DNA of 64,000 nucleotides from Flavobacterium kingsejongi (lineage in GTDB: Bacteria > Bacteroidota > Bacteroidia > Flavobacteriales > Flavobacteriaceae), in NCBI RefSeq assembly GCF_003076475.1, contig NZ_CP020919.1, positions 2,604,001 through 2,668,000 of the forward strand, read 5' to 3'. A model generated the notes under the pieces. It saw only the letters and a program-made list of their open reading frames with translations. It made no database searches and was not told the origin of the DNA. Numbering within the stretch: position 1 is the stretch's first letter; every line of letters starts with the position of its first letter. Positions 1-64,000 of this stretch are shown here, piece by piece. A program made the position numbers and the translations under genes.

Positions 1-1
1 A

Positions 2-1720
2 TCGTTAAACTCATCTAAACTTGTTGCAAACTGTGGTAGCGAGAACGAAATCTCTAAAAAATTAATTGAAATTTTTGAAAAATTAACTAAATACGGAAAA
101 AGTATACTTTTTATTGATGACGTACAGGTATTATTAAACTCCTCAAGTTCGAAATCAAATGCTGTAATCAATATTATAAATACACAATTAACCGAAGGCA
201 ATATTAACATTATTGCCTCAATTGATTCTGATTCTTATAGAAAATCAATTGAAGGAACGACTATAAGTGGAAAATTAGAGAATATTTTCATAGAAGAATT
301 AGAGTATTCTTTACTGCTTGAGTGCTTGAATATTTATAAAGAGAAATTAGAAAAACATTACAAAATAACTATTGAAGAAAAGGTAGTCGAGGAAGCTATT
401 CATTTGTCTAAGCGGTTTTATAAAGAAAAAAAGCTACCCTATGGAGCTATCGATTTATTAGATAGAACTGCTTCTTCGGTAATTGTTTCTAATTCAAATT
501 CATTAGTTGAAATTGTAAAAATAATAGAGCAAATAAAAGAATGTGATCTTACTGATGAAACAAAAATAAACTTACTAAAAAAGCAAATATACAATAGAAT
601 AAGCTGTATTGTTACCAGTAAAATTAATATTGTCGAAAGTTCAAAAAACACCAAAAATGAAGTAGTGACATATGATGATATCGTTAAGTTATCTACTGAT
701 ATTGAAATTATTGCAAAAGAAAAAATTACTGTTGTTACAAAATCTGAGATTTTAGCAGTAGTTTCTAATGCAACAGGAATTCCTTTAGGGAAAATAAGCG
801 CTGGAGAAAAAGAAAAACTTCTAACGATTGAAGACAAATTACAAGAAAGAGTGAAAGGTCAGGCACATGCTATACAAACACTTTCGGAAGCTATTATTGA
901 ATCTCGAAGTGGTTTGAGTAATCCTAAGCAACCTATTGGATCATTCTTTTTCTTAGGACCAACAGGTACTGGAAAAACTGAATTAACTAAATCATTAGCT
1001 GAATTGCTGTTTGATGATGAAGATGCTATGATTAGATTTGATATGTCTGAATTTAAAGAGGAACACTCTGCTGCTTTATTATATGGTGCTCCGCCGGGAT
1101 ATGTGGGTTATGAAGAGGGTGGAATGTTAGTGAACAAAATCCGACAAAAACCCTATTCTGTTGTACTTTTTGACGAAATCGAAAAAGCACATCCGTCCGT
1201 TTATGATGTATTTTTACAAATTATGGATGAAGGAAAGATTCATGACAAATTAGGACGAGAAGGCGACTTTTCTAATGCTATTATTATTTTTACCTCAAAT
1301 ATAGGTAGTCAATGGATTCAGGAGCAAATAGAAAGTGGTTATTTACCCACTTCAAATGAATTAATTGATATTATGAGCAGTCATTTCAGACCTGAATTTT
1401 TAGGACGTCTGACAGAAGTAGTTCCTTTTGCTCCCATAAATAAGGAGATTGCTAAGGCTATTTTTAAATTACATCTTAGTCGCCTGCAGGAACAATTAAT
1501 AAGCATCAAAAATATTTCATTTGACTTATCAGATAGTGCTTTAGAATATTTAACAAATAAAGGATTCTCTAAGAAATATGGAGCTAGACCTATTGCAGGT
1601 ACTGTAAGAACATATCTAAAAAAAACAATTTCAAAGTTAATTATATCAGAAGTTATTCTAGAGAATGAAACAGTTGTTTTGGATATAAAGGGAGATGAAT
1701 TTATTTGGGAAAAGAAATAA
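2..1720 (+). CDS. tssH: TssH/ClpV-type AAA+ ATPase (5' end outside window)
   Basis: ClpB-family ATPase that disassembles the contracted T6SS sheath in the cytoplasm. The frame is open from base 2, so this is the C-terminal 572 residues; family members are about 850 long. The first AAA module is entered near its Walker B (ILFIDD, about residue 34). The second module has Walker A GPTGTGKT (from residue 319), Walker B VVLFDEIEKA (about 386), the RPEFLGRL segment and a C-terminal GARPI sensor-2 motif. A TTG at 326 is not the real start, because the upstream sequence is coding. A TssG-like gene follows after 3 bases, in an operon of T6SSiii genes. Assignment to TssH rather than housekeeping ClpB rests on this context. 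Confidence 0.88.
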   Translation, partial: SLNSSKLVANCGSENEISKKLIEIFEKLTKYGKSILFIDDVQVLLNSSSSKSNAVINIINTQLTEGNINIIASIDSDSYRKSIEGTTISGKLENIFIEELEYSLLLECLNIYKEKLEKHYKITIEEKVVEEAIHLSKRFYKEKKLPYGAIDLLDRTASSVIVSNSNSLVEIVKIIEQIKECDLTDETKINLLKKQIYNRISCIVTSKINIVESSKNTKNEVVTYDDIVKLSTDIEIIAKEKITVVTKSEILAVVSNATGIPLGKISAGEKEKLLTIEDKLQERVKGQAHAIQTLSEAIIESRSGLSNPKQPIGSFFFLGPTGTGKTELTKSLAELLFDDEDAMIRFDMSEFKEEHSAALLYGAPPGYVGYEEGGMLVNKIRQKPYSVVLFDEIEKAHPSVYDVFLQIMDEGKIHDKLGREGDFSNAIIIFTSNIGSQWIQEQIESGYLPTSNELIDIMSSHFRPEFLGRLTEVVPFAPINKEIAKAIFKLHLSRLQEQLISIKNISFDLSDSALEYLTNKGFSKKYGARPIAGTVRTYLKKTISKLIISEVILENETVVLDIKGDEFIWEKK

Positions 1721-1723
1721 GTT

Positions 1724-2629
1724 ATGGAGCAAGATATTACTGTTTTAAAACAACAAGTTAATTTTAATTTGAGAGCCGAAGTTCTTTTTTATGAATTGCA
1801 AAATATTTTAAAAAAAGAAACCCAAGTTTTTGTGAGACACAATGGGATTTCAAAAAGACACAATTCTAGGGATGCAATTGACATCTCTACGATGTTGTAT
1901 CAAGAAGATTCACGAATAACCAAAGAAGCACTTGTCTTACATTTAGCAAAAAACAGCATTTATCACAATTTACCTGAATTACTTTTTCATCCATTGTCAG
2001 TTAGTAATCCAACAATGTCTAACAAAGAGATTGTGGAAGCTGTCAAAGAAAATAAAGAAACTGAAAATGATGTTTTAGATTTTTTCATGCCTTTTGATAA
2101 TGAAATTTTTTCTGCCAATTCGGACGCTACGATAAGAAGCCTTCACTTATTTGATGATAAGATTGATTTGTTTTTAACTATAGTAGATGAGTTAGTAGCT
2201 ATCGAATTTGAATTGACAGCAATCCAAAAAAAGAATTTATTTATCTATTTATGTGAATCTGAAAAGTTAAAAGAAAACCTTCCAGAATTAGAAAAAGTTT
2301 TAGAAATGCTATTAGGCAATGCAGTAAAATTGAAATACAAAAAACATGTCTTTACAACGTCTCCCTTTCTAAAACTAAGCGCAGGTATTTTGGGTTTTAA
2401 TTTAGGCCTATGCGGAGCTGTAGAAAGTGAAATAGATGATGTAGAAGTTGCCTTGTATTTTGATGGAAATATTAATTATTCCATTTTACAGTATAAGATG
2501 ACACTTACCCGTAAAGTGCTGGAATATTTTATTATTAGTAATAGAAAAATTGATATTGTATTTTTTAATAACTATCAGTTTGGAATAAAACTAAACGAAA
2601 ACTATTTAGGTATTAATACCATTTTATAA
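1724..2629 (+). CDS. tssG: TssG-like T6SS baseplate protein
   Basis: 301 residues, soluble, with no signal peptide or membrane helix. Length and position, directly after tssH and before tssN, fit the TssG baseplate subunit. The C-terminus ENYLGINTIL resembles the LG-x-NT-x-L ending of TssG proteins. The middle segment LGFNLGLCGAVESEIDDVEVAL resembles the TssG core that precedes the GP53-like part; this is split here only for description. TssG would join TssF and TssE/K in the wedge that holds the VgrG spike. The divergence of Bacteroidota T6SSiii proteins makes the call an inference from context plus weak motif likeness. It could be another T6SSiii-specific protein. Confidence 0.6.
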   Translation: MEQDITVLKQQVNFNLRAEVLFYELQNILKKETQVFVRHNGISKRHNSRDAIDISTMLYQEDSRITKEALVLHLAKNSIYHNLPELLFHPLSVSNPTMSNKEIVEAVKENKETENDVLDFFMPFDNEIFSANSDATIRSLHLFDDKIDLFLTIVDELVAIEFELTAIQKKNLFIYLCESEKLKENLPELEKVLEMLLGNAVKLKYKKHVFTTSPFLKLSAGILGFNLGLCGAVESEIDDVEVALYFDGNINYSILQYKMTLTRKVLEYFIISNRKIDIVFFNNYQFGIKLNENYLGINTIL

Positions 2630-2661
2630 TTTTTAACGACAATAAAGAGATACATTAACTT

Positions 2662-3549
2662 ATGAATACAATTCTGCCATTTTTTTTAAAATTCTTATTA
2701 GCACCGTTTCTAATACTGATTATTACGCTCATTATGAGTCAGTTTTCCAGTATAAAAATCAATATAAAATCGGCTATAATATTTGTTTTATGTTTTTCGC
2801 TTATAGCAGCTTTACCCTGTTTATTTGCTTTTTTTAATAATGAGTTTATTTGGTTAGGCTTGCTTTTTTCTGTTTTATATTATTTAATTATTGGGATTAG
2901 TTTATTGTATTTCATGGATACAGCCTTGTTCCAAAATATAGGTGTTAAAAATAGTGCCGCTGCTAAATTTTCTCTTTTTTTAATTGTAACGATTCTATCT
3001 TCTTGGATATATTATTTGGTGTTTAACTACATTGCCATATCAAATTATGCCCAGATAAGTATGCTTAATATTCTTTGGTTATTTGCACCAATTTTTTTCA
3101 AAGAATCAAAGAAAAACTATTTACAAATTCCTGATCCATTTTATGAATATTGGAGAGTTGGTAAAGAACGAAAAGACATAGAATACTGGGATAATATTGA
3201 TAAATTTCGCTTAATGCAAGTATCTATACATATAAAGAAAAAAGTAAATGCTGAATTCTTTTCAAAATTTGATGTAAAAATCGCTCAGGATGTTAATCTG
3301 GGGAGCTGGTTTGATAAGTTTATTGAGGATCAAAATTACAGGTTTCCAAATGATGCTATCGAATCAAGTGCGGAAAATGAAGATGCTGGCTGGATTTTTT
3401 ATACTGCCAAATACTTCACTTTCCCATTATTTATCAGGAATCTGAGTCCTCATCAGACCATCTCTGAAAGTAAATTAAATAATAAACAAACCATTTTTGC
3501 TAAAAGAGTTGCTTTGAATAAACTAGAAAAAGAATTGGAAGAGATATGA
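2662..3549 (+). CDS. tssN: TssN, T6SSiii inner-membrane protein
   Basis: 295 residues. The N-terminal half has four to five hydrophobic segments (about residues 5-25, 33-55, 60-85, 100-125 and 135-150). The rest is a soluble C-terminal domain (about 155-295) that should face the cytoplasm. This layout is that of TssN, the membrane protein specific to Bacteroidota T6SSiii, which replaces the TssJLM trans-envelope complex together with TssO, TssP, TssQ and TssR. The stop overlaps the next ATG by 4 bases, indicating one operon. Family recognised from architecture and neighbourhood, not from a catalytic motif. Confidence 0.72.
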   Translation: MNTILPFFLKFLLAPFLILIITLIMSQFSSIKINIKSAIIFVLCFSLIAALPCLFAFFNNEFIWLGLLFSVLYYLIIGISLLYFMDTALFQNIGVKNSAAAKFSLFLIVTILSSWIYYLVFNYIAISNYAQISMLNILWLFAPIFFKESKKNYLQIPDPFYEYWRVGKERKDIEYWDNIDKFRLMQVSIHIKKKVNAEFFSKFDVKIAQDVNLGSWFDKFIEDQNYRFPNDAIESSAENEDAGWIFYTAKYFTFPLFIRNLSPHQTISESKLNNKQTIFAKRVALNKLEKELEEI

Positions 3550-3842
3550 CAGATTACACATTCGAAAACCGCATAATTAGTTCAATTCAAAAAGCAAAAG
3601 AAAAATCAGAAATAGAACTTAAATTTTCAACTCACGATAAGCTTTATAATGTCTTAAAAAATATATTGAACTTAGAATTAGAAAGGGTTAATTGTTTCCA
3701 TTTATGTAGGATGGACTCTTTTAGCAATTGATATTATTGAAGTACTTATTGAATATTCGGAAGAGAATAACAATAAAGGTGGTTTTGGCAGAGGATTTGG
3801 AGGAGGTAGTTTTAGCGGAGGAGGCGCTGGAGGAAGATGGTA
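3546..3842 (+). pseudogene. Frameshifted small membrane protein with Gly-rich tail
   Basis: The ATG frame starting at 3546 stops at 3731 after 61 codons. The +1 frame then continues with a hydrophobic helix (GLIVSIYVGWTLLAIDIIEV) and a glycine-rich end (GFGRGFGGGSFSGGGAGGRW) up to TAA at 3842. One indel near 3693-3700 (gaaaggg tract) would restore a protein of about 98 residues. The FGGGSFSGGGAGGRW tail resembles the tail of TPM-domain (YgcG-like) proteins, although no TPM domain is present. It sits between tssN and a DUF1493 gene, overlapping both by a few bases, so it was an operon member. It could be a sequencing error rather than a true mutation. Role unknown. Confidence 0.6.
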
Positions 3843-4142
3843 AATTATATGCTATTATATAAATTCTTAAATGAAGAAACAGGAAAAATAATAAATGATA
3901 CTTCTCCTAATTGGAAAATTGAAAAAGACTTGGGAATTTATGGAGATGAGGCAGAAGACTTTATAATTCGGTTTTCAAATAGATTTAATGTAGATATAAG
4001 CAATTTTAATTTTAAAGAACATTTTAATTCCGAAATAGATAGTATAAGCCTTTTTATAGTTAATCTTTTCTATAAAAAAGAAAAAAATGAACTTACAATA
4101 AACGATTTAAAAAAGGCTGTGAAAAACGGCAAATTAGAATAA
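3837..4142 (+). CDS. DUF1493 family acyl-carrier-like protein
   Basis: 101 residues. The segment WKIEKDLGIYGDEAEDFI (about residues 26-43) followed by F-x-V-D and a C-terminal TINDLKKAVKNG is the DUF1493 signature. That family folds like an acyl-carrier protein but lacks the DSL phosphopantetheine site, and none is visible here. The start overlaps the end of the preceding broken frame by 6 bases. It lies inside the T6SS operon between tssN and tssK; DUF1493 genes are scattered in genomes and have no established T6SS role. A second Met at residue 5 is an alternative start. Confidence 0.7.
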   Translation: MVNYMLLYKFLNEETGKIINDTSPNWKIEKDLGIYGDEAEDFIIRFSNRFNVDISNFNFKEHFNSEIDSISLFIVNLFYKKEKNELTINDLKKAVKNGKLE

Positions 4143-4158
4143 AAATAACCCAGCAATT

Positions 4159-5295
4159 ATGAAATCAAACATACATTTACCAATTAACTGGACAGATGGT
4201 GTAAAACTAACCAAAGACCATTTTATCGATAATTATTTCAACTTTATAACAATTGTGAGTGATTATAATAAAGTGCATTTAAATAATTTTAACTATGGTT
4301 GTACCCAAACAGCAAGTGATAAATCAATAGATATTGACATAAAAATTGAAGCAGGCCAGCTAGTTGCCTACTTGAGAAAATGTGAGTTAATTGCAAAAAA
4401 TGGACATTTAATTTCTTTTAACCAAGAGTTATACGGTACAAACCTGCCTGAAGCAAAAATTAATGCAAATGACCTAGATAGAAATTCTTTTGAATTTTAT
4501 TATGTAATTGTTTCTATAAATCCATACGACTTAATTCCTGTGGGTATTCCTAATCCGAACATGATTCCACTGCATCACCCACATGTACTTCCGGAAATAA
4601 AATTACATATTGTCAACAAAAAGGAAGTAAATGATAATTTTTTAGAGGGTTACTTTTTGATTGTTAAAAAAATAGCATTCCAAAATGGAACTTTCATTGA
4701 AGATAATAAATATATAGCTCCTGTTGTAAAAGCAAAAAATAATGAAATTCTAAATCAATTTATTACTAGAATAAATAATGAATTATATCTGTTAAATGAT
4801 TTTTCAATAAAAATTCATAAAAAAAATAATCAAAGCTCAGCTAATAATAAACTTGTAAGTAACACTTTTAGCTTGTGTAGTACGATAATTAATTATTACG
4901 GAGAACAATGCTTTTATCTTAAAAACATTGCTTCTGAAGAACCTCCTGTTTATATGTTTGATAAAATAATTGTTCTGGCCAATCATCTGCTTTCTTCATT
5001 AACACTCATGGATGATAAAGAGAAAGAGACGCTATTACAATATTACTATGAATGGATTGATGTGAAACCATCAGAATTACTCAGTGTATTATTTGAAGCA
5101 AAAAGTGCCGTTTATGACCATAATGATATTTCAGAAACACTTGACAAACTAAATCAATTCCTTAGCGTTTTAAAACGTCTATGGCAAAAATTAAGCGAGT
5201 TGGAATATATTGGAATCAGAAAAGAAAATATTGTAATAAGTGAAGAAACTAAGACTGTAACTCCAAGAAGTAATACTTGGTCAATACTAGATTAA
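4159..5295 (+). CDS. tssK: TssK, T6SS baseplate subunit
   Basis: 378 residues, cytoplasmic. The N-terminus LPINWTDGVKLTKDHF matches the TssK opening (W-x-x-G-x-x-L-x-x-x-HF), and a HPHVLPEIKLH segment sits near residue 135. TssK links the baseplate to the trans-envelope complex and to the TssFGE wedge. The C-terminal domain (about residues 260-370), predominantly helical, would contact the membrane complex. The neighbouring genes encode T6SSiii membrane proteins, which fits this bridging role. Shorter than proteobacterial TssK (about 440-450). Confidence 0.78.
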   Translation: MKSNIHLPINWTDGVKLTKDHFIDNYFNFITIVSDYNKVHLNNFNYGCTQTASDKSIDIDIKIEAGQLVAYLRKCELIAKNGHLISFNQELYGTNLPEAKINANDLDRNSFEFYYVIVSINPYDLIPVGIPNPNMIPLHHPHVLPEIKLHIVNKKEVNDNFLEGYFLIVKKIAFQNGTFIEDNKYIAPVVKAKNNEILNQFITRINNELYLLNDFSIKIHKKNNQSSANNKLVSNTFSLCSTIINYYGEQCFYLKNIASEEPPVYMFDKIIVLANHLLSSLTLMDDKEKETLLQYYYEWIDVKPSELLSVLFEAKSAVYDHNDISETLDKLNQFLSVLKRLWQKLSELEYIGIRKENIVISEETKTVTPRSNTWSILD

Positions 5296-5309
5296 TATAA
5301 TACAATACT

Positions 5310-5801
5310 ATGAAACCACTAAATCATATTAAAATAAATGCTAAAAAACGTAAGTTTTACAGTATGTTTTTTTTAAGTTCCTTTTTTATTTTTGGTTGCC
5401 TGTATATTACACTAACAACTGCGAATAAAGGAGTTGCCGAACTAGAGCAAAAAAACAAATACTACAATGATATTGCAGTAAAGCAAGGAGAGATGAACTT
5501 ACTTTTAAATGAAATCTTAATTGAAATCAATGATTTAAGATTTAAAGACAGGACACTGAACGAACGTAAAAATCTTCAATCGTTAATCAATGAGAAAAGA
5601 TTTACAATCAATAATGAAATTCAAAAATCAAAGACTGATTTGACAAATTCCTTTAGTTTGTACGAAGAATTTTTAGTAGAACTACAGAAAGCACAAACTA
5701 AAATTGATGTTTTGAAGGAGGTTGAGACAAGTTATGATATAAATAAAATTCAGCTTGAAAAGTGTATAGCAAAACACGATCAGGAAAATAAAAAAAAATA
5801 A
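5310..5801 (+). CDS. Single-pass membrane coiled-coil protein (TssO/TssQ type)
   Basis: 163 residues. One transmembrane helix (about 13-35, FYSMFFLSSFFIFGCLYITL) after a short basic cytoplasmic tail (KKRK) is followed by a long charged helical segment (about 40-150) likely to form a periplasmic coiled coil. No lipobox is visible. By size, topology and position after tssK it corresponds to one of the small T6SSiii envelope proteins, TssO or TssQ; I cannot decide which from the sequence. The next gene follows after 10 bases. Confidence 0.6.
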   Translation: MKPLNHIKINAKKRKFYSMFFLSSFFIFGCLYITLTTANKGVAELEQKNKYYNDIAVKQGEMNLLLNEILIEINDLRFKDRTLNERKNLQSLINEKRFTINNEIQKSKTDLTNSFSLYEEFLVELQKAQTKIDVLKEVETSYDINKIQLEKCIAKHDQENKKK

Positions 5802-5811
5802 TCCCATAATC

Positions 5812-6282
5812 ATGAAAAAAGCAATAGAATTTGATGAAACATATTGGAAAAAATTAAAATTCAATTTATTATTTGTCATTAGTGCTTGTATTATTTACAT
5901 CTGTGTTACAAAGTTTTTATTAAAAACACCCAATTTTAATAATACAGATATGCTCAGTAGAATAAATGAGTATGAAAAAATGCAAGAGATTAAAGCAGAT
6001 TATGCTGATAAGTCAAAATTAATTTTCAAGACTATTGACACTATAAAATATGATATTAATCAGGTCCAGCGAATAGATGAAGTTAAGAGAAATATATCAG
6101 AATACAAACAATTATATAAAGATCATGAATTCCATTCGTCTTATAATTTTTGCCTAATTGGCGGAAATTTACTGAATGTTTTTTTAGAACTGAACCTAGA
6201 ACAAAGTACCGTTAAAAAGAATGACATCCTAATAGAGAGAAGTCTTAACGAATGTAAAGCAAATTTTAAAAATGAATATTAA
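5812..6282 (+). CDS. Single-pass membrane protein (TssO/TssQ type)
   Basis: 156 residues. One membrane helix (about 17-37, NLLFVISACIIYICVTKFLL) and a periplasmic, mostly helical domain with several Lys/Glu stretches and two cysteines. It pairs with the preceding gene in size and topology, so the two are probably TssO and TssQ of the T6SSiii trans-envelope complex. The end overlaps the following PKD gene by 11 bases, which suggests coupled translation. The exact family is inferred from gene order only. Confidence 0.58.
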   Translation: MKKAIEFDETYWKKLKFNLLFVISACIIYICVTKFLLKTPNFNNTDMLSRINEYEKMQEIKADYADKSKLIFKTIDTIKYDINQVQRIDEVKRNISEYKQLYKDHEFHSSYNFCLIGGNLLNVFLELNLEQSTVKKNDILIERSLNECKANFKNEY

Positions 6283-7207
6283 AAATAAAACAGTAGTTAT
6301 CATTTTGCTATGCATTGCGGTAAGTTTAATCATAATAGCATTATTATTTCCTTTTAATAAAAAATTGAGTAATCTTGATTTTTCAATATTGGATAAGAAC
6401 GATAATCATCAATACGAATTAAATGAAAAATTATCTTTTAAAATAAATGACAGTACTTTGTTATCTGATAAAAAAGCTGTTTGGTATTTTGGTAACGGTG
6501 ATTCAATTGTCAGTAAGGAAAATGTAGATTACACCTATAAAAAAGCTGGCAAGTATTTAGTAACATTACGAATTAATAATAAATTCGATTTTTCTAAACA
6601 AATAAATATTGTAAATGGAAGAACTTTGACAGCAAAAGATTCTATACCAAAAATATTTTGCGCGGCATTTGGCTATGTAGGAGAAGAAATTGTTTTCACA
6701 GGATATTCCCCCAGTTCTAATAATTGGTATTGGGAATTTGGTGAAACAGGAACTATTGATTCTTATGAAAAACAAGCTATTTATGTTTTCACTTCACCTG
6801 GTATTTATACGATAAAACTAGAAACCGAAAAAACTAAATATCCGATAACTAAAGAAATTGAGATTTTTCAACTTTACGAACCATTTAAAGAACCGGAAGT
6901 TATTGACTCCGCAGGTATTGTATTGAATGATATAAAAAAACGATTGCAAATCATTGCTAATTTAGGGGCAAGAGATACTAGAGCTTACAAGGCTCAGGTT
7001 AATTACTTGAAAAATAAATACATCTGCAGTGACCTTTCTGATGTAGTTGTTGTAGTTAACGAAGAAAAATACAATGACTTTTTAAGTTATTGCCAAGGAC
7101 TTCATTATTTAGACGGCAATGCTACTATTATTCAAGAAGTAAAACTGGATACTATTAAATGTTTTAGGCAGATAAATATTACCCAGAAAACTAATAAAAC
7201 AAAGTAA
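6272..7207 (+). CDS. tssP: PKD-domain T6SS envelope protein (TssP type)
   Basis: 311 residues: an N-terminal membrane anchor (about 8-29) followed by two PKD-like beta-sandwich repeats. Repeat 1 is near 45-110 (WYFGNGDS ... YTYKKAGKYLVTLRI) and repeat 2 near 130-190 (WYWEFGETGT ... YVFTSPGIYTIKLE). The W-x-F-G-x-G-x and Y-x-x-x-G-x-Y-x-V signatures are clear. A helical C-terminus follows. In T6SSiii loci the PKD protein is part of the periplasmic TssN-TssR complex. The name TssP is from context; the PKD folds are seen directly. Confidence 0.68.
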   Translation: MNIKNKTVVIILLCIAVSLIIIALLFPFNKKLSNLDFSILDKNDNHQYELNEKLSFKINDSTLLSDKKAVWYFGNGDSIVSKENVDYTYKKAGKYLVTLRINNKFDFSKQINIVNGRTLTAKDSIPKIFCAAFGYVGEEIVFTGYSPSSNNWYWEFGETGTIDSYEKQAIYVFTSPGIYTIKLETEKTKYPITKEIEIFQLYEPFKEPEVIDSAGIVLNDIKKRLQIIANLGARDTRAYKAQVNYLKNKYICSDLSDVVVVVNEEKYNDFLSYCQGLHYLDGNATIIQEVKLDTIKCFRQINITQKTNKTK

Positions 7208-7210
7208 TAT

Positions 7211-9538
7211 ATGAAAATTAGCAATTTATGTCAATCCCTTTTTATGATTCACTTTTTGTTGTTTGCAAATGTTGTTTTTTCACAAGTAAAAAATAGTACT
7301 CACATTATTAAAAAAAGAGAGAAAACAGTAAACACATATGATAATCAATCGCAAAAGGAGAGGGGGGTGGCAGAGCTTAAATTAGTTTTTTCTGATAGAG
7401 ACGACAATAATATTTACGAGGAACCTTATGGGGCTAAAGTAAGTAGCATTGCAACTATTTTATCCCCAATGTATGTCATTGATGAGGATAAAAATTATTA
7501 TAAAGTTGTAGTTGCTGATAAAAAGATGGTTGGCAAACCCAAAGGAATTCTAGCAGTTTTAAGAAGTGAAAAAAATCATTTTTCCAATAAGAAAGAAGTA
7601 CAATACTTAGGCTGGATTAAAAAAGATAATGTGATTGAATACAGCAGGGCAATTCAAAACCAAGACAATTTAAAGTACGTTAAATATTTTGTAGCTTGTA
7701 ATGAAGTGGGCAATTTGTTTGCTAGTGCTAAAAATGTTAAAAAAGACACATTGCTGTTAAAAAATGACCCTAATTTAGAGTCATTAGCCCATAAAAATAT
7801 TAAACTAAATGATTTTGTGTACGTATATAAAATAAATACAACCACTAAATCAGCATTTGTGTCCAATTTTGATGATATTATGACAAAGGATACTGCCAAT
7901 TTTAAATATGGCTGGGTTCCTTTACAATATTTAAATCCGCTAGAGGACAATATGGTTATAAAACTAAGTCCGTCTGAGAAACTGGAGTTTTCTTTAGGAA
8001 AAGTTAGTTTTCAAGCTGACGAACTTTATAAAAACACTTTGTTTTTAAATGAAAATCAATCTAGTCAGCCCATAACCTTTGAGAATCCCAATAAGATTTT
8101 GTTACCAATAAATATATGGAATCACGATAAAAACAAAATTACAAATCTAAAAGGTGATGATCTTTCGATAAAAAAAATGGAACAGATTGCTTCTCAATAC
8201 AAGAATATAAACTTTTATTTTATATTTGAGAATAATAACTTGACAAAACAGCATTTAAAAAAGACACTTTCGTCATTACAAAGTCTAAAATTAACCACTA
8301 GTAATGATGCTTATGCAAATTACAATTTTACTTACTCTTTTATTGCAAAAGGAAGGTATGAAAGTTATTATCTGATAAAATCACCTTCTTTTTCGAAGTG
8401 GTTTGATTTGATCGAAAAAAGTATCAAAACACCTAATGAGATTAACAAGGAAAATATTTTACCAAATAACAATAGTGATATTACTCAGTTCTTAAGTTCT
8501 GATGCTAATTTCGAAAATAACTTTTTTATTTTGGCAGGTGCCAATAGCGCTATAAATACCACTTTACCATCTAGTTTCAATATAATGGCTACAAACAATG
8601 CTAAGTTATTATTCATTCTTTTTGGAAATGAGAACACAAGCGATAATCAGGATTTTATTCTGCAAAGTAAAATGTATTTAAACGAAGCAAGTAATGCAAA
8701 TAAAAGTAATATAAAAAACTATTATGTAGACCCAAAACTAATCACAAAAAACGATGAGTTTATTTATGATGGAGAATTTGATAATGACTACATCTATGAC
8801 GCGCCTTTAAGAAGCAATTTCAATGGAGGGATTCTATTCCCCAAATTAAATGGGGAACTTAGTGCGGAAACTATTAACAAAGCTATTGACAGTGTTATTG
8901 GTAAAACGATAAAAACGAATAATACGTTATTAAAATCATTAACGGAGTATAAAAAAGAATTTAGTTTTTTGAGGAGCCAACCAAGTAGAACAATAAATAA
9001 TCTGATACAAAATTTGCCGCAAAAGGACAGTATAGATACTACTATACCTAAAAATTATAAAAGCGAGACATTTGTAATTAATGCAAAAGATACTCTTAGC
9101 TCTAGTTTAGAAGATAAAATACACCTTTTACTCACAGCAAATGAAATAAAGCAACTTATAGAAAATTACAGGGAGTTAATTAGCAAAGAGTATACAAACG
9201 AGAATATCGATAAAGTCGAAATTTTTAGCTTTAAAAAGAGCTGTAAGATACTGGCTAAAAATATAAAAAAAACAGAAAGGTTTAGATCTAAAAGTTCATT
9301 GGCTGATTTACTGTACTTCAAAACTAGAGTTTTTGTCAACAACCCTGAGTTACATGCCCTGAGGATAAAAGACATTAGAAAGTTTAAGAAAAAGCCGCAG
9401 GAATTTAGATTACTTTTTACTGCTTTAAACGCTAAGCTTGAAGTTTTAGAAAAAATGCAACGAAACGATACTTTTGAGGTATTTAATGAGGAGTCCCAGA
9501 CTAAATATTACTATATACCTAAAAAATTGCTACTATAA
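7211..9538 (+). CDS. tssR: TssR, T6SSiii periplasmic/outer-membrane component
   Basis: 775 residues with a Sec signal peptide (hydrophobic stretch about 8-25 ending VVFSQ). The mature protein has an N-terminal beta-rich region with SH3-like character (about 50-240), then a large central region (about 330-520) and a charged helical C-terminus. Large size, export signal and position as the last gene of the TssK-O-P series fit TssR, the large subunit specific to Bacteroidota T6SS. No catalytic motif is visible. It starts 3 bases after the PKD gene stop. Confidence 0.72.
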   Translation: MKISNLCQSLFMIHFLLFANVVFSQVKNSTHIIKKREKTVNTYDNQSQKERGVAELKLVFSDRDDNNIYEEPYGAKVSSIATILSPMYVIDEDKNYYKVVVADKKMVGKPKGILAVLRSEKNHFSNKKEVQYLGWIKKDNVIEYSRAIQNQDNLKYVKYFVACNEVGNLFASAKNVKKDTLLLKNDPNLESLAHKNIKLNDFVYVYKINTTTKSAFVSNFDDIMTKDTANFKYGWVPLQYLNPLEDNMVIKLSPSEKLEFSLGKVSFQADELYKNTLFLNENQSSQPITFENPNKILLPINIWNHDKNKITNLKGDDLSIKKMEQIASQYKNINFYFIFENNNLTKQHLKKTLSSLQSLKLTTSNDAYANYNFTYSFIAKGRYESYYLIKSPSFSKWFDLIEKSIKTPNEINKENILPNNNSDITQFLSSDANFENNFFILAGANSAINTTLPSSFNIMATNNAKLLFILFGNENTSDNQDFILQSKMYLNEASNANKSNIKNYYVDPKLITKNDEFIYDGEFDNDYIYDAPLRSNFNGGILFPKLNGELSAETINKAIDSVIGKTIKTNNTLLKSLTEYKKEFSFLRSQPSRTINNLIQNLPQKDSIDTTIPKNYKSETFVINAKDTLSSSLEDKIHLLLTANEIKQLIENYRELISKEYTNENIDKVEIFSFKKSCKILAKNIKKTERFRSKSSLADLLYFKTRVFVNNPELHALRIKDIRKFKKKPQEFRLLFTALNAKLEVLEKMQRNDTFEVFNEESQTKYYYIPKKLLL

Positions 9539-9756
9539 CTATGGAGATAAAAAATACAATAGAAATGGCAAAACCTTTACATGAAATAATTTTAGAGTTA
9601 TTTTATTTTGAAAGTAAAGAAAAACCTTGTGAACTGACTAAAAAAGAAATTTTATGGAGACTAAAAGATCCTAAAATCACAGAGTATCAAATGGAAGAAG
9701 TGGACATGCTAACTTAGCCTGCATTGAAAGTTAAGAAATAATCTTAATTTTAATCT

Positions 9757-10056
9757 ATGAAACAAGTCCGCAAAATTTACGACAAGGCTTTTAAGGAAAA
9801 AGCCGTTGAATTGAGTTATGATAGAACAAATGTATCAGAACTTGCCAGGGAGTTAGGAATAACAGCCCCCCAGCTTTATAAATGGCGTAAAGAACTCCAG
9901 GAATTTGGAGAAGGAAGTTTTCCTGGAAAAGGAAATTTAAAACTAACTCCCGAGCAAGAAAAAATCCATGAACTGGAGAAAAAACTCAAAGATGCAGAGT
10001 TAGAACGTGACATATTAAAAAAAGCAATCGGCATTTTTTCCAAGAACGGTCGATGA
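9757..10056 (+). CDS. IS3-family OrfA (DNA-binding subunit)
   Basis: 99 residues. The N-terminal helix-turn-helix (YDKAFKEKAVELSYDR ... ELARELGITAPQLYKWRKEL) is of the HTH_Tnp_1 type, followed by a leucine-zipper-like region (about 65-95). It binds the terminal repeats and combines with OrfB to make the active transposase. The stop overlaps the orfB start as ATGA (10053-10056), so OrfB may be made by re-initiation or by frameshifting. The protein matches the copy at 25197 exactly. Confidence 0.93.
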   Translation: MKQVRKIYDKAFKEKAVELSYDRTNVSELARELGITAPQLYKWRKELQEFGEGSFPGKGNLKLTPEQEKIHELEKKLKDAELERDILKKAIGIFSKNGR

Positions 10057-10931
10057 TTTATAGTTTCATTAAAAACAATGAACAGCTATTCCCGATTGAA
10101 AAAATGTGCAGAGTTCTACAAGTAAGCAATGGAAGTTATTACCGATGGAAAAAACAAATAAATACTGCAAGACAGCAACTAAAAAGCGCCATAAAAAAAC
10201 AGATAGCATTGATTTATTTTCAAACCAAGCAACGATACGGGAGTCCTAGAATAACATTAGAACTTCGAAGCATTGGTTATAAAATTTCAAGAGTTACAGT
10301 TGCAAAGTATATGAAAGAACTTGGCTTGCGAAGTAAATTAAGCAAGAAGTTTAAAGTAACAACCAACTCTAGTCACAATTATTTAGTTGTCGAAAATGTA
10401 TTAAACAGAGAGTTTACTGTAAAAATGCCATCAAAGGTTTGGGTTTCAGATATTACATACATCCAAACTAAAGAGGGATTTGTATACCTGACCACTATTA
10501 TGGATTTATACGACAGAAAAATTATAGGCTGGAGTTTGAGCAACGCAATGAGCACTGAGCAAACGACACTTGGAGCTTGGAAAATGGCAATTAAAAACCG
10601 AGATCTTAAAAATGGTTTGATTTTTCATTCCGACAGAGGTGTCCAATATGCCAGTAAAAAGTTTGTAAATGTTCTTGATTCCTATAAAAAAATAACTCGC
10701 AGTATGAGCCGTAAAGGAAATTGCTGGGATAATGCTGTAGCCGAAAGTTTCTTCAAATCTTTGAAAACGGAATTGATTTATGGCAACAAACTCATTTCTA
10801 AAGAACAAATGAAACTGGAAATCTTTGAATACATTGAAATTTGGTACAACAGAAAAAGAAGGCATTCTGCTTTAAATTATGCAACTATTGAAGAATTCAA
10901 CAATCAAATTAATTACAAAAATGTAGCTTAA
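10053..10931 (+). CDS. IS3-family OrfB (DDE transposase)
   Basis: 292 residues. HTH_21 region at about 30-100, then an rve integrase core: the first Asp in VWVSDITYIQ, the second in FHSDRGVQYAS, and the Glu in DNAVAESFFKSLK, completing the DDE triad. The C-terminal YNRKRRHSALNY motif is typical of IS3. Length is normal and the frame is intact, so the element is probably active. Identical in sequence to the protein at 25493. Confidence 0.95.
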   Translation: MIYSFIKNNEQLFPIEKMCRVLQVSNGSYYRWKKQINTARQQLKSAIKKQIALIYFQTKQRYGSPRITLELRSIGYKISRVTVAKYMKELGLRSKLSKKFKVTTNSSHNYLVVENVLNREFTVKMPSKVWVSDITYIQTKEGFVYLTTIMDLYDRKIIGWSLSNAMSTEQTTLGAWKMAIKNRDLKNGLIFHSDRGVQYASKKFVNVLDSYKKITRSMSRKGNCWDNAVAESFFKSLKTELIYGNKLISKEQMKLEIFEYIEIWYNRKRRHSALNYATIEEFNNQINYKNVA

Positions 10932-11688
10932 CTTACTGTGCAATTTTTGTTTGCATATCCAAAGTACTCAACTGGATGGTGCATCATAAAAAACTAAACG
11001 AAAGTTTGGGACATTATAGTCTAGACCGCTTTGAACTAATAGATTTAGAAGAAAAATTTAAAATGGAAAGATTGAATAAAGACAGACAACAAGAACCTAT
11101 TTTTTTTACTAATTATAGTACCATAAATAATATTCATAGTGCTATGAAACCCAAACCAATGGAAATAGTAGTAAATTATATTTTACCAACGTTTTTGTTT
11201 ACTTACATTGCTATTATCTTTTATCTGGTAAATGATTTAAATAATAGCTTCGAAATCAACAATAGCAAATTTGAAAGTGTAAAGGAGTTAACAATAAAAG
11301 AACCTAAAACGGGTGTTATAAGAAAAAGAAAAGCTTTGTCTGATAATGAAGTAAAACGATTGTTTTCTAATCAGCATCAAAACGTCGTGTATCTAAATAA
11401 AACACTTGATTCTTTACAAACCCAGATAAACAAAATAAATGATGTCCATACGGCGGCTACTTCAGATATTAAAAATCAGATAAATTCCCTGCAACCCCAA
11501 GTAAATACTATATTCTTACATATTGCAATTGTTTTATTAGGATTTATTTTATTATTTTTTATGAAAAATATTACGAATTAACTTGTTTATTTAATTTGTA
11601 TTTGTATATTCGTACTAATATTGATTGCGAATCAACCTCACCTTCCTACAAGAAGCAAATCAAAAAAAGTACTTTATAGTACAAAAAA

Positions 11689-11726
11689 GAGGTATTCTAA
11701 AATCATATAGAATACCTCTTTTTTTT
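11689..11726 (+). terminator. Rho-independent terminator before hcp
   Basis: GAGGTATTCTA (11689-11699) pairs perfectly with TAGAATACCTC (11708-11718), with an 8-base loop and a run of eight T. It lies about 110 bases after the interrupted gene and 70 before hcp. It separates the structural operon from the hcp unit, so Hcp probably has its own promoter. Confidence 0.85.
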
Positions 11727-11798
11727 GTAAATACTAGTCATACAAAATGAAAGAGGGTTCTAAAAAAAACATTTTTTAACAACTTAATTATTTTTATT

Positions 11799-12194
11799 AT
11801 GGCATTTAAAGCAATTTTAGAATTCGAAGGAAACGAGTACCAAGTATTATATTCAAAAGTCGATATGTTAAGACATACAGACGGTAAAGGAGCAGTTTCA
11901 TCTGAAATTAAAGGAGGTAGATTAAACTTAAGATTAAAATCTACTGAGAACACTACGGTTATTGAGCAAGCAGTAAACAGCCAGCACAAACCTGTAGGCG
12001 GAAAAGTTAAATTTTTCAAAGCTGATTCAGAACAAGTAATGAAAGAGCTTACTTTTGAAAATGCTTTTATAGTTTTCTTTAGTGAGGTATTAGATGCTGT
12101 AGCTGAAACTCCTATGACTACTGAGATTACTTTCTCAGCAGAAAAAATTACATTAGGTAATGCAACATTAGATAACAATTGGGCGAAAATCTAA
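11799..12194 (+). CDS. hcp: Hcp/TssD tube protein
   Basis: 131 residues, no signal peptide. MAFKAILEFEGNEYQVLYSK with the later GGKVKFFKAD and FENAFIVFFSEVLD segments is the Bacteroidota TssD/Hcp type. Hexameric rings stack into the inner tube that is fired with VgrG and carries effectors. The gene stands between two strong terminators as its own transcription unit, consistent with the high expression Hcp needs. Length is typical. Confidence 0.93.
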   Translation: MAFKAILEFEGNEYQVLYSKVDMLRHTDGKGAVSSEIKGGRLNLRLKSTENTTVIEQAVNSQHKPVGGKVKFFKADSEQVMKELTFENAFIVFFSEVLDAVAETPMTTEITFSAEKITLGNATLDNNWAKI

Positions 12195-12206
12195 TTTTTC
12201 TCAATG

Positions 12207-12240
12207 AACAAGAAGCGGTATTGTACCGCTTCTTGTTTTT
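12207..12240 (+). terminator. Rho-independent terminator after hcp
   Basis: AACAAGAAGCGGTA (12207-12220) pairs perfectly with TACCGCTTCTTGTT, with a 3-base loop, and is followed by T residues. It starts 12 bases after the hcp stop and should end the hcp transcript. Confidence 0.92.
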
Positions 12241-12279
12241 ATAATATCATTAAAACATATAATATAATCTCCAAATTGC

Positions 12280-13044
12280 ATGAAAAGATTAAGGAATATC
12301 GCCATTTATTATATTGTTTTAGGAATACTATGTTTCTGTTCTTTTTGGCTTTATGGCTTTTGGAAATTATCGATAATAGGAGTCGTTTTACTGATAGTCT
12401 ATTTTCTTTTACGATTTGTTTTTAAAATAAAAAATATTGCTTTTAATATATCCAAAAGCAAGTTCATCGTTTGGGATTGTTTCCTGTATCTTCTCCCTAT
12501 TATTTTTATAACTTTTTCGTTTTGGTATTTGACTAAACCATTTAATCAAACTATTGTATTGCCAAAAGGGTATCAGGGTATTATAACTATAGAATATGAT
12601 CAAAAAGAAGGACAACCAAAAAAATGGATTGGTGAATCTTTAGGTATGGGTGGTTCTCGACTAATAAGAGTAGATAATAATGGTAGAGCAAAAACTCAAT
12701 TTAAATACGAGGATAAATACATACCGCTGCTGGGAACCTATTCTCAGGTTTCACTAAAGGGAATGAAAATTTACTATGAAAGTAACTTAAATGCCGAAAT
12801 ACCACAATATTCTTATAATGATAGTGCTGGAACTGAAGATTTTCAATATGAAAAATTAAAACAAAAAAATTTGCCAATTGCATACACAACAGCAGTGAAC
12901 AAACAAAAGAATATAATTGTTGTATGCAAAGTAAAACAGTACAGTACTTATTTCTACACTGAAAATGAAATAAAAAAAATGGAGGAACAAGGTGTTTTTT
13001 TAGATTCCTGGTCCAATATTTTAAGAGACCACTATTATAAATAA
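12280..13044 (+). CDS. Membrane protein, DUF6843-like C-terminal domain
   Basis: 254 residues. Three hydrophobic segments in the first 90 residues (about 6-28, 30-52 and 63-84), then an extracytoplasmic domain beginning TIVLPKGYQGIITIEYDQKEG. That opening resembles DUF6843 proteins, recalled rather than searched. The gene follows the hcp terminator and precedes a possible cargo protein by 9 bases, so it may be its immunity partner or an accessory factor. Function not established. An alternative frame at 12204 is just overlapping noise. Confidence 0.6.
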   Translation: MKRLRNIAIYYIVLGILCFCSFWLYGFWKLSIIGVVLLIVYFLLRFVFKIKNIAFNISKSKFIVWDCFLYLLPIIFITFSFWYLTKPFNQTIVLPKGYQGIITIEYDQKEGQPKKWIGESLGMGGSRLIRVDNNGRAKTQFKYEDKYIPLLGTYSQVSLKGMKIYYESNLNAEIPQYSYNDSAGTEDFQYEKLKQKNLPIAYTTAVNKQKNIIVVCKVKQYSTYFYTENEIKKMEEQGVFLDSWSNILRDHYYK

Positions 13045-13053
13045 GACCAATCT

Positions 13054-13992
13054 ATGATACCGATTACTATACAATTCAATGCCTATATTCCCAAAAATCT
13101 TGGTAAATCATTGTTGAGTTATTTTGAAAATGATTCTCGATTTAATCCAAATAGAATGGCTAATTATTATCAATTTAGACAAAAATTACAAGAAATTGAT
13201 GCTAAAGGTTATGCTTGGTTGCCGGAACCGGGAAACTTTGTATCAGATTATTATTTTTCTACTGATAAAGTTGACTTTCATAATAAACATAATGATCATC
13301 ATAATCGTTTAAGTCTTATTATGAATCTTGATGCAGCAAAAACTGGAAATTATTCTTTATTTGACAAGACTGCTATTTTTAAGCATAAATGTGGGACGAT
13401 TTATAAATCGGGACAACATTCTGATGCCTCACACAGGGTTGAAGCACATATTCAAACTGTTCCTATATATTATGGCGGTGCAAAAACAGGAAGTACACCA
13501 ATCAACGTAGAATATAAAGGAGTTTGCGAGAAAATCCTGGTAGAAACTTCTGAGGAAGTACCATTAGAAACTAGTATACAAAATACTTTAAGCGGTACTC
13601 ATATAAGTCGAGTAGGTACAAGAATCCCTAATAACACCAGCATTATTAGGGCATCTGCTTCTGCGGGATATCCATTTACTCCAGGCCTTGTAACACCTAA
13701 TATTGATTTTACAATAAAAGCAACAATGTATCGCAATGGGAAATCATTACTAATTACAATTAATGGTGAGCACAATCATTTCCCAGCTTATGAATTAGTA
13801 ATTGATGGTAAATTAGAATATAATTATAATCCTGTCGACAATGGTTATACAAATGGGCCTACACCCAATAATTTAAGCCAGTCAAAAACATTTACTAAAA
13901 CAATATACAAACAATTAACCGATTGGGATATAAAATCTTTTGACTCTTCAAAGCAGTTTATTTTTTCAAATAAAAAGGTATTTGGATTCTAA
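13054..13992 (+). CDS. Possible T6SS cargo protein (DUF3238-like)
   Basis: 312 residues, no signal peptide or membrane helix. The N-terminal MIPITIQFNAYIPKNLGKSL with F-x-x-DSRFNP and a late SASAGYPFTPGLVTPNIDF plus INGEHNHFPAYELVIDG resembles DUF3238-type proteins; this is family memory, not a search. His-rich stretches (KHNDHHNR, about residues 73-80) could bind metal. It lies between a small membrane protein and vgrG, the usual place for a VgrG-linked effector. Toxic activity is inference only. Confidence 0.5.
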   Translation: MIPITIQFNAYIPKNLGKSLLSYFENDSRFNPNRMANYYQFRQKLQEIDAKGYAWLPEPGNFVSDYYFSTDKVDFHNKHNDHHNRLSLIMNLDAAKTGNYSLFDKTAIFKHKCGTIYKSGQHSDASHRVEAHIQTVPIYYGGAKTGSTPINVEYKGVCEKILVETSEEVPLETSIQNTLSGTHISRVGTRIPNNTSIIRASASAGYPFTPGLVTPNIDFTIKATMYRNGKSLLITINGEHNHFPAYELVIDGKLEYNYNPVDNGYTNGPTPNNLSQSKTFTKTIYKQLTDWDIKSFDSSKQFIFSNKKVFGF

Positions 13993-14018
13993 ATAATCAC
14001 ACTAATAAAATAGCTATT

Positions 14019-15797
14019 ATGACACCACCAACAATAATTTTTGGAATAGATTCTAAAAAAATAAGTCACTTTACCAGTATTGAGTTAGTACAAGTGATAA
14101 ATGACCATCATCGATTTGAAATACGTGTTCCTCATGCCGCTATAGAAAGCCCCTTAGCTTATACTCTGGAAAATGCACAGTCATGGTTAGGAAAAGTGGT
14201 ACACATTGTGCTCGAAGAAAAAAATAATTTTTTAGGTGTTGTTACTAATATTGATTTTGATCAAGAAATGGGACATTCGGGTAATCATATTATAGTTACG
14301 GGTTATTCTAAAACGATACTGTTAGAATCTGGTGAGAAATTATATTCTTGGGAAGAGTTAGCCTTAAAAGATATTATAAAAGAGGTTGTAAAAAATGGGG
14401 CAGCTGAACAATTGCAAAATGAGATCAATCCTGAATGTACCAGTAAGATGGATTATCAAAACCAATACCTTGAAACAGATTTTCAGTTTATTCAGCGATT
14501 AGCAAAGCAATACAATGAATGGCTATATTATGATGGCGAAAAATTAATTTTTGGGAAGCCCAAAAGCTTTGATGATCCTATATCTCTAACGTATAATAGT
14601 GATATTTCAAAATTAAAAATTTCAGTACAGGCAGTCCCTAATAAATTTAGAGCTTTTACTTACAATGAGAATACTGATAAACGTTATACAGCTGAGTCTA
14701 AAGACACAGTTGGTGGTTTGCCCAAATTAGGTAATGAAGCATTTGCAAGTTCTAAAGACGTATTTGCAACAGCTGCTTATACCCATGGGATCGTGAGTAC
14801 AGGAGACGATATACTATTAGAATCCTTCTTAAAAAAGAAACAACAAAGCGCAGCTGCCAATACTAATTATGTAACAGCAAGTACTAAAAATTCAAAATTA
14901 AAAATTGGTAGTATTGTAAATATAAAATCAAGTGTTTTAGAAAACGAGAGTATGATTACACAAGAAGTGGGATCATATATTATTACAGAAATTACACACT
15001 ATGCTACAAATTTAGGAGAGTATGAAAATAATTTTAGAGCAATACCTTCTAAAGTACTTAGCTTGCCAGAACCGGATATAGCATATCCAATTGCACAAAC
15101 ACAGCAAGCTCTTGTAGAGAGTAATACAGATCCTAAAAATATAGGTAGGGTTAGAGTGCAAATGCTTTGGCAACAAGGTACTTCGATGAAAACAGCTTGG
15201 CTTCGTGTCATGACTCCTGATGCAGGTAATAGTGACAAAGTAGGTACAAATAGAGGAATGGTATTTATTCCAGATGTGGGCGATCATGTCATGGTACATT
15301 TTCGTTATGGAGATCCTAACAGGCCTTTTGTTCTTGGTAGCGTTTTTGATGGTACTAGAGGTACTGGTGGAGGTAGCGGAAATAACACTAGAACAATTAA
15401 AACTAAAAGTGGTAATACAATAGCTTTTGACGATAGTAAAAGTAGTATTGCCATTACTGATGGGGCTGGAAATTCTATAGCACTAGATGGTGCAGGAAAC
15501 ATTTCTGTTTCGTCCTCAGCTTCAATAACGCTAACTACTGGTAGTAGTAGTTTAACGTTAAAAGAGGATGGTACTATTGATTTGTCAGGTAATAAAGTAA
15601 CAATTAATGGTATGGAGACACTTGATCATAATAGTCCAAAAGTAACAGTAACTGGATCAGAAGAAGTTGTGGTAACCTCTCCAATAAAAGTAGATATTAA
15701 CTCGGCCGCAGAAGTTACAGTTACAGGAACAGCATTAGCAACTTTATCTTCATCGGCAACCACATCAGTAGAGGGAACAATTATTAAATTAAATTAA
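14019..15797 (+). CDS. vgrG: VgrG/TssI spike protein
   Basis: 592 residues. Gp27-like N-terminal part (about 1-350), then the gp5 OB-fold: DPKNIGRVRVQMLW ... TAWLRVMTPDAG ... GMVFIPDVGDHVMVHF and DPNRPFVLGSVF (about 370-450). The C-terminal part (about 465-592) is repetitive Ser/Thr/Val/Gly-rich sequence that forms the needle-like beta-helix. No additional C-terminal effector domain is present. It caps the Hcp tube, and the PAAR-like Rhs protein downstream should sit on its tip. The next gene starts 2 bases after the stop. Confidence 0.93.
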   Translation: MTPPTIIFGIDSKKISHFTSIELVQVINDHHRFEIRVPHAAIESPLAYTLENAQSWLGKVVHIVLEEKNNFLGVVTNIDFDQEMGHSGNHIIVTGYSKTILLESGEKLYSWEELALKDIIKEVVKNGAAEQLQNEINPECTSKMDYQNQYLETDFQFIQRLAKQYNEWLYYDGEKLIFGKPKSFDDPISLTYNSDISKLKISVQAVPNKFRAFTYNENTDKRYTAESKDTVGGLPKLGNEAFASSKDVFATAAYTHGIVSTGDDILLESFLKKKQQSAAANTNYVTASTKNSKLKIGSIVNIKSSVLENESMITQEVGSYIITEITHYATNLGEYENNFRAIPSKVLSLPEPDIAYPIAQTQQALVESNTDPKNIGRVRVQMLWQQGTSMKTAWLRVMTPDAGNSDKVGTNRGMVFIPDVGDHVMVHFRYGDPNRPFVLGSVFDGTRGTGGGSGNNTRTIKTKSGNTIAFDDSKSSIAITDGAGNSIALDGAGNISVSSSASITLTTGSSSLTLKEDGTIDLSGNKVTINGMETLDHNSPKVTVTGSEEVVVTSPIKVDINSAAEVTVTGTALATLSSSATTSVEGTIIKLN

Positions 15798-15799
15798 AC

Positions 15800-17128
15800 A
15801 TGGCAACTAGTAATTCTGTACAAAATACTATGGATAGTTTAGTAAGTAAATGGCAAAATGCTTATATCTTGAAAGAGGTAAAAATGGTATGCATTACTTA
15901 TACCCCAAAAGAAGAGTCTATGATGGAAGCTTTTTTGGATTATATTTTAGCATTAGACAATCAAATAGAAAATTTTGTATGGGTTTTTGAGTCAGTTTTT
16001 GAAAATGAAGAATCTTTTGCTCTTGATATTGCTAATGAAATGCAGGAACTAGTACAAGATTGGAATACAATGAACAAGCCTGCGGAATATGATGCTTCAG
16101 AAATAAATTGGAAACCAGTTTTTGAGCACACTGATTTTAAAAACCCAATGCAACTTTTGGTGCATAACTTAAATAGTTTTGCTAAGAATCTTTTTCCTAA
16201 TAGGGACATAGAAGTGTGTTATGTTTTTAAAAATTTTGATATTTCTAAATCTGAGGCCTATCAATGGATAAAATTATCATTAGAATTTCCTTTTGAAAAA
16301 AATATCACATGGACTGTAGTACAATCAACAGAAAATTTGGTGTATCAAAAAGCTATAGATAGTTTTCCTAAAGAAGTAAAAGAAATTAAATCGGATATTA
16401 ATGTTAATGCTGTTGTAGAACAATTAGTAGCACAAGCAGATCCTACTAAGCCTGAAAATGTATATCGTAGTGAATTGGTAAAACTAATGCATGCTGTTGA
16501 AGATCGGAATAAGGATAAGGTAAGTATTCAAACAAAAAAATGTTTGGATATTGTTATCCGAGAATTAAAAAATGATCCTAATTGGATTTCACAAGTTGTG
16601 ACCGTTTATGTAATTTTATATAACGATCAAATAGGTTATAAAAACTACAATGAAGCAATCTATTTTGCAGATAAAGCGGTAGAAGCTTCTGAAATTGCTC
16701 AAAAAACAACTGATGTCTCTATAGGAAATAGGTTGGCTGGACAAACGCATATAGGCAGAGGCAGCATTTATGTTTTAAAGAATGATTGGAAAAAAGCCAA
16801 TGAAGATTACATAAAAGCTAAAGAAGCATACAAGCAATGCGATGATTATTTAATGCAAATAGAAGCTTGTCGTCTTTGTGGATGGTCTGGTAATAAATTT
16901 GATAAGGAAATAAATGTGCTTCCGTTTTATATTGAGGGATTTAATCTACATTCTAAATTAACTTCTGAATTGTTATCAAATTCTACTTTTCCGCTGCTGT
17001 TAAAAGAAGTAATCTATAATATAAATTTCGAAAATCAAGTAAGTAAACAGAAGCTAGACGAGGTATTAATTCCTCTTTTTGGTCAACATTATAAATTTGA
17101 AATTGATCAATATGGAACAGTTAAATAA
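15800..17128 (+). CDS. TPR-containing protein, probable effector-loading adaptor
   Basis: 442 residues, soluble. N-terminal alpha/beta part (about 1-190) and a C-terminal helical repeat region (about 215-380) with TPR character (YNEAIYFADKAVEASEIAQ, WKKANEDYIKAKEAYKQ). Its place between vgrG and the Rhs gene suggests an adaptor or chaperone that loads the Rhs protein on VgrG, the role taken by EagR or DUF4123 proteins in Proteobacteria. No sequence link to those families is visible. Function is inferred from position. Confidence 0.6.
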   Translation: MATSNSVQNTMDSLVSKWQNAYILKEVKMVCITYTPKEESMMEAFLDYILALDNQIENFVWVFESVFENEESFALDIANEMQELVQDWNTMNKPAEYDASEINWKPVFEHTDFKNPMQLLVHNLNSFAKNLFPNRDIEVCYVFKNFDISKSEAYQWIKLSLEFPFEKNITWTVVQSTENLVYQKAIDSFPKEVKEIKSDINVNAVVEQLVAQADPTKPENVYRSELVKLMHAVEDRNKDKVSIQTKKCLDIVIRELKNDPNWISQVVTVYVILYNDQIGYKNYNEAIYFADKAVEASEIAQKTTDVSIGNRLAGQTHIGRGSIYVLKNDWKKANEDYIKAKEAYKQCDDYLMQIEACRLCGWSGNKFDKEINVLPFYIEGFNLHSKLTSELLSNSTFPLLLKEVIYNINFENQVSKQKLDEVLIPLFGQHYKFEIDQYGTVK

Positions 17129-17351
17129 CATGTATGAAGCTATAGTTAATTTAAATTGGACAAGAATTTTTTCTTTTGTAGTGATAGGAATTTTAATTTT
17201 TGGTTCATTATATCAAAGAAATTGGAATCTTAGTAGCAAAGACAAAATAACATTGCCTAATAAAAAAAAAGTATCAAGAAGGCTTATAAATACGTTATTG
17301 GTATTTATTTTTTGCCTAATTAGTTTAATAATTTCAATAATACTATTCTAA
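17112..17351 (+). CDS. Small two-helix membrane protein
   Basis: 79 residues from the ATG at 17112, which overlaps the end of the TPR gene by 17 bases; an upstream TTG at 17079 and an ATG at 17130 are alternatives. Two membrane helices (about 14-32 and 58-77) flank a basic loop (KKKVSRR). It belongs to the vgrG-Rhs operon and, like the next gene, could be an immunity protein for an effector that acts on the membrane or periplasm. Family not recognised. Confidence 0.6.
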   Translation: MEQLNNMYEAIVNLNWTRIFSFVVIGILIFGSLYQRNWNLSSKDKITLPNKKKVSRRLINTLLVFIFCLISLIISIILF

Positions 17352-17368
17352 AAAAAACAAACATTACT

Positions 17369-17695
17369 ATGAAAGAAGAATCAGAAAATATTATGAATCA
17401 ATTTAGTCAATTTTTAAGTCAAAATCCACATTATGGTTATTTGATCGCTGCAGCGGGGTTTGCTATTTTTTTTCTAGGTTATTTATTAAGATGGAGTTGG
17501 GTAATTAATCCAGAAGGAAGTACTAGATCAGTATTTATATACGAAGTGTTGGGAAAAGAAAACATGCGCAAATTAATGATAGTTGTAATGGGAATAGTAG
17601 TTTTTATTTGTGTTGGAGCCTTTTTTCTTTCTAATTCTAAACAAAAGAATAGCTTAAAAGATACTTCTAATACTGAGGTTACTCAAAAACAATAG
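17369..17695 (+). CDS. Two-helix membrane protein, Imm17-like
   Basis: 108 residues with two helices (about 22-41 and 68-88). The pattern FLGYLLRWSWVINPEG ... VLGKENMRKLMIVVMGIVV resembles the Imm17 family of small membrane immunity proteins (helix, W-x-W, then G(R/K)-x-x-R-x-x before the second helix). It sits 5 bases before the Rhs gene. In polymorphic-toxin loci Imm17 neighbours toxins, but the GH-E tip downstream has its own candidate, so the partner is unclear. Resemblance is from memory. Confidence 0.5.
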   Translation: MKEESENIMNQFSQFLSQNPHYGYLIAAAGFAIFFLGYLLRWSWVINPEGSTRSVFIYEVLGKENMRKLMIVVMGIVVFICVGAFFLSNSKQKNSLKDTSNTEVTQKQ

Positions 17696-17700
17696 ACCGT

Positions 17701-20700
17701 ATGGAAAAAGAATCTAAATATGCAGACAAAAGCTATCATGAAAAAGTAAGTCAACAACTTGCTATAACTACAGCTAAGGAAACGCAGGGGATTTCTACCA
17801 ATATAACTACTGCTCAAAGCACATATAATAATAAAAACCTAAGTACTTCTACAAAAGCTACAGCATTAGCTCTTAATGCGGTAGATACTGGTATACAGGC
17901 GTTTGGTGCTATAACAGGTATGGTAGATGGTGTATTAGGCGCCGCATTGATGCCCATGTTAGAAGGTTTAGGCATGAAAGGGATGGCATCACTCCCAATC
18001 TCTAAACAGCTTGACCCTGTGTTAGGTATAGATATTCACATGGTAACCATACCGCCATCTCCAGCTCCTATACCCATGCCACATCCCTATATAGGAATGC
18101 TTTTTCGCCCAAAAGATTTCTTAGCTGCTGCAATTGCATCGATAATTCCACCACCACCAGCACCACCAGCAATGTCTGATACTGCTACAGATGGTGAACA
18201 AACTGATGCCAATATTGCACAAGGATTAACTGTAGCCCATACAGCAGCCACAATGATTGTAGGAATGATTGGTGCTACTGTAAAAATTGGCGGATTTGTA
18301 CCGCGAGCTGTTGCGAGTACCCCTACAAAAAACATTCCCCATTTCCCAATGGGAGCAGGCTTTCATCCTGTTTATTCAAGAATGTGCAGTAAAGATAATG
18401 GACATGCTCTTCTAGGCAGTTTACTAGCTCTTGCAGATGGTGACCCTATTGGTGGTGGTGGAACCCATTTACACAACAGCTGTCAAGATATAGGTATTTT
18501 TTCGCCACATACTTTTCGCCCTACAAAAAATAAGGATGATACAACTAAGATAGGGTTAAAACTATTTTTGCCTACGAGCATGATAATACCCATACCCACA
18601 TCAGGATTAATTATTACTAATCCTATTCCTGCGCCTTTTAACCCAATTACAATGCTTAAAAAAATGCTAAGAGCAACGCTGGGTAAATTTGTAGGAGGAA
18701 AATTGCATAAACTTGTCAATAAAAAAATAGGTTCGGGTAAGCTACAAAACATGTTACACAAAAGCATCTGTACTGTTACAGGTCACCCTGTAGATGTAGC
18801 AACAGGGAACTTTTTTACTGATGAAGAAGATTTTTTCTTGCCTGGCCCCATAGCATTATCTTGGGAACGTACTTATTATAGCAAGTCTGATTATCAAGGT
18901 CCCCTAGGTAATGGCTGGCACCATGCCTATGATATGGCAATACATATAGATGATGAAACCAATACCGTTACTGTAAGACTTGCCGATGGTAGACCCATAG
19001 CTTTTGAAAAACCAAGCCCAAAAGTGTCAACATTTAACAAAGCCGAGCAACTTGAACTTTTTGTAGACAATACCAATCGTTTGTACCTTTGGGATATAAA
19101 AGAAAATTTATATTATTATTTTACTCCAAACTCCTACAGCGAGTTGCATCTTTTACAAACCGTAACTAATGCAAATGGATTTGCCCTATTTTTTGGGTAC
19201 GATACAAATGGTTTTCTAACAAAAATCATTGATGCAGCCCATCGAGAGCTTACAGTTACTAACGACAATCAAGGTAGAATAGTAACTATTACAGCACCAC
19301 ATCCCACATTAGATAACCAGTCCTTTGCAATTGCTACCTACGAGTATGATGCAATAGGTAACCTTATGAAGCAAACTAATGCTGAGAACGATAGTATGCA
19401 CTTTGAGTACCAGGGCAGGCTAATGACTAAAGAAATTTGGCGTAACGGTCTTAATTGGTATTTTGAGTATGATGGTACAGCTCCAGGTGCACGCTGTGTA
19501 CATACGTGGGGAGATGGAGACATTTACAAACACAAATTACTTTTTGAAGAGGGTAAAACTATTGTAACTGACAGTAGAGGATATGATATAGAATACTACC
19601 ATAAAAACGGACTGGTATACAAACGTATAGATCCTAACGGAGCCATAAACCAGTGGCTCTATGATAAAGACAACCAGTTACTATCTCAAACAGACCCGTT
19701 AGAAAATGCTTATTTATATGGCTATGACAATCGTGGTAACCAGATACAAACCACCAACCCAATGGGCGGTACAGAAACGACAGAGTATAGCTTTTTACAT
19801 AAAAATCTACCAAGCTTAGTACAAACACCACTGGGCGCAAAATGGAAATGGAAATACGATAGCAATGGCAACACCATAGAAGTAATCAACCCTAACAATG
19901 CCACAACCAAAATAGAATATCAAAATGGTTTACCCAATACTATTATAGACTATTTAGGGAATAAAACACTCTTAGAGTATGATCAAAATTATAACTTAAT
20001 ACAAATAACAGAACCCACAGGCGCCATAACCCTCTATACTTATGACTCCCTAGGACGCAACACAACTACACAAAATACAAAACACGCCAAGCAAAAACTG
20101 TTTTATGATCTACTAGGTAGAGTAACCCAAGTAGAGGATTTTGACGGTAATAAAATAAAACTGCAATACGACGGTATAGACAACCTGTTGCAATATAAAG
20201 ATGCACAAACAGAGGTAAGCTACACCTACAAAGGGATGTGGAAGATGACAGCTAGGCATCAAAACCAAAAAAACACCCTCTTTTTTTACAATAAAGAAGA
20301 GCAGTTAATACGTATAGAAAACGACCACCAGCCTTACACTTTTAAGCGGGATAGCGTAGGTAATGTAGTCGAAGAAAGCCCGTTTGACAACATAGTACGC
20401 CTTTATAAACACGACCTTGCGGGCAATGTGCTGCAAAAGGAGATTGAAAATCACGAAAGTATTTTAGTTCCAAACACTAAAACTAATTATGAATATAACA
20501 AATTAGGCAACATACAAAAAATAACCTATACAGATGGTGTAGAGCACCTATTTGACTACAACCCAGCAGGCCTACTCATTAGTGCAATAAATCCAGCCAG
20601 TGAAGTAACTCTTGCTTATAACACTCTAGGTACTATTACCCAAGAAACACAAAACGGTACTACTATAACCAATACCTACAACGCAGTAGGACAACGTACC

Positions 20701-22146
20701 AATTTGCAAAGTAGTCTAGGCGCTAACCTAGATCTAGAGTACAATGAGTTAGGGCAATTGAGTAAAATGAAAACCCAACAAGATTGGCAAAGCAGCTTTG
20801 GTTATGACCAAATGGGTTTAGAAATACAACGCCTCTTGCCTGGACAAGTACAACAAACTACCACCCGAGATGCCCTAGGACGACCTACAGAGCAACTTGT
20901 AGGACATGCAAGCAAACGGGTTAAAAGCCGAAAATACCAATGGGGAATAAACAACCAGTTAAAACAAATAATAGACTCCACAACAGGCGCAACTAATTTT
21001 ACCTATAACAAAAACGGACATTTAACAGAAGCACAATATGCTGATGGAAGCACTCAAAACCGGTACCCAGACAGCCTAGGAAACCTATACGAAACACCCG
21101 AAAAAAAGGACAGAGCTTATGCTCGAGACGGTAAATTAGAAAAAAAAGGGAGCTGGCATTACAAATATGACAATCTAGGCAACCTAATAGAAAAATATAA
21201 AAAAACAGGAAGTCTTTTTTCTTTTAAAGAAGAGCATTGGTTTTATGAATGGAACTCTGCGGGAATGCTCAAAACGGTACAACGCCCTGATGGAAACTAC
21301 GTAAACTTTGCATACGATGCTTTTGGCAGACGAATTTACAAACAATTCAAGAAAACTTTTACTAACTTTGTTTGGGATGGCAATGTGCCTTTGCACGAGT
21401 GGAAAAGTTTTGAAACCCAAGACGTTCTTACCGATAGAGTAATTACTTGGATATTTGAAGAAGACAGTTATTCTCCAATAGCCAAAATAAAAAAGGACAA
21501 ACAATACAGTATTGTCAACGACCATTTAGGCACGCCCATAGAAGCCTATGCAGAAGACGGAAAATCTATTTGGGAACGCGAACTCAACAGCAATGGTAAG
21601 GTTCTAAAAGAAAAAGGAACTATTGGCACTTGTCCCTTTCTGTTTCAAGGGCAATATTACGATGAAGAGGTAGAACTGGCTTACAACCGTTTTCGCTATT
21701 ACGACCCAGAAGAAGGACGCTACATTTCCCAAGATCCAATAGGCTTATTAAGTGGCGAGTTTGGGTTTTATAATTATGTTCATGATACCAATGGTTGGAT
21801 TGATGTTTTAGGTTTAGTAAGAACTTACTCTGCACGTGTACAGGCATTACCAGAACATTTACGGGATAGACCTAAATGGAGAAAGAAAACTAAAAAGCAT
21901 TTAGATAAAACGAATCCTAAAAGAAATGGCAATTTTATAGATGTAAAAACTGACAAAGAAATTACTGGTAAAAAAGTAATTGGACATCAAAATGAAACAT
22001 GGAAAGAATATCAAGATAATCCAGCAAATCATACCAAAACAAGAAAACAAGTTATTGACGATTATAATAATGTTAATAATTTAGGATATGAAGACGCTAC
22101 ACAAAGTTCTATAGATGGTGGTACTTTTAATGGTTTAGAAAATTAA
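17701..22146 (+). CDS. Rhs polymorphic toxin with PAAR-like N-terminus and GH-E nuclease tip
   Basis: 1481 residues. The N-terminus (about 1-350) has hydrophobic helices and Pro-rich PAAR-like segments (IPPSPAPIPMPHPYIG). It is followed by the DUF6531 opening VDVATGNFFTDEEDFFLPG (about 362-380), many YD/Rhs repeats (about 400-1280) forming the cocoon, and the core [20 protein letters not shown] (about 1328-1347), where the tip is cleaved. The last ~110 residues carry KVIGHQNETWKEY and RKQVIDDYNN, the GH-E nuclease signature (HNH/EndoVII-like DNase). Delivered by the VgrG encoded upstream. The ankyrin gene 8 bases downstream is the immunity candidate. Confidence 0.92.
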   Translation: MEKESKYADKSYHEKVSQQLAITTAKETQGISTNITTAQSTYNNKNLSTSTKATALALNAVDTGIQAFGAITGMVDGVLGAALMPMLEGLGMKGMASLPISKQLDPVLGIDIHMVTIPPSPAPIPMPHPYIGMLFRPKDFLAAAIASIIPPPPAPPAMSDTATDGEQTDANIAQGLTVAHTAATMIVGMIGATVKIGGFVPRAVASTPTKNIPHFPMGAGFHPVYSRMCSKDNGHALLGSLLALADGDPIGGGGTHLHNSCQDIGIFSPHTFRPTKNKDDTTKIGLKLFLPTSMIIPIPTSGLIITNPIPAPFNPITMLKKMLRATLGKFVGGKLHKLVNKKIGSGKLQNMLHKSICTVTGHPVDVATGNFFTDEEDFFLPGPIALSWERTYYSKSDYQGPLGNGWHHAYDMAIHIDDETNTVTVRLADGRPIAFEKPSPKVSTFNKAEQLELFVDNTNRLYLWDIKENLYYYFTPNSYSELHLLQTVTNANGFALFFGYDTNGFLTKIIDAAHRELTVTNDNQGRIVTITAPHPTLDNQSFAIATYEYDAIGNLMKQTNAENDSMHFEYQGRLMTKEIWRNGLNWYFEYDGTAPGARCVHTWGDGDIYKHKLLFEEGKTIVTDSRGYDIEYYHKNGLVYKRIDPNGAINQWLYDKDNQLLSQTDPLENAYLYGYDNRGNQIQTTNPMGGTETTEYSFLHKNLPSLVQTPLGAKWKWKYDSNGNTIEVINPNNATTKIEYQNGLPNTIIDYLGNKTLLEYDQNYNLIQITEPTGAITLYTYDSLGRNTTTQNTKHAKQKLFYDLLGRVTQVEDFDGNKIKLQYDGIDNLLQYKDAQTEVSYTYKGMWKMTARHQNQKNTLFFYNKEEQLIRIENDHQPYTFKRDSVGNVVEESPFDNIVRLYKHDLAGNVLQKEIENHESILVPNTKTNYEYNKLGNIQKITYTDGVEHLFDYNPAGLLISAINPASEVTLAYNTLGTITQETQNGTTITNTYNAVGQRTNLQSSLGANLDLEYNELGQLSKMKTQQDWQSSFGYDQMGLEIQRLLPGQVQQTTTRDALGRPTEQLVGHASKRVKSRKYQWGINNQLKQIIDSTTGATNFTYNKNGHLTEAQYADGSTQNRYPDSLGNLYETPEKKDRAYARDGKLEKKGSWHYKYDNLGNLIEKYKKTGSLFSFKEEHWFYEWNSAGMLKTVQRPDGNYVNFAYDAFGRRIYKQFKKTFTNFVWDGNVPLHEWKSFETQDVLTDRVITWIFEEDSYSPIAKIKKDKQYSIVNDHLGTPIEAYAEDGKSIWERELNSNGKVLKEKGTIGTCPFLFQGQYYDEEVELAYNRFRYYDPEEGRYISQDPIGLLSGEFGFYNYVHDTNGWIDVLGLVRTYSARVQALPEHLRDRPKWRKKTKKHLDKTNPKRNGNFIDVKTDKEITGKKVIGHQNETWKEYQDNPANHTKTRKQVIDDYNNVNNLGYEDATQSSIDGGTFNGLEN

Positions 22147-22154
22147 ATAAAAAA

Positions 22155-22664
22155 ATGAAGACAATAGAAGAAATTAAATTATTACTTTTAAATTCAGATT
22201 ATGAAAGTTTAAAAGAATCACTCAATGATTATGATATAAATTCCTTTGACACCAATGGAAATAATATTTTACATTATTACATTAATTCAAATCAAAGTGT
22301 TAAAATAAAACCAGAATTAGTTATCGATTTATTAGTTTCAAAAGGATTAGATATCAATCAAAAACAAATTAAAGGTGCTTTTAAAAGAAGTCCATTGCAT
22401 ATTTCGGTTTTTATTAAACAACAGGAAATAACAGATTATTTGATTAAGTTAGGGGCTGATATTAATTCTACAGATTTAAATGGAAATAATATATTAATGA
22501 CAGCAATTTCAAGAATAAAATTTGGTGAAAATGGCGAATATTTTATAAAAAAATTAATTGAAAATAATGCCGATATAAATCAATTAAATAATCACGGTAG
22601 AAGTGCAAAAATGTCAGGTATAGAAAATGAAGGAAACGAGGCAATACACAAATATTTCATTTAG
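22155..22664 (+). CDS. Ankyrin-repeat immunity protein candidate
   Basis: 169 residues with three to four ankyrin-like repeats: FDTNGNNILHYYINS (about 33-47), RSPLHISVFIKQQEITDYLIKLG (about 77-99) and TDLNGNNILMTAISR (about 103-117), then LNNHGRSAKMSG. Ankyrin-repeat proteins are common partners of nuclease polymorphic toxins. It starts 8 bases after the GH-E Rhs stop, the expected place for the cognate immunity gene. No signal peptide, fitting cytoplasmic neutralisation of a DNase. Confidence 0.78.
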   Translation: MKTIEEIKLLLLNSDYESLKESLNDYDINSFDTNGNNILHYYINSNQSVKIKPELVIDLLVSKGLDINQKQIKGAFKRSPLHISVFIKQQEITDYLIKLGADINSTDLNGNNILMTAISRIKFGENGEYFIKKLIENNADINQLNNHGRSAKMSGIENEGNEAIHKYFI

Positions 22665-22715
22665 TCTTAGCTCAGTTGCTAAAAGTCTCCCGACTTTGAG
22701 GTATTATAAATATCA

Positions 22716-22740
22716 AAACCCAGCAATTGCTGGGTTTATT
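22716..22740 (+). terminator. Perfect hairpin after the first toxin-immunity pair
   Basis: AAACCCAGCA pairs with TGCTGGGTTT across an AT loop (22716-22737). It is followed by TATTATTA rather than a pure T run. It lies about 50 bases after the ankyrin gene and may end the vgrG-Rhs-immunity transcript. Confidence 0.6.
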
Positions 22741-22771
22741 ATTATGCAAGAAATAATAAAAAAAATATCAT

Positions 22772-22849
22772 AAAAGGTTTTTTCATTCAGATGATTTTTT
22801 ATCAGTTGCAAAGTTTGTAGATAAAAAATTAAGTATTTTAGCAAACTAG
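22772..22849 (+). pseudogene. Possible C-terminal remnant of a lost immunity gene
   Basis: A 25-codon open stretch (KRFFHSDDFLSVAKFVDK..) ends in TAG directly before the displaced HNH Rhs tip. It has a protein-like composition but no start in frame; an ATG at 22744 in another frame is cut off by TAA. Tail fragments of older immunity genes are expected between stacked Rhs tips, so I read it that way, with low certainty. Confidence 0.25.
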
Positions 22850-22862
22850 TAACGTAATCAAA

Positions 22863-23456
22863 CATGTAGGCGAACTCAACAGCAACGGTAAAGTTCTAAA
22901 AGAAAAAGGAACTATTGGAACTTGTCCGTTTCTATTTCAAGGGCAATATTACGATGAAGAGGTAGAATTGGCTTACAACCGTTTTCGTTACTACGACCCA
23001 GAAGAAGGTAGGTATATTTCTCAAGATCCAATAGAGCTTCTGGGTGGATTTGAATTGTATGCTTATGTCGAAAACACTAACCTTTTTGTAGATATTTTTG
23101 GTTGGGCTAAAAGTTATGCACAAAAGAAAGCATGGAAAGATGCTAGAGAGGCTTATTGGAAAAAAGAAGCAAAAAAGAACAAAAAAGACTATTCTCAACA
23201 TAATTTAGACAGAATGAAAAAAGGGACAGCTCCTCAACTGCAAGTTGAAGTTGAAAATAATAAAACTGGAAGAAAAGAAACAAAAGTAGTTTCAATGGAA
23301 TTACATCATAAAAAAGCTCAACATTTAGGAGGATCAAACAAATCATCCAATTTACAAAAAGTGACTCCTTGGGAACACGAAGCAATTGACACATATAGAC
23401 ATACTGGCAGCACTTTGCAAAATATTATTAGTGATGCAGGTAGTTTCGGCGGATAA
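22863..23456 (+). CDS. Displaced (orphan) Rhs tip with HNH nuclease toxin
   Basis: From 22870 the DNA repeats the end of the main Rhs gene (from 21579): GELNSNGKVLKEKGTIGTCP and [18 protein letters not shown]. No ATG opens the frame, which is open from 22842, so this is an unexpressed or recombination-ready tip rather than a full gene. After the core the sequence diverges into a toxin of about 110 residues with an HNH core: MELHHKKAQHLGG, NLQKVTPWEHEAIDTYRH. Homologous exchange with the main gene would swap the GH-E tip for this one. The immunity candidate follows 19 bases downstream. Confidence 0.82.
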   Translation, partial: HVGELNSNGKVLKEKGTIGTCPFLFQGQYYDEEVELAYNRFRYYDPEEGRYISQDPIELLGGFELYAYVENTNLFVDIFGWAKSYAQKKAWKDAREAYWKKEAKKNKKDYSQHNLDRMKKGTAPQLQVEVENNKTGRKETKVVSMELHHKKAQHLGGSNKSSNLQKVTPWEHEAIDTYRHTGSTLQNIISDAGSFGG

Positions 23457-23475
23457 TTTAACAAAAAAGTAAAAT

Positions 23476-23949
23476 ATGAATGAATTATTAGAAATAGTTA
23501 CATTACACGATTATAATTTAGCTATAAAAACATTAACTTTTAGAAATAAGTTGATTATTGATAATAAAATAAATGACGCTCACATCATAAAATATAAGGA
23601 TTATAAAGAAAAAGCTAATATTAATTTAAATGATATCGTTTCAATATTGGAATCAAAAGATGAAATGAAAATCGTAGTAAATTACGTTTCTAAAAAACTT
23701 GTAAAATATGATGGTTGTGATGAACAAGAATATCCTGACGGAGAAGAACCTGATGAAGATGAAAAAGACATAATAGTTTCGAGTAATAATGAGTATTATA
23801 TTACTTTTCTAATTTATCATCTTATTGAATACTGTGTTTTAAAAAAAAATAGAGATTATATTGATGAGTACGTGAAATTGATTAGGATTCCAAATTCAAA
23901 AAAATACGCCAAAGAATTAAAAGAAATTTTTGCACAAGTAAAAAATTAG
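23476..23949 (+). CDS. Immunity protein candidate for the HNH tip
   Basis: 157 residues, soluble, acidic (a DEQEYPDGEEPDEDEKD run at about 92-108), which is common in inhibitors of nucleases. It starts 19 bases after the HNH tip stop and is followed by a further Rhs-tip remnant, so position argues for an immunity gene. Helical ends (about 1-70 and 115-155). Family not recognised. Confidence 0.6.
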   Translation: MNELLEIVTLHDYNLAIKTLTFRNKLIIDNKINDAHIIKYKDYKEKANINLNDIVSILESKDEMKIVVNYVSKKLVKYDGCDEQEYPDGEEPDEDEKDIIVSSNNEYYITFLIYHLIEYCVLKKNRDYIDEYVKLIRIPNSKKYAKELKEIFAQVKN

Positions 23950-23992
23950 GAAATCAAATTTATTTTTATAAAAATCAAATTTAAAACCGTTT

Positions 23993-24083
23993 CCGTTTCT
24001 GTTTCAAGGGCAATACTATGATGAAGAGGTTGGCTTGGCTTACAACCGTTTTAGGTATTACGACCCAGAAGAAGGCAGGTATA
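23993..24083 (+). pseudogene. Third Rhs tip remnant
   Basis: A third copy of the Rhs core end: [12 protein letters not shown] followed by [15 protein letters not shown]. It has no start and is cut after the core, where sequence leading to an IS30 remnant begins. The toxin that belonged to it is gone. It shows that at least three tips were stacked here. Confidence 0.75.
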
Positions 24084-24216
24084 GGCGGATTCAAGGGTCT
24101 AGCGCAACAGTGTTAGTTTTTTTTAATTAATCAAATTTAGTATTTTTCTTAGATAATGTGCTTAATTTTAGAATAACTTTTTTGGCTTTTTAAGGAGCCA
24201 AAAGTTATTTCCAAAC

Positions 24217-24800
24217 TTAAGCCGTTGCTTGATTCATTTTGTTGATTTCCTCGCTTCTCATTTCATTAGGTGTCTTGAAACCTAAAACCTTTCTAGGTCT
24301 GTTATTTAGGTTGTTTTCTATTCGTTTTAGTTCTTCAATAGTTATTGTGTTAAAGTCGGTTCCTTTGGGTAAAAACCTTCTAATTAGTCCATTAGTATTT
24401 TCATTTGTTCCTCTTTCCCATGAGGAGTATGGATGTGCAAAATAAATATCCATTCCAGTTTTTTCTGAGAGCCATTTATGATTAGCCATTTCTATTCCGT
24501 TATCGTAAGTCATTGTTTTTCTGAGGTATTGAGGTTGTTTATTTAAGAGCTTTGCAAATTCGTGAGTTACTGTTTTGGATTTTCTGTTGTTGATTTTTAC
24601 AATAATTAAAAATCTAGTTTTTCTATCTACAATGGTTCCAATAGCACTTTTGTGTGCTACACCAATCATTAAATCTCCTTCTAAATGTCCAGCTTCAAGG
24701 CGTTCCTCGATATATTTAGGTCTATCATCAATACTGACTTGGTCTTTGATTCGAGTTTTTTTTATACCATATTTCCTTTTGTCCCGTCTTTTGTGATGAT
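24217..24800 (-). pseudogene. IS30-family transposase, N-terminus lost
   Basis: About 195 codons of an IS30 transposase with its stop at 24217. Recognisable parts are the RPKYIEERLEAGHLEGDLMIG stretch (first Asp), MTYDNGIEMANH (second Asp), and YSSWERGTNENTNGLIRRFLPKGTD (catalytic Glu), then the end GFKTPNEMRS. The 5' part, including the helix-turn-helix, is replaced by an IS21 element at 24801. The missing half is not found on the other side of that IS21 copy. The 3' flank (24084-24216) probably holds the IS30 terminal repeat; I could not place it exactly. Confidence 0.85.
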
Positions 24801-25196
24801 TGCAAATTCCGGTTATATTGATCACCCCATTCCGTTTTAAAGTGAGCACCTGATTCCAGTTCAAAATGACCACCTAATTCCGGTGCAAAGTGAGCACCTC
24901 CGTTTTGATTAAAAACTATATTTTTTCATCTGTTAATTAGTATTCAAATATAATAAAATATCACTCTTTGTTTATTCCTCTTTTCTTTCTCATGGATTCT
25001 CCATGTAATTCAAGCCTATGAGATTGGTGTATAAGTCTGTCTAATATTGCATCGGCTATCGTTTTTTCTCCAATTATATCATACCAGCCTTGAACTGGTA
25101 TTTGTGATGTCACGATTATAGAGCCGTTATTATGCCTGTCTGGACATGCTAACTTAGCCTGCATTGAAAGTTAAGAAATAATCTTAATTTTAATCT

Positions 25197-25496
25197 ATGA
25201 AACAAGTCCGCAAAATTTACGACAAGGCTTTTAAGGAAAAAGCCGTTGAATTGAGTTATGATAGAACAAATGTATCAGAACTTGCCAGGGAGTTAGGAAT
25301 AACAGCCCCCCAGCTTTATAAATGGCGTAAAGAACTCCAGGAATTTGGAGAAGGAAGTTTTCCTGGAAAAGGAAATTTAAAACTAACTCCCGAGCAAGAA
25401 AAAATCCATGAACTGGAGAAAAAACTCAAAGATGCAGAGTTAGAACGTGACATATTAAAAAAAGCAATCGGCATTTTTTCCAAGAACGGTCGATGA
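25197..25496 (+). CDS. IS3-family OrfA (copy 2)
   Basis: 99 residues, identical to the protein at 9757: helix-turn-helix at the N-terminus (ELARELGITAPQLYKWRK) and a leucine-zipper-like C-terminus. It overlaps orfB by ATGA. Confidence 0.93.
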   Translation: MKQVRKIYDKAFKEKAVELSYDRTNVSELARELGITAPQLYKWRKELQEFGEGSFPGKGNLKLTPEQEKIHELEKKLKDAELERDILKKAIGIFSKNGR

Positions 25497-26371
25497 TTTA
25501 TAGTTTCATTAAAAACAATGAACAGCTATTCCCGATTGAAAAAATGTGCAGAGTTCTACAAGTAAGCAATGGAAGTTATTACCGATGGAAAAAACAAATA
25601 AATACTGCAAGACAGCAACTAAAAAGCGCCATAAAAAAACAGATAGCATTGATTTATTTTCAAACCAAGCAACGATACGGGAGTCCTAGAATAACATTAG
25701 AACTTCGAAGCATTGGTTATAAAATTTCAAGAGTTACAGTTGCAAAGTATATGAAAGAACTTGGCTTGCGAAGTAAATTAAGCAAGAAGTTTAAAGTAAC
25801 AACCAACTCTAGTCACAATTATTTAGTTGTCGAAAATGTATTAAACAGAGAGTTTACTGTAAAAATGCCATCAAAGGTTTGGGTTTCAGATATTACATAC
25901 ATCCAAACTAAAGAGGGATTTGTATACCTGACCACTATTATGGATTTATACGACAGAAAAATTATAGGCTGGAGTTTGAGCAACGCAATGAGCACTGAGC
26001 AAACGACACTTGGAGCTTGGAAAATGGCAATTAAAAACCGAGATCTTAAAAATGGTTTGATTTTTCATTCCGACAGAGGTGTCCAATATGCCAGTAAAAA
26101 GTTTGTAAATGTTCTTGATTCCTATAAAAAAATAACTCGCAGTATGAGCCGTAAAGGAAATTGCTGGGATAATGCTGTAGCCGAAAGTTTCTTCAAATCT
26201 TTGAAAACGGAATTGATTTATGGCAACAAACTCATTTCTAAAGAACAAATGAAACTGGAAATCTTTGAATACATTGAAATTTGGTACAACAGAAAAAGAA
26301 GGCATTCTGCTTTAAATTATGCAACTATTGAAGAATTCAACAATCAAATTAATTACAAAAATGTAGCTTAA
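25493..26371 (+). CDS. IS3-family OrfB transposase (copy 2)
   Basis: 292 residues, identical to the protein at 10053, with the complete DDE triad (VSDITYIQ, FHSDRGVQYAS, DNAVAESFFKS). Inserted in istB in the opposite direction to that gene. Confidence 0.95.
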   Translation: MIYSFIKNNEQLFPIEKMCRVLQVSNGSYYRWKKQINTARQQLKSAIKKQIALIYFQTKQRYGSPRITLELRSIGYKISRVTVAKYMKELGLRSKLSKKFKVTTNSSHNYLVVENVLNREFTVKMPSKVWVSDITYIQTKEGFVYLTTIMDLYDRKIIGWSLSNAMSTEQTTLGAWKMAIKNRDLKNGLIFHSDRGVQYASKKFVNVLDSYKKITRSMSRKGNCWDNAVAESFFKSLKTELIYGNKLISKEQMKLEIFEYIEIWYNRKRRHSALNYATIEEFNNQINYKNVA

Positions 26372-26978
26372 CTTACTGTGCAATTTTTGTTTGCATATCC
26401 TGTCCTCTATGATCTCTAAAAGAGTAATTCGGTTATGGCTGTCAAGTGCCTGGAGTCCAAAATCATCAAGTATTATAACATCCTGTCTTTGTATTTTGGT
26501 AAGTTCCCGTAGATAAGTACCATCTGCTTTAGCCATTTTTAGTCTAGCGAACAATTTTGAGGTATTAAAATAACTTACCTTAAAACCCTGTATACAGGCT
26601 TGATAACCTAATGCAGTACCTAAATAACTTTTACCGACACCGGTGCTTCCAGTGATTAAAATGTTTTCGTTTTTCTCTATAAATTCGCATTCTGCCAGAC
26701 GCAGTACCATGTTTCGGTCCAGGTTACGTGATACATCAAAATTGATACTTTCAATATTTGATTTGTAATGGAATTTGGCATTAGTGATACTTCGTTCAAT
26801 ACGACGATTGTACCTTTCATCCCATTCTGCATCAATAATCATCGATACAAACTGGTCAAGGGTATAATGATCTGTTTTCCCGCTTTCAATGGCTGTTTTA
26901 AAAGCATTAAACATGCCATAAAGCTTCATTTGTTTCATTTTGGTTACTGTGGATTCATTCATTTTTTCAAGATTTAAT

Positions 26979-28526
26979 TTAGTTATAATAGTGTTTTCCT
27001 CTTATGTTACTGTGATCGGGAAGTTCCTGCTCAGGTTCTTGATCAAAATCAATATGATCCAAGTTGTTTTCTAAAATGTTTTGTATGGTCTTAAAATTGT
27101 AAATTTTAAAATCAAGTGCCCGCCTGCAGGCATTTATTAATCGCTGTCTGCCTACCTTTTTTTCAAAATTCAGTATTCCTAAACAGCTTTTATAAGCCTG
27201 TTCTGGATGATTTCTGCTTTCGATTATCTGCATTATATATTCTCCTACTGACTCATCAATATTATTAGCCCATTCAATGAAGCGGGCAGCACTCCATTGG
27301 GCTACAAATTGATGTGTACTGGCTAAATGCTCAGGAGTTGTTGTATAGACATAAGGTTTGTAGTTTCTTGGATGTACAGCTATTCGATTGTATTTATAAT
27401 AAATCTCTACTGTTGATTTGGTATATAACAGCTTGGCTTTCTTCTTTACATATTGATACGGAACGCTGTAATAGTTTTTGTCCTGGCTTAATTGAACATG
27501 ACCGTTTTGCATTACTGTTGCAAAAGACTGGTATTTAATTTCAAAACGATCTTGTGGGAGTGGACGCAGTTTTTCTTTCTCGTCTTCTAAAAATAATTCA
27601 AAGCGGGAATAAGGGCGTCCTGTCAGTTTTCTGTTATTGTGAGAGTCAAGTAAATCCCAGATCTGCTGGTTTAATTCTTCCAGAGAAAAGAACTTAGTTT
27701 CTTTTATGGTTACATAAATCCTTCGATATAATATCTTAACAGCTCCTTCAACTAGTGACTTGTCTCTGGGCCTGTAAGCTCTGGCAGGTAAAATTGTGGT
27801 TTCGTAATGTTCTGCTAAATCAGCCAGGGTTTCATTGATTGTCGGTTCAAAACGACTGCTTTTTATTACGGCAGATTTTAAATTATCTGGAACAATGGCG
27901 GCAGGAGTGCCTTCAAAAAAGCGCATGGCATTTTCTACCGAGTCAACAAAGTTTTCCTTTTGCTGGCTCATGGAAGCTTCAGCATACGTGTATTGGCTAG
28001 CGCCCAATATTGCTACAAAAAATTGTACTTCTTTGACTTCTCCAGTATCTATATCAATAATTGAGAGTGTCTTTCCGGCATAATCAACATACATTTTATC
28101 ACCAGCCTTATGGTTCATATGCATGACCGGATTAACTCGTTTGCCCCATATATTGTAATGATAATGAAATTGTGAAGTTCGATAACCATCAGGATTTACA
28201 GCAATATATTGTTCCCACATATGCTGTACGGTAACGCCAACTTTTTTTAGTTCACGTTCCATTTTAGGAAAAAAATCATAAAGTGTCTGTAATCTCGGGC
28301 TAATGGCCTCTACACTAGTCTGGGAGAATAAAAGTTCCAGCTCTGCATCGGTTTTTTGGTCGATTAATTCAAAGCTTAATTCGAGAACTTCAAATAAAGA
28401 AATATATTTCTTTACCGTATTTCTTGAAAGGGATAAGTAGCTACTTATAAATAACTTACTCTTTCCATTACAATAGAATTTAATTACTTTTCTAATTTTA
28501 CTCATGTCTGTTATTTTGTTTGCCAT
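26979..28526 (-). CDS. istA: IstA transposase, IS21 copy A
   Basis: 515 residues. N-terminal helix-turn-helix (about 10-45, SSYLSLSRNTVKKYI), then the integrase core with DYAGKTLSIIDIDTG (first Asp at the start), IVPDNLKSAV (second Asp) and RPRDKSLVEGAVKILYRRI (catalytic Glu in the EGAV step). A C-terminal DNA-binding beta-domain follows. It cuts and joins DNA together with IstB. Same protein as at 32493 and 38166. istB follows after 16 bases. Confidence 0.95.
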   Translation of the reverse strand: MANKITDMSKIRKVIKFYCNGKSKLFISSYLSLSRNTVKKYISLFEVLELSFELIDQKTDAELELLFSQTSVEAISPRLQTLYDFFPKMERELKKVGVTVQHMWEQYIAVNPDGYRTSQFHYHYNIWGKRVNPVMHMNHKAGDKMYVDYAGKTLSIIDIDTGEVKEVQFFVAILGASQYTYAEASMSQQKENFVDSVENAMRFFEGTPAAIVPDNLKSAVIKSSRFEPTINETLADLAEHYETTILPARAYRPRDKSLVEGAVKILYRRIYVTIKETKFFSLEELNQQIWDLLDSHNNRKLTGRPYSRFELFLEDEKEKLRPLPQDRFEIKYQSFATVMQNGHVQLSQDKNYYSVPYQYVKKKAKLLYTKSTVEIYYKYNRIAVHPRNYKPYVYTTTPEHLASTHQFVAQWSAARFIEWANNIDESVGEYIMQIIESRNHPEQAYKSCLGILNFEKKVGRQRLINACRRALDFKIYNFKTIQNILENNLDHIDFDQEPEQELPDHSNIRGKHYYN

Positions 28527-28706
28527 AATCCGTAAATTTTTAACGAATGTATGGTTCTAACAACATGAAAAAATCAATAGTTTTTAATACTTAATTCACC
28601 ACAAAACTTGGTGGTCAATTTGCTCCGGAATTAGGTGGTCAGTTTGCTCCGGAACGGGTGGTCAATTTACTCCGGAATTAGGTGGTCAAATTGACCGGTT
28701 TTTCCA

Positions 28707-28902
28707 GTTTCCTGATCGGAAACTTAATCCGCAGACAATAAGAATGAGCGTGATCTGCAACTGGCTCAACGAGAAAAAAATTCCTTTAGAACAGGCTCAG
28801 GAACTTGCCGGGCATAAGTGGCCAGGAACTACGGAAAAATACATTAAAGTGAACAGTTCACAGCAACGAGAAATGATTAATCGTTATTTTCCAAATATTT
28901 AA
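28707..28902 (+). pseudogene. C-terminal remnant of a tyrosine recombinase
   Basis: A frame without a start, cut off by IS21 copy A at 28706, codes for 64 residues. They include ELAGHKWPGTTEKYI, the H-x-x-W...Y end of the catalytic domain of XerC/phage-type integrases with the tyrosine nucleophile in TEKYI. The rest of the gene is not in the window. It points to an earlier integrated element whose left part was lost. Confidence 0.85.
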
Positions 28903-28950
28903 TAATATTACATGGAGTGTTAAAAGTTAGTGCACTTTGATTCTTATTCG

Positions 28951-28973
28951 TATATTTGTAAAATATTTACAAA
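28951..28973 (+). promoter_or_regulatory. Promoter -7 box with palindromic operator for the defence operon
   Basis: TATATTTG (28951-28958) matches the Bacteroidota -7 box TAnnTTTG. A perfect inverted repeat TTTGTAAA-ATA-TTTACAAA (28955-28973) overlaps it. The expected -33 box is only weakly present (TTAG at 28927). A dimeric repressor bound there would block transcription. The ATG at 28990 is 17 bases after the palindrome. No repressor gene lies next to it. Confidence 0.55.
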
Positions 28974-28989
28974 TTTTAAAATAAGAGTT

Positions 28990-30294
28990 ATGATTGAAGA
29001 ATTTAGCTTTGGAAACATGTGTTCCTTTAAAGACATTCAAACTTTAAACATGAAAGCGGCTAAAATTAAATCTAATAATTCAGTTTTAGATAAACAAAAT
29101 GTAATTCCTATTAAGGAGGATTTGTCTTTGTTAAAATCAAAAGCTATTTATGGTGCTAACGCTAGTGGAAAGAGTAATGTTATTCGTGGTTTAGTATCAT
29201 TCATAAAGATTATTAGGGAATCTGTGAAGGATGAGAGTGCATTAAGATTTATTGCTCCGTATGAGCTATCAACCGAAACGATTGATCAACCTACTTTTTT
29301 TCAATTAATTTTCAGGGTCGATGATGTAAGATATAGATACGGCTTTGAAGCTGATGAAAAGTCAATTAAAAGTGAGTGGCTTTTTTCAACACCAAGTGTT
29401 CGCGAGCAAACTTTATTTATCAGAGAAAATAATAAGATTCTGGAAATTAGTAAAAAGTATTTTACAGAGGGAATTAAGTTTGTTTCTTTAATGGAGGATT
29501 TTAGTGAGGAAGCTGAAGCTGAAGGCGGAATCTTTAGAGATAATTCCTTATTCTTATCTTCTTTATCTTCATTTGGATTTGGTAAAATTTCCAAAAAAAT
29601 TATTAAGGAGATTAGTTCTATTGCTATTATAAGCGGATTAGGGCATAAAGGAATGTTTGCTCTTGCTGGTGACTCCTTGCAAGATCCAGATCAAAAGAAA
29701 TTTGTTTTAAATTTTTTAAAGAATGCTGATATAGGAATTCAAGATTTAGAAACAATTGATTTTTCAAATGACAACTTGCCTGAAAACATTGAAGAGGATG
29801 TTGCAAAGACTTTGAAAGACAGAAAATTTCTTTTATCTCACAGAACCGTTTATGACAAGAATTTGAAGAAAGATGGCAATGCAACCTTTTCATTTCTTTC
29901 GCAAGAATCAGAAGGTACTAGAAAAATGTTTGAAATAAGTCCTTTTATTTATAATTCATTGAAAAATGGAACCACATTAATTATTGATGAATTTGATTCA
30001 AGATTTCATCCACTATTAACCAAGAAAATTGTTGAATTGTTTAATTCAAATCAAAATCCAAGGTCACAGCTCATTTTTACAACCCATGATACTAATTTGT
30101 TGTCATCTGAATTATTGAGAAGAGATCAAATTGATTTTGTTGAAAAAGATAAATATGGAGCAAGTCATTTATATACTCTGGTTGAGATTAAGGGCATTAG
30201 AAATAATGCTTCATTTGAAAAAGATTATATTCAAGGAAAATATGGTGCTATCCCTTTTTTAGGTAATTTTTCTAACATCTTAAATTTTGAATAA
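28990..30294 (+). CDS. AbiLi/RloA-like AAA ATPase
   Basis: 434 residues from the ATG at 28990; an upstream ATP-independent GTG/TTG frame from 28930 runs through the promoter palindrome and is rejected. N-terminal MIEEFSFGNMCSFKDIQ begins an SMC/RecF-type domain. Walker A is GANASGKS (55-62), an ABC-like SEGT signature follows near 313, Walker B is LIIDEFD (330-336), and a switch histidine lies in TTHDTN (about 366). The end GKYGAIPFLGNF is typical of RloA/AbiLi proteins. It acts as the sensor or motor of a two-gene abortive-infection system with the next gene. The stop and next start overlap (TAATG). Confidence 0.82.
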   Translation: MIEEFSFGNMCSFKDIQTLNMKAAKIKSNNSVLDKQNVIPIKEDLSLLKSKAIYGANASGKSNVIRGLVSFIKIIRESVKDESALRFIAPYELSTETIDQPTFFQLIFRVDDVRYRYGFEADEKSIKSEWLFSTPSVREQTLFIRENNKILEISKKYFTEGIKFVSLMEDFSEEAEAEGGIFRDNSLFLSSLSSFGFGKISKKIIKEISSIAIISGLGHKGMFALAGDSLQDPDQKKFVLNFLKNADIGIQDLETIDFSNDNLPENIEEDVAKTLKDRKFLLSHRTVYDKNLKKDGNATFSFLSQESEGTRKMFEISPFIYNSLKNGTTLIIDEFDSRFHPLLTKKIVELFNSNQNPRSQLIFTTHDTNLLSSELLRRDQIDFVEKDKYGASHLYTLVEIKGIRNNASFEKDYIQGKYGAIPFLGNFSNILNFE

Positions 30295-30980
30295 TGCCTA
30301 AAAGTACGAAAGCTATAAAAGTAACAGATAAGGCAAAAGCATGGAACAAAAAGGCTAAATCTTCTAATTATAAAATAGATACTATTCCTGTAAACAAGAT
30401 AATATTAATTGTTTGTGAGGGACAAACAGAGAAATTATATTTTGAATCATTTCCTGTATTAGGAATGAAAGTGGAAGCTATAGATCTTCGTGGTCAGTCA
30501 AAATTGAAACTCATTGAATCTACACAAAAAATAATTGAAATATCTGATTCTGAATATGACGGTGTTTGGTGTGTTTTTGATATGGATGTTAAGCGCGGAG
30601 CTGAAGAATTCTCTGATTTTGATAATTCTATTGAGAAAGGAATAGAACTTGGTTACAACATAGCTTACTCTAATGATTCATTTGAATTATGGTTTTACTT
30701 GCATTTTGAATATACTGACGCCGAACATCTAAGAGGATTTTACTATGACGAGTTGGGGAAAAAGTTTGGTATTAATTATGTAAGAGAGGGTAAGAAATAT
30801 GCTTTTTGTTTACAACTTTACAATACATTGATGGAGGATGAAAATTCTTCGCAGGAAAAGGCAATAGACAGGGCTGAAAAATTATTTAAAAAAGTTAAAG
30901 ATTTGCCTTTTCACCAGCAAAATCCAGTAACTAAAGTATTTGAATTAGTTAAAGAACTTAATAAGAATTTAAGACGATAA
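30294..30980 (+). CDS. RloB-like (AbiLii) protein
   Basis: 228 residues. The RloB family pattern is visible: IILIVCEGQTEKLYF (about 35-49, with the conserved Glu), DGVWCVFDMDVKRG (about 83-96, D-x-D), and SNDSFELWFYLHFEY (about 120-134). The layout is Toprim-like, so a metal-dependent nuclease activity is plausible. RloA and RloB form the AbiL abortive-infection pair known from Lactococcus plasmids and restriction loci. Translationally coupled to the ATPase. Confidence 0.85.
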   Translation: MPKSTKAIKVTDKAKAWNKKAKSSNYKIDTIPVNKIILIVCEGQTEKLYFESFPVLGMKVEAIDLRGQSKLKLIESTQKIIEISDSEYDGVWCVFDMDVKRGAEEFSDFDNSIEKGIELGYNIAYSNDSFELWFYLHFEYTDAEHLRGFYYDELGKKFGINYVREGKKYAFCLQLYNTLMEDENSSQEKAIDRAEKLFKKVKDLPFHQQNPVTKVFELVKELNKNLRR

Positions 30981-30983
30981 AAA

Positions 30984-31937
30984 ATGAATGATGTATACCA
31001 TTATCCACCGGATCTTTTTGATTTAATAGTTCAAACAATCCCGTTATTGAATAAATCCAAAAAAGCTGTTTTAACTTTTTTTAATGGTGCGGGAGTAGAA
31101 GTTGCATTATATAATGATGTTGTAAAAACGTTGCAGACAAATCCTGATTCACTGTCTAAGTATGATATTTGCAGAACGATACTTGAACGTATTAATCAAA
31201 ATTCTGAAAAATATTTAAGACAGAGAAGAGAACTTTTAAAAAGAATTACAGAGTTTGAAGCATTTTCTACTTGTTGGGAAAATGATCAGTTTAAGGCAAA
31301 AGGATTAGTTGCAGAGATTCAAAAAGTAATTAATGTTAAAGATTCTTTTACAAGAATGAAACAGGAAAGGGAGAATGAACAAAGCCTTAGAAAACAAGAG
31401 TATCAAAATAAAATTAATCAAATACAAAAAAGGAAAGTAAAATTAGAGGATATTAAAAAAGAACTATTTTCTTTATTTTCTGAAACGAATCCACAAAAAA
31501 GAGGCAAGCTGTTAGAATCAGCTCTGGGAAATTATTTCAAAACTTATGAAATTTTAGTTAAAGAAGATTTTAAGAGAAATGGAGAAGCCGGAGAGGGTAT
31601 TATTGAACAAATAGATGGAATCATTGAAATAGATAATCAAGTCTACTTTGTTGAAATGAAATGGAAAAAAGATGCAATAGGTAGCGATGATATATACCAG
31701 CATTTAGGAAGAATTTATCATCGAGCAAACGCTCATGGGATATTTATATCTGCTTCCGGATATACTCCTTCAGGAATAACCGCAGGGAAAGAAGCTCTTA
31801 TTAAGAATGCGTTACTGGTTATGTTTGATTTAGAGGAATTCGTAAAAATAATCGAATCTGAAAGTGACTTTCCTAATTATTTACGTTCTAAAATACAGAG
31901 CGCAATAATAGAAAAAAACCCATATAAAAGAGGTTGA
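30984..31937 (+). CDS. PD-(D/E)xK nuclease, Mrr-like
   Basis: 317 residues, 3 bases after the RloB gene. A helical N-terminal part (about 1-100), a coiled coil (about 120-165), then a restriction-endonuclease-like domain: RGKLLESALGNYF (Glu about 178), QIDGIIEI (Asp 211) and YFVEMKWKK (Glu 224, Lys 226), followed by DIYQHLGR and GIFISASGYT. This arrangement is that of Mrr-type nucleases. It may be a third component of the AbiL-like system or a separate effector. The operon ends in a terminator 15 bases after the stop. Confidence 0.75.
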   Translation: MNDVYHYPPDLFDLIVQTIPLLNKSKKAVLTFFNGAGVEVALYNDVVKTLQTNPDSLSKYDICRTILERINQNSEKYLRQRRELLKRITEFEAFSTCWENDQFKAKGLVAEIQKVINVKDSFTRMKQERENEQSLRKQEYQNKINQIQKRKVKLEDIKKELFSLFSETNPQKRGKLLESALGNYFKTYEILVKEDFKRNGEAGEGIIEQIDGIIEIDNQVYFVEMKWKKDAIGSDDIYQHLGRIYHRANAHGIFISASGYTPSGITAGKEALIKNALLVMFDLEEFVKIIESESDFPNYLRSKIQSAIIEKNPYKRG

Positions 31938-31951
31938 AGATTTAAAAGTTG

Positions 31952-31980
31952 AAAAGCTCTCAGAAATGAGGGCTTTTTTA
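31952..31980 (+). terminator. Terminator of the three-gene defence operon
   Basis: AAAAGCTCTC (31952-31961) pairs with GAGGGCTTTT (31968-31977, one G-T pair) and T residues follow. It closes the ATPase-RloB-nuclease unit. Confidence 0.8.
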
Positions 31981-32101
31981 TTGGCAATAAGTGAAAATTA
32001 TTAGGAAAATAATTAAAGTAAATCTACTTTCGTATTGTGGAAAATGCAAATGGACGTTCTTTATATTGAGATTTTTTGCAAGGGGTTTTTCTCTATAGAA
32101 A

Positions 32102-32312
32102 AGGTTTGCAGAACCTTATAAGTATAAGTACAATGGAAAGGAGCTTCAAGACGAGCTGGGGCTTAACCTTTACGACTACGGAGCGAGAAATTATGACCCT
32201 GCAATTGGAAGGTGGATGAACATCGACCCACTAGCAGAGAAGATGAGGAGACATAGCCCTTATAACTATGCTTACAATAATCCGATTAGATTTATTGACC
32301 CAGACGGTATGG
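32102..32312 (+). pseudogene. Rhs-core remnant of a second type, cut by IS21
   Basis: Seventy in-frame codons without a start. [40 protein letters not shown] and [12 protein letters not shown] are the standard core end of Bacteroidota YD/Rhs proteins. It differs from the [12 protein letters not shown] core of the T6SS Rhs gene, so it came from another gene. IS21 copy B starts within it at 32313. The 164 bases between the terminator and this fragment hold nothing I can assign. Confidence 0.85.
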
Positions 32313-32492
32313 TGGAAAAACCGGTCAATTTGACCACCTAATTCCGGAGTAAATTGACCACCCGTTCCGGAGCAAACTGACCACCTAATTCCGGAGCAAA
32401 TTGACCACCAAGTTTTGTGGTGAATTAAGTATTAAAAACTATTGATTTTTTCATGTTGTTAGAACCATACATTCGTTAAAAATTTACGGATT

Positions 32493-34040
32493 ATGGCAAA
32501 CAAAATAACAGACATGAGTAAAATTAGAAAAGTAATTAAATTCTATTGTAATGGAAAGAGTAAGTTATTTATAAGTAGCTACTTATCCCTTTCAAGAAAT
32601 ACGGTAAAGAAATATATTTCTTTATTTGAAGTTCTCGAATTAAGCTTTGAATTAATCGACCAAAAAACCGATGCAGAGCTGGAACTTTTATTCTCCCAGA
32701 CTAGTGTAGAGGCCATTAGCCCGAGATTACAGACACTTTATGATTTTTTTCCTAAAATGGAACGTGAACTAAAAAAAGTTGGCGTTACCGTACAGCATAT
32801 GTGGGAACAATATATTGCTGTAAATCCTGATGGTTATCGAACTTCACAATTTCATTATCATTACAATATATGGGGCAAACGAGTTAATCCGGTCATGCAT
32901 ATGAACCATAAGGCTGGTGATAAAATGTATGTTGATTATGCCGGAAAGACACTCTCAATTATTGATATAGATACTGGAGAAGTCAAAGAAGTACAATTTT
33001 TTGTAGCAATATTGGGCGCTAGCCAATACACGTATGCTGAAGCTTCCATGAGCCAGCAAAAGGAAAACTTTGTTGACTCGGTAGAAAATGCCATGCGCTT
33101 TTTTGAAGGCACTCCTGCCGCCATTGTTCCAGATAATTTAAAATCTGCCGTAATAAAAAGCAGTCGTTTTGAACCGACAATCAATGAAACCCTGGCTGAT
33201 TTAGCAGAACATTACGAAACCACAATTTTACCTGCCAGAGCTTACAGGCCCAGAGACAAGTCACTAGTTGAAGGAGCTGTTAAGATATTATATCGAAGGA
33301 TTTATGTAACCATAAAAGAAACTAAGTTCTTTTCTCTGGAAGAATTAAACCAGCAGATCTGGGATTTACTTGACTCTCACAATAACAGAAAACTGACAGG
33401 ACGCCCTTATTCCCGCTTTGAATTATTTTTAGAAGACGAGAAAGAAAAACTGCGTCCACTCCCACAAGATCGTTTTGAAATTAAATACCAGTCTTTTGCA
33501 ACAGTAATGCAAAACGGTCATGTTCAATTAAGCCAGGACAAAAACTATTACAGCGTTCCGTATCAATATGTAAAGAAGAAAGCCAAGCTGTTATATACCA
33601 AATCAACAGTAGAGATTTATTATAAATACAATCGAATAGCTGTACATCCAAGAAACTACAAACCTTATGTCTATACAACAACTCCTGAGCATTTAGCCAG
33701 TACACATCAATTTGTAGCCCAATGGAGTGCTGCCCGCTTCATTGAATGGGCTAATAATATTGATGAGTCAGTAGGAGAATATATAATGCAGATAATCGAA
33801 AGCAGAAATCATCCAGAACAGGCTTATAAAAGCTGTTTAGGAATACTGAATTTTGAAAAAAAGGTAGGCAGACAGCGATTAATAAATGCCTGCAGGCGGG
33901 CACTTGATTTTAAAATTTACAATTTTAAGACCATACAAAACATTTTAGAAAACAACTTGGATCATATTGATTTTGATCAAGAACCTGAGCAGGAACTTCC
34001 CGATCACAGTAACATAAGAGGAAAACACTATTATAACTAA
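32493..34040 (+). CDS. istA: IstA transposase, IS21 copy B
   Basis: 515 residues, same protein as at 26979: helix-turn-helix, then the DDE core (YVDYAGKTLS, VPDNLKSAV, KSLVEGAVKI). An inverted repeat in its first 30 codons is also shared by all copies. Intact, and probably the source of transposition activity for the family in this genome. Confidence 0.95.
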   Translation: MANKITDMSKIRKVIKFYCNGKSKLFISSYLSLSRNTVKKYISLFEVLELSFELIDQKTDAELELLFSQTSVEAISPRLQTLYDFFPKMERELKKVGVTVQHMWEQYIAVNPDGYRTSQFHYHYNIWGKRVNPVMHMNHKAGDKMYVDYAGKTLSIIDIDTGEVKEVQFFVAILGASQYTYAEASMSQQKENFVDSVENAMRFFEGTPAAIVPDNLKSAVIKSSRFEPTINETLADLAEHYETTILPARAYRPRDKSLVEGAVKILYRRIYVTIKETKFFSLEELNQQIWDLLDSHNNRKLTGRPYSRFELFLEDEKEKLRPLPQDRFEIKYQSFATVMQNGHVQLSQDKNYYSVPYQYVKKKAKLLYTKSTVEIYYKYNRIAVHPRNYKPYVYTTTPEHLASTHQFVAQWSAARFIEWANNIDESVGEYIMQIIESRNHPEQAYKSCLGILNFEKKVGRQRLINACRRALDFKIYNFKTIQNILENNLDHIDFDQEPEQELPDHSNIRGKHYYN

Positions 34041-34056
34041 ATTAAATCTTGAAAAA

Positions 34057-34794
34057 ATGAATGAATCCACAGTAACCAAAATGAAACAAATGAAGCTTTA
34101 TGGCATGTTTAATGCTTTTAAAACAGCCATTGAAAGCGGGAAAACAGATCATTATACCCTTGACCAGTTTGTATCGATGATTATTGATGCAGAATGGGAT
34201 GAAAGGTACAATCGTCGTATTGAACGAAGTATCACTAATGCCAAATTCCATTACAAATCAAATATTGAAAGTATCAATTTTGATGTATCACGTAACCTGG
34301 ACCGAAACATGGTACTGCGTCTGGCAGAATGCGAATTTATAGAGAAAAACGAAAACATTTTAATCACTGGAAGCACCGGTGTCGGTAAAAGTTATTTAGG
34401 TACTGCATTAGGTTATCAAGCCTGTATACAGGGTTTTAAGGTAAGTTATTTTAATACCTCAAAATTGTTCGCTAGACTAAAAATGGCTAAAGCAGATGGT
34501 ACTTATCTACGGGAACTTACCAAAATACAAAGACAGGATGTTATAATACTTGATGATTTTGGACTCCAGGCACTTGACAGCCATAACCGAATTACTCTTT
34601 TAGAGATCATAGAGGACAGGCATAATAACGGCTCTATAATCGTGACATCACAAATACCAGTTCAAGGCTGGTATGATATAATTGGAGAAAAAACGATAGC
34701 CGATGCAATATTAGACAGACTTATACACCAATCTCATAGGCTTGAATTACATGGAGAATCCATGAGAAAGAAAAGAGGAATAAACAAAGAGTGA
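34057..34794 (+). CDS. istB: IstB helper ATPase, IS21 copy B
   Basis: 245 residues, DnaC-like AAA ATPase. Walker A GSTGVGKSYLG (about 106-116), Walker B VIILDDFGLQ (about 168-177), sensor VTSQIPVQGWYD. It regulates target choice and stimulates IstA. It follows istA after 16 bases. Only one codon differs from copy C. Confidence 0.95.
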   Translation: MNESTVTKMKQMKLYGMFNAFKTAIESGKTDHYTLDQFVSMIIDAEWDERYNRRIERSITNAKFHYKSNIESINFDVSRNLDRNMVLRLAECEFIEKNENILITGSTGVGKSYLGTALGYQACIQGFKVSYFNTSKLFARLKMAKADGTYLRELTKIQRQDVIILDDFGLQALDSHNRITLLEIIEDRHNNGSIIVTSQIPVQGWYDIIGEKTIADAILDRLIHQSHRLELHGESMRKKRGINKE

Positions 34795-35139
34795 TATTTT
34801 ATTATATTTGAATACTAATTAACAGATGAAAAAATATAGTTTTTAATCAAAACGGAGGTGCTCACTTTGCACCGGAATTAGGTGGTCATTTTGAACTGGA
34901 ATCAGGTGCTCACTTTAAAACGGAATGGGGTGATCAATATAACCGGAATTTGCAGAATACAGTTGAGGAAAGCTTTTTTTAGTCATTCTGTAAATTAGCA
35001 GTTTAACTTTTAAAACTTAAAAACGTATATGCTACTATGACAACTGCGACAGCACCGTATTTTGTACCATTCCTTTTTTAACTTATCTTCGCTCTTTATA
35101 CATTGGTGAGTACATTTTACTCCTTTAAAAATTTACTTT

Positions 35140-36564
35140 GTGAAACAAAAACAGGAAGACGTAGCAGATAACCAGCTTAAACGTGGGCTGACGAACCGCC
35201 ACATTCAGTTAATTGCCTTAGGTGGATCAATAGGTACAGGTCTTTTCCTGGGCATTGGCCCGGCGGCTGTATTAGCAGGGCCCTCTGTTATTTTAGGATA
35301 TGCTTTTGCCGGAATTATCGCTTTTTTTATTATGAGGCAACTTGGTGAAATGGTTGTTGAAGAACCGGTGTCCGGAAGCTTTAGTCACTTTGCCTATAAG
35401 TATTGTGGCCCTTTTGCAGGTTTTGCCTCCGGTTGGAATTATTGGATTTTATATATTTTAGTGAGTATGGCTGAACTTACGGCCATTGGTGTGTATGTGC
35501 AGTTTTGGTGGCCTGGAATTCCGCTGTGGTCATCCAGTTTATTTTTCTTCCTGGTTATTAATGCGTTGAATTTTGCCTCCGTAAAAGTGTACGGCGAAAC
35601 AGAATTTTGGTTCTCCATCATAAAAGTGGTCGCAATTATTGCCATGATCCTCTTTGGTACCTACTTGCTGATCAGTGGGACAGGAGGAGAGCACGCTACA
35701 ATTCATAATTTATATAACGATGGAGGCTTCTTTCCAAAAGGTTTCTTTGAAAAAACGACTACTGGTAGTTTTGAGGGCTTATTAGCCGCAATGGCGCTGA
35801 TTATGTTCTCCTTTGGCGGTTTAGAACTCATCGGGATTACCGCAGCTGAGGCAGAAAATCCAGAAAAAAATATTCCAAAAGCAACCAATCAGGTCATCTA
35901 TAGGATCCTTATATTTTATGTGGGTGCATTAGTCATTTTATTTGCGTTGTCACCCTGGCAGCAAATTACGACAGATAGCAGCCCATTTGTAATGGTTTTT
36001 CAGAATCTAAACGGAATGGAATTTGAATTTTTTGGGCATAAAATATTTTTCACACGCCTTATTGCGAATGCGCTCAATCTAATTGTATTAACGGCCGCTT
36101 TATCCGTATACAATAGCAGCGTATACAGCAACTCCCGGATGTTATATGGTTTAGCAGATCAGGGCAATGCGCCCAGGTTTTTAAAGAAGCTCAACAAACA
36201 ATCAGTACCCATTAATGCTATTTTGATTTCTTCCTGTTTTGCAGCGATCTGTATTTTAATCAATAAAGTAATTCCAGAAGAGGCTTTTAGTATTTTAATG
36301 TCTTTGGTGGTGTCTTCTTTAATTATTAACTGGGTGATGATTTCGTATACGCACCTCCAATTTAGGCGATCGAAAGACAAGGAAAACACAAAAACGAAGT
36401 TTCCTTCCCTATTTTATCCGGTAAGTAATTACATCTGTTTTCTGTTTTTATTGGGGATTTTATCCATCATGTGGATGACCAATATGAAGTTGTCCGTAGA
36501 ATTAATTCCTATTTGGCTGGGGATACTTTTTGTATGTTATAAAGTTTTAAAGACAAAAAAATAA
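35140..36564 (+). CDS. Amino-acid permease (APC superfamily, AAT type)
   Basis: 474 residues with about twelve membrane helices. The opening LKRGLTNRHIQLIALGGSIG followed by TGLFLGIG is the substrate-site segment of the AAT branch (AroP/PheP/CycA/LysP). EAENPEKNIPKA (about 250) is the conserved loop after helix 6. It should import an amino acid with protons; the substrate cannot be told. The start is GTG (35140), giving MKQKQED. The gene lies alone between IS21 copies B and C with one companion gene, so it may have been carried in or isolated by the insertions. No terminator was seen after it. Confidence 0.85.
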   Translation: MKQKQEDVADNQLKRGLTNRHIQLIALGGSIGTGLFLGIGPAAVLAGPSVILGYAFAGIIAFFIMRQLGEMVVEEPVSGSFSHFAYKYCGPFAGFASGWNYWILYILVSMAELTAIGVYVQFWWPGIPLWSSSLFFFLVINALNFASVKVYGETEFWFSIIKVVAIIAMILFGTYLLISGTGGEHATIHNLYNDGGFFPKGFFEKTTTGSFEGLLAAMALIMFSFGGLELIGITAAEAENPEKNIPKATNQVIYRILIFYVGALVILFALSPWQQITTDSSPFVMVFQNLNGMEFEFFGHKIFFTRLIANALNLIVLTAALSVYNSSVYSNSRMLYGLADQGNAPRFLKKLNKQSVPINAILISSCFAAICILINKVIPEEAFSILMSLVVSSLIINWVMISYTHLQFRRSKDKENTKTKFPSLFYPVSNYICFLFLLGILSIMWMTNMKLSVELIPIWLGILFVCYKVLKTKK

Positions 36565-36585
36565 CGAGCTTATAACTATTATGCG

Positions 36586-37284
36586 ATGAGCTATATATTT
36601 TCTGACAACAATCAAATAGGAGTGGTAGCTACTTTCGATGCACTCGTACAGACCGATTTCAAGGGCGCAATGAATGCGCTGTGCTGGCACAGAAATTTGG
36701 ATGGCGATTTTAACGAGATTGTAGCCCAATTATCTTTAAAAGAAAATATAACCGAAGTTTCTCGGGAAGATCTCATCGCACTCCAACTATCCGAAAAGGG
36801 GAATAGAGCCAGGGAAATAATCCTAAATGATTTGCAATTATTAAAGGATTTTGGCGCTTCGCCGGCTCTGAATTTGCTGAAGTGTTACGAACGTGATGAT
36901 GAATTTGATTTCATATCGACCGATGTGTATTCGTTTCATGTGGATCGTTCGCCCATTGCTACCGATACTTTTTTATGTACCTATCACGGCGCGGCAAGTG
37001 ATATTATTGCTAATGCACAGGCACAGCAAAAAATCCTGATTCCGGAAATCCGGGCCAAGCTAAAAGAGCTGCATGACGGACCAGAAGAAGAATTCGAAGA
37101 CTTTTTAAAGAACAATTATTTTGATTTGCATTATCAGGTTAATGCGGATGCAGCACCTATTAATTTAGGGGTAGGGCATCTTTGGCGACTGGCCGTAGAT
37201 CATCCTAAACAACAAGTGCTGCCTTGTATTCATAGAGCACCTATAGAAAAGGATGGGGGATATCGGTTGTTGTTGATTTGTTGA
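36586..37284 (+). CDS. Conserved protein of unknown function (DUF1826-like)
   Basis: 232 residues, soluble. A SFHVDRSPIATDTFLCTYHG segment (about 116-135) gives an H-x-D pair (118 and 120), and CIHRAPIEKDGGYRLLL near the C-terminus supplies a distal His. The pattern resembles DUF1826 proteins and the metal site of a cupin-like or Fe(II) oxygenase fold; this is recall, not a search. It starts 21 bases after the permease and may share its transcript. Confidence 0.5.
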   Translation: MSYIFSDNNQIGVVATFDALVQTDFKGAMNALCWHRNLDGDFNEIVAQLSLKENITEVSREDLIALQLSEKGNRAREIILNDLQLLKDFGASPALNLLKCYERDDEFDFISTDVYSFHVDRSPIATDTFLCTYHGAASDIIANAQAQQKILIPEIRAKLKELHDGPEEEFEDFLKNNYFDLHYQVNADAAPINLGVGHLWRLAVDHPKQQVLPCIHRAPIEKDGGYRLLLIC

Positions 37285-37332
37285 GGTGTGAAATTTCTAT
37301 GGAAAATAGGTATTATCGAAAATGAAATTGCT

Positions 37333-37611
37333 TTAAAAGTCTTGCCTTCCAATAATAGTAATAATCTCTACCCGTTTGTTTGCATTAATTTGGTAGTAAA
37401 TAGTATCGATACCGCAAACACAATAACGATATCCTATTTTAATGTGGTCAGCAGATGGAAATAAAAAAGGATTTCCCTCTATTTTTTCAAAACAATCATA
37501 AAACATATTAAAATAGCCATCAGCTTGATTAATTCCAAACTTACTAACACCATAATAATAAATTCTTCTTAAATCTTCTTTGGCTTCGCTACTTAAATAA
37601 TAGCTATACAT
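37333..37611 (-). CDS. parE: ParE/RelE-type toxin
   Basis: 92 residues. YYLSSEAKEDLRRIYYYGVSKFG with the later GNPFLFPSADH and YRYCVCGIDTIYYQI and the end EIITIIGRQDF form the ParE pattern. ParE toxins of this family poison DNA gyrase, while RelE relatives cleave mRNA; the family resemblance favours ParE. It overlaps the antitoxin gene by 8 bases, antitoxin first, as usual. Confidence 0.85.
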   Translation of the reverse strand: MYSYYLSSEAKEDLRRIYYYGVSKFGINQADGYFNMFYDCFEKIEGNPFLFPSADHIKIGYRYCVCGIDTIYYQINANKRVEIITIIGRQDF

Positions 37612-37849
37612 TAGGCAAATCTTTTTTAAATTCGGCTAACATTTCTTCTCTGGTTTGTTTTTTTGCAAAACCGCTTTTTTCTCCCTTATCTATTTTTTCT
37701 CTCACAAACTCATAGTATTCTTCTCGTGAACGAGCTTGCTTAATCAAATAGTTAATAGCTTCACTTTTGCTGCTAAACTCTTCTGCATTCACCTGATTTT
37801 TCAACCACTCTTCATTAGGGGCAGTTAATGATATACTTTGTCGTGTCAT
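37604..37849 (-). CDS. parD: ParD-type antitoxin
   Basis: 81 residues. The N-terminus TRQSISLTAPNEEWLKNQV with FSSKSEAINYLIKQAR is a ribbon-helix-helix DNA-binding domain, and the C-terminal EKSGFAKKQTREEMLAEFKK is the flexible toxin-binding tail. It should neutralise the ParE protein and repress its own promoter through the palindrome 20 bases upstream. Confidence 0.85.
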   Translation of the reverse strand: MTRQSISLTAPNEEWLKNQVNAEEFSSKSEAINYLIKQARSREEYYEFVREKIDKGEKSGFAKKQTREEMLAEFKKDLPNV

Positions 37850-37868
37850 AATAATACAAGTTTTTAGA

Positions 37869-37888
37869 TTGGTGTAAATTTACACCAA
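37869..37888 (-). promoter_or_regulatory. Palindromic operator of the ParDE pair
   Basis: TTGGTGTAAATTTACACCAA is a perfect 20-bp palindrome, 20 bases before the antitoxin start. Its centre TAAATTTA matches the -7 box TAnnTTTG in seven of eight positions, so binding of ParD would hide the promoter. Confidence 0.75.
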
Positions 37889-38165
37889 ATTTTGAAATGG
37901 AAAATAGATTTAGATGAAATAGTTTTTTAATTGTTGCGTTGCAACCCTGATCGCTCGGAAATTCTTTCCGTGCCCGTTCTTATATTGGAAAAACCGGTCA
38001 ATTTGACCACCTAATTCCGGAGTAAATTGACCACCCGTTCCGGAGCAAACTGACCACCTAATTCCGGAGCAAATTGACCACCAAGTTTTGTGGTGAATTA
38101 AGTATTAAAAACTATTGATTTTTTCATGTTGTTAGAACCATACATTCGTTAAAAATTTACGGATT

Positions 38166-39713
38166 ATGGCAAACAAAATAACAGACATGAGTAAAATTAG
38201 AAAAGTAATTAAATTCTATTGTAATGGAAAGAGTAAGTTATTTATAAGTAGCTACTTATCCCTTTCAAGAAATACGGTAAAGAAATATATTTCTTTATTT
38301 GAAGTTCTCGAATTAAGCTTTGAATTAATCGACCAAAAAACCGATGCAGAGCTGGAACTTTTATTCTCCCAGACTAGTGTAGAGGCCATTAGCCCGAGAT
38401 TACAGACACTTTATGATTTTTTTCCTAAAATGGAACGTGAACTAAAAAAAGTTGGCGTTACCGTACAGCATATGTGGGAACAATATATTGCTGTAAATCC
38501 TGATGGTTATCGAACTTCACAATTTCATTATCATTACAATATATGGGGCAAACGAGTTAATCCGGTCATGCATATGAACCATAAGGCTGGTGATAAAATG
38601 TATGTTGATTATGCCGGAAAGACACTCTCAATTATTGATATAGATACTGGAGAAGTCAAAGAAGTACAATTTTTTGTAGCAATATTGGGCGCTAGCCAAT
38701 ACACGTATGCTGAAGCTTCCATGAGCCAGCAAAAGGAAAACTTTGTTGACTCGGTAGAAAATGCCATGCGCTTTTTTGAAGGCACTCCTGCCGCCATTGT
38801 TCCAGATAATTTAAAATCTGCCGTAATAAAAAGCAGTCGTTTTGAACCGACAATCAATGAAACCCTGGCTGATTTAGCAGAACATTACGAAACCACAATT
38901 TTACCTGCCAGAGCTTACAGGCCCAGAGACAAGTCACTAGTTGAAGGAGCTGTTAAGATATTATATCGAAGGATTTATGTAACCATAAAAGAAACTAAGT
39001 TCTTTTCTCTGGAAGAATTAAACCAGCAGATCTGGGATTTACTTGACTCTCACAATAACAGAAAACTGACAGGACGCCCTTATTCCCGCTTTGAATTATT
39101 TTTAGAAGACGAGAAAGAAAAACTGCGTCCACTCCCACAAGATCGTTTTGAAATTAAATACCAGTCTTTTGCAACAGTAATGCAAAACGGTCATGTTCAA
39201 TTAAGCCAGGACAAAAACTATTACAGCGTTCCGTATCAATATGTAAAGAAGAAAGCCAAGCTGTTATATACCAAATCAACAGTAGAGATTTATTATAAAT
39301 ACAATCGAATAGCTGTACATCCAAGAAACTACAAACCTTATGTCTATACAACAACTCCTGAGCATTTAGCCAGTACACATCAATTTGTAGCCCAATGGAG
39401 TGCTGCCCGCTTCATTGAATGGGCTAATAATATTGATGAGTCAGTAGGAGAATATATAATGCAGATAATCGAAAGCAGAAATCATCCAGAACAGGCTTAT
39501 AAAAGCTGTTTAGGAATACTGAATTTTGAAAAAAAGGTAGGCAGACAGCGATTAATAAATGCCTGCAGGCGGGCACTTGATTTTAAAATTTACAATTTTA
39601 AGACCATACAAAACATTTTAGAAAACAACTTGGATCATATTGATTTTGATCAAGAACCTGAGCAGGAACTTCCCGATCACAGTAACATAAGAGGAAAACA
39701 CTATTATAACTAA
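38166..39713 (+). CDS. istA: IstA transposase, IS21 copy C
   Basis: 515 residues, same protein as copies A and B, with the DDE core intact. See the entry at 26979 for motif positions. Confidence 0.95.
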   Translation: MANKITDMSKIRKVIKFYCNGKSKLFISSYLSLSRNTVKKYISLFEVLELSFELIDQKTDAELELLFSQTSVEAISPRLQTLYDFFPKMERELKKVGVTVQHMWEQYIAVNPDGYRTSQFHYHYNIWGKRVNPVMHMNHKAGDKMYVDYAGKTLSIIDIDTGEVKEVQFFVAILGASQYTYAEASMSQQKENFVDSVENAMRFFEGTPAAIVPDNLKSAVIKSSRFEPTINETLADLAEHYETTILPARAYRPRDKSLVEGAVKILYRRIYVTIKETKFFSLEELNQQIWDLLDSHNNRKLTGRPYSRFELFLEDEKEKLRPLPQDRFEIKYQSFATVMQNGHVQLSQDKNYYSVPYQYVKKKAKLLYTKSTVEIYYKYNRIAVHPRNYKPYVYTTTPEHLASTHQFVAQWSAARFIEWANNIDESVGEYIMQIIESRNHPEQAYKSCLGILNFEKKVGRQRLINACRRALDFKIYNFKTIQNILENNLDHIDFDQEPEQELPDHSNIRGKHYYN

Positions 39714-39729
39714 ATTAAATCTTGAAAAA

Positions 39730-40467
39730 ATGAATGAATCCACAGTAACCAAAATGAAACAAATGAAGCTTTATGGCATGTTTAATGCTTTTAAAACAGC
39801 CATTGAAAGCGGGAAAACAGATCATTATACCCTTGACCAGTTTGTATCGATGATTATTGATGCAGAATGGGATGAAAGGTACAATCGTCGTATTGAACGA
39901 AGTATCACTAATGCCAAATTCCATTACAAATCAAATATTGAAAGTATCAATTTTGATGTATCACGTAACCTGGACCGAAACATGGTACTGCGTCTGGCAG
40001 AATGCGAATTTATAGAGAAAAACGAAAACATTTTAATCACTGGAAGCACCGGTGTCGGTAAAAGTTATTTAGGTACTGCATTAGGTTATCAAGCCTGTAT
40101 ACAGGGTTTTAAGGTAAGTTATTTTAATACCTTAAAATTGTTCGCTAGACTAAAAATGGCTAAAGCAGATGGTACTTATCTACGGGAACTTACCAAAATA
40201 CAAAGACAGGATGTTATAATACTTGATGATTTTGGACTCCAGGCACTTGACAGCCATAACCGAATTACTCTTTTAGAGATCATAGAGGACAGGCATAATA
40301 ACGGCTCTATAATCGTGACATCACAAATACCAGTTCAAGGCTGGTATGATATAATTGGAGAAAAAACGATAGCCGATGCAATATTAGACAGACTTATACA
40401 CCAATCTCATAGGCTTGAATTACATGGAGAATCCATGAGAAAGAAAAGAGGAATAAACAAAGAGTGA
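39730..40467 (+). CDS. istB: IstB helper ATPase, IS21 copy C
   Basis: 245 residues. Identical to copy B except for one residue: Leu in FNTLKLFARL where B has Ser (TTA for TCA). The change lies about 25 residues after Walker A and does not touch the ATP motifs. Confidence 0.95.
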   Translation: MNESTVTKMKQMKLYGMFNAFKTAIESGKTDHYTLDQFVSMIIDAEWDERYNRRIERSITNAKFHYKSNIESINFDVSRNLDRNMVLRLAECEFIEKNENILITGSTGVGKSYLGTALGYQACIQGFKVSYFNTLKLFARLKMAKADGTYLRELTKIQRQDVIILDDFGLQALDSHNRITLLEIIEDRHNNGSIIVTSQIPVQGWYDIIGEKTIADAILDRLIHQSHRLELHGESMRKKRGINKE

Positions 40468-40777
40468 TATTTTATTATATTTGAATACTAATTAACAGAT
40501 GAAAAAATATAGTTTTTAATCAAAACGGAGGTGCTCACTTTGCACCGGAATTAGGTGGTCATTTTGAACTGGAATCAGGTGCTCACTTTAAAACGGAATG
40601 GGGTGATCAATATAACCGGAATTTGCACCATTTGTTTTAATTATGGTAAAAGATATTATTTCCTTTGGTTGCAAAATCGAAACAAAGATTAAAAGCTGAT
40701 TGAGAACGTAATTGGCCGGTACTGCCCATGATTAGTGACGAAAGTTTTGCTTCATCATCTTTGTAGTTTCGGACATT

Positions 40778-41290
40778 TTGAAGGTTTTAATTGAAACATA
40801 TATAGATTTAACAGATAGCGCAAGGGATAATAAAAGGGTGATTAATGAGCAGATAAAAGATTTAGAAAGTAAATTATCAAAAGCGAGGGATTTGCTTTTA
40901 TCGATGGAGATAGACCCAGTAGATTACAAAATAATGAAAGAGTATTATGGTAATAGAATTAGTAAGCTTGAATCCCAACTATCAGATGTAGGAAATGATA
41001 AACATAGTATTGAAGAGCTTTTGAATCGTGGTTTTGATAACCTGATAAACTTAACTAACATATACCTAAACGGTAGCTTAGCAGAAGCAAGAGACTTAAT
41101 TGGTTTAATTTACCCTGAAAATTTCACGATTCGGGAAACGCAAATACAAACCACCCGAACTAACAAAATTGTAGAATCTATTTATTTGATTAATAATGAA
41201 TTAAGGGCAAAAAAAAACGGGACAAAAGAAGATTTTTCTTCTTTGTCCCGTAAAGTGACCTCGACTGGATTCAAACCAGTAACCTCTTGA
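40778..41290 (+). pseudogene. C-terminal remnant of a large serine recombinase, ending inside tRNA-Arg
   Basis: 170 codons beginning with a TTG, with no catalytic domain. The long coiled coil (about 20-75) and the LIGLIYPENFTIRETQIQTTRT stretch are typical of the C-terminus of Bacteroidota large serine integrases. The last ~28 codons are encoded by the terminator and 3' half of tRNA-Arg, with the stop TGA at 41288-41290. That layout marks the attachment junction of an element that used this tRNA as its target. The N-terminal resolvase domain is missing, probably lost with the IS21 copy C rearrangement. Confidence 0.75.
41210..41250 (-). terminator. Terminator of tRNA-Arg
   Basis: On the minus strand GGGACAAAGAAGA pairs with TCTTCTTTTGTCCC (one bulged base) and a run of T follows. 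It begins a few bases after the tRNA 3' end. Both strands are used: the plus strand here is also coding for the recombinase remnant. Confidence 0.8.
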
Positions 41291-41329
41291 GCCGTAATCA
41301 AGTGCGCTATTCAGTTGCGCCACGAGGCC
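41256..41329 (-). tRNA. tRNA-Arg (anticodon ACG)
   Basis: Acceptor stem GGCCTCG with CGAGGTC (one G-T pair), D arm GCGC...GCGC, anticodon stem CTTGA/TCAAG around the loop TTACGGC (anticodon ACG, read as ICG), and T arm ACTGG TTTGAAT CCAGT. Discriminator A; CCA is not encoded. The 3' half overlaps the recombinase frame, so this gene is the integration target. Confidence 0.92.
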
Positions 41330-41401
41330 TTAATTCCGGGTGCAAATATAAGGATATTTATTATTAACTTGCAAGCATAAATTGATATAAATATAAAAAA
41401 A

Positions 41402-41913
41402 ATGGAACTCGAAAAGTATATACGTGATATTCAGGATTTTCCAAAACCCGGGATTGTATTTAGAGATATTACCCCGCTGCTGAATAATGCCGAAGCGCGT
41501 AAAGAATGCCTGAACCAACTGATGAAAGGGCTGGAAGGAATGCAAATTGATAAAGTTGTGGGTATAGAGAGCCGTGGTTTCTTTTTCGGGACTTTATTAG
41601 CCAGGAACTGAATGCAGGTTTTGTGCCCGTTAGAAAGCCTAAAAAGCTGCCGTATGAAACACTTTCGGCTACTTATGAGCTCGAATACGGAACAGATACG
41701 TTGGAAATTCATATTGATGCTATCAATAAAGGCGATAAAATCCTAATTCATGATGATGTCCTGGCCACAGGCGGTACTGCAAAAGCGGTATGTGAACTCG
41801 TAGAAAAGCTGGGAGGCGAAATCATGCAGTTTAATTTCCTGATGGAGCTTGCCTTCCTGAATGGAAGGGAAAAACTAAAAGGGCATCCTATTTTCGCATT
41901 ACTGAAGTATTAA
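41402..41913 (+). pseudogene. apt: Adenine phosphoribosyltransferase with a frameshift
   Basis: Codes for Apt, which converts adenine and PRPP to AMP. The first part MELEKYIRDIQDFPKPGIVF ends at GTLLARN with a stop at 41609-41611. The second frame picks up at once as [17 protein letters not shown] and includes the PRPP motif [16 protein letters not shown]. At 41603-41606 the bases read agg-aac where the family needs agg-gaa: one G is missing from a GGG run. The joined protein would be about 170 residues, the family length. This is either a true inactivating mutation or a sequencing error; there is no second apt copy in the window. Confidence 0.9.
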
Positions 41914-42050
41914 GAAAGTGCCCGTGATGTTACAAAGTATTTCCACGCAATAATCGCTTTCTGAAATTTGGTCGCTTTGGCTAAATCCAGTTGCTCTTTC
42001 GTATAATTCGGAAGGATGAGCTTGTTGAGTTTGGCTAATAATTTATACAT
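41910..42050 (-). CDS. Small conserved flavobacterial protein
   Basis: 46 residues, [20 protein letters not shown] followed by a basic helical part and ending [10 protein letters not shown] know nearly the same small protein as a neighbour gene in many Flavobacteriia, sometimes mislabelled SsrA-binding protein. It converges on apt, overlapping its stop by 4 bases. Highly basic and amphipathic; function unknown. The terminator at 42079 lies upstream of it and serves the opposite or preceding unit. Confidence 0.65.
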
Positions 42051-42078
42051 AACAGGTTGTTTTATAGTAAATATACTA

Positions 42079-42108
42079 AAAAAGGACTGTTCATCGAACA
42101 GTCCTTTT
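42079..42108. terminator. Hairpin terminator between the small gene and M56 gene
   Basis: AAAAGGACTGTT and AACAGTCCTTTT flank a CATCG loop. On the minus strand it ends the blaI-like/M56 unit about 45 bases after the M56 stop. Confidence 0.8.
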
Positions 42109-42152
42109 CATTTGTTTAACTAACTCAGCGCAGTAGTGCAGGGATAGGATTA

Positions 42153-44444
42153 TTAAAAAATAACGCTTTTTTGTACTGTTGCACTATTCTTTTTTAAGCG
42201 TAAGTTTTCATAAGGCGCTTTAAGCGTCAGGCTATGTTTCAATCGTGCAGCAGCTTTGTACCATTCGAAGTAGGTCTTTTTATCGATTTGAAGTTGCGCT
42301 ACTTCCGGTTTTACATTTTCTGTTTTCAGGCGCAATAGCCCTGTTCTTCCCTCTTTTTTTGCTTTTTTGGTAGTAATCAGGATTACTCCATACGGTGCTT
42401 TTGGGCCATACTTTTTTCCCAGGCTTTCGGAAGATTTGTATCGGGAGGATTCTTCTACATCTTCAGGATTAAGCTGCTCCAGCTCTTTTGGGGTGCTTTC
42501 TTTTCCATCAATGAAGATTGCCGCTTTTCTGTAGTCGGTCGTGGTGCTCGTCATAATGTCCTGGAGTGTGGTTTTATAAGTACTGCTATACCTAAGGGTT
42601 AGTTTTTGATTAGCATCATCTTTGTTTTTTGAGGACAATGCTGTCCCGTTGTCCGGTGTAGCTTTTTTTTCCGGTCCCGTGGTAATTTCTACCGCACCAT
42701 TGCTCCCTTCTTTACCATATTTATTTTCAGCTTCTTCAGGGTTGAGTTTCTTATGGGAAATGATCTCCTGGTCGAGCGGCAGTTTTACTTTGGTTCCTTT
42801 GGTTTGTTGGATCCCGTTGATTACAACAAGGTATTCGGTACCATTTTCATTATAGCTGTCATAGGTCCATCCGTAATTGGAGTTTTCTTCGGGGGATTTG
42901 TTTTCAGTAGTGACAATAAACAATTCTTTCACCCCATATTTTTTAAGATTGTCGTCGCTCTTCAATATCGTAATACTTTTGATTTCTGTCGGTTTCAACG
43001 CTTTAAATGCAGCGTCGGAATCGGGCTGCAATTTTCCGTCAAGAATAAGCGCTGTTTTTTTTCCGTCTGTTGCCAAACTTTTTATACTTTCTATTTTTAG
43101 TTTTGTCTGGGTAGACTTTGTAAGGGGCAGCCCATTGGAACTACGATTTCCTATAGTGTCCTGAGTATTGGCCATAGAGGTAGAGACTAGAGTGAGTGCC
43201 TGGGTAAGCATATTCGGATCCTTGCCGTCAACCATATTGACAAAAGAAAGATGTGGCTGATTGTTGTCTTGATTAAAGACGATCAAAATTCCTTTAAATT
43301 CTTTATTCCCTTTGCCATATTTCAAGGTACCGGTTTCTCCTTTTTTAGTGTCATATTGAATTGTAATGGCATTAATTTCCCTCTGGTCATTTCGTTTGAT
43401 ATTGGAAAACCGCAAGACAATTGCATGCTCTTTTTTGATACTCTCAGCATACTCTTTTAATTCTTTATCCGTTTTGTCTTTACTAATGGACCAGCTGTCA
43501 TAGATGGTTTCAGCCGCAACTGGGGTATTGGAATAAGATACGGTGGTAAGGGTACTTTCCTTTTCCTGGGCAACAACTTTTACCTGAAACTGGAGCATAT
43601 AGGCGACAAGTGCCGGAAGCACCAGGGCATATTTCCAGGAACGTGCTTTGTTTGATTTTTGTTGATTTAACATAACGATTCGTTTTTTGATTAATGATTG
43701 ATAGAAATGATTGGTGATGGGAATACAGAGATGAGCTGTACTTACTTTTAAAAGTGTTTTTTGATATGCAATGGCATCAGATATCGTTTTGATAGCAGTA
43801 GCATCGGCAATAAATTCAAGGTTTTGCGCGATAGCTTTTTTGTACAGCCATACCAACGGATTGCACCAGAATACAATACAGCAGAGCTGTGCAAAGATCA
43901 TGTCTAATGAGTGATACTGCCTGCTGTGTACCTTTTCGTGTACGATGATGTTGTCGAGTTCCTGCGGAGGAAAGAGGGCTGCATTAAAAACAATGTAATT
44001 GAAAAATGAAAAAGGGGATAGCACTCCTGGAGTATCAATAAGGCGAAATGGGCCGGATTGACGGAAAGGATTGCGTTGTAAAACGATAAAAAGCGATCTG
44101 GAGTCTCTTATAAAACGACCGAGGAAGAATAACATGCCCCCACAATAGATCAGGATGGCGATATACAGCCAATTGATTGCATTAGTATCTTTTGCTGGTG
44201 ACACAGCGGTCATCACATCCAGGGCAGTCAGTTCATAAGCCATTGGGGATTCCACTACAGGTTCGGTCCAGACAATATGGGTAAATGTAAGCGTTGGCAA
44301 AACAATTGCAGCCAGCAGTCCACCCAATAAAAACCAGCGGTTGCTATTAAAAAAGGTTTCTTTTCGCAGGAGCAGATAATAGGCCAAAATGAATACCGTC
44401 AGTAATGCGCTGGATTTGATAAGATATAAAAACCAGGTTTCCAT
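42153..44444 (-). CDS. BlaR1/MecR1-like M56 metallopeptidase
   Basis: 763 residues. The N-terminal 285 residues hold four membrane helices with the zinc site HEKVH (169-173) and the third ligand in NLEFIAD (Glu 210). After the last helix (about 268-285) comes a long extracytoplasmic region with three TonB-plug-like segments (about 450-480, 535-565 and 640-680, with the cores LILDGK, VVINGIQ and IFIDGKE). In the BlaR1 system the peptidase removes the BlaI repressor after sensing a signal. No penicillin-binding domain is present, so the signal is probably different. Transcribed with the repressor gene, 1 base apart. Confidence 0.85.
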   Translation of the reverse strand: METWFLYLIKSSALLTVFILAYYLLLRKETFFNSNRWFLLGGLLAAIVLPTLTFTHIVWTEPVVESPMAYELTALDVMTAVSPAKDTNAINWLYIAILIYCGGMLFFLGRFIRDSRSLFIVLQRNPFRQSGPFRLIDTPGVLSPFSFFNYIVFNAALFPPQELDNIIVHEKVHSRQYHSLDMIFAQLCCIVFWCNPLVWLYKKAIAQNLEFIADATAIKTISDAIAYQKTLLKVSTAHLCIPITNHFYQSLIKKRIVMLNQQKSNKARSWKYALVLPALVAYMLQFQVKVVAQEKESTLTTVSYSNTPVAAETIYDSWSISKDKTDKELKEYAESIKKEHAIVLRFSNIKRNDQREINAITIQYDTKKGETGTLKYGKGNKEFKGILIVFNQDNNQPHLSFVNMVDGKDPNMLTQALTLVSTSMANTQDTIGNRSSNGLPLTKSTQTKLKIESIKSLATDGKKTALILDGKLQPDSDAAFKALKPTEIKSITILKSDDNLKKYGVKELFIVTTENKSPEENSNYGWTYDSYNENGTEYLVVINGIQQTKGTKVKLPLDQEIISHKKLNPEEAENKYGKEGSNGAVEITTGPEKKATPDNGTALSSKNKDDANQKLTLRYSSTYKTTLQDIMTSTTTDYRKAAIFIDGKESTPKELEQLNPEDVEESSRYKSSESLGKKYGPKAPYGVILITTKKAKKEGRTGLLRLKTENVKPEVAQLQIDKKTYFEWYKAAARLKHSLTLKAPYENLRLKKNSATVQKSVIF

Positions 44445-44445
44445 A

Positions 44446-44805
44446 TTATTGCTTTTTTTCGATGATGTCTAAAATCTCCCGTAATTCTTTGGCGGAAATT
44501 TTTTCCTCTTCTGCAAAGAATGATACCATATTCTTGTACGAGCTGTTAAAGTAATTTTCTATTGCTGTACTCATGAATTGCTTCCGGTAGGCCTCAAGTG
44601 TTACCACCGGAAAATACTGATGTGTATTGCCAAAAGCCTGGTGAGCGACAAAACCTTTGTCTTCCAGGTTCCTGATGATGGTAGAAAGTGTATTGTAATG
44701 CGGTTGCTCATCGGTAATCTCAGCCTGTACTTCTTTTACAAAAGCTTTTTTAAGCTTCCATAAGATGTGCATGATTTCTTCTTCTTTGTTGGTCAGTTTT
44801 TGCAT
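44446..44805 (-). CDS. BlaI/MecI/CopY-family repressor
   Basis: 119 residues. Winged helix-turn-helix MQKLTNKEEEIMHILWKLKK ... YNTLSTIIRNLEDKGFVAH, then a helical dimerisation C-terminus. The family binds palindromic operators as a dimer and is removed by cleavage through the M56 partner. Three AACTA-N6-TAGTT operators lie upstream, so it represses its own promoter. Confidence 0.9.
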   Translation of the reverse strand: MQKLTNKEEEIMHILWKLKKAFVKEVQAEITDEQPHYNTLSTIIRNLEDKGFVAHQAFGNTHQYFPVVTLEAYRKQFMSTAIENYFNSSYKNMVSFFAEEEKISAKELREILDIIEKKQ

Positions 44806-44885
44806 GGTTTTATTTTTTTGAGGTCTGAGCTATTTTTCTTTCAGGCAATTGCATTATACAAATCGGTTGGTTGTGCTTGCTAAAA

Positions 44886-44950
44886 CAAACGTACAACTAT
44901 ATTTCTAGTTTGCAAACTATTTTTGTAGTTAATAAACTATTTTTGTAGTT
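44886..44950 (-). promoter_or_regulatory. Promoter with three evenly spaced repressor operators
   Basis: On the minus strand TTTG (44913-44916), a 19-base spacer and TACGTTTG (44886-44893) match the Bacteroidota promoter TTTG-N19-TAnnTTTG exactly. Three 16-base palindromes AACTA-N6-TAGTT occupy 44895-44910, 44915-44930 and 44935-44950, starting exactly 20 bases apart. The first fills the spacer and the second covers the -33 box, so bound repressor would block RNA polymerase. Confidence 0.8.
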
Positions 44951-45055
44951 TGGTTTTTAAAAAGCTATAAATTAAGGCTGTATCATCGTTGCAGCAGCAG
45001 GAAAAAAGGGTTCACCGGACTAAAAATTAGTAAAAGTGCTTTTATTTTAAATTCT

Positions 45056-45063
45056 TACTTTTG
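45056..45063 (+). promoter_or_regulatory. Putative -7 box of the DUF1684-TatD-TcdA operon
   Basis: TACTTTTG fits TAnnTTTG and lies 12 bases before the ATG at 45075, implying a very short leader. No clear -33 box was found. Confidence 0.4.
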
Positions 45064-45074
45064 TAAAAAAAAGA

Positions 45075-45683
45075 ATGATACGATATAGCGTTTGGATAGC
45101 ATTGCTGATGGGGTATTATGGCTATTCGCAAAATAACTGTAGTGTGGCGGGCGTAAAAAGCTTTCAAACAACCATTAATACAGAATATGCGACAAGGGGA
45201 GAATCCCCTCTAAAAGAGAAAGACTTTCAGGAATTTAAAACACTGGACTTTTTTCCGATTGACCTGAAATATTGTATTGTAGCAAAATTTATACGCACAG
45301 AAAAAGAAAAACCTTTTGAAATGCCTACATCCAGTGGGAAACAAAAGCGATTTGTAAAATATGGTGAAGCACAGTTTACGATAAATGGCACATCTTTAAA
45401 ACTAAATATCTACAAAAGCCTCGATCTTACGAAGCTGAAAAAATACAAGGATAATTTATTCCTGCCCTTTACCGATCTTACGTCGGGAGTTACCACCTAT
45501 GGCGGTGGCCGGTATATCGATTTGCTTACCACTGATATTGTTGGTGAAACCATTACGATTGATTTTAATAAAGCCTATAATCCATATTGTGCTTATAGCG
45601 AAAATTATTCCTGCCCGATTCCCCCCGAAGCGAATGACCTGAAAATAGAAATCAGGGCTGGCGTTAAGAAATTCCACGACTAA
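45075..45683 (+). CDS. DUF1684 family protein
   Basis: 202 residues with an N-terminal signal peptide (WIALLMGYYGYSQ). The mature part has the DUF1684 signature TYGGGRYIDL, then FNKAYNPYCAYSENYSCPIP and a C-terminal IRAGVKKF. The fold is a beta-rich exported domain of unknown function. The TatD gene overlaps the stop (TAATG), so the two are coupled. Confidence 0.85.
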   Translation: MIRYSVWIALLMGYYGYSQNNCSVAGVKSFQTTINTEYATRGESPLKEKDFQEFKTLDFFPIDLKYCIVAKFIRTEKEKPFEMPTSSGKQKRFVKYGEAQFTINGTSLKLNIYKSLDLTKLKKYKDNLFLPFTDLTSGVTTYGGGRYIDLLTTDIVGETITIDFNKAYNPYCAYSENYSCPIPPEANDLKIEIRAGVKKFHD

Positions 45684-46342
45684 TGGATTTTGTCAATGTA
45701 CATACCCATCAGGCAGCAGTGGAACCAAATGTACTGGGTATTGTCAATCAGTATCCGCAATCACTGGATGTTACAGTCCCTTTTTTCTCCGTAGGCATTC
45801 ATCCCTGGTACATAGAACCTGCCCGGATCGAAGCCGATCTCCGGATTATTTCGGATACAGTAGCATTGGAACATTGCCTCGCACTGGGAGAATGTGGATT
45901 GGACAAAAGAACGGCTGTACCTTTGGAACTTCAGGTATCGGTATTTGAACAGCAGTTAGCACTGGCAGAAAAATACCAAAAACCCATGATTATCCATTGT
46001 GTAGCGGCATTCCAGGAGCTTATCGAATTGAAAATTAAAAATAAGAGTACCGTTCCAATGGTGGTACATGGCTTCTCTAAGAACGAACAAGTAGCAGCAC
46101 AACTCCTTAAAAATGGCTTTTACCTTTCTTTTGGGAAGTACCTGTTGCAGAACCCGGAATTGGAGCGCGTATTTTGTACCATACCGAATGACCGCTTTTT
46201 TCTGGAAACAGATACGGTAGCAGAAACCATACAGGAGGTTTATGCAGTAGCGGCACAATATAAAAAAATAGAATTGAAAGAATTACAAAAGATAATAGCA
46301 TATAATTTTAATACCGTTTTTAAAGATGGCAGAATGGACTGA
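45683..46342 (+). CDS. TatD-family metal-dependent hydrolase
   Basis: 219 residues. NVHTHQ (about 5-10, H-x-H metal site), GIHPWYI (about 38-44), ALGECGLDK (about 73-81, metal-binding Glu), MIIHCVAA, VVHGF and FLETD are the TatD barrel motifs. Members are 3'-exonuclease-like DNases. Shorter than typical TatD (about 255). It overlaps the next gene by 17 bases and forms an operon with DUF1684 and TcdA. Confidence 0.85.
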   Translation: MDFVNVHTHQAAVEPNVLGIVNQYPQSLDVTVPFFSVGIHPWYIEPARIEADLRIISDTVALEHCLALGECGLDKRTAVPLELQVSVFEQQLALAEKYQKPMIIHCVAAFQELIELKIKNKSTVPMVVHGFSKNEQVAAQLLKNGFYLSFGKYLLQNPELERVFCTIPNDRFFLETDTVAETIQEVYAVAAQYKKIELKELQKIIAYNFNTVFKDGRMD

Positions 46343-47045
46343 AAGGGCAGCATTGCTGTTCAAACTGGAAGGATTGGATAAATTACAGCGTTCCAATATA
46401 TTAGTAGTCGGATTGGGTGGCGTAGGCTCATTTGCGGCAGAATTCATAGCCCGGGCAGGTGTAGGGAAAATGACCATTATTGATGGTGATGTGGTTGATA
46501 TTACCAATATTAACAGGCAGTTGCCAGCATTGCATTCTACCGTGGGGCAACCTAAGATTGATGTAGTGGCAGATCGCTTACTGGATATTAATCCGGAACT
46601 GCAATTGACAAAAATTAAAGAATTCCTGTCACCGGAGCGCGCGTTTGAAATTGTAACCGAGGAGTATGATTATGTGCTGGATTGTATTGATAGCGTAACC
46701 CCAAAGCTCAACCTCATTATTGCTGCAAAGCGCAAGAAGGTGAAAATTGTAAGCAGTATGGGAGCAGGAGGGAAGATGGAAGCTGCAAAAGTAAAAGTAG
46801 CCGATATCAGCAATACCGAAAATTGCTATTTTGCCAAAACCATAAAAAGACGCCTGAAAGAAGTAAAAATCGATAAAGGGGTCAAAGTGGTTTTTTCCTC
46901 TGAAATCCAGGATGAAAGCAGCCTGAAAACGACCGATGGTAAAAATTTCAAGAAATCATTTTATGGGACTAACAGTTATATGCCGGGATTATTCGGATTG
47001 TATGCTGCTGAAACCGTAATACGCCATTTGTTAAAAGAGAAGTAG
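46326..47045 (+). CDS. tcdA: TcdA, tRNA threonylcarbamoyladenosine dehydratase
   Basis: 239 residues. ThiF/E1-like nucleotide site VVGLGGVGSFAAEFIARAG (about 28-46), then IIDGDVVDITNINRQLPAL and the DCIDSVTPKLNLI segment. TcdA uses ATP to cyclise t6A37 to ct6A in tRNAs that read ANN codons. The C-terminal FYGTNSYMPGLFGLYAAE fits TcdA rather than ThiF or MoeB, and no zinc-binding CxxC pair is present. The IS256 element lies 45 bases downstream. Confidence 0.88.
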   Translation: MAEWTERAALLFKLEGLDKLQRSNILVVGLGGVGSFAAEFIARAGVGKMTIIDGDVVDITNINRQLPALHSTVGQPKIDVVADRLLDINPELQLTKIKEFLSPERAFEIVTEEYDYVLDCIDSVTPKLNLIIAAKRKKVKIVSSMGAGGKMEAAKVKVADISNTENCYFAKTIKRRLKEVKIDKGVKVVFSSEIQDESSLKTTDGKNFKKSFYGTNSYMPGLFGLYAAETVIRHLLKEK

Positions 47046-47098
47046 CAGCAACACAACCCTGATAAAAGATTACTATACTCACAATAGTCCAGAATCAG

Positions 47099-48479
47099 GG
47101 GAGTAGTCGTTAGATTGTGTAAACGTAGAAATTGATTTTAATTTGATTTGAGATTTTAAGGCTTAGCCAAAAAACAACAGATCATTAAGTATAGAATTTA
47201 AAAGAACTACATTTAAATAATTTAAAAAGAGCGGATTATGATCGAAGATGGTAAATTACCCAAAGATTTTGCAAAGCAATTTAAAAACAAAGAAGACTTC
47301 CATACTTTTTTTCAAGACCTGTATAAACAAGGCATTGAACAGCTACTCCAGGGAGAATTGGATGCTCATCTGGGATATGAGAAGCATAATATTGACGGAT
47401 ACAATACAGGCAATAGCCGTAATGGTTCTTTCTCAAAGAATATAAAATCAGAGACTTTGGGCAATATGGTCCTGGCTATTCCCCGGGATAGAAATGGTGA
47501 ATTCGAGCCTCAGGTCATCGGAAAAGGCCAATCGATGAGTGAAAAGATTGAAGATGCTATTTTAGGAATGTACAGTCGTGGAATGACCCGTAGTGATATT
47601 GTAGAACAAGTTAAAGAAGTTTATGGGATATCAGTAAGTGAGTCCACGATTTCGACCATCTCTGATAGAATACTGGCTGATGTTGATTTATGGACTAAAA
47701 GGGCTTTAGAACCACAGTATCTGATTGTTTGGATGGATGCTGTGCATATGAAAGTAAGAACAGATGGGAAATATGAAAACCATGCAATTTACATTGTAAT
47801 CGGACTAAAAACAGATGGTAAGAAAGAAGTATTAGGAATGTGGCTAAATAAAGAAGAGTCGGCTTCATTTTGGATGACTGTACTCTCTGACATAAAATCT
47901 CGTGGAGTAAAGGATATTCTCATTGCCTGTACAGATAACCTTACCGGATTTACAAAAGCTATCAGAGGTGTTTTTCCAAATACAGAATCCCAGCTTTGCA
48001 TTGTTCATCAAATAAGGAATAGCCTTAAGTTTGTAGTAGTTAAGGATAGAAAAGCATTTTGCAGTGCAATGAAAGAAGTATATACTGCAATAAATCAGGA
48101 AGAAGCCGTTTTAGCTCTGGCTGAATTTAAAAAAAACTGGGAAGCAAAATATAAATATGCCGTTTGCTCCTGGGAAAAGAATTGGGAAAATCTCATGCCT
48201 TTTTTGGCCTATCCTGCTGAAATCAGGAAAATAATGTACACCACAAATACAATAGAAAACTTAAACAGGGGAATTAGAAAATATACCAAAACAAAAGTGC
48301 AGTTCCCAGATGAAAAAAGCGTCAAGAAATCAGTCTATTTAGCAATACAAAATTGTGAAAAAAGCTGGATAAATGCAATACCAAGCTGGGGATTAATCAT
48401 GAATCAGTTCTTGGTCATATTTGGAGAAAGGTGTAATATTAAACACTAAGAACTGTTTACACAAAATTTCGACCAGTCT
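47099..48479 (+). mobile_element. IS256-family insertion sequence
   Basis: Bounded by imperfect inverted repeats GAGTAGTCGTTAGATTGTGT (left) and, inverted, GACTGGTCGAAATTTTGTGT (right), 18 of 24 positions alike. A 9-base direct repeat CAGAATCAG flanks it (47090-47098 and 48480-48488), the usual duplication length for IS256. Total 1381 bp by these limits; the tips may be off by one or two bases. Inserted between tcdA and the repeat array. Confidence 0.85.
47238..48449 (+). CDS. IS256-family (Mutator-like) transposase
   Basis: 403 residues. N-terminal LQGELDAHLGYEKH is the family hallmark. The DDE residues are in IVWMDAVHMKVRTDG (first Asp), ACTDNLTGF (second Asp) and YTTNTIENLNRGIRKYTK (Glu). 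The frame is intact, so the element is probably active. Confidence 0.95.
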   Translation: MIEDGKLPKDFAKQFKNKEDFHTFFQDLYKQGIEQLLQGELDAHLGYEKHNIDGYNTGNSRNGSFSKNIKSETLGNMVLAIPRDRNGEFEPQVIGKGQSMSEKIEDAILGMYSRGMTRSDIVEQVKEVYGISVSESTISTISDRILADVDLWTKRALEPQYLIVWMDAVHMKVRTDGKYENHAIYIVIGLKTDGKKEVLGMWLNKEESASFWMTVLSDIKSRGVKDILIACTDNLTGFTKAIRGVFPNTESQLCIVHQIRNSLKFVVVKDRKAFCSAMKEVYTAINQEEAVLALAEFKKNWEAKYKYAVCSWEKNWENLMPFLAYPAEIRKIMYTTNTIENLNRGIRKYTKTKVQFPDEKSVKKSVYLAIQNCEKSWINAIPSWGLIMNQFLVIFGERCNIKH

Positions 48480-48531
48480 CAGAATCAGAGATTAAAATGA
48501 TACTAAAACTACTTTTAATACGTAATGAACC

Positions 48532-48850
48532 TATTAAAAGTGGTTCCCGATGTATTATAATACGTATGGGTACGTATTAAAAGTGGTCCCCGATGTATTA
48601 TAATACGTATGGGTACGTATTAAAAGTGGTTCCTGACGTATTATAATACGTATGGGTACGTATTAAAAGTGGTCCCCGACGTATTTTAATACGTATAGGT
48701 ACGTATTAAAAGTGGTTCCTGACGTATTATAATACGTATGGGCACGTATTAAAAGTGGTTCCTGACGTATTTTAATACGTATAGGTACGTATTAAAAGTG
48801 GTTCCCGACGTATTATAATACGTATGGACATATTTAAAAGTAGTTGTCGG
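48532..48850. repeat. 43-bp tandem repeat array with an internal palindrome
   Basis: Units start with TATTAAAAGTGGT at 48532, 48575, 48618, 48661, 48704, 48747 and 48790, exactly 43 bases apart. A decayed eighth unit stands at about 48833. Each unit contains ACGTATTATAATACGT or a one-base variant (a 16-base palindrome) followed by a G-rich GTATGGGTACGT. Units differ at a few positions (CCC/CCT, TGTA/CGTA). An inverted copy of the unit end, ACTTTTAATACGT, precedes the array at 48511. No open frame spans it. The remaining sequence between the IS256 element and the next element shows nothing else. Confidence 0.9.
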
Positions 48851-49012
48851 CTTATTTTAACTTGACTGAAATGGAATCAACGCTATGGGATTCCGTGTTG
48901 TTCCAAAGAAGGAATACTGCGAATAAGCGAATAGAAAATTATTTTCAAGGCGTAGCCAAATGTCTAGTCCTAGAATAGCAATACAGGATTAATAATAATA
49001 AAAGTACATTTT

Positions 49013-49870
49013 TTAGACAGAAGTAGCTTCATGGTTACTTCTGTTTTTTGTTTTATAGGTTTTCATTTCTATTTCTTTTTGCTGATGCATTTGCATCGGA
49101 GTAAGCATATGATTAGAGCAATGCGGTCTTACTAGATTATAAATCTGTATAGATTCCTTAACTACTAACTTAATAATATTAAGTTGCTGATCATTATACC
49201 TATCTACTAAAAACTCCTGTTTTAATATCCCATTTACCCTTTCAGCGACCGCATTTTGATATGGATCATAAGACTCAGTCATGCTACAGCGCAGGTTTTT
49301 AGTCTTGCGTATCACTTTTTGATATTCATCAGAACAATATTGTATACCTCTATCTGAGTGATGGATTAACGACAAACAACTATTTTCCCTGCTCTTAAGA
49401 GCCATTTGTAAAGCTTTAAGACTATTTTCGGCATTTAAATTAGTAGCTACATTAAATCCCATGATCCGTTTTGAATATGCATCTGTTACTAAGCTTAAAT
49501 AGCAGGGCTTACTTCTTTTTCCGATGTATGTAATATCGGATACCCAAACCTGTTCAGGACGTATTATTTTTAAGTTTTCAATTAAATTCTTGTGTTTTTT
49601 AAAACGATGATATGAGTTAGTCGTAATATGATAGCTCCGTTTTGGAGATATTAGCAGATGGTTTACTTTGAGGATATTAAAAAACATATCTCTTCCAATC
49701 TTTAATGCTCTAAGCTCCTGGTTTAATAAATAATACAACTTTCTCGTACCGATACGAGGCATTTTCATCCTAATCTTTCTTACCATAAGAATGACTTGTT
49801 CAGACTTTGATTGCTTTAAGATTTTTCTTTTAATGCTACGATAATAGACCTGCCTGTCTATCCCGAACAA
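49013..49870 (-). CDS. IS3-family OrfB transposase
   Basis: 285 residues from a TTG-type start within an open frame that continues upstream toward the end of orfA (QTLGFTCSLFGIDRQVYY), in the -1 frame relative to orfA. The DDE core is complete: VWVSDITYIGK, IHHSDRGIQYCS and NAVAERVNGILKQEF. Normally made as an OrfAB fusion by frameshifting in the A-rich stretch near 49890. Confidence 0.9.
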   Translation of the reverse strand: MFGIDRQVYYRSIKRKILKQSKSEQVILMVRKIRMKMPRIGTRKLYYLLNQELRALKIGRDMFFNILKVNHLLISPKRSYHITTNSYHRFKKHKNLIENLKIIRPEQVWVSDITYIGKRSKPCYLSLVTDAYSKRIMGFNVATNLNAENSLKALQMALKSRENSCLSLIHHSDRGIQYCSDEYQKVIRKTKNLRCSMTESYDPYQNAVAERVNGILKQEFLVDRYNDQQLNIIKLVVKESIQIYNLVRPHCSNHMLTPMQMHQQKEIEMKTYKTKNRSNHEATSV

Positions 49871-49884
49871 ACTACAGGTAAAAC

Positions 49885-50313
49885 CTAAGGTTTGTTTTTG
49901 TTCTTCTTTAAATAGGACAATTGTTCGGGTGATGAGTTTTTTCGGATATCGATATTATATTCTTTCTCTGCAATATCAATAAGCATATCAAAAATAATAG
50001 CTTTCTTATCCGTAAAATTAACTTGTTGCTCCAGATGAGCTTTCTGTTTTTCAAGAAGCGTAACTTTAGCTTCGAGTTCCATGATTTGCTGTTCAGGTGT
50101 TTTAGCCATTTGAGATGGGGTTTGGGTTTCCTAATCAAAGTTACCAAATTTTCTAAGCCAACTAACAACTGTTGAACGTGCTTGCACACCATATTTTTTA
50201 CAAGCTCCATGTGTAGATAACTCTCCTCGTTCAATCTCATGGACGATTTGCAATTTGAGAGACATACTGTAATCTCGCTGGGTTCGCTTTACATAATTTT
50301 TCTCTTTAGACAT
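49885..50313 (-). pseudogene. IS3-family OrfA with an in-frame stop
   Basis: The 5' part (MSKEKNYVKRTQRDYSMSLK, helix-turn-helix to WLRKFGNFD) ends in TAG at 50131-50133. The same frame continues at once as ETQTPSQMAKTPEQQIMELE with a coiled coil and stops at 49885. A TGG tryptophan codon would fit the TAG position, so a single G-to-A change explains it. The element cannot make full OrfA or OrfAB unless the stop is suppressed. Confidence 0.85.
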
Positions 50314-50362
50314 AATTGAGTTTTTTTTTGTATCGCTATTTCAGGACGGGACAAAAAGCCTA

Positions 50363-50400
50363 AAAAAAAGATCGCCTAAATTCTTAGGCGATCTTTTTTT
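50363..50400. terminator. Strong bidirectional terminator
   Basis: AAAAAAAGATCGCCTAA pairs perfectly with TTAGGCGATCTTTTTTT around an ATTC loop. On the minus strand it ends the SRPBCC gene, whose stop codon overlaps it. Confidence 0.92.
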
Positions 50401-51589
50401 ATTGATCCGGGTCATTAAAGACTTCCGTTGTAGTAGTTGTGGGTTTTGCGACAGGAGCTTTCGGTTTCACTACTTTCGGTTTTAGAACCGTAGCAGGTGT
50501 AGTGCCCGGTATTGCTGTTGTTGGTGTGGCGGTAGTGTTACTTGTTACTACACCATTTTCCACAGGGGCAGTTACCGGCCCTATTGGAATATACAGCTCA
50601 GTGATCCATTCCGCAGCATTTTTTGTTTCCGCTGGGCCTTTTACATAAACTTCCAGATTGGGAAGTGCTGTATTCTGTACAAGGTTATTGGTTGTGATGT
50701 ATGCCATCGCTTTATCCCATGCCTGTTTGCTGTGGGAATAGTGGCCATGCAATACGGTTTTAAGATACGTACCCGGCTCTAGTTTAGCACAGGTATAATC
50801 ACTGCCCGGAGTCGTGAATATTTCTTCTGCTATCGGCATTGCTACTGCAAAATCAACCGTTCCTGTTGTTGTATTATAATTTTTGTAGACCGTAAAAGGA
50901 GGGCCGGTCATTGTGATCTTGTTATTTCTGAAGAAACTGAAAATGGCTGTCGTCATGGCAGTAATAGTATCTGTCAGTTCCGGGATTTTGCATATTGCCT
51001 GCTGTTGCAGGTAAAATCCACCGTTACGATTGGTGACACCTTCCACTTTAATGTCAAAAGTATTAATCTGTTCGATAATAATTTTGGTAAGGCCTGCAAG
51101 CCCTTTATCGTAATCCTTCCCTACAGATTTTTGTGTTCCGCCTTCCAGCAGGTTTTTGAATTTGGCCACAAACCCTAATTCTCCTTTGGTATACCAGGTG
51201 ATCTTAGTTCCCTGTTCTGTGTCTTTAAAACTCCAGTATTGGAATGAGGTTTCACCGGATACCGTTTTCTTTTGCGCAAGCGAATCGGCCTCTTTGGCAA
51301 AAATGGTTTCCAGGCGGCCTTCTTCCGTATTGTTTTTCCATGAAATGTAGGCGCCATTTCCTGCGGTACTATCGCTGTAGGTGTACTGTATGTTGCTGCC
51401 TTTGTCATTGATAAAGTCCCAGTCTTCCCAGTTTTTATAATTATTGACATAATCATAAATTATTTTTTTAGAAACGGGAACCGTTTTGCTTCGTTCCACT
51501 AAATAATCTCCTTTAAGGGTAGCTACGTATACAGTGAGGGCAATAGCTACTAATACAATCAAAAGAAAGATATATTTGGCAATTTTCAT
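50399..51589 (-). CDS. SRPBCC plus GyrI-like domain membrane-anchored protein
   Basis: 396 residues from the ATG at 51589; an upstream TTG at 51610 is less likely. A membrane helix at about 4-24, an SRPBCC/polyketide-cyclase-like domain (about 30-175: NWEDWDF, YWSFKDTEQGTKITW), then an AraC-effector-binding/GyrI-like domain (about 180-335: FAVAMPIAEE, GTYLKTVLHGHYSHSKQAWD, ITELYIPIG). A Pro/Thr-rich C-terminal tail follows. Both domains bind small hydrophobic ligands in other proteins; the ligand here is unknown. Such fusions are common in flavobacteria. Confidence 0.78.
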   Translation of the reverse strand: MKIAKYIFLLIVLVAIALTVYVATLKGDYLVERSKTVPVSKKIIYDYVNNYKNWEDWDFINDKGSNIQYTYSDSTAGNGAYISWKNNTEEGRLETIFAKEADSLAQKKTVSGETSFQYWSFKDTEQGTKITWYTKGELGFVAKFKNLLEGGTQKSVGKDYDKGLAGLTKIIIEQINTFDIKVEGVTNRNGGFYLQQQAICKIPELTDTITAMTTAIFSFFRNNKITMTGPPFTVYKNYNTTTGTVDFAVAMPIAEEIFTTPGSDYTCAKLEPGTYLKTVLHGHYSHSKQAWDKAMAYITTNNLVQNTALPNLEVYVKGPAETKNAAEWITELYIPIGPVTAPVENGVVTSNTTATPTTAIPGTTPATVLKPKVVKPKAPVAKPTTTTTEVFNDPDQ

Positions 51590-51764
51590 AGGTGTAGGTT
51601 TAAGAGGCAAAGTTAGAAATTAAATCGAAACTTTTTCAAGTTACAAAAATTAACACAATCGCCCAATAAATATCTTTTAGTTATAATTATTTAATGGTCA
51701 CTCTACACAATGAAACCCTGTTTTCAAACGTTTTAGGAGGATACAGGAATTATAAAAGTTTTCC

Positions 51765-51772
51765 TATATTTG
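51765..51772 (+). promoter_or_regulatory. Putative -7 box of the DPP III gene
   Basis: TATATTTG fits TAnnTTTG, 30 bases before the ATG at 51802. No good -33 box is seen. Confidence 0.45.
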
Positions 51773-51801
51773 TTTGAGAACTTAAAAAAAATCGAAATAT
51801 A

Positions 51802-53844
51802 ATGAAATTACAAACATTTGCCGGCTTGTTTTTGGCTTCGGCTGTGCTGCTTTCCTGTAATAAGGAAAAAACGGCTGTAGCAGAAAAAGAAGCACCAAAG
51901 ACGAAAACTGAAAATTCCGACTATAAAGTAGATCAGTTTGCCGATATTGAAGTACTGCGGTACAAAGTACCCGGATTTGAAAACCTGACACTGAAAGAAA
52001 AGAAATTGGTATATTACCTCACACAAGCCGGGCTTTCCGGGCGTGATATTTTCTGGGATCAGAACTACAAGCACAACCTGAAAATCAGGAAAGCACTGGA
52101 AAATATTTACCAAAATTACAAAGGCGATAAAAATGCACAGGACTGGACTAATTTTGAAATTTACCTGAAAAGGGTATGGTTTTCTAATGGGATCCACCAC
52201 CATTATTCCAACGAAAAAATTAAACCGGATTTTCCACAAGGCTACTTTATCAAATTGTTATCGGATACCAAAACGACTTTGGAACCTGAAGTTGTATCCA
52301 TCCTGTTCAATGATGTAGATGCTAAAAAGGTAAATCTGGACGAAAGCAAAGGATTGCTTTCCGGCTCTGCGATTAATTTTTATGATAAAGGAATTACCGC
52401 TAAGGAAGTAGAAGATTTTTATGCTAAAAAAACCAGCCCGGATCCTAAAAGACCGTATTCGTATGGGCTAAATTCCAAATTGGTACGCAATGCCAAAGGG
52501 GAACTGGAAGAAAAAGTTTGGAAAAGCGGCGGAATGTATGGTGCTGCAATCGATAAAATTGTTTTTTGGCTGGAAAAAGCAAAAACAGTAGCCGAAAATA
52601 AAAAACAGGGCGATGCTTTAGGGCTCCTGATCAGTTATTACAAATCCGGAGACCTGAAAACCTGGGACGATTATAATATCGCATGGTTACAGGCTACCGA
52701 AGGTAATATTGACTATATCAATAGTTTTATTGAAGTGTATAATGATCCTTTAGGCTATAGAGGCTCTTATGAGAGTACAGTACAAATTAAGGATTTCGAA
52801 ATGTCAGCCAAAATGGAAGTTATTTCTAAAAATGCCCAATGGTTTGAAAACAACTCTCCTTTACAACCGGAACATAAAAAGAAAAAGGTAGTAGGGATTA
52901 CCTATAAAACGGTAGTTGTAGCCGGAGAATCCGGTGATGCCTCACCCAGTACTGCTATTGGGGTAAACCTGCCTAATTCTGACTGGATTCGTGCAGAATA
53001 CGGCTCTAAATCGGTTTCTTTAGGAAACATCATAGATGCTTACAACCATGCCGGAGGTTCGGATAAAGTAAAAGAATTTGCCAACGATAAGGAAGAAATA
53101 GAACTGGAAGAAAAATATGGTGAAATAGCGGATAAAATGCACACGGCACTGCATGAAGTGGTAGGGCACGCTTCGGGTCAGATTAATCCGGGAGTAGGCA
53201 CACCAAAAGAAACCCTGAAAAGTTATGCTTCCACACTGGAAGAAGGCAGGGCAGATTTAGTAGGCCTGTATTATCTCTATAGTCCAAAACTCCAGGAACT
53301 GGGATTGGTAGACGATTGGCAAAAAGTAGGAAAGGCGGCTTATGATGGTTATATCCGAAATGGATTGATGACACAATTGGTACGTCTGGACCAGGGGGCA
53401 GATATTGAAGAAGCACACATGAGAAACCGTCAGTGGGTGAGTGCCTGGGTATTTGAAAAAGGGAAAAAGGATAATGTTATCGAGAAAATCACCCGTGATG
53501 GAAAAACCTATTTTAATATTACAAATTATGAAAAACTGCATGAGCTTTTTGGTGAACTATTGAAAGAAACCCAAAGGATAAAATCGGAAGGGGATTATAA
53601 TGCCGGTAAAGCACTGGTGGAAAATTATGGTGTTAAAGTAGATCAGAAGTTACACAAAGAAGTGCTGGAACGCAATAAAAAATTCAATGCAGCAGCTTAT
53701 AAAGGATTTGTAAATCCGGTACTGGTACCGAAGACGGATGCAAAAGGCGAAATTACCGCCATTGAAATCCAGGAACCTAAAACCTTTGCGGAGCAGATGT
53801 TGTTTTATTCCAAAAATTACAACTTCCTTCCCGATACCAATTAA
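51802..53844 (+). CDS. Dipeptidyl-peptidase III-like lipoprotein (M49)
   Basis: 680 residues with a lipoprotein signal (lipobox LLSC, Cys at 19). The M49 zinc site is complete: HEVVGH (451-456) and EEGRAD (480-485). The family removes N-terminal dipeptides from short peptides. Being a lipoprotein, it should act at the outer membrane or in the periplasm, helping peptide use. Length is normal. A terminator follows directly. Confidence 0.92.
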   Translation: MKLQTFAGLFLASAVLLSCNKEKTAVAEKEAPKTKTENSDYKVDQFADIEVLRYKVPGFENLTLKEKKLVYYLTQAGLSGRDIFWDQNYKHNLKIRKALENIYQNYKGDKNAQDWTNFEIYLKRVWFSNGIHHHYSNEKIKPDFPQGYFIKLLSDTKTTLEPEVVSILFNDVDAKKVNLDESKGLLSGSAINFYDKGITAKEVEDFYAKKTSPDPKRPYSYGLNSKLVRNAKGELEEKVWKSGGMYGAAIDKIVFWLEKAKTVAENKKQGDALGLLISYYKSGDLKTWDDYNIAWLQATEGNIDYINSFIEVYNDPLGYRGSYESTVQIKDFEMSAKMEVISKNAQWFENNSPLQPEHKKKKVVGITYKTVVVAGESGDASPSTAIGVNLPNSDWIRAEYGSKSVSLGNIIDAYNHAGGSDKVKEFANDKEEIELEEKYGEIADKMHTALHEVVGHASGQINPGVGTPKETLKSYASTLEEGRADLVGLYYLYSPKLQELGLVDDWQKVGKAAYDGYIRNGLMTQLVRLDQGADIEEAHMRNRQWVSAWVFEKGKKDNVIEKITRDGKTYFNITNYEKLHELFGELLKETQRIKSEGDYNAGKALVENYGVKVDQKLHKEVLERNKKFNAAAYKGFVNPVLVPKTDAKGEITAIEIQEPKTFAEQMLFYSKNYNFLPDTN

Positions 53845-53860
53845 TCTTTGATACGATCAA

Positions 53861-53892
53861 AAATGCCCGGTGGGAAGCCGGGCATTTTTTTT
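53861..53892 (+). terminator. Terminator of the DPP III gene
   Basis: AAATGCCCGG pairs with CCGGGCATTT around a 7-base loop, then T8. Confidence 0.92.
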
Positions 53893-54063
53893 AACAATAA
53901 CAAACTAAAACTATTGGACTGCCTGGCGGTCTGTAGTGCCAGGTGATATGGGTAACCTATTATTTTAGACACACAGGCATTGTCCTGTTCGGATACATTA
54001 CATATTCCTGTTATTGGTTAGGCCTAATTTTTCAGCACACAAAGGTGCGGAAATACAGTACAT

Positions 54064-54092
54064 AAAAAAATCCCCATTAATGGGGATTTTTT
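54064..54092 (-). terminator. Terminator of the two-component operon
   Basis: AAAAAATCCCCATT/AATGGGGATTTTTT hairpin 17 bases after the response-regulator stop. A similar stem occurs at 56984, at the other end of this operon. Confidence 0.85.
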
Positions 54093-54108
54093 AGTTTTAT
54101 AGTAGGGA

Positions 54109-54720
54109 TTAAAATTTGTATTTCTTATCCATTGCGTACCGTAGCAATTCACTTTTCCCCTGAAGGTTTAACTTCCGAAGCAGGTTTTTCCGATGGGAAT
54201 CAACGGTGGATTTTCCAATAAACAGTTGCTCGGCTATTTCCTGTGATGTTTTTCCCTGGGCAATAAGTTCCAGGATTTCCTTCTCCCTTGGGCTAATAGG
54301 ACTGTTGGTAGTGTCCCGATGCTCGGATTTCTTAATATCCGCTTCAAAATAGGTCTCGTTATTGGCGACCGCTTTTATAGCAGTAAGCAATAATTTCAAA
54401 GAAGAATTTTTAGTAATATAAGCCGAAGCCCCAGTGTCGATCATCTGTTGTACGGCTTCGTCCTGCTCAAACATGCTGAAAGCAATAATCCGGCATTCCG
54501 GAAATTCCTTTCGTATGATTTTGGCCGCGGTAATGCCATCCATTTTCGGCATCCGGATATCGGTAAGGACAATATTAGGCTGCTTGCTACGGACAATTTG
54601 CAATAAATCTTCTCCGTTATTGGCTTCTCCAACGATCTGGATATCTTCTTCAAATTCCAGTAATAGTTTGATCCCGTCAATCAGGGATTGATGGTCTTCC
54701 GCAATGGCAATTGTAATCAT
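54109..54720 (-). CDS. NarL/LuxR-family response regulator
   Basis: 203 residues. Receiver domain (about 1-120) with acidic pocket AEDH (8-9), phospho-Asp 54 in VLTDIRMPK and conserved Lys in YITKNSS (about 104). LuxR helix-turn-helix at the C-terminus (SPREKEILELIAQGKTSQEI, about 142-190). Its start overlaps the kinase stop by 4 bases, so the pair works as one system. Targets unknown. Confidence 0.93.
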   Translation of the reverse strand: MITIAIAEDHQSLIDGIKLLLEFEEDIQIVGEANNGEDLLQIVRSKQPNIVLTDIRMPKMDGITAAKIIRKEFPECRIIAFSMFEQDEAVQQMIDTGASAYITKNSSLKLLLTAIKAVANNETYFEADIKKSEHRDTTNSPISPREKEILELIAQGKTSQEIAEQLFIGKSTVDSHRKNLLRKLNLQGKSELLRYAMDKKYKF

Positions 54721-56513
54721 AAGGGTATATTTATTACTACGGATGTCCCTTTGCCTTCGTAGGCTTCAATTGTAAGGGTACCGTCCAGGTGTTCTACTTT
54801 TTTTTCTATGTTTTTGAGCCCCATACCGTTTTTACGCAGGATAGTACGGGTATCCATTCCTTTACCATTATCCTCAATAATAATATTCAGGGAGTCTTCG
54901 TGCTGGGTAAGGTGAATATTAGCCTCTGTAGCTTCCGCATGCTTGATGATATTGGTCACGAGCTCCTGGATCATCCGGAATATGGAAATCTCCATGGTAT
55001 TCTCGATACGTTCATCCAGCCCAAAGGGAAATATATTGATGGTAAACTTACCTGGAATAGTGACTTTGGCGGCTAAATTTTCCACTGCAGGCACCAATCC
55101 CTGATTTGCGATCACCCCTGCATTTTTAGCATGGGCCAGGCTTCTTACCTTTTGGTAGGCTTCCTGGATGAGGTTATCAGTCTTGTCGTAAAGCTTATCA
55201 TGGATAGGCATACTGTTTTTCGTCCTGAGATTATCAAAATTAAGTTTCAAGGCGGCCAGTAAGCTACCCAGATTGTCATGGAGGTCGTTGGCAATCCGTT
55301 GCCGCTCTTTCTCCTGTCCTTCCAGCATCAGGTCGATGGCGCTGGATTCCATTTCACCCAGCTGCTTGTCTAATTTTTGTTTTTCAATCTCTTTGTACTG
55401 GTCGCTTATTTTTTGCTTTCGTTTTAAATTTTGGGTAATCAGGTAAGCAATAACGATACTGATGAATAACAGGGCAACCGCACCATAAAACAAGTTTTGG
55501 CTCGCCTTATGCTTGTTGTCAATGATTTTGTTTTCTTTCTTCAGCAGCTTGTTTTCCAGTTCCTTTTCTTTGGTTTCATACCGGGTCTGGATATCGGCAA
55601 TCGCAATGTTTTGTTTGTCATACTGGATACTGTCACTATAGATGTATTCCAGTTGCTGGTAGTCATACGCCTTGGCGATATTGCCCGAAAGCTTGTAATT
55701 TAAGGAAAGGAATTCATAAATATAAGATTTCAGGATTTTGACCTTTTGTTTATTGGGAACGCTATCGGCCTTTAATAAGTATTCGATAGCTTTTTTATAG
55801 TCTTTTTTGTGATGGTAGGAACTTGCCTGGTTGATGTAATTGTTGCACAGTTCAAAGTATTTTTGTTGTGGAACGATCAATGGCAGGTTCTTTTTAAGAT
55901 AATATAAACCGGAGTCTGGCTGGTTGAGGTACTCGTTATGCAGTACAGCAATATTATTATTCAGGCCAATTTCGATGTCCGTATCTTTCGCGATCTGGTT
56001 TTGCTTTATGGCAAGGGTAAAATAGTACAGGCTTTTCTCATCGTGCAATCCTGCATTCATACTACCCAACTGGGCATAAGCCCGGGCTAATTTTTTACTG
56101 TCTTTTGTGGATTTGGCGTAGGCCAGGAATTCGTCTGCGTAGTGTTGGGCTTTACCCGTATTGTTTTTCTGGCTGTCTATTAAAAAAGCCAGGTCCAGGT
56201 TAATGGCGGCTACTTTATCCAAGCTGTCAACAGCCTTATAGAGTTCTTTAGCTTTCAGGTAATAGCTATAAACATAATCCGATTTATTCTGCTGCTCATA
56301 GGCTTGGCCGAATATATAATTGTAAAAAGCCTGATCGGCTTTTTTTAGTGTTTTGGGTTGTATTTTATTTAAATCTTTGATCGAGCTTTCCACATACCCG
56401 TTTTGGATAGCCTTTTCGATGGAAATTAATTTCGCATCATTTTGAGCATAAATACTGCCCGCAAAAAAAGATGCGGGCAATATCCATAACTTTTTACAAA
56501 GCCATAAACTCAT
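54717..56513 (-). CDS. TPR-containing sensor histidine kinase (HisKA_3)
   Basis: 598 residues from the ATG at 56513, chosen because it overlaps the previous stop as TAATG; an ATG at 56543 would overlap by 31 bases. Signal peptide (to SIYAQ), several TPR units in the periplasm (about 25-310), a membrane helix (about 338-362), a coiled coil, then HisKA_3 with phospho-His in RIANDLHDNLG (about 412) and HATPase with EDNGKGMD and GMGLKNI. The TPR sensor points outward, typical of flavobacterial LytS/NarX-like kinases. It phosphorylates the regulator next to it. Confidence 0.92.
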   Translation of the reverse strand: MSLWLCKKLWILPASFFAGSIYAQNDAKLISIEKAIQNGYVESSIKDLNKIQPKTLKKADQAFYNYIFGQAYEQQNKSDYVYSYYLKAKELYKAVDSLDKVAAINLDLAFLIDSQKNNTGKAQHYADEFLAYAKSTKDSKKLARAYAQLGSMNAGLHDEKSLYYFTLAIKQNQIAKDTDIEIGLNNNIAVLHNEYLNQPDSGLYYLKKNLPLIVPQQKYFELCNNYINQASSYHHKKDYKKAIEYLLKADSVPNKQKVKILKSYIYEFLSLNYKLSGNIAKAYDYQQLEYIYSDSIQYDKQNIAIADIQTRYETKEKELENKLLKKENKIIDNKHKASQNLFYGAVALLFISIVIAYLITQNLKRKQKISDQYKEIEKQKLDKQLGEMESSAIDLMLEGQEKERQRIANDLHDNLGSLLAALKLNFDNLRTKNSMPIHDKLYDKTDNLIQEAYQKVRSLAHAKNAGVIANQGLVPAVENLAAKVTIPGKFTINIFPFGLDERIENTMEISIFRMIQELVTNIIKHAEATEANIHLTQHEDSLNIIIEDNGKGMDTRTILRKNGMGLKNIEKKVEHLDGTLTIEAYEGKGTSVVINIPL

Positions 56514-56941
56514 TAGACTCTTGTCATCGAACCTGTTCCACATTTCTTAGGATCGCCATAGCCACCATCGATGCCACAGGTGCCATTCATCGCATTATTA
56601 AAAACCAGGGTTGCCTGGTTGGCTGTAACAGGTTTATCATTATGGAATAATGCTACTTCAATCGTATTTTTACCCAAATCTAAAGCTACCGCACTGTTTG
56701 AGGTTACTACCGCACTGGAGAGTAATTCAAATTCATAAGGTACTGTGTTTTCATCAAGATCAGCAAGTGCTGTGTTTAATGTACTCTGCATGCAGATCAG
56801 AATTTTATTCTCTACTGCTGTTGAAACATTATAAACCGGGCCGAAGGTATAGCTGTCTCCTGGTGCCGGTTTTGGCAAATAAATGTTGTAGACTGCTTTG
56901 CCGTCTTTTTTAAAATTTCCGCTTCCGTCGTAAGTGTTCAT
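56513..56941 (-). CDS. Hypothetical protein coupled to the kinase
   Basis: 142 residues, no signal peptide, mostly beta. LPKPAPGDSYTFGPVYNVST and the Cys-containing end CGIDGGYGDPKKCGTGS stand out. Its stop overlaps the kinase start by one base, so it is translated ahead of the two-component pair and may be part of the signal or a readout. Family not recognised. Confidence 0.65.
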   Translation of the reverse strand: MNTYDGSGNFKKDGKAVYNIYLPKPAPGDSYTFGPVYNVSTAVENKILICMQSTLNTALADLDENTVPYEFELLSSAVVTSNSAVALDLGKNTIEVALFHNDKPVTANQATLVFNNAMNGTCGIDGGYGDPKKCGTGSMTRV

Positions 56942-56983
56942 AGGGGTTATTTTTAAGGTGTAAATTTCGTGGGTTTAAATTTA

Positions 56984-57010
56984 AAAAAAATCCCCATTAT
57001 TGGGGATTTT
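56984..57010 (-). terminator. Terminator after the small membrane-protein gene
   Basis: AAAATCCCCA pairs with TGGGGATTTT across TTAT, 16 bases after the stop at 57026. Confidence 0.85.
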
Positions 57011-57025
57011 ATGAAAAATATAAGA

Positions 57026-57214
57026 TTAATCTTTCAAGTAGTATTTTATAAAAAATAGTATTGCGATAAAAATCAGGAAGCCGATCAGGATCCAGTAGCT
57101 CCCTTTATAAAAACGTTTGTGAAGTAATATATCCTTTCGGTAGGAATAGATCATAGCAATTACAAAAACTACCACAAAAAAAGCGGCAAACATCCATTGG
57201 CCCTGAGTAAACAT
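57026..57214 (-). CDS. Small two-helix membrane protein
   Basis: 62 residues with two hydrophobic segments (about 6-24 and 39-58) around a basic loop (YRKDILLHKRFYKG). Own transcript, ended by the hairpin at 56984. Function unknown. Confidence 0.65.
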   Translation of the reverse strand: MFTQGQWMFAAFFVVVFVIAMIYSYRKDILLHKRFYKGSYWILIGFLIFIAILFFIKYYLKD

Positions 57215-57313
57215 AGTATTTAATTTTGGTGTAAAAATAGCTAATCTGAATGTAAAAGTTAGTATTTTGCAACAGTAAAATACTGAAAGGATTGTAAATT
57301 TAAAATTAGAATT

Positions 57314-57697
57314 ATGCAGAAAAAATTAAATGCAGTCAGGGAATTTCATACCGCATTTGGACTGGGTGTTAGTGCAACTCCAAAAACGGATTTGGGTGAT
57401 GCCATCCACATGCTACGTTATAATCTGATGAAAGAAGAAAATGAAGAATATCTTGAAGCGGCTCAAAATAAGGACCTCGTAGAGATTGCCGATGCTTTGG
57501 GAGATATGTTGTACATCCTTTGCGGTACGATACTCGAACATGGACTGCAACATAAAATAGAAGAAGTTTTTGATGAAATCCAGCGGAGCAATATGAGTAA
57601 ATTAGGGGCAGATGGCAAACCGATTTATCGCGAGGATGGGAAAGTGCTGAAAGGGCCAAATTATTCTAAGCCCAATTTTGAAGCCATTCTGAAATAA
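57314..57697 (+). CDS. MazG-like nucleotide pyrophosphohydrolase
   Basis: 127 residues. MKEENEEYLEAAQNKDLVE and IADALGDMLYILCG give the E-x-x-E...D-x-L-x-D metal site of the all-alpha NTP-PPase (MazG/PRA-PH-like) superfamily. It probably hydrolyses a nucleoside triphosphate or phosphoribosyl nucleotide to the monophosphate. The C-terminal part (about 95-127, KLGADGKPIYREDGKVLKGP) is conserved in this branch. Substrate unknown. Confidence 0.82.
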   Translation: MQKKLNAVREFHTAFGLGVSATPKTDLGDAIHMLRYNLMKEENEEYLEAAQNKDLVEIADALGDMLYILCGTILEHGLQHKIEEVFDEIQRSNMSKLGADGKPIYREDGKVLKGPNYSKPNFEAILK

Positions 57698-57713
57698 TGG
57701 AATCATACCTATA

Positions 57714-57757
57714 AAAAGCAATGGCTATCATCCAGATTGGAGATAGCCATTGCTTTT
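57714..57757. terminator. Bidirectional terminator between convergent genes
   Basis: AAAAGCAATGGCTATC pairs perfectly with GATAGCCATTGCTTTT around a 12-base loop, between the MazG-like gene (+) and ilvE (-). Confidence 0.9.
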
Positions 57758-57787
57758 GGAATACGATCCTTTCGCTCAGGAAGGGAT

Positions 57788-58855
57788 TTATACTTTTACC
57801 GTCCAGCCAAAAGTATCTTCGGCAAGTTTGTATTGGATATTGTTTAGTTTTTCTTTTAGTTGTAACGCATAACTGTTTTCCGTTGGAGGCAGTTCATAAT
57901 ATACGTCCTGGTATGAAAATCCAATAATAGGATTGACCACTGCTGCAGTACCGGCACCAAAGATCTCTTTAAGGGTTCCATTTTGGACAGCTTCAACCAG
58001 TTCACTAACTAATACAGAACGCACTTCAACCTTCAGACCTTCGCGTTCTGCCAGTTCAATAAGGCTTTTACGGGTTACACCGTCTAAGATGCGCTCACTG
58101 GTAGGGGCAGTATATAAAGTATCACCAATCCTGAAGAACACGTTCATTGTTCCGGCTTCTTCCAGTTTGGTATGGGTAGCATCATCGGTCCAGATAATTT
58201 GCTGGAATCCTTTTTCATTGGCCAGTTTTGTAGGGTAAAATTGCCCGGAATAATTCCCTGCAGCTTTCGCAGCTCCAATACCACCATTGGCAGCGCGGCT
58301 GTAATGCTCTGCAATAATAACTTTTACTTCACCGGAATAATAAGATTTTGCCGGAGAAAGAATGATCATAAATCGGTATTGGGAAGAAGGGGCGGCAATT
58401 ACACCGGTTCCGGTAGCAATCATAAAAGGACGGATGTACAAAGAGTTTCCTTTTCCTTTTTTAACCCATTCCTGTTCAATTTTAAGGAGTTCCTTAAGAC
58501 CATCCATAAATACAGGTTCCGGAACTGAAGGCATCGCTAAACGGTTGGCGGATTTATTAAAACGGATGAAATTTTCTTCAGGCCTGAAAAGCCATACGCT
58601 ATCCTGTTCGTCTTTGTAGGCTTTCATCCCTTCAAAAATTGCCTGCCCGTAGTGAAAAACCCGGGATGAAGGATCCATTAAGAAGGGCTCATAAGGTTTA
58701 ATAACAGGTTTTTGCCACGCTCCATCGGCAAAATCGCAGAGTAGCATGTGGTCTGTAAATATATTTCCGAAAGCTAAATTTTCAAAATCAATCTGGCTGA
58801 TTTTAGAAGTCGCTGCTTTTTGAATGTCAATTTCAATACTGTTGGTTGTGCTCAT
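57788..58855 (-). CDS. ilvE: Branched-chain amino-acid aminotransferase
   Basis: 356 residues from the ATG at 58855 (MSTTNSIEID); an upstream frame to 58903 adds an unlikely extension. Class IV PLP enzyme: GQAIFEGMKAYK, the RPEENFIRFNKSANRL stretch, SLYIRPFMIATG, the GAAKAAGNYSG segment with the PLP-binding Lys, and EAGTMNVFF. It makes Leu, Ile and Val from the 2-oxo acids. Length matches BCAT type II. Confidence 0.94.
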   Translation of the reverse strand: MSTTNSIEIDIQKAATSKISQIDFENLAFGNIFTDHMLLCDFADGAWQKPVIKPYEPFLMDPSSRVFHYGQAIFEGMKAYKDEQDSVWLFRPEENFIRFNKSANRLAMPSVPEPVFMDGLKELLKIEQEWVKKGKGNSLYIRPFMIATGTGVIAAPSSQYRFMIILSPAKSYYSGEVKVIIAEHYSRAANGGIGAAKAAGNYSGQFYPTKLANEKGFQQIIWTDDATHTKLEEAGTMNVFFRIGDTLYTAPTSERILDGVTRKSLIELAEREGLKVEVRSVLVSELVEAVQNGTLKEIFGAGTAAVVNPIIGFSYQDVYYELPPTENSYALQLKEKLNNIQYKLAEDTFGWTVKV

Positions 58856-59158
58856 TTTAAATTTTAAAGGTTTTAAAAATGCTTCTAATCGATTGTAAAT
58901 CAATAATAGAAATAATTTTAAAAGTTTACATTTGATTTTATTTTTGCTAAATTAATAAAAAAAGAATCTTTAATAAAGAATATTTAAAATTTAAACAAAA
59001 TCGCCTTTACTTTTTAATTATTCTTAATTTTCGTTTTGTATACTCTTTATTTATTAATTATATAATAAAAAAAGATTAAAAATTGTAATAGTTACCCGAT
59101 AGAAAAAATTATTTTTGCTTCTCAAAAGAGTATCAATACTACTATTTAAATCCATATT
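58856..59158 (+). promoter_or_regulatory. AT-rich intergenic region with a promoter for the DUF4920 gene
   Basis: This 303-base stretch between divergent genes has no coding frame. TATTTTTG at 59110-59117 fits the -7 box TAnnTTTG, with a TTG about 24 bases upstream, slightly long for the consensus. No clear box was found for ilvE on the other strand. Confidence 0.4.
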
Positions 59159-59656
59159 ATGAAAAAAGTTATACTATTAATGAGTGTTTTTCTGTCACTA
59201 ATGAGTTGTGCAGATAAGAAAACGGAAGAAACAGTAAAAGAGCCGGAAACGGTATATGCTGAGTTCGGGACTAAAATTGCACCTGACAATGCCCTGACAA
59301 AAGAGGAAATGTTTGAAAAATTCAAAGGCCTTAAAGAAGGGGATACGATTGATGTGAAATTCAAATCGAAAATTAATGATGTGTGCAAAAAGAAAGGATG
59401 CTGGATGGCAATGGAATTACCAGAGGAGAAAGAAGCTTTTGTAAAATTCAAAGACTACAGCTTTTTTGTACCGATGAATGCTACCAATGAAGATGCTATC
59501 GTAAGCGGTAAGGCTTTTATCAGTGTAGAAACAGTTGACCAACAACGTCATTATGCTAAAGATGGCGGAAAATCAGAAGCGGAGATCAGTAAAATTACAG
59601 AACCTAAGATTACGTATGCATTCCAGGCTGATGGAGTACTAATTACCCAGGAATGA
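59159..59656 (+). CDS. DUF4920 lipoprotein
   Basis: 165 residues, lipobox LMSC (Cys 17). The DUF4920 pattern is visible: GLKEGDTIDVKFKSKINDVC, KKKGCWMAME, and FKDYSFFVPMNA. The KKGCWM cysteine pair could bind metal. Exported beta-rich protein of unknown function. Overlaps the next gene by 4 bases. Confidence 0.87.
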   Translation: MKKVILLMSVFLSLMSCADKKTEETVKEPETVYAEFGTKIAPDNALTKEEMFEKFKGLKEGDTIDVKFKSKINDVCKKKGCWMAMELPEEKEAFVKFKDYSFFVPMNATNEDAIVSGKAFISVETVDQQRHYAKDGGKSEAEISKITEPKITYAFQADGVLITQE

Positions 59657-60096
59657 GAGCAATAGTATATGTAGCTTTTTTATTCCTGTTGCTGGTGTCC
59701 TGTAAAAAGGAGGTACCGGAAACAGAAGTCGTAAAAACAGAATCTGCCCCTAATAAGAAATTTAAAATGTATGAGATGTCTGAAATGTCTGCCCTAATGG
59801 AACAGATGTATGTAGACAATCAACGTCTTAAAGAGCGTATTATGCGGGGGGATACTATTGGTGATTTTCCCAATCATTTCCTGAAGATCCATAAGGCAGT
59901 AATGACCGATACTTCAGAAAATGATGCTTTTTTTAAGCAACAGGCAGCCTTATTCCTGAAAGCACAGGAATTAATCCACGAGGATCCAAAAGGTGCCCGG
60001 GAACACTTTAATAATGCCGTGAGTGCCTGCATCCGATGCCATGAGGTAAAATGCGGCGGGCCCATACCCCGAATAAAAAAATTATATATCCCATAA
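59653..60096 (+). CDS. Lipoprotein with a CxxCH heme-type motif
   Basis: 147 residues, lipobox LLVSC. The C-terminal CIRCHEVKCGGPIPRIKKLY (from about 126) contains a CxxCH motif, the attachment site of c-type heme, in a short helical protein. It may be a one-heme electron carrier or only resemble one. ATGA-coupled to the DUF4920 gene; the MnmD gene starts 3 bases later. Confidence 0.7.
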   Translation: MRAIVYVAFLFLLLVSCKKEVPETEVVKTESAPNKKFKMYEMSEMSALMEQMYVDNQRLKERIMRGDTIGDFPNHFLKIHKAVMTDTSENDAFFKQQAALFLKAQELIHEDPKGAREHFNNAVSACIRCHEVKCGGPIPRIKKLYIP

Positions 60097-60099
60097 ATT

Positions 60100-60777
60100 T
60101 TGAAAAGAGAAATTATTCAGACTTCCGACGGTTCTACCACCATTCATTTACCCGAATGGGAGGAAAGCTATCATTCGAAGCACGGTGCCATACAAGAGGC
60201 CTATCATGTCTTTATCCAAAATGGCCTTTCGCTGTTCCGGGGAAAAGAAACGGTGGCTATTATGGAGATCGGTTTTGGGACAGGGCTGAATGCTTTTATT
60301 ACTTTTTTGGAGGGAAAAAAGAATAACCAAAAAATAAACTATACCGGCATTGAGGCTTATCCAATTTCTCCGGAAGAAGTAGGCCTTATGAATTATGCCC
60401 AGGAATTGGATGTCGCAGCTAATGCGCCTGTTTTTGCCGCTATGCATGATGCCGCCTGGGAAACTCCTGTAGCACTGGATGCTACTTTCGAGCTCACAAA
60501 GAATAAGCTCTTTTTTAATGAAATCCAATACGAGCAGGCATTTGACCTGATCTATTTCGATGCTTTTGGTTTTCGGGTACAGCCCGAATTGTGGTCTGCG
60601 GAGATTTTTGCGATCATGTATAAGGCATTAAAACCCGAAGGGACTCTGGTTACCTATGCTGCACGGGGCATTATTAAGAGAAACATGCAGGAAGCAGGAT
60701 TTACAGTAACGAAAATGGCAGGCCCACCAGGGAAAAGAGAAATGATGCGGGCGACTAAAAAGAATGATCTCATTTAA
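60100..60777 (+). CDS. mnmD: MnmD, tRNA mnm5s2U34 methyltransferase
   Basis: 225 residues from a TTG start. SAM motif IMEIGFGTGLNAFIT (about 49-63), GIEAYPIS and IYFDAFGFRVQPELWS with the C-terminal GTLVTYAARGIIKRNMQEAG are the MnmC-N/MnmD signature. In organisms without the MnmC fusion this protein alone methylates nm5U34 to mnm5U34 in tRNA wobble positions. Length is typical for the single-domain form. Confidence 0.9.
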   Translation: MKREIIQTSDGSTTIHLPEWEESYHSKHGAIQEAYHVFIQNGLSLFRGKETVAIMEIGFGTGLNAFITFLEGKKNNQKINYTGIEAYPISPEEVGLMNYAQELDVAANAPVFAAMHDAAWETPVALDATFELTKNKLFFNEIQYEQAFDLIYFDAFGFRVQPELWSAEIFAIMYKALKPEGTLVTYAARGIIKRNMQEAGFTVTKMAGPPGKREMMRATKKNDLI

Positions 60778-60900
60778 GAGTCTTGATTTAATTAACAGCT
60801 ATCCTTATTTTATTAACGTTTTATTGTGTATTTTAGCTAGTAATTAAATATACATTTACAAAACGTTCTTAAGTAATAATTTTAATAAAAATCATTAATC

Positions 60901-61098
60901 ATGTCAAGATCTATGTTTGCCTATACCAAGACTATACTGGAAAGAGTAAGTTTTGATCCGTTGTTATTTTGTAAAGAACTAGAGAAAGCAGTACGTTTTT
61001 TGTTACCTTCAGAAGTCGATGAACTTTTCGACTGGCTGTTGAACTACACCAATGAGAAACCGGAACTTAAGCATTGCCTTATAGTTGTAAATAAATAA
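60901..61098 (+). CDS. Small conserved protein
   Basis: 65 residues, mostly helical (ERVSFDPLLFCKELEKAVRF, LLPSEVDELFDWLLNY). Conserved, to my knowledge, in flavobacteria, without a known role. It ends 5 bases before a strong terminator, so it is its own transcription unit. Confidence 0.7.
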   Translation: MSRSMFAYTKTILERVSFDPLLFCKELEKAVRFLLPSEVDELFDWLLNYTNEKPELKHCLIVVNK

Positions 61099-61103
61099 AA
61101 AAA

Positions 61104-61134
61104 AAGGAGCCTGAAATTTCAGGCTCCTTTTTTT
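61104..61134. terminator. Strong terminator
   Basis: AAAAGGAGCCTGAAA pairs perfectly with TTTCAGGCTCCTTTT and runs of T and A flank it, so it can serve both the + gene before it and the - lipoprotein gene after it. Confidence 0.92.
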
Positions 61135-61151
61135 ATGTGCTTTAGGGACGT

Positions 61152-61445
61152 TTAGTTTTGCAACTGTTTGTTCGCTTCCGCTTTATTTTCTGCTGCAGCT
61201 GCAGGAGTAGGTGTTTTTGTTGTGTCCACTGTTGCAGCTGCAGTATCTACAGGCATAGTGTGTTCTGCTGAACTGGTAGTCAGGCTATAATCGGTTCTTC
61301 TTCCGTCATTGCTTTGTACCGGGTTACCCTCAGGATATACCACATTCCCTTTTTCGTTATCGGAATTGTTTTCTTTGCTTCCGCAAGATCCCATAAGGCC
61401 TAAAGCAAAAACGGCAACAGCAGTGGTCATGATTCTCTTTTTCAT
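61152..61445 (-). CDS. Small lipoprotein
   Basis: 97 residues. Signal peptide with lipobox LMGSC (Cys 21), then a low-complexity mature part rich in Asn, Thr, Ala and Glu. Function unknown. Convergent with the small gene before it. Confidence 0.7.
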   Translation of the reverse strand: MKKRIMTTAVAVFALGLMGSCGSKENNSDNEKGNVVYPEGNPVQSNDGRRTDYSLTTSSAEHTMPVDTAAATVDTTKTPTPAAAAENKAEANKQLQN

Positions 61446-61624
61446 TATATAAATTTTAGATTAGTCTTTCCATTTTATGTCGTAAAGTTATAATTTTTTA
61501 TATGATTTACCTCTACTGTCATAGTACTTTTCAATAAAAAAGATCGTCATAAACCTATTCTACAGCTGGATTTATAAAATTAGTGGTAAGTTTGCCGCCA
61601 TTCCTAATCTTTAATATTTTCCAC

Positions 61625-62194
61625 ATGTCGGAGCACCGCCATTTTATACTTCACAAACCTCACGGTTATGTTTGCCAGTTCGTCCATCCCGTACAGAAGA
61701 AAAAACTATTGGGGGCACTCTATGATTTCCCCGAAGGAACGATGGCTATAGGACGCCTGGATGAAGATTCTGAAGGGTTATTGCTACTGACTACCGAAGG
61801 CATGATGAGTGAAAAAGTACGCAGTAAAAAAGTAGAGAAGGAATACTACGCCCAGGTGGATGGCCTTATCGATACCGCTGCAGTAGCGCAACTGAAAGCA
61901 GGGGTGGAAATTGGGGTCAAAGGCACCAAATACCAGACCTTGCCCTGTGAGGCTTTTATCTTGAAAGAAGCACCCGAATTTGAAGCACGTACCAAAAAAA
62001 TACGGGACGAACGCCATGGTCCTACAAGCTGGGTTTCCATTATCGTTAATGAAGGTAAATTCCGCCAGGTGCGCAAAATGACCGCTGCAGTAGGATTCCC
62101 GACTTTAAGGCTGATCAGGGTGAGAGTAGGAGCAATACACCTCCATCATCTCAAAGCCGGTGAGGTTATTGAAGTCAGCGATCTGGAAATCTGA
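61625..62194 (+). CDS. RsuA/RluE-family pseudouridine synthase
   Basis: 189 residues from the ATG at 61625, chosen because HRHFILHKPHGYVCQF starts the domain; an ATG at 61583 would add 14 residues. Catalytic Asp in IGRLDEDSEGLLLLT, then VEKEYYAQVDG, WVSIIVNEGKFRQVRKM and LIRVRVGAIHL. It modifies a uridine in rRNA (likely 23S, RluE-type) without an S4 domain. Converges on the TamL gene with 6 bases between stops. Confidence 0.85.
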   Translation: MSEHRHFILHKPHGYVCQFVHPVQKKKLLGALYDFPEGTMAIGRLDEDSEGLLLLTTEGMMSEKVRSKKVEKEYYAQVDGLIDTAAVAQLKAGVEIGVKGTKYQTLPCEAFILKEAPEFEARTKKIRDERHGPTSWVSIIVNEGKFRQVRKMTAAVGFPTLRLIRVRVGAIHLHHLKAGEVIEVSDLEI

Positions 62195-62200
62195 TACGCT

Positions 62201-64000
62201 TTAGAACGGATAGCCAATAGCGAGGTTAAATACCAGGTTTTCTTTTCTCCAGGAACTATTCCCAAAACTGATCTGATCCAGTACCCATCGGCTGCCTTCC
62301 GGATTATCCGGTCTGCGTAATGGGAAAGCAAGATCCGTACGCAGTACTAAAAAGGAAAGGTCAAAACGCAATCCAACCCCGGTTCCAACGGCCAGTTCAT
62401 TCAGGAACCTGCCGGAGAATTCAGCACCCGGTTTACTATCATTTTTATTCATAAGCCAGATATTCCCGGCATCTACAAAAACAGCGCCCTGGACGATACT
62501 AAACAGTTTGGTACGGTATTCTGTATTGAGTTCGAGCTTGATATCTCCCGATTGATCGGGTAAAAAGGAATTGGAATCGGTTGCTACGTTAAATGATCCG
62601 GGACCAATAGCCCTCGCCCGGAAAGCCCGGATACTGTTGGTACCACCGATAAAAAACTGGCGAATATAGGGTAATTCAGTAGAGTTGCCATACGGTACGC
62701 CTACACCCACAATGATACGGCTGGCCAACTGAGAATTTCGGCTCAGGCGAAAATAATGCCTGAAATCATGCTCCATTTTTGCAAATTGGCTAAATGGCAC
62801 ACTAAAAATAGTAGCGGTATTGTCTTTTTTCGCATTAGCGCCAGTAATAAGCCCTGCTATATTTCCGGCCAATTCGATCGAACCTTTATAGTAAAACGTA
62901 TTTTTCTTACGCTTTTCCATGGTATTGGTATAGGTAAACGAATAGGTAGGCCCAAAGATCAGCTGACGGTCGATGATCCGCTGTAGGGAGTTGCCTAAAG
63001 TGTCATCTGCTATCTTTTGCCGGTATTCATCGGTCACATTAAAGGGGCTTACATAATTGATTTGTGTGATATTCAATTCGTGTTCCTTATGTACACTTTC
63101 TTTCCATAAATAGCCAAAAGAGCCTTTAAAAGAGTTCAGGGTATAGAGTTTCTGTCGGTTTTGGAATTCATATCCCAAAGTGGCCTTTGTCCTTGGGACA
63201 AATCCGCTGGAAGAAGTGAAAGGGAATGGCGCAATGATCCTGGGCCAGATCAGGTTGGCTTCGGTACCGACACGGTAGACATTATAGCCCTTATTTTGTC
63301 CTGAAACCTGGACTTCGGCACCTCCAAAGGCAGAAATGGTTAATAATTCAGCACCATGGAATGTATTTCGATTGCTCCAGTTCACACTCAGTTCCGAACC
63401 GGTATAGTTGGCAGAATTGGTTTTTCCCAATATCTCAAACCGGATTGATTTCCGGGGTAATGGCGTAAGGTAATAATAGGCATCCAGCTTATTATTAAGC
63501 GTATCCGATATACGGAATTGGTTTTTGACAAACTTAAAGGTTCCTAAATTGACCAACCGATTGAGCGACAGGTTGTGGTTGGTTCGGTTATAAAGATCTC
63601 CCTTTTTAAAATAAAGGGACCTATCAAAAATACGCGGATTGAACATCTTCTCCGGATCGATAATAGTGAAATCCTTATATTTTTCAACGGCATCTGCCGA
63701 TTTGTTTAGGGTGTCACCTGCTAATGTGAAGTTCGGGTAAATGACAATATCATTAATCGTATATATTTTTTTGGCCTGTTCCGGCGTTTCCTCCTTAACT
63801 TTTACGATAAGATCTACTTCGTGCTTGCCTACAGTACTATCAACCTGGATCAGGATAAAATCAGCATTGAAAAAATAATATCCTTTTTCTTTTAACCGGG
63901 TGTCAATCCTTTCCCGTTCTTCTTTAATGACATCCAGGTCGTAACCCCTGCCTTTGCGCAACCGGCTTCCTCGCTTTGTGGCAGCAACAGCACTGTCAAT
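62201..64000 (-). CDS. tamL: TamL/BamA-family outer-membrane protein (5' end outside window)
   Basis: Frame open to the window end, so at least 599 residues with the N-terminus missing. POTRA-like region (DLDVIKEERERIDTRLKEKG, with EKGYYFFNADFILIQV) followed by a barrel: many alternating strands, the FFIGGTNSIRAFRARAIGPG motif in the L6 region and the terminal FNLAIGYPF with aromatic last residue. It inserts other proteins in the outer membrane, likely working with TamB. The RIRAFRAR-type loop is the conserved VRGF/Y equivalent. Confidence 0.87.
   Translation of the reverse strand: MDSAVAATKRGSRLRKGRGYDLDVIKEERERIDTRLKEKGYYFFNADFILIQVDSTVGKHEVDLIVKVKEETPEQAKKIYTINDIVIYPNFTLAGDTLNKSADAVEKYKDFTIIDPEKMFNPRIFDRSLYFKKGDLYNRTNHNLSLNRLVNLGTFKFVKNQFRISDTLNNKLDAYYYLTPLPRKSIRFEILGKTNSANYTGSELSVNWSNRNTFHGAELLTISAFGGAEVQVSGQNKGYNVYRVGTEANLIWPRIIAPFPFTSSSGFVPRTKATLGYEFQNRQKLYTLNSFKGSFGYLWKESVHKEHELNITQINYVSPFNVTDEYRQKIADDTLGNSLQRIIDRQLIFGPTYSFTYTNTMEKRKKNTFYYKGSIELAGNIAGLITGANAKKDNTATIFSVPFSQFAKMEHDFRHYFRLSRNSQLASRIIVGVGVPYGNSTELPYIRQFFIGGTNSIRAFRARAIGPGSFNVATDSNSFLPDQSGDIKLELNTEYRTKLFSIVQGAVFVDAGNIWLMNKNDSKPGAEFSGRFLNELAVGTGVGLRFDLSFLVLRTDLAFPLRRPDNPEGSRWVLDQISFGNSSWRKENLVFNLAIGYPF

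Follow-up and report, generated by a model that had tools for sequence, protein, structure and literature searches.

A candidate self-regulated AbiL-type operon with an added nuclease gene in Flavobacterium kingsejongi

Introduction

The names RloA and RloB come from restriction loci of Campylobacter. To our knowledge, it is poorly understood how AbiL and related systems of an ATPase and a Toprim protein keep their toxic effector safe before infection. Members of the RloB family have been described in AbiL as well as in type I restriction operons (PMC10440598, available part), and AriA and AriB of the PARIS system serve as a model for a nuclease that is held by an ATPase and then released (PMC12409363, available part). 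In AbiE, the antitoxin acts on inverted repeats to repress the promoter of its own operon (PMC7319586, available part).

Here we analyse a three-gene operon (A, B and C) in a 64-kb window of the Flavobacterium kingsejongi genome, the window being the whole stretch of 64,000 nucleotides. We propose, with a probability of about 0.6, that this operon is an AbiL-type defence against phages which represses itself, and that gene C is an added effector from one lineage of Flavobacteriaceae.

Results

Layout of the operon and its surroundings

The features of the locus, in window coordinates, are:

24801..28706, minus strand: IS21-type element, split by an IS3-type element at 25141-26398
28708..28902, plus strand: 3' end of a tyrosine recombinase gene (64 aa, match in F. 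endoglycinae), cut by the IS21-type element
28942..28986: long compound dyad TCTTATT-N6-TTTGTAAA-ATA-TTTACAAA-N6-AATAAGA, 45 bp, centre at 28964
28951..28958, plus strand: -7 promoter box TATATTTG of the type TAnnTTTG, identified by sequence and invariant in 7 aligned operons
28955..28973: 19-bp dyad TTTG-N11-CAAA, here TTTGTAAA-ATA-TTTACAAA, proposed as operator from upstream counts
28990..30294, plus strand: gene A, RloA/AbiLi, AAA_21 ABC-type ATPase, 434 aa (ORF, Pfam, PADLOC)
30294..30980, plus strand: gene B, RloB/AbiLii, Toprim-like, 228 aa (ORF, Pfam, PADLOC)
30984..31937, plus strand: gene C, Mrr_cat PD-(D/E)xK nuclease with helical N-terminal half, 317 aa
31951..31978, plus strand: intrinsic terminator hairpin (folding energy against shuffles)
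32099..32311, plus strand: Rhs-like core fragment (from its translation), cut by an IS21-type element
32313..34954, plus strand: IS21-type element, second copy
37986..40627: IS21-type element, third copy

The frame of gene A is open already from a GTG at 28930; its start was set at the ATG at 28990 and not at this GTG because relatives begin at ATG. Genes A and B overlap by one base (TAATG), three bases separate the stop of B from the start of C, and the 71-nt stretch holding the terminator folds with a minimum free energy of -16.4 kcal/mol, equalled in 1 of 200 shuffles. Coordinates, junctions and hairpin confirm the tight coupling and the terminator that an earlier note on this DNA had described.

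The product of gene A matched Pfam AAA_21 (6.3e-34) and, over residues 1-429, the PADLOC model AbiLi (PDLC02335, 5.5e-90), and that of gene B matched Pfam RloB (3.1e-38) and AbiLii (PDLC02337, 6.6e-29). The AbiLi ATPase is thus present with AbiLii/RloB directly downstream, and in 52 of the 54 RloB loci found outside the F. kingsejongi genome RloA likewise precedes RloB; with both models matching and the order kept, the earlier assignment of A and B to AbiL holds. Judged by its predicted proteins, the F. kingsejongi operon is an AbiL pair plus gene C. Viral contigs hold RloAB as well (34 RloB loci). Purifying selection was detected on all three genes. Domain searches recognised no DNA-binding domain in the product of A or B, and a sequence search returned no solved structure for B.

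We take the flanking elements to be of the IS21 type and the element at 25141-26398 to be of the IS3 type; Pfam rve and HTH_Tnp_1 were found within 24801-28706. In F. endoglycinae, the same operon is preceded by a 291-aa recombinase whose end shares 89% identity with the recombinase remnant, and a 53-nt match (94%) to the Rhs-like fragment lies downstream of the operon. The mobile surroundings proposed earlier stand for the IS21-type copies and the recombinase remnant, but the Rhs label was read from the translation, and the 71 residues matched no Pfam family. The two flanking copies lie in opposite orientation on either side of the operon, but no target-site duplication was seen by eye at their ends, and a composite IS21 transposon is therefore not claimed.

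A conserved dyad upstream of RloA

The -7-like box, of a type that we take to be the Bacteroidota -7 consensus, is overlapped by the 19-bp palindrome, which itself lies inside the 45-bp dyad; the perfect palindrome over the box is as previously noted. The 4.22-Mb genome contains the palindrome with these arms a single time. Repeats with 8-bp arms and a spacer of 0-3 appeared in 3.6% of 2000 Markov-simulated regions of 283 nt; taken alone, the palindrome is therefore only modestly unlikely, and the comparative evidence is much stronger. The long dyad keeps 17 of 22 mirror pairs in F. kingsejongi, and across 7 operons 106 of 154 pairs are formed at its centre, while 20 other centres gave no more than 56%. 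In the whole genome, the long-dyad pattern has one site with 0-2 mismatches and a sole further site with 3 mismatches, where a reversed control pattern has 4 sites at 3 mismatches. The short form TTTG-N11-CAAA is not uncommon as such, with 12 places in the window, most of them far from any RloA; what carries weight is solely its enrichment ahead of RloA.

This enrichment was pronounced. Of the regions upstream of RloA, 20 of 39 in a first set and 11 of 32 in a later set (31/71 together) contained TTTG-N11-CAAA, as compared to 5 of 327 control genes from the same loci and the window. In Markov shuffles, the mean counts were 0.57 and 0.61 for the two sets (maxima 3 and 4), and other spacings from N4 to N20 occurred 0-7 times in the first set and 0-2 times in the later one. 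The motif was present in 18 of 35 RloA clusters formed at 60% identity, among proteins with identities down to 25%. When pairing was scored from the TTTG of TAnnTTTG, 13 of 35 RloA boxes reached at least 75% at width 19, compared with none of 403 controls, and none did so at any other width from 13 to 30; in the later set, no site had at least 7 pairs when the test was tied to TAnnTTTG. The pair next to the dyad core takes all four Watson-Crick forms and is matched in 19 of 28 sites. Shuffles equalled this inner pairing in 111 of 20,000 cases unthinned and in 694 of 20,000 after thinning to 12 sites, which is only moderately above chance. The exact motif was missing in 40 of the 71 RloA regions, including those of the pairs in a Lactococcus prophage (L196) and a Klebsiella phage (L197).

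A chance product of an A+T-rich promoter would fit the few-percent probability in the window alone and the imperfect right arm of the palindrome in F. endoglycinae and PS02337. This explanation is hardly credible, however: the fixed mirror centre in the 7 operons was reached by 0 of 20,000 column shuffles, one spacing recurs upstream of distant RloA genes, and 8 of the 11 later-set motif loci have at least 50% G+C. After the mirror-centre and spacing tests it was dropped.

The RloA loci with the motif belong to Bacteroidota and to viral contigs. Hosts were looked up for five of the 11 later-set motif loci (L152, L164, L168, L175 and L177). Three of these viral contigs (L164, L168 and L175) have relatives among Pseudomonas phages or P2-like enterobacterial phages, in Pseudomonadota; for L152 no phage relatives turned up, and the matches of L177 were no more than weak or tRNA-like.

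Alternatively, a transcription factor encoded by the host (SOS, CRP/FNR or another one) could bind the dyad, and the AbiL genes would merely have joined its regulon. In agreement with this, A and B contain no recognised DNA-binding domain and the short form recurs in the window. However, the long form and the 19-bp sequence with the F. kingsejongi arms are single in the genome, and the motif goes with RloA across Bacteroidota and phages of other hosts but rarely with control genes. CRP sites have an even-length centre, while the centre of the dyad is odd. Palindromic SOS sites that diverge between lineages do exist in Bacteroidetes, yet the motifs given in the available part of that source (GGA-N5-TCC, CTAA-N5-TTAG and TTAC-N5-GTAA; PMC8565304) are shaped differently from TTTG-N11-CAAA. 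We therefore regard a host factor as improbable.

A conserved dyad covers the operon's own core promoter, as expected of autoregulation, and the best reading is that of a putative operator bound by RloA or RloB. The earlier suggestion that protein A or B might act at this site is well supported by the comparison across loci. Gene C is not needed for the dyad, since 28 of the 31 dyad loci show no C in the DNA examined; among 63 upstream regions of C without RloAB, the short form was found once.

Gene C, a nuclease of several defence contexts

The product of gene C has a restriction-enzyme fold with an Mrr_cat domain (1.2e-6; 29.1 bits, cut-off 21), whose catalytic residues D211, E224 and K226 are invariant in 22 sequences. 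Its N-terminal half is helical and strongly conserved, contains a long helix and matched no Pfam family; sequence comparison of C with solved structures gave only matches with E of at least 0.03, which were disregarded. Gene C should not be named RloC, because this name belongs to a different protein, a tRNase (PMC2610378, available part).

Among the 54 RloB loci outside the F. kingsejongi genome, 50 of which had at least 600 bases of downstream DNA, an intact C was found in one (L048); in F. endoglycinae, A and B are open and C is broken off after its first 30 codons. Four close relatives of A and B (L031, L115, L116 and L127) have no C downstream. With C intact in 1 of the 50 loci with enough downstream DNA, the idea of C as a fixed part of AbiL was not borne out, and C as a universal third component is rejected. 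The link with RloAB sought through gene order holds at the level of a lineage but not family-wide: the alignment of L048 to the F. kingsejongi operon runs from the promoter to the stop of C, this unit is common to two different surroundings with 2-3 bases between B and C, the C sequences form one clade (support 0.989), and dN/dS of C is 0.064, at saturated dS. A lineage-level association of C with RloAB is supported by these comparisons, and C appears to have entered the operon by a single capture and to be kept by selection.

Elsewhere, C was found at 66 loci, with RloAB at one and without it at 65. It lies in type I restriction operons at 12 of the 66 and next to TIR genes at 5, and relatives of C overlap ABC-three-component genes, which include an ATPase, in all three plasmid records read out of nine matched. 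None of 22 pattern matches for C in IMG/VR was confirmed and none was found in phage records. When the F. kingsejongi genome was searched for a type I restriction partner of C, the sole matches were to HsdR_N, within a 365-aa frame at about genome position 663 kb, a long way from C.

As C is missing at nearly all RloAB loci seen, its role beside RloAB is uncertain. It could be an independent restriction nuclease that hitch-hikes on the promoter, making two defences in a row, as its occurrence without RloAB, the close A-B relatives without C and the broken C behind open A and B in F. endoglycinae would suggest; the close spacing, the unit shared from promoter to C stop in different surroundings, the single clade and the purifying selection on all three genes speak against it, and the tight coupling of C with other multi-protein systems hints at a partner role. 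We give this explanation slightly less than even odds. Such a role could go as far as a complex of all three proteins with C as a second effector physically gated by RloA. The overlap with ABC-three-component genes and the conserved N-terminal half, whose long helix could be an adaptor, are in line with a complex, but nearly all RloAB loci seen lack C, and C also stands beside type I restriction and TIR genes, so this appears rather unlikely.

Discussion

The comparisons show the order of the genes, their domains, the conservation of catalytic residues, the dyad with its recurrence ahead of RloA, the single site of its long form in the genome, and the common descent of C under selection. For the self-repressing operon with C as added effector, we infer DNA binding, repression, phage sensing, the nuclease targets and a defence role of C. 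RloA, the ABC ATPase, would sense infection and keep the Toprim-like nuclease RloB inactive, and RloB, once freed, would harm the infected cell and in this way halt the growth of the phage. RloA or RloB, singly or in a complex, would also bind TTTG-N11-CAAA over the core promoter and hold expression low until infection disturbs the RloA/RloB complex. In one lineage of Flavobacteriaceae, C would be an extra DNA-cutting effector under the same promoter. In broader terms, the odds seem evenly balanced that many RloAB/AbiL systems of Bacteroidota and of Pseudomonadota phages have their own operator, that RloA or RloB serves in the phage-triggered killing device and as repressor alike, and that one lineage took in C.

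If this is true, infection would release toxin and promoter together, a sequence-specific repressor would exist without a recognised DNA-binding domain, and a self-regulated unit would have taken in a roaming nuclease found elsewhere with type I restriction, TIR and ABC-three-component genes. Such a conserved operator would open self-regulation to direct testing, suggest that proteins with no recognised DNA-binding domain can recognise DNA, and help to annotate RloAB operons from the DNA itself. As a nuclease moving between defence systems, the C family merits a separate study. The literature searched, in the titles, abstracts and passages that it returned, yielded no description of an operator of AbiL/RloAB or of a fixed third nuclease with it.

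Like PARIS, the operon combines an ABC ATPase with a separate Toprim-like protein, a putative nuclease, and the AriA model also matches gene A (3.3e-33); however, at E <= 1 AbiLii is the only PADLOC model that B matches, with no hit for AriB, and no operator like TTTG-N11-CAAA was found for PARIS in the literature searched. In OLD and Gabija, ATPase and Toprim are fused, while A and B are two separate genes. Mrr-type restriction nucleases share the Mrr_cat domain and the intact PD-(D/E)xK residues with C, which differs in its long helical N-terminal half and in its closeness to type I restriction genes at the 12 loci. AbiE, a type IV toxin-antitoxin system, is an abortive-infection operon that also has inverted repeats at its own promoter, but its protein families are other than RloA/RloB. 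AbiL of Lactococcus lactis (AbiLi/AbiLii) resembles the F. kingsejongi operon in both proteins, the gene order and the overlapping genes; the F. kingsejongi operon differs in its extra nuclease gene C and, from the Lactococcus prophage pair L196, in the presence of TTTG-N11-CAAA.

Organization of the operon

By sequence, the operon is a true AbiL/RloAB operon: its first protein matched the AAA_21 and AbiLi models and its second RloB and AbiLii, bearing out the AbiL pair named in an earlier note, and the third matched Mrr_cat. Position and coupling of the three genes, as well as the terminator and the palindrome, agree with that note (window coordinates).

28942-28986, 45-bp compound dyad around the palindrome (long form)
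28951-28958, TAnnTTTG, -7 promoter box
28955-28973, 19-bp dyad (palindrome; short form TTTG-N11-CAAA), proposed operator
28990-30294, + strand, RloA/AbiLi ATPase (A)
30294-30980, + strand, RloB/AbiLii (B)
30984-31937, + strand, Mrr-type nuclease (C)

A dyad upstream of RloA

A first set of 39 upstream regions was taken from RloA ORFs of at least 380 aa with at least 150 nt of upstream region, duplicates removed. The TAnnTTTG box was present in 24 of them, and in 11 of these 24 the TTTG of the box opens a dyad 19 bp wide with 7 or more of its 9 pairs formed; two of the 11 loci (the window and F. endoglycinae) were the source of the motif idea. Such box-locked dyads occurred at 0/403 other TAnnTTTG sites used as control; 290 other genes had 27 boxes in their upstream regions, again without such a dyad. 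When dyad widths of 13-30 were scanned, RloA boxes with 75% pairing appeared at width 19 only.

Viral contigs, plasmids and phages supplied further RloAB operons, which gave a later set of 32 usable upstream regions (26 from 34 IMG/VR loci and six named; one duplicate removed). The box-locked test yielded no site with at least 7 pairs in this set, where most regions lack a TAnnTTTG box; without the box requirement, many of the best dyads were TTTG-N11-CAAA. The exact motif stands in 20/39 regions of the first set (18/37 without the two founders; shuffle mean 0.57) and in 11/32 of the later one (shuffle mean 0.61), the latter count being not fully blind, as the dyad geometry was set on the first set and the exact count came after the unlocked look. 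Other TTTG/CAAA spacings occurred in 0-7 and 0-2 regions, respectively. With RloA clustered at 60% identity, the motif was present in 18 of 35 clusters. Control genes of the same loci and the window carried it in 5/327 cases, three of them representing a single homologous site within C, with the window gene counted twice; upstream of C genes without RloAB it was seen in 1/63 regions. Since the short form occurs at 12 places in the 64-kb window, a single copy means little, and the evidence is the enrichment upstream of RloA. We regard this as comparative evidence for a candidate operator common to 31 of the 71 RloAB operons examined.

The highest off-spacing count belonged to TTTG-N19-CAAA (7/39 first-set vs 0/32 later-set regions), perhaps reflecting overlapping half-sites. 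A further TTTG-N11-CAAA (31017-31035, 7/9 pairs by hand count) lies within the start of C, also in Flavobacteriaceae PS02337, probably due to coding constraint.

The first set was drawn entirely from Bacteroidota. Among the later-set motif loci, one named record is Prevotella and the other ten are viral contigs, five of which were looked up: the relatives of L164 and L175 are Pseudomonas phages, those of L168 are P2-like enterobacterial phages (best match at 76% identity, covering 62% of the stretch), and for L152 and L177 the look-up returned no relatives giving a host assignment. The motif accompanies RloA within Bacteroidota and follows it into phages of other hosts.

The promoter module in close relatives

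The right arm of the palindrome is imperfect in two relatives, which at first favored a palindrome without operator role; this was countered by a mirror centre common to the operons of the window and six relatives, seven in all, which share an ungapped 47-nt promoter module. Four of the six relatives have no C downstream. At the mirror centre 106/154 pairs are formed, compared with at most 56% at 20 other centres, and 0/20,000 column shuffles matched this count; the percentage paired was attained by 43/500 letter shuffles. Both sides had changed at two pairs, a covariation score attained by 22/500 letter shuffles. The long form has one site at 0-2 mismatches in the window genome; in 33 related genomes none fell below 2 mismatches, with 8 sites at 2 vs 6 for the reversed control pattern.

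C beside RloAB

In the phylum sample, RloB (Pfam model) was found in 67/395 genomes and C relatives in 9/395; these nine include the window genome, a 30-residue piece and five weak matches (23-28% identity). The family sample, searched with protein B at lower sensitivity, gave B in 9/397 and C in 4/397 (three weak), and the genus sample 17/189 and 4/189 (two weak). These partly overlapping samples, together with the PS02337 locus from the C search and after removal of duplicates, comprise 54 distinct RloB loci outside the window genome; RloA lies upstream in 52. Among the 50 loci with at least 600 bases 3' of B, the sole intact C is that of PS02337, two bases 3' of B; in F. endoglycinae C breaks off, leaving its first 30 codons, and an ORF that we read as insertion-sequence-like comes next. 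In the reverse search, C was found at 66 loci of named bacterial and archaeal genomes, with RloAB again only at PS02337. With intact C at 1/50 RloB loci and RloAB at 1/66 C loci, the idea of C as a fixed AbiL component did not hold. Of the 31 motif loci, those of the window and PS02337 carry C, a third carries the 30-residue piece, and 28 are without C in the DNA examined.

A single clade (support 0.989) within a large family unites the C proteins of the window, PS02337 and five database relatives; an RloAB neighborhood was established for the first two. The window aligned with the 20.9-kb PS02337 locus at 79%, limited to 28915-31941, i.e., promoter to C stop. Rough dN/dS values (dS >1) were 0.104, 0.049 and 0.064 for A, B and C. 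In this lineage, the three genes seem to have been passed on and selected as a unit. By these comparisons, C next to RloAB is a promiscuous nuclease added in one lineage, apparently by a single capture.

Elsewhere, in five proteobacterial genomes (L070, L078, L080, L086, L094), a C-family nuclease gene immediately precedes a CAP12/Pycsar-type TIR gene, a possible two-gene system. On Azotobacter, Klebsiella and Citrobacter plasmids (L149, L150, L151), such nuclease genes overlap ABC-three-component genes, possibly as a fourth component.

Mobile elements and neighboring loci

24801-28706, 32313-34954 and 37986-40627, IS21-type copies
25141-26398, IS3-type element interrupting the first IS21-type copy

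The first IS21-type copy matches each of the others at 100% over 2308 bp, so the copies are recent. In F. endoglycinae (L043), the operon is directly preceded by two tandem tyrosine-recombinase ORFs (6530-7914; 165 and 291 aa, Phage_integrase), which may have moved it; the window retains the end of the second only. What looks like a polymorphic toxin locus (17701-23453) contains, in this order, genes for an RHS-repeat and an ankyrin-repeat protein and a Col-Pyo_DNase-like ORF.

About 7 kb 3' of the PS02337 operon (17715-19713 of that locus), an ATPase ORF overlaps an apparent HNH ORF, resembling what we take to be a Septu-type pair; this operon may therefore belong to a defence island.

A proposed mechanism and known systems

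On the simplest interpretation, the TTTG-N11-CAAA dyad is bound by one of the proteins whose operon it precedes, RloA or RloB. As the proposed site covers the core promoter, binding would repress, analogous to AbiE, where the antitoxin AbiEi is described as the repressor in text from PMC7319586. The putative effector logic draws on PARIS, in which, according to an account in PMC12409363, AriB, a Toprim tRNase, is held by the ATPase AriA pending the sensing of a phage protein, and on the toxicity of one AbiLii homologue: according to PMC3985639, that of F. nucleatum is toxic in E. coli, while L. lactis AbiLii was found not to be.
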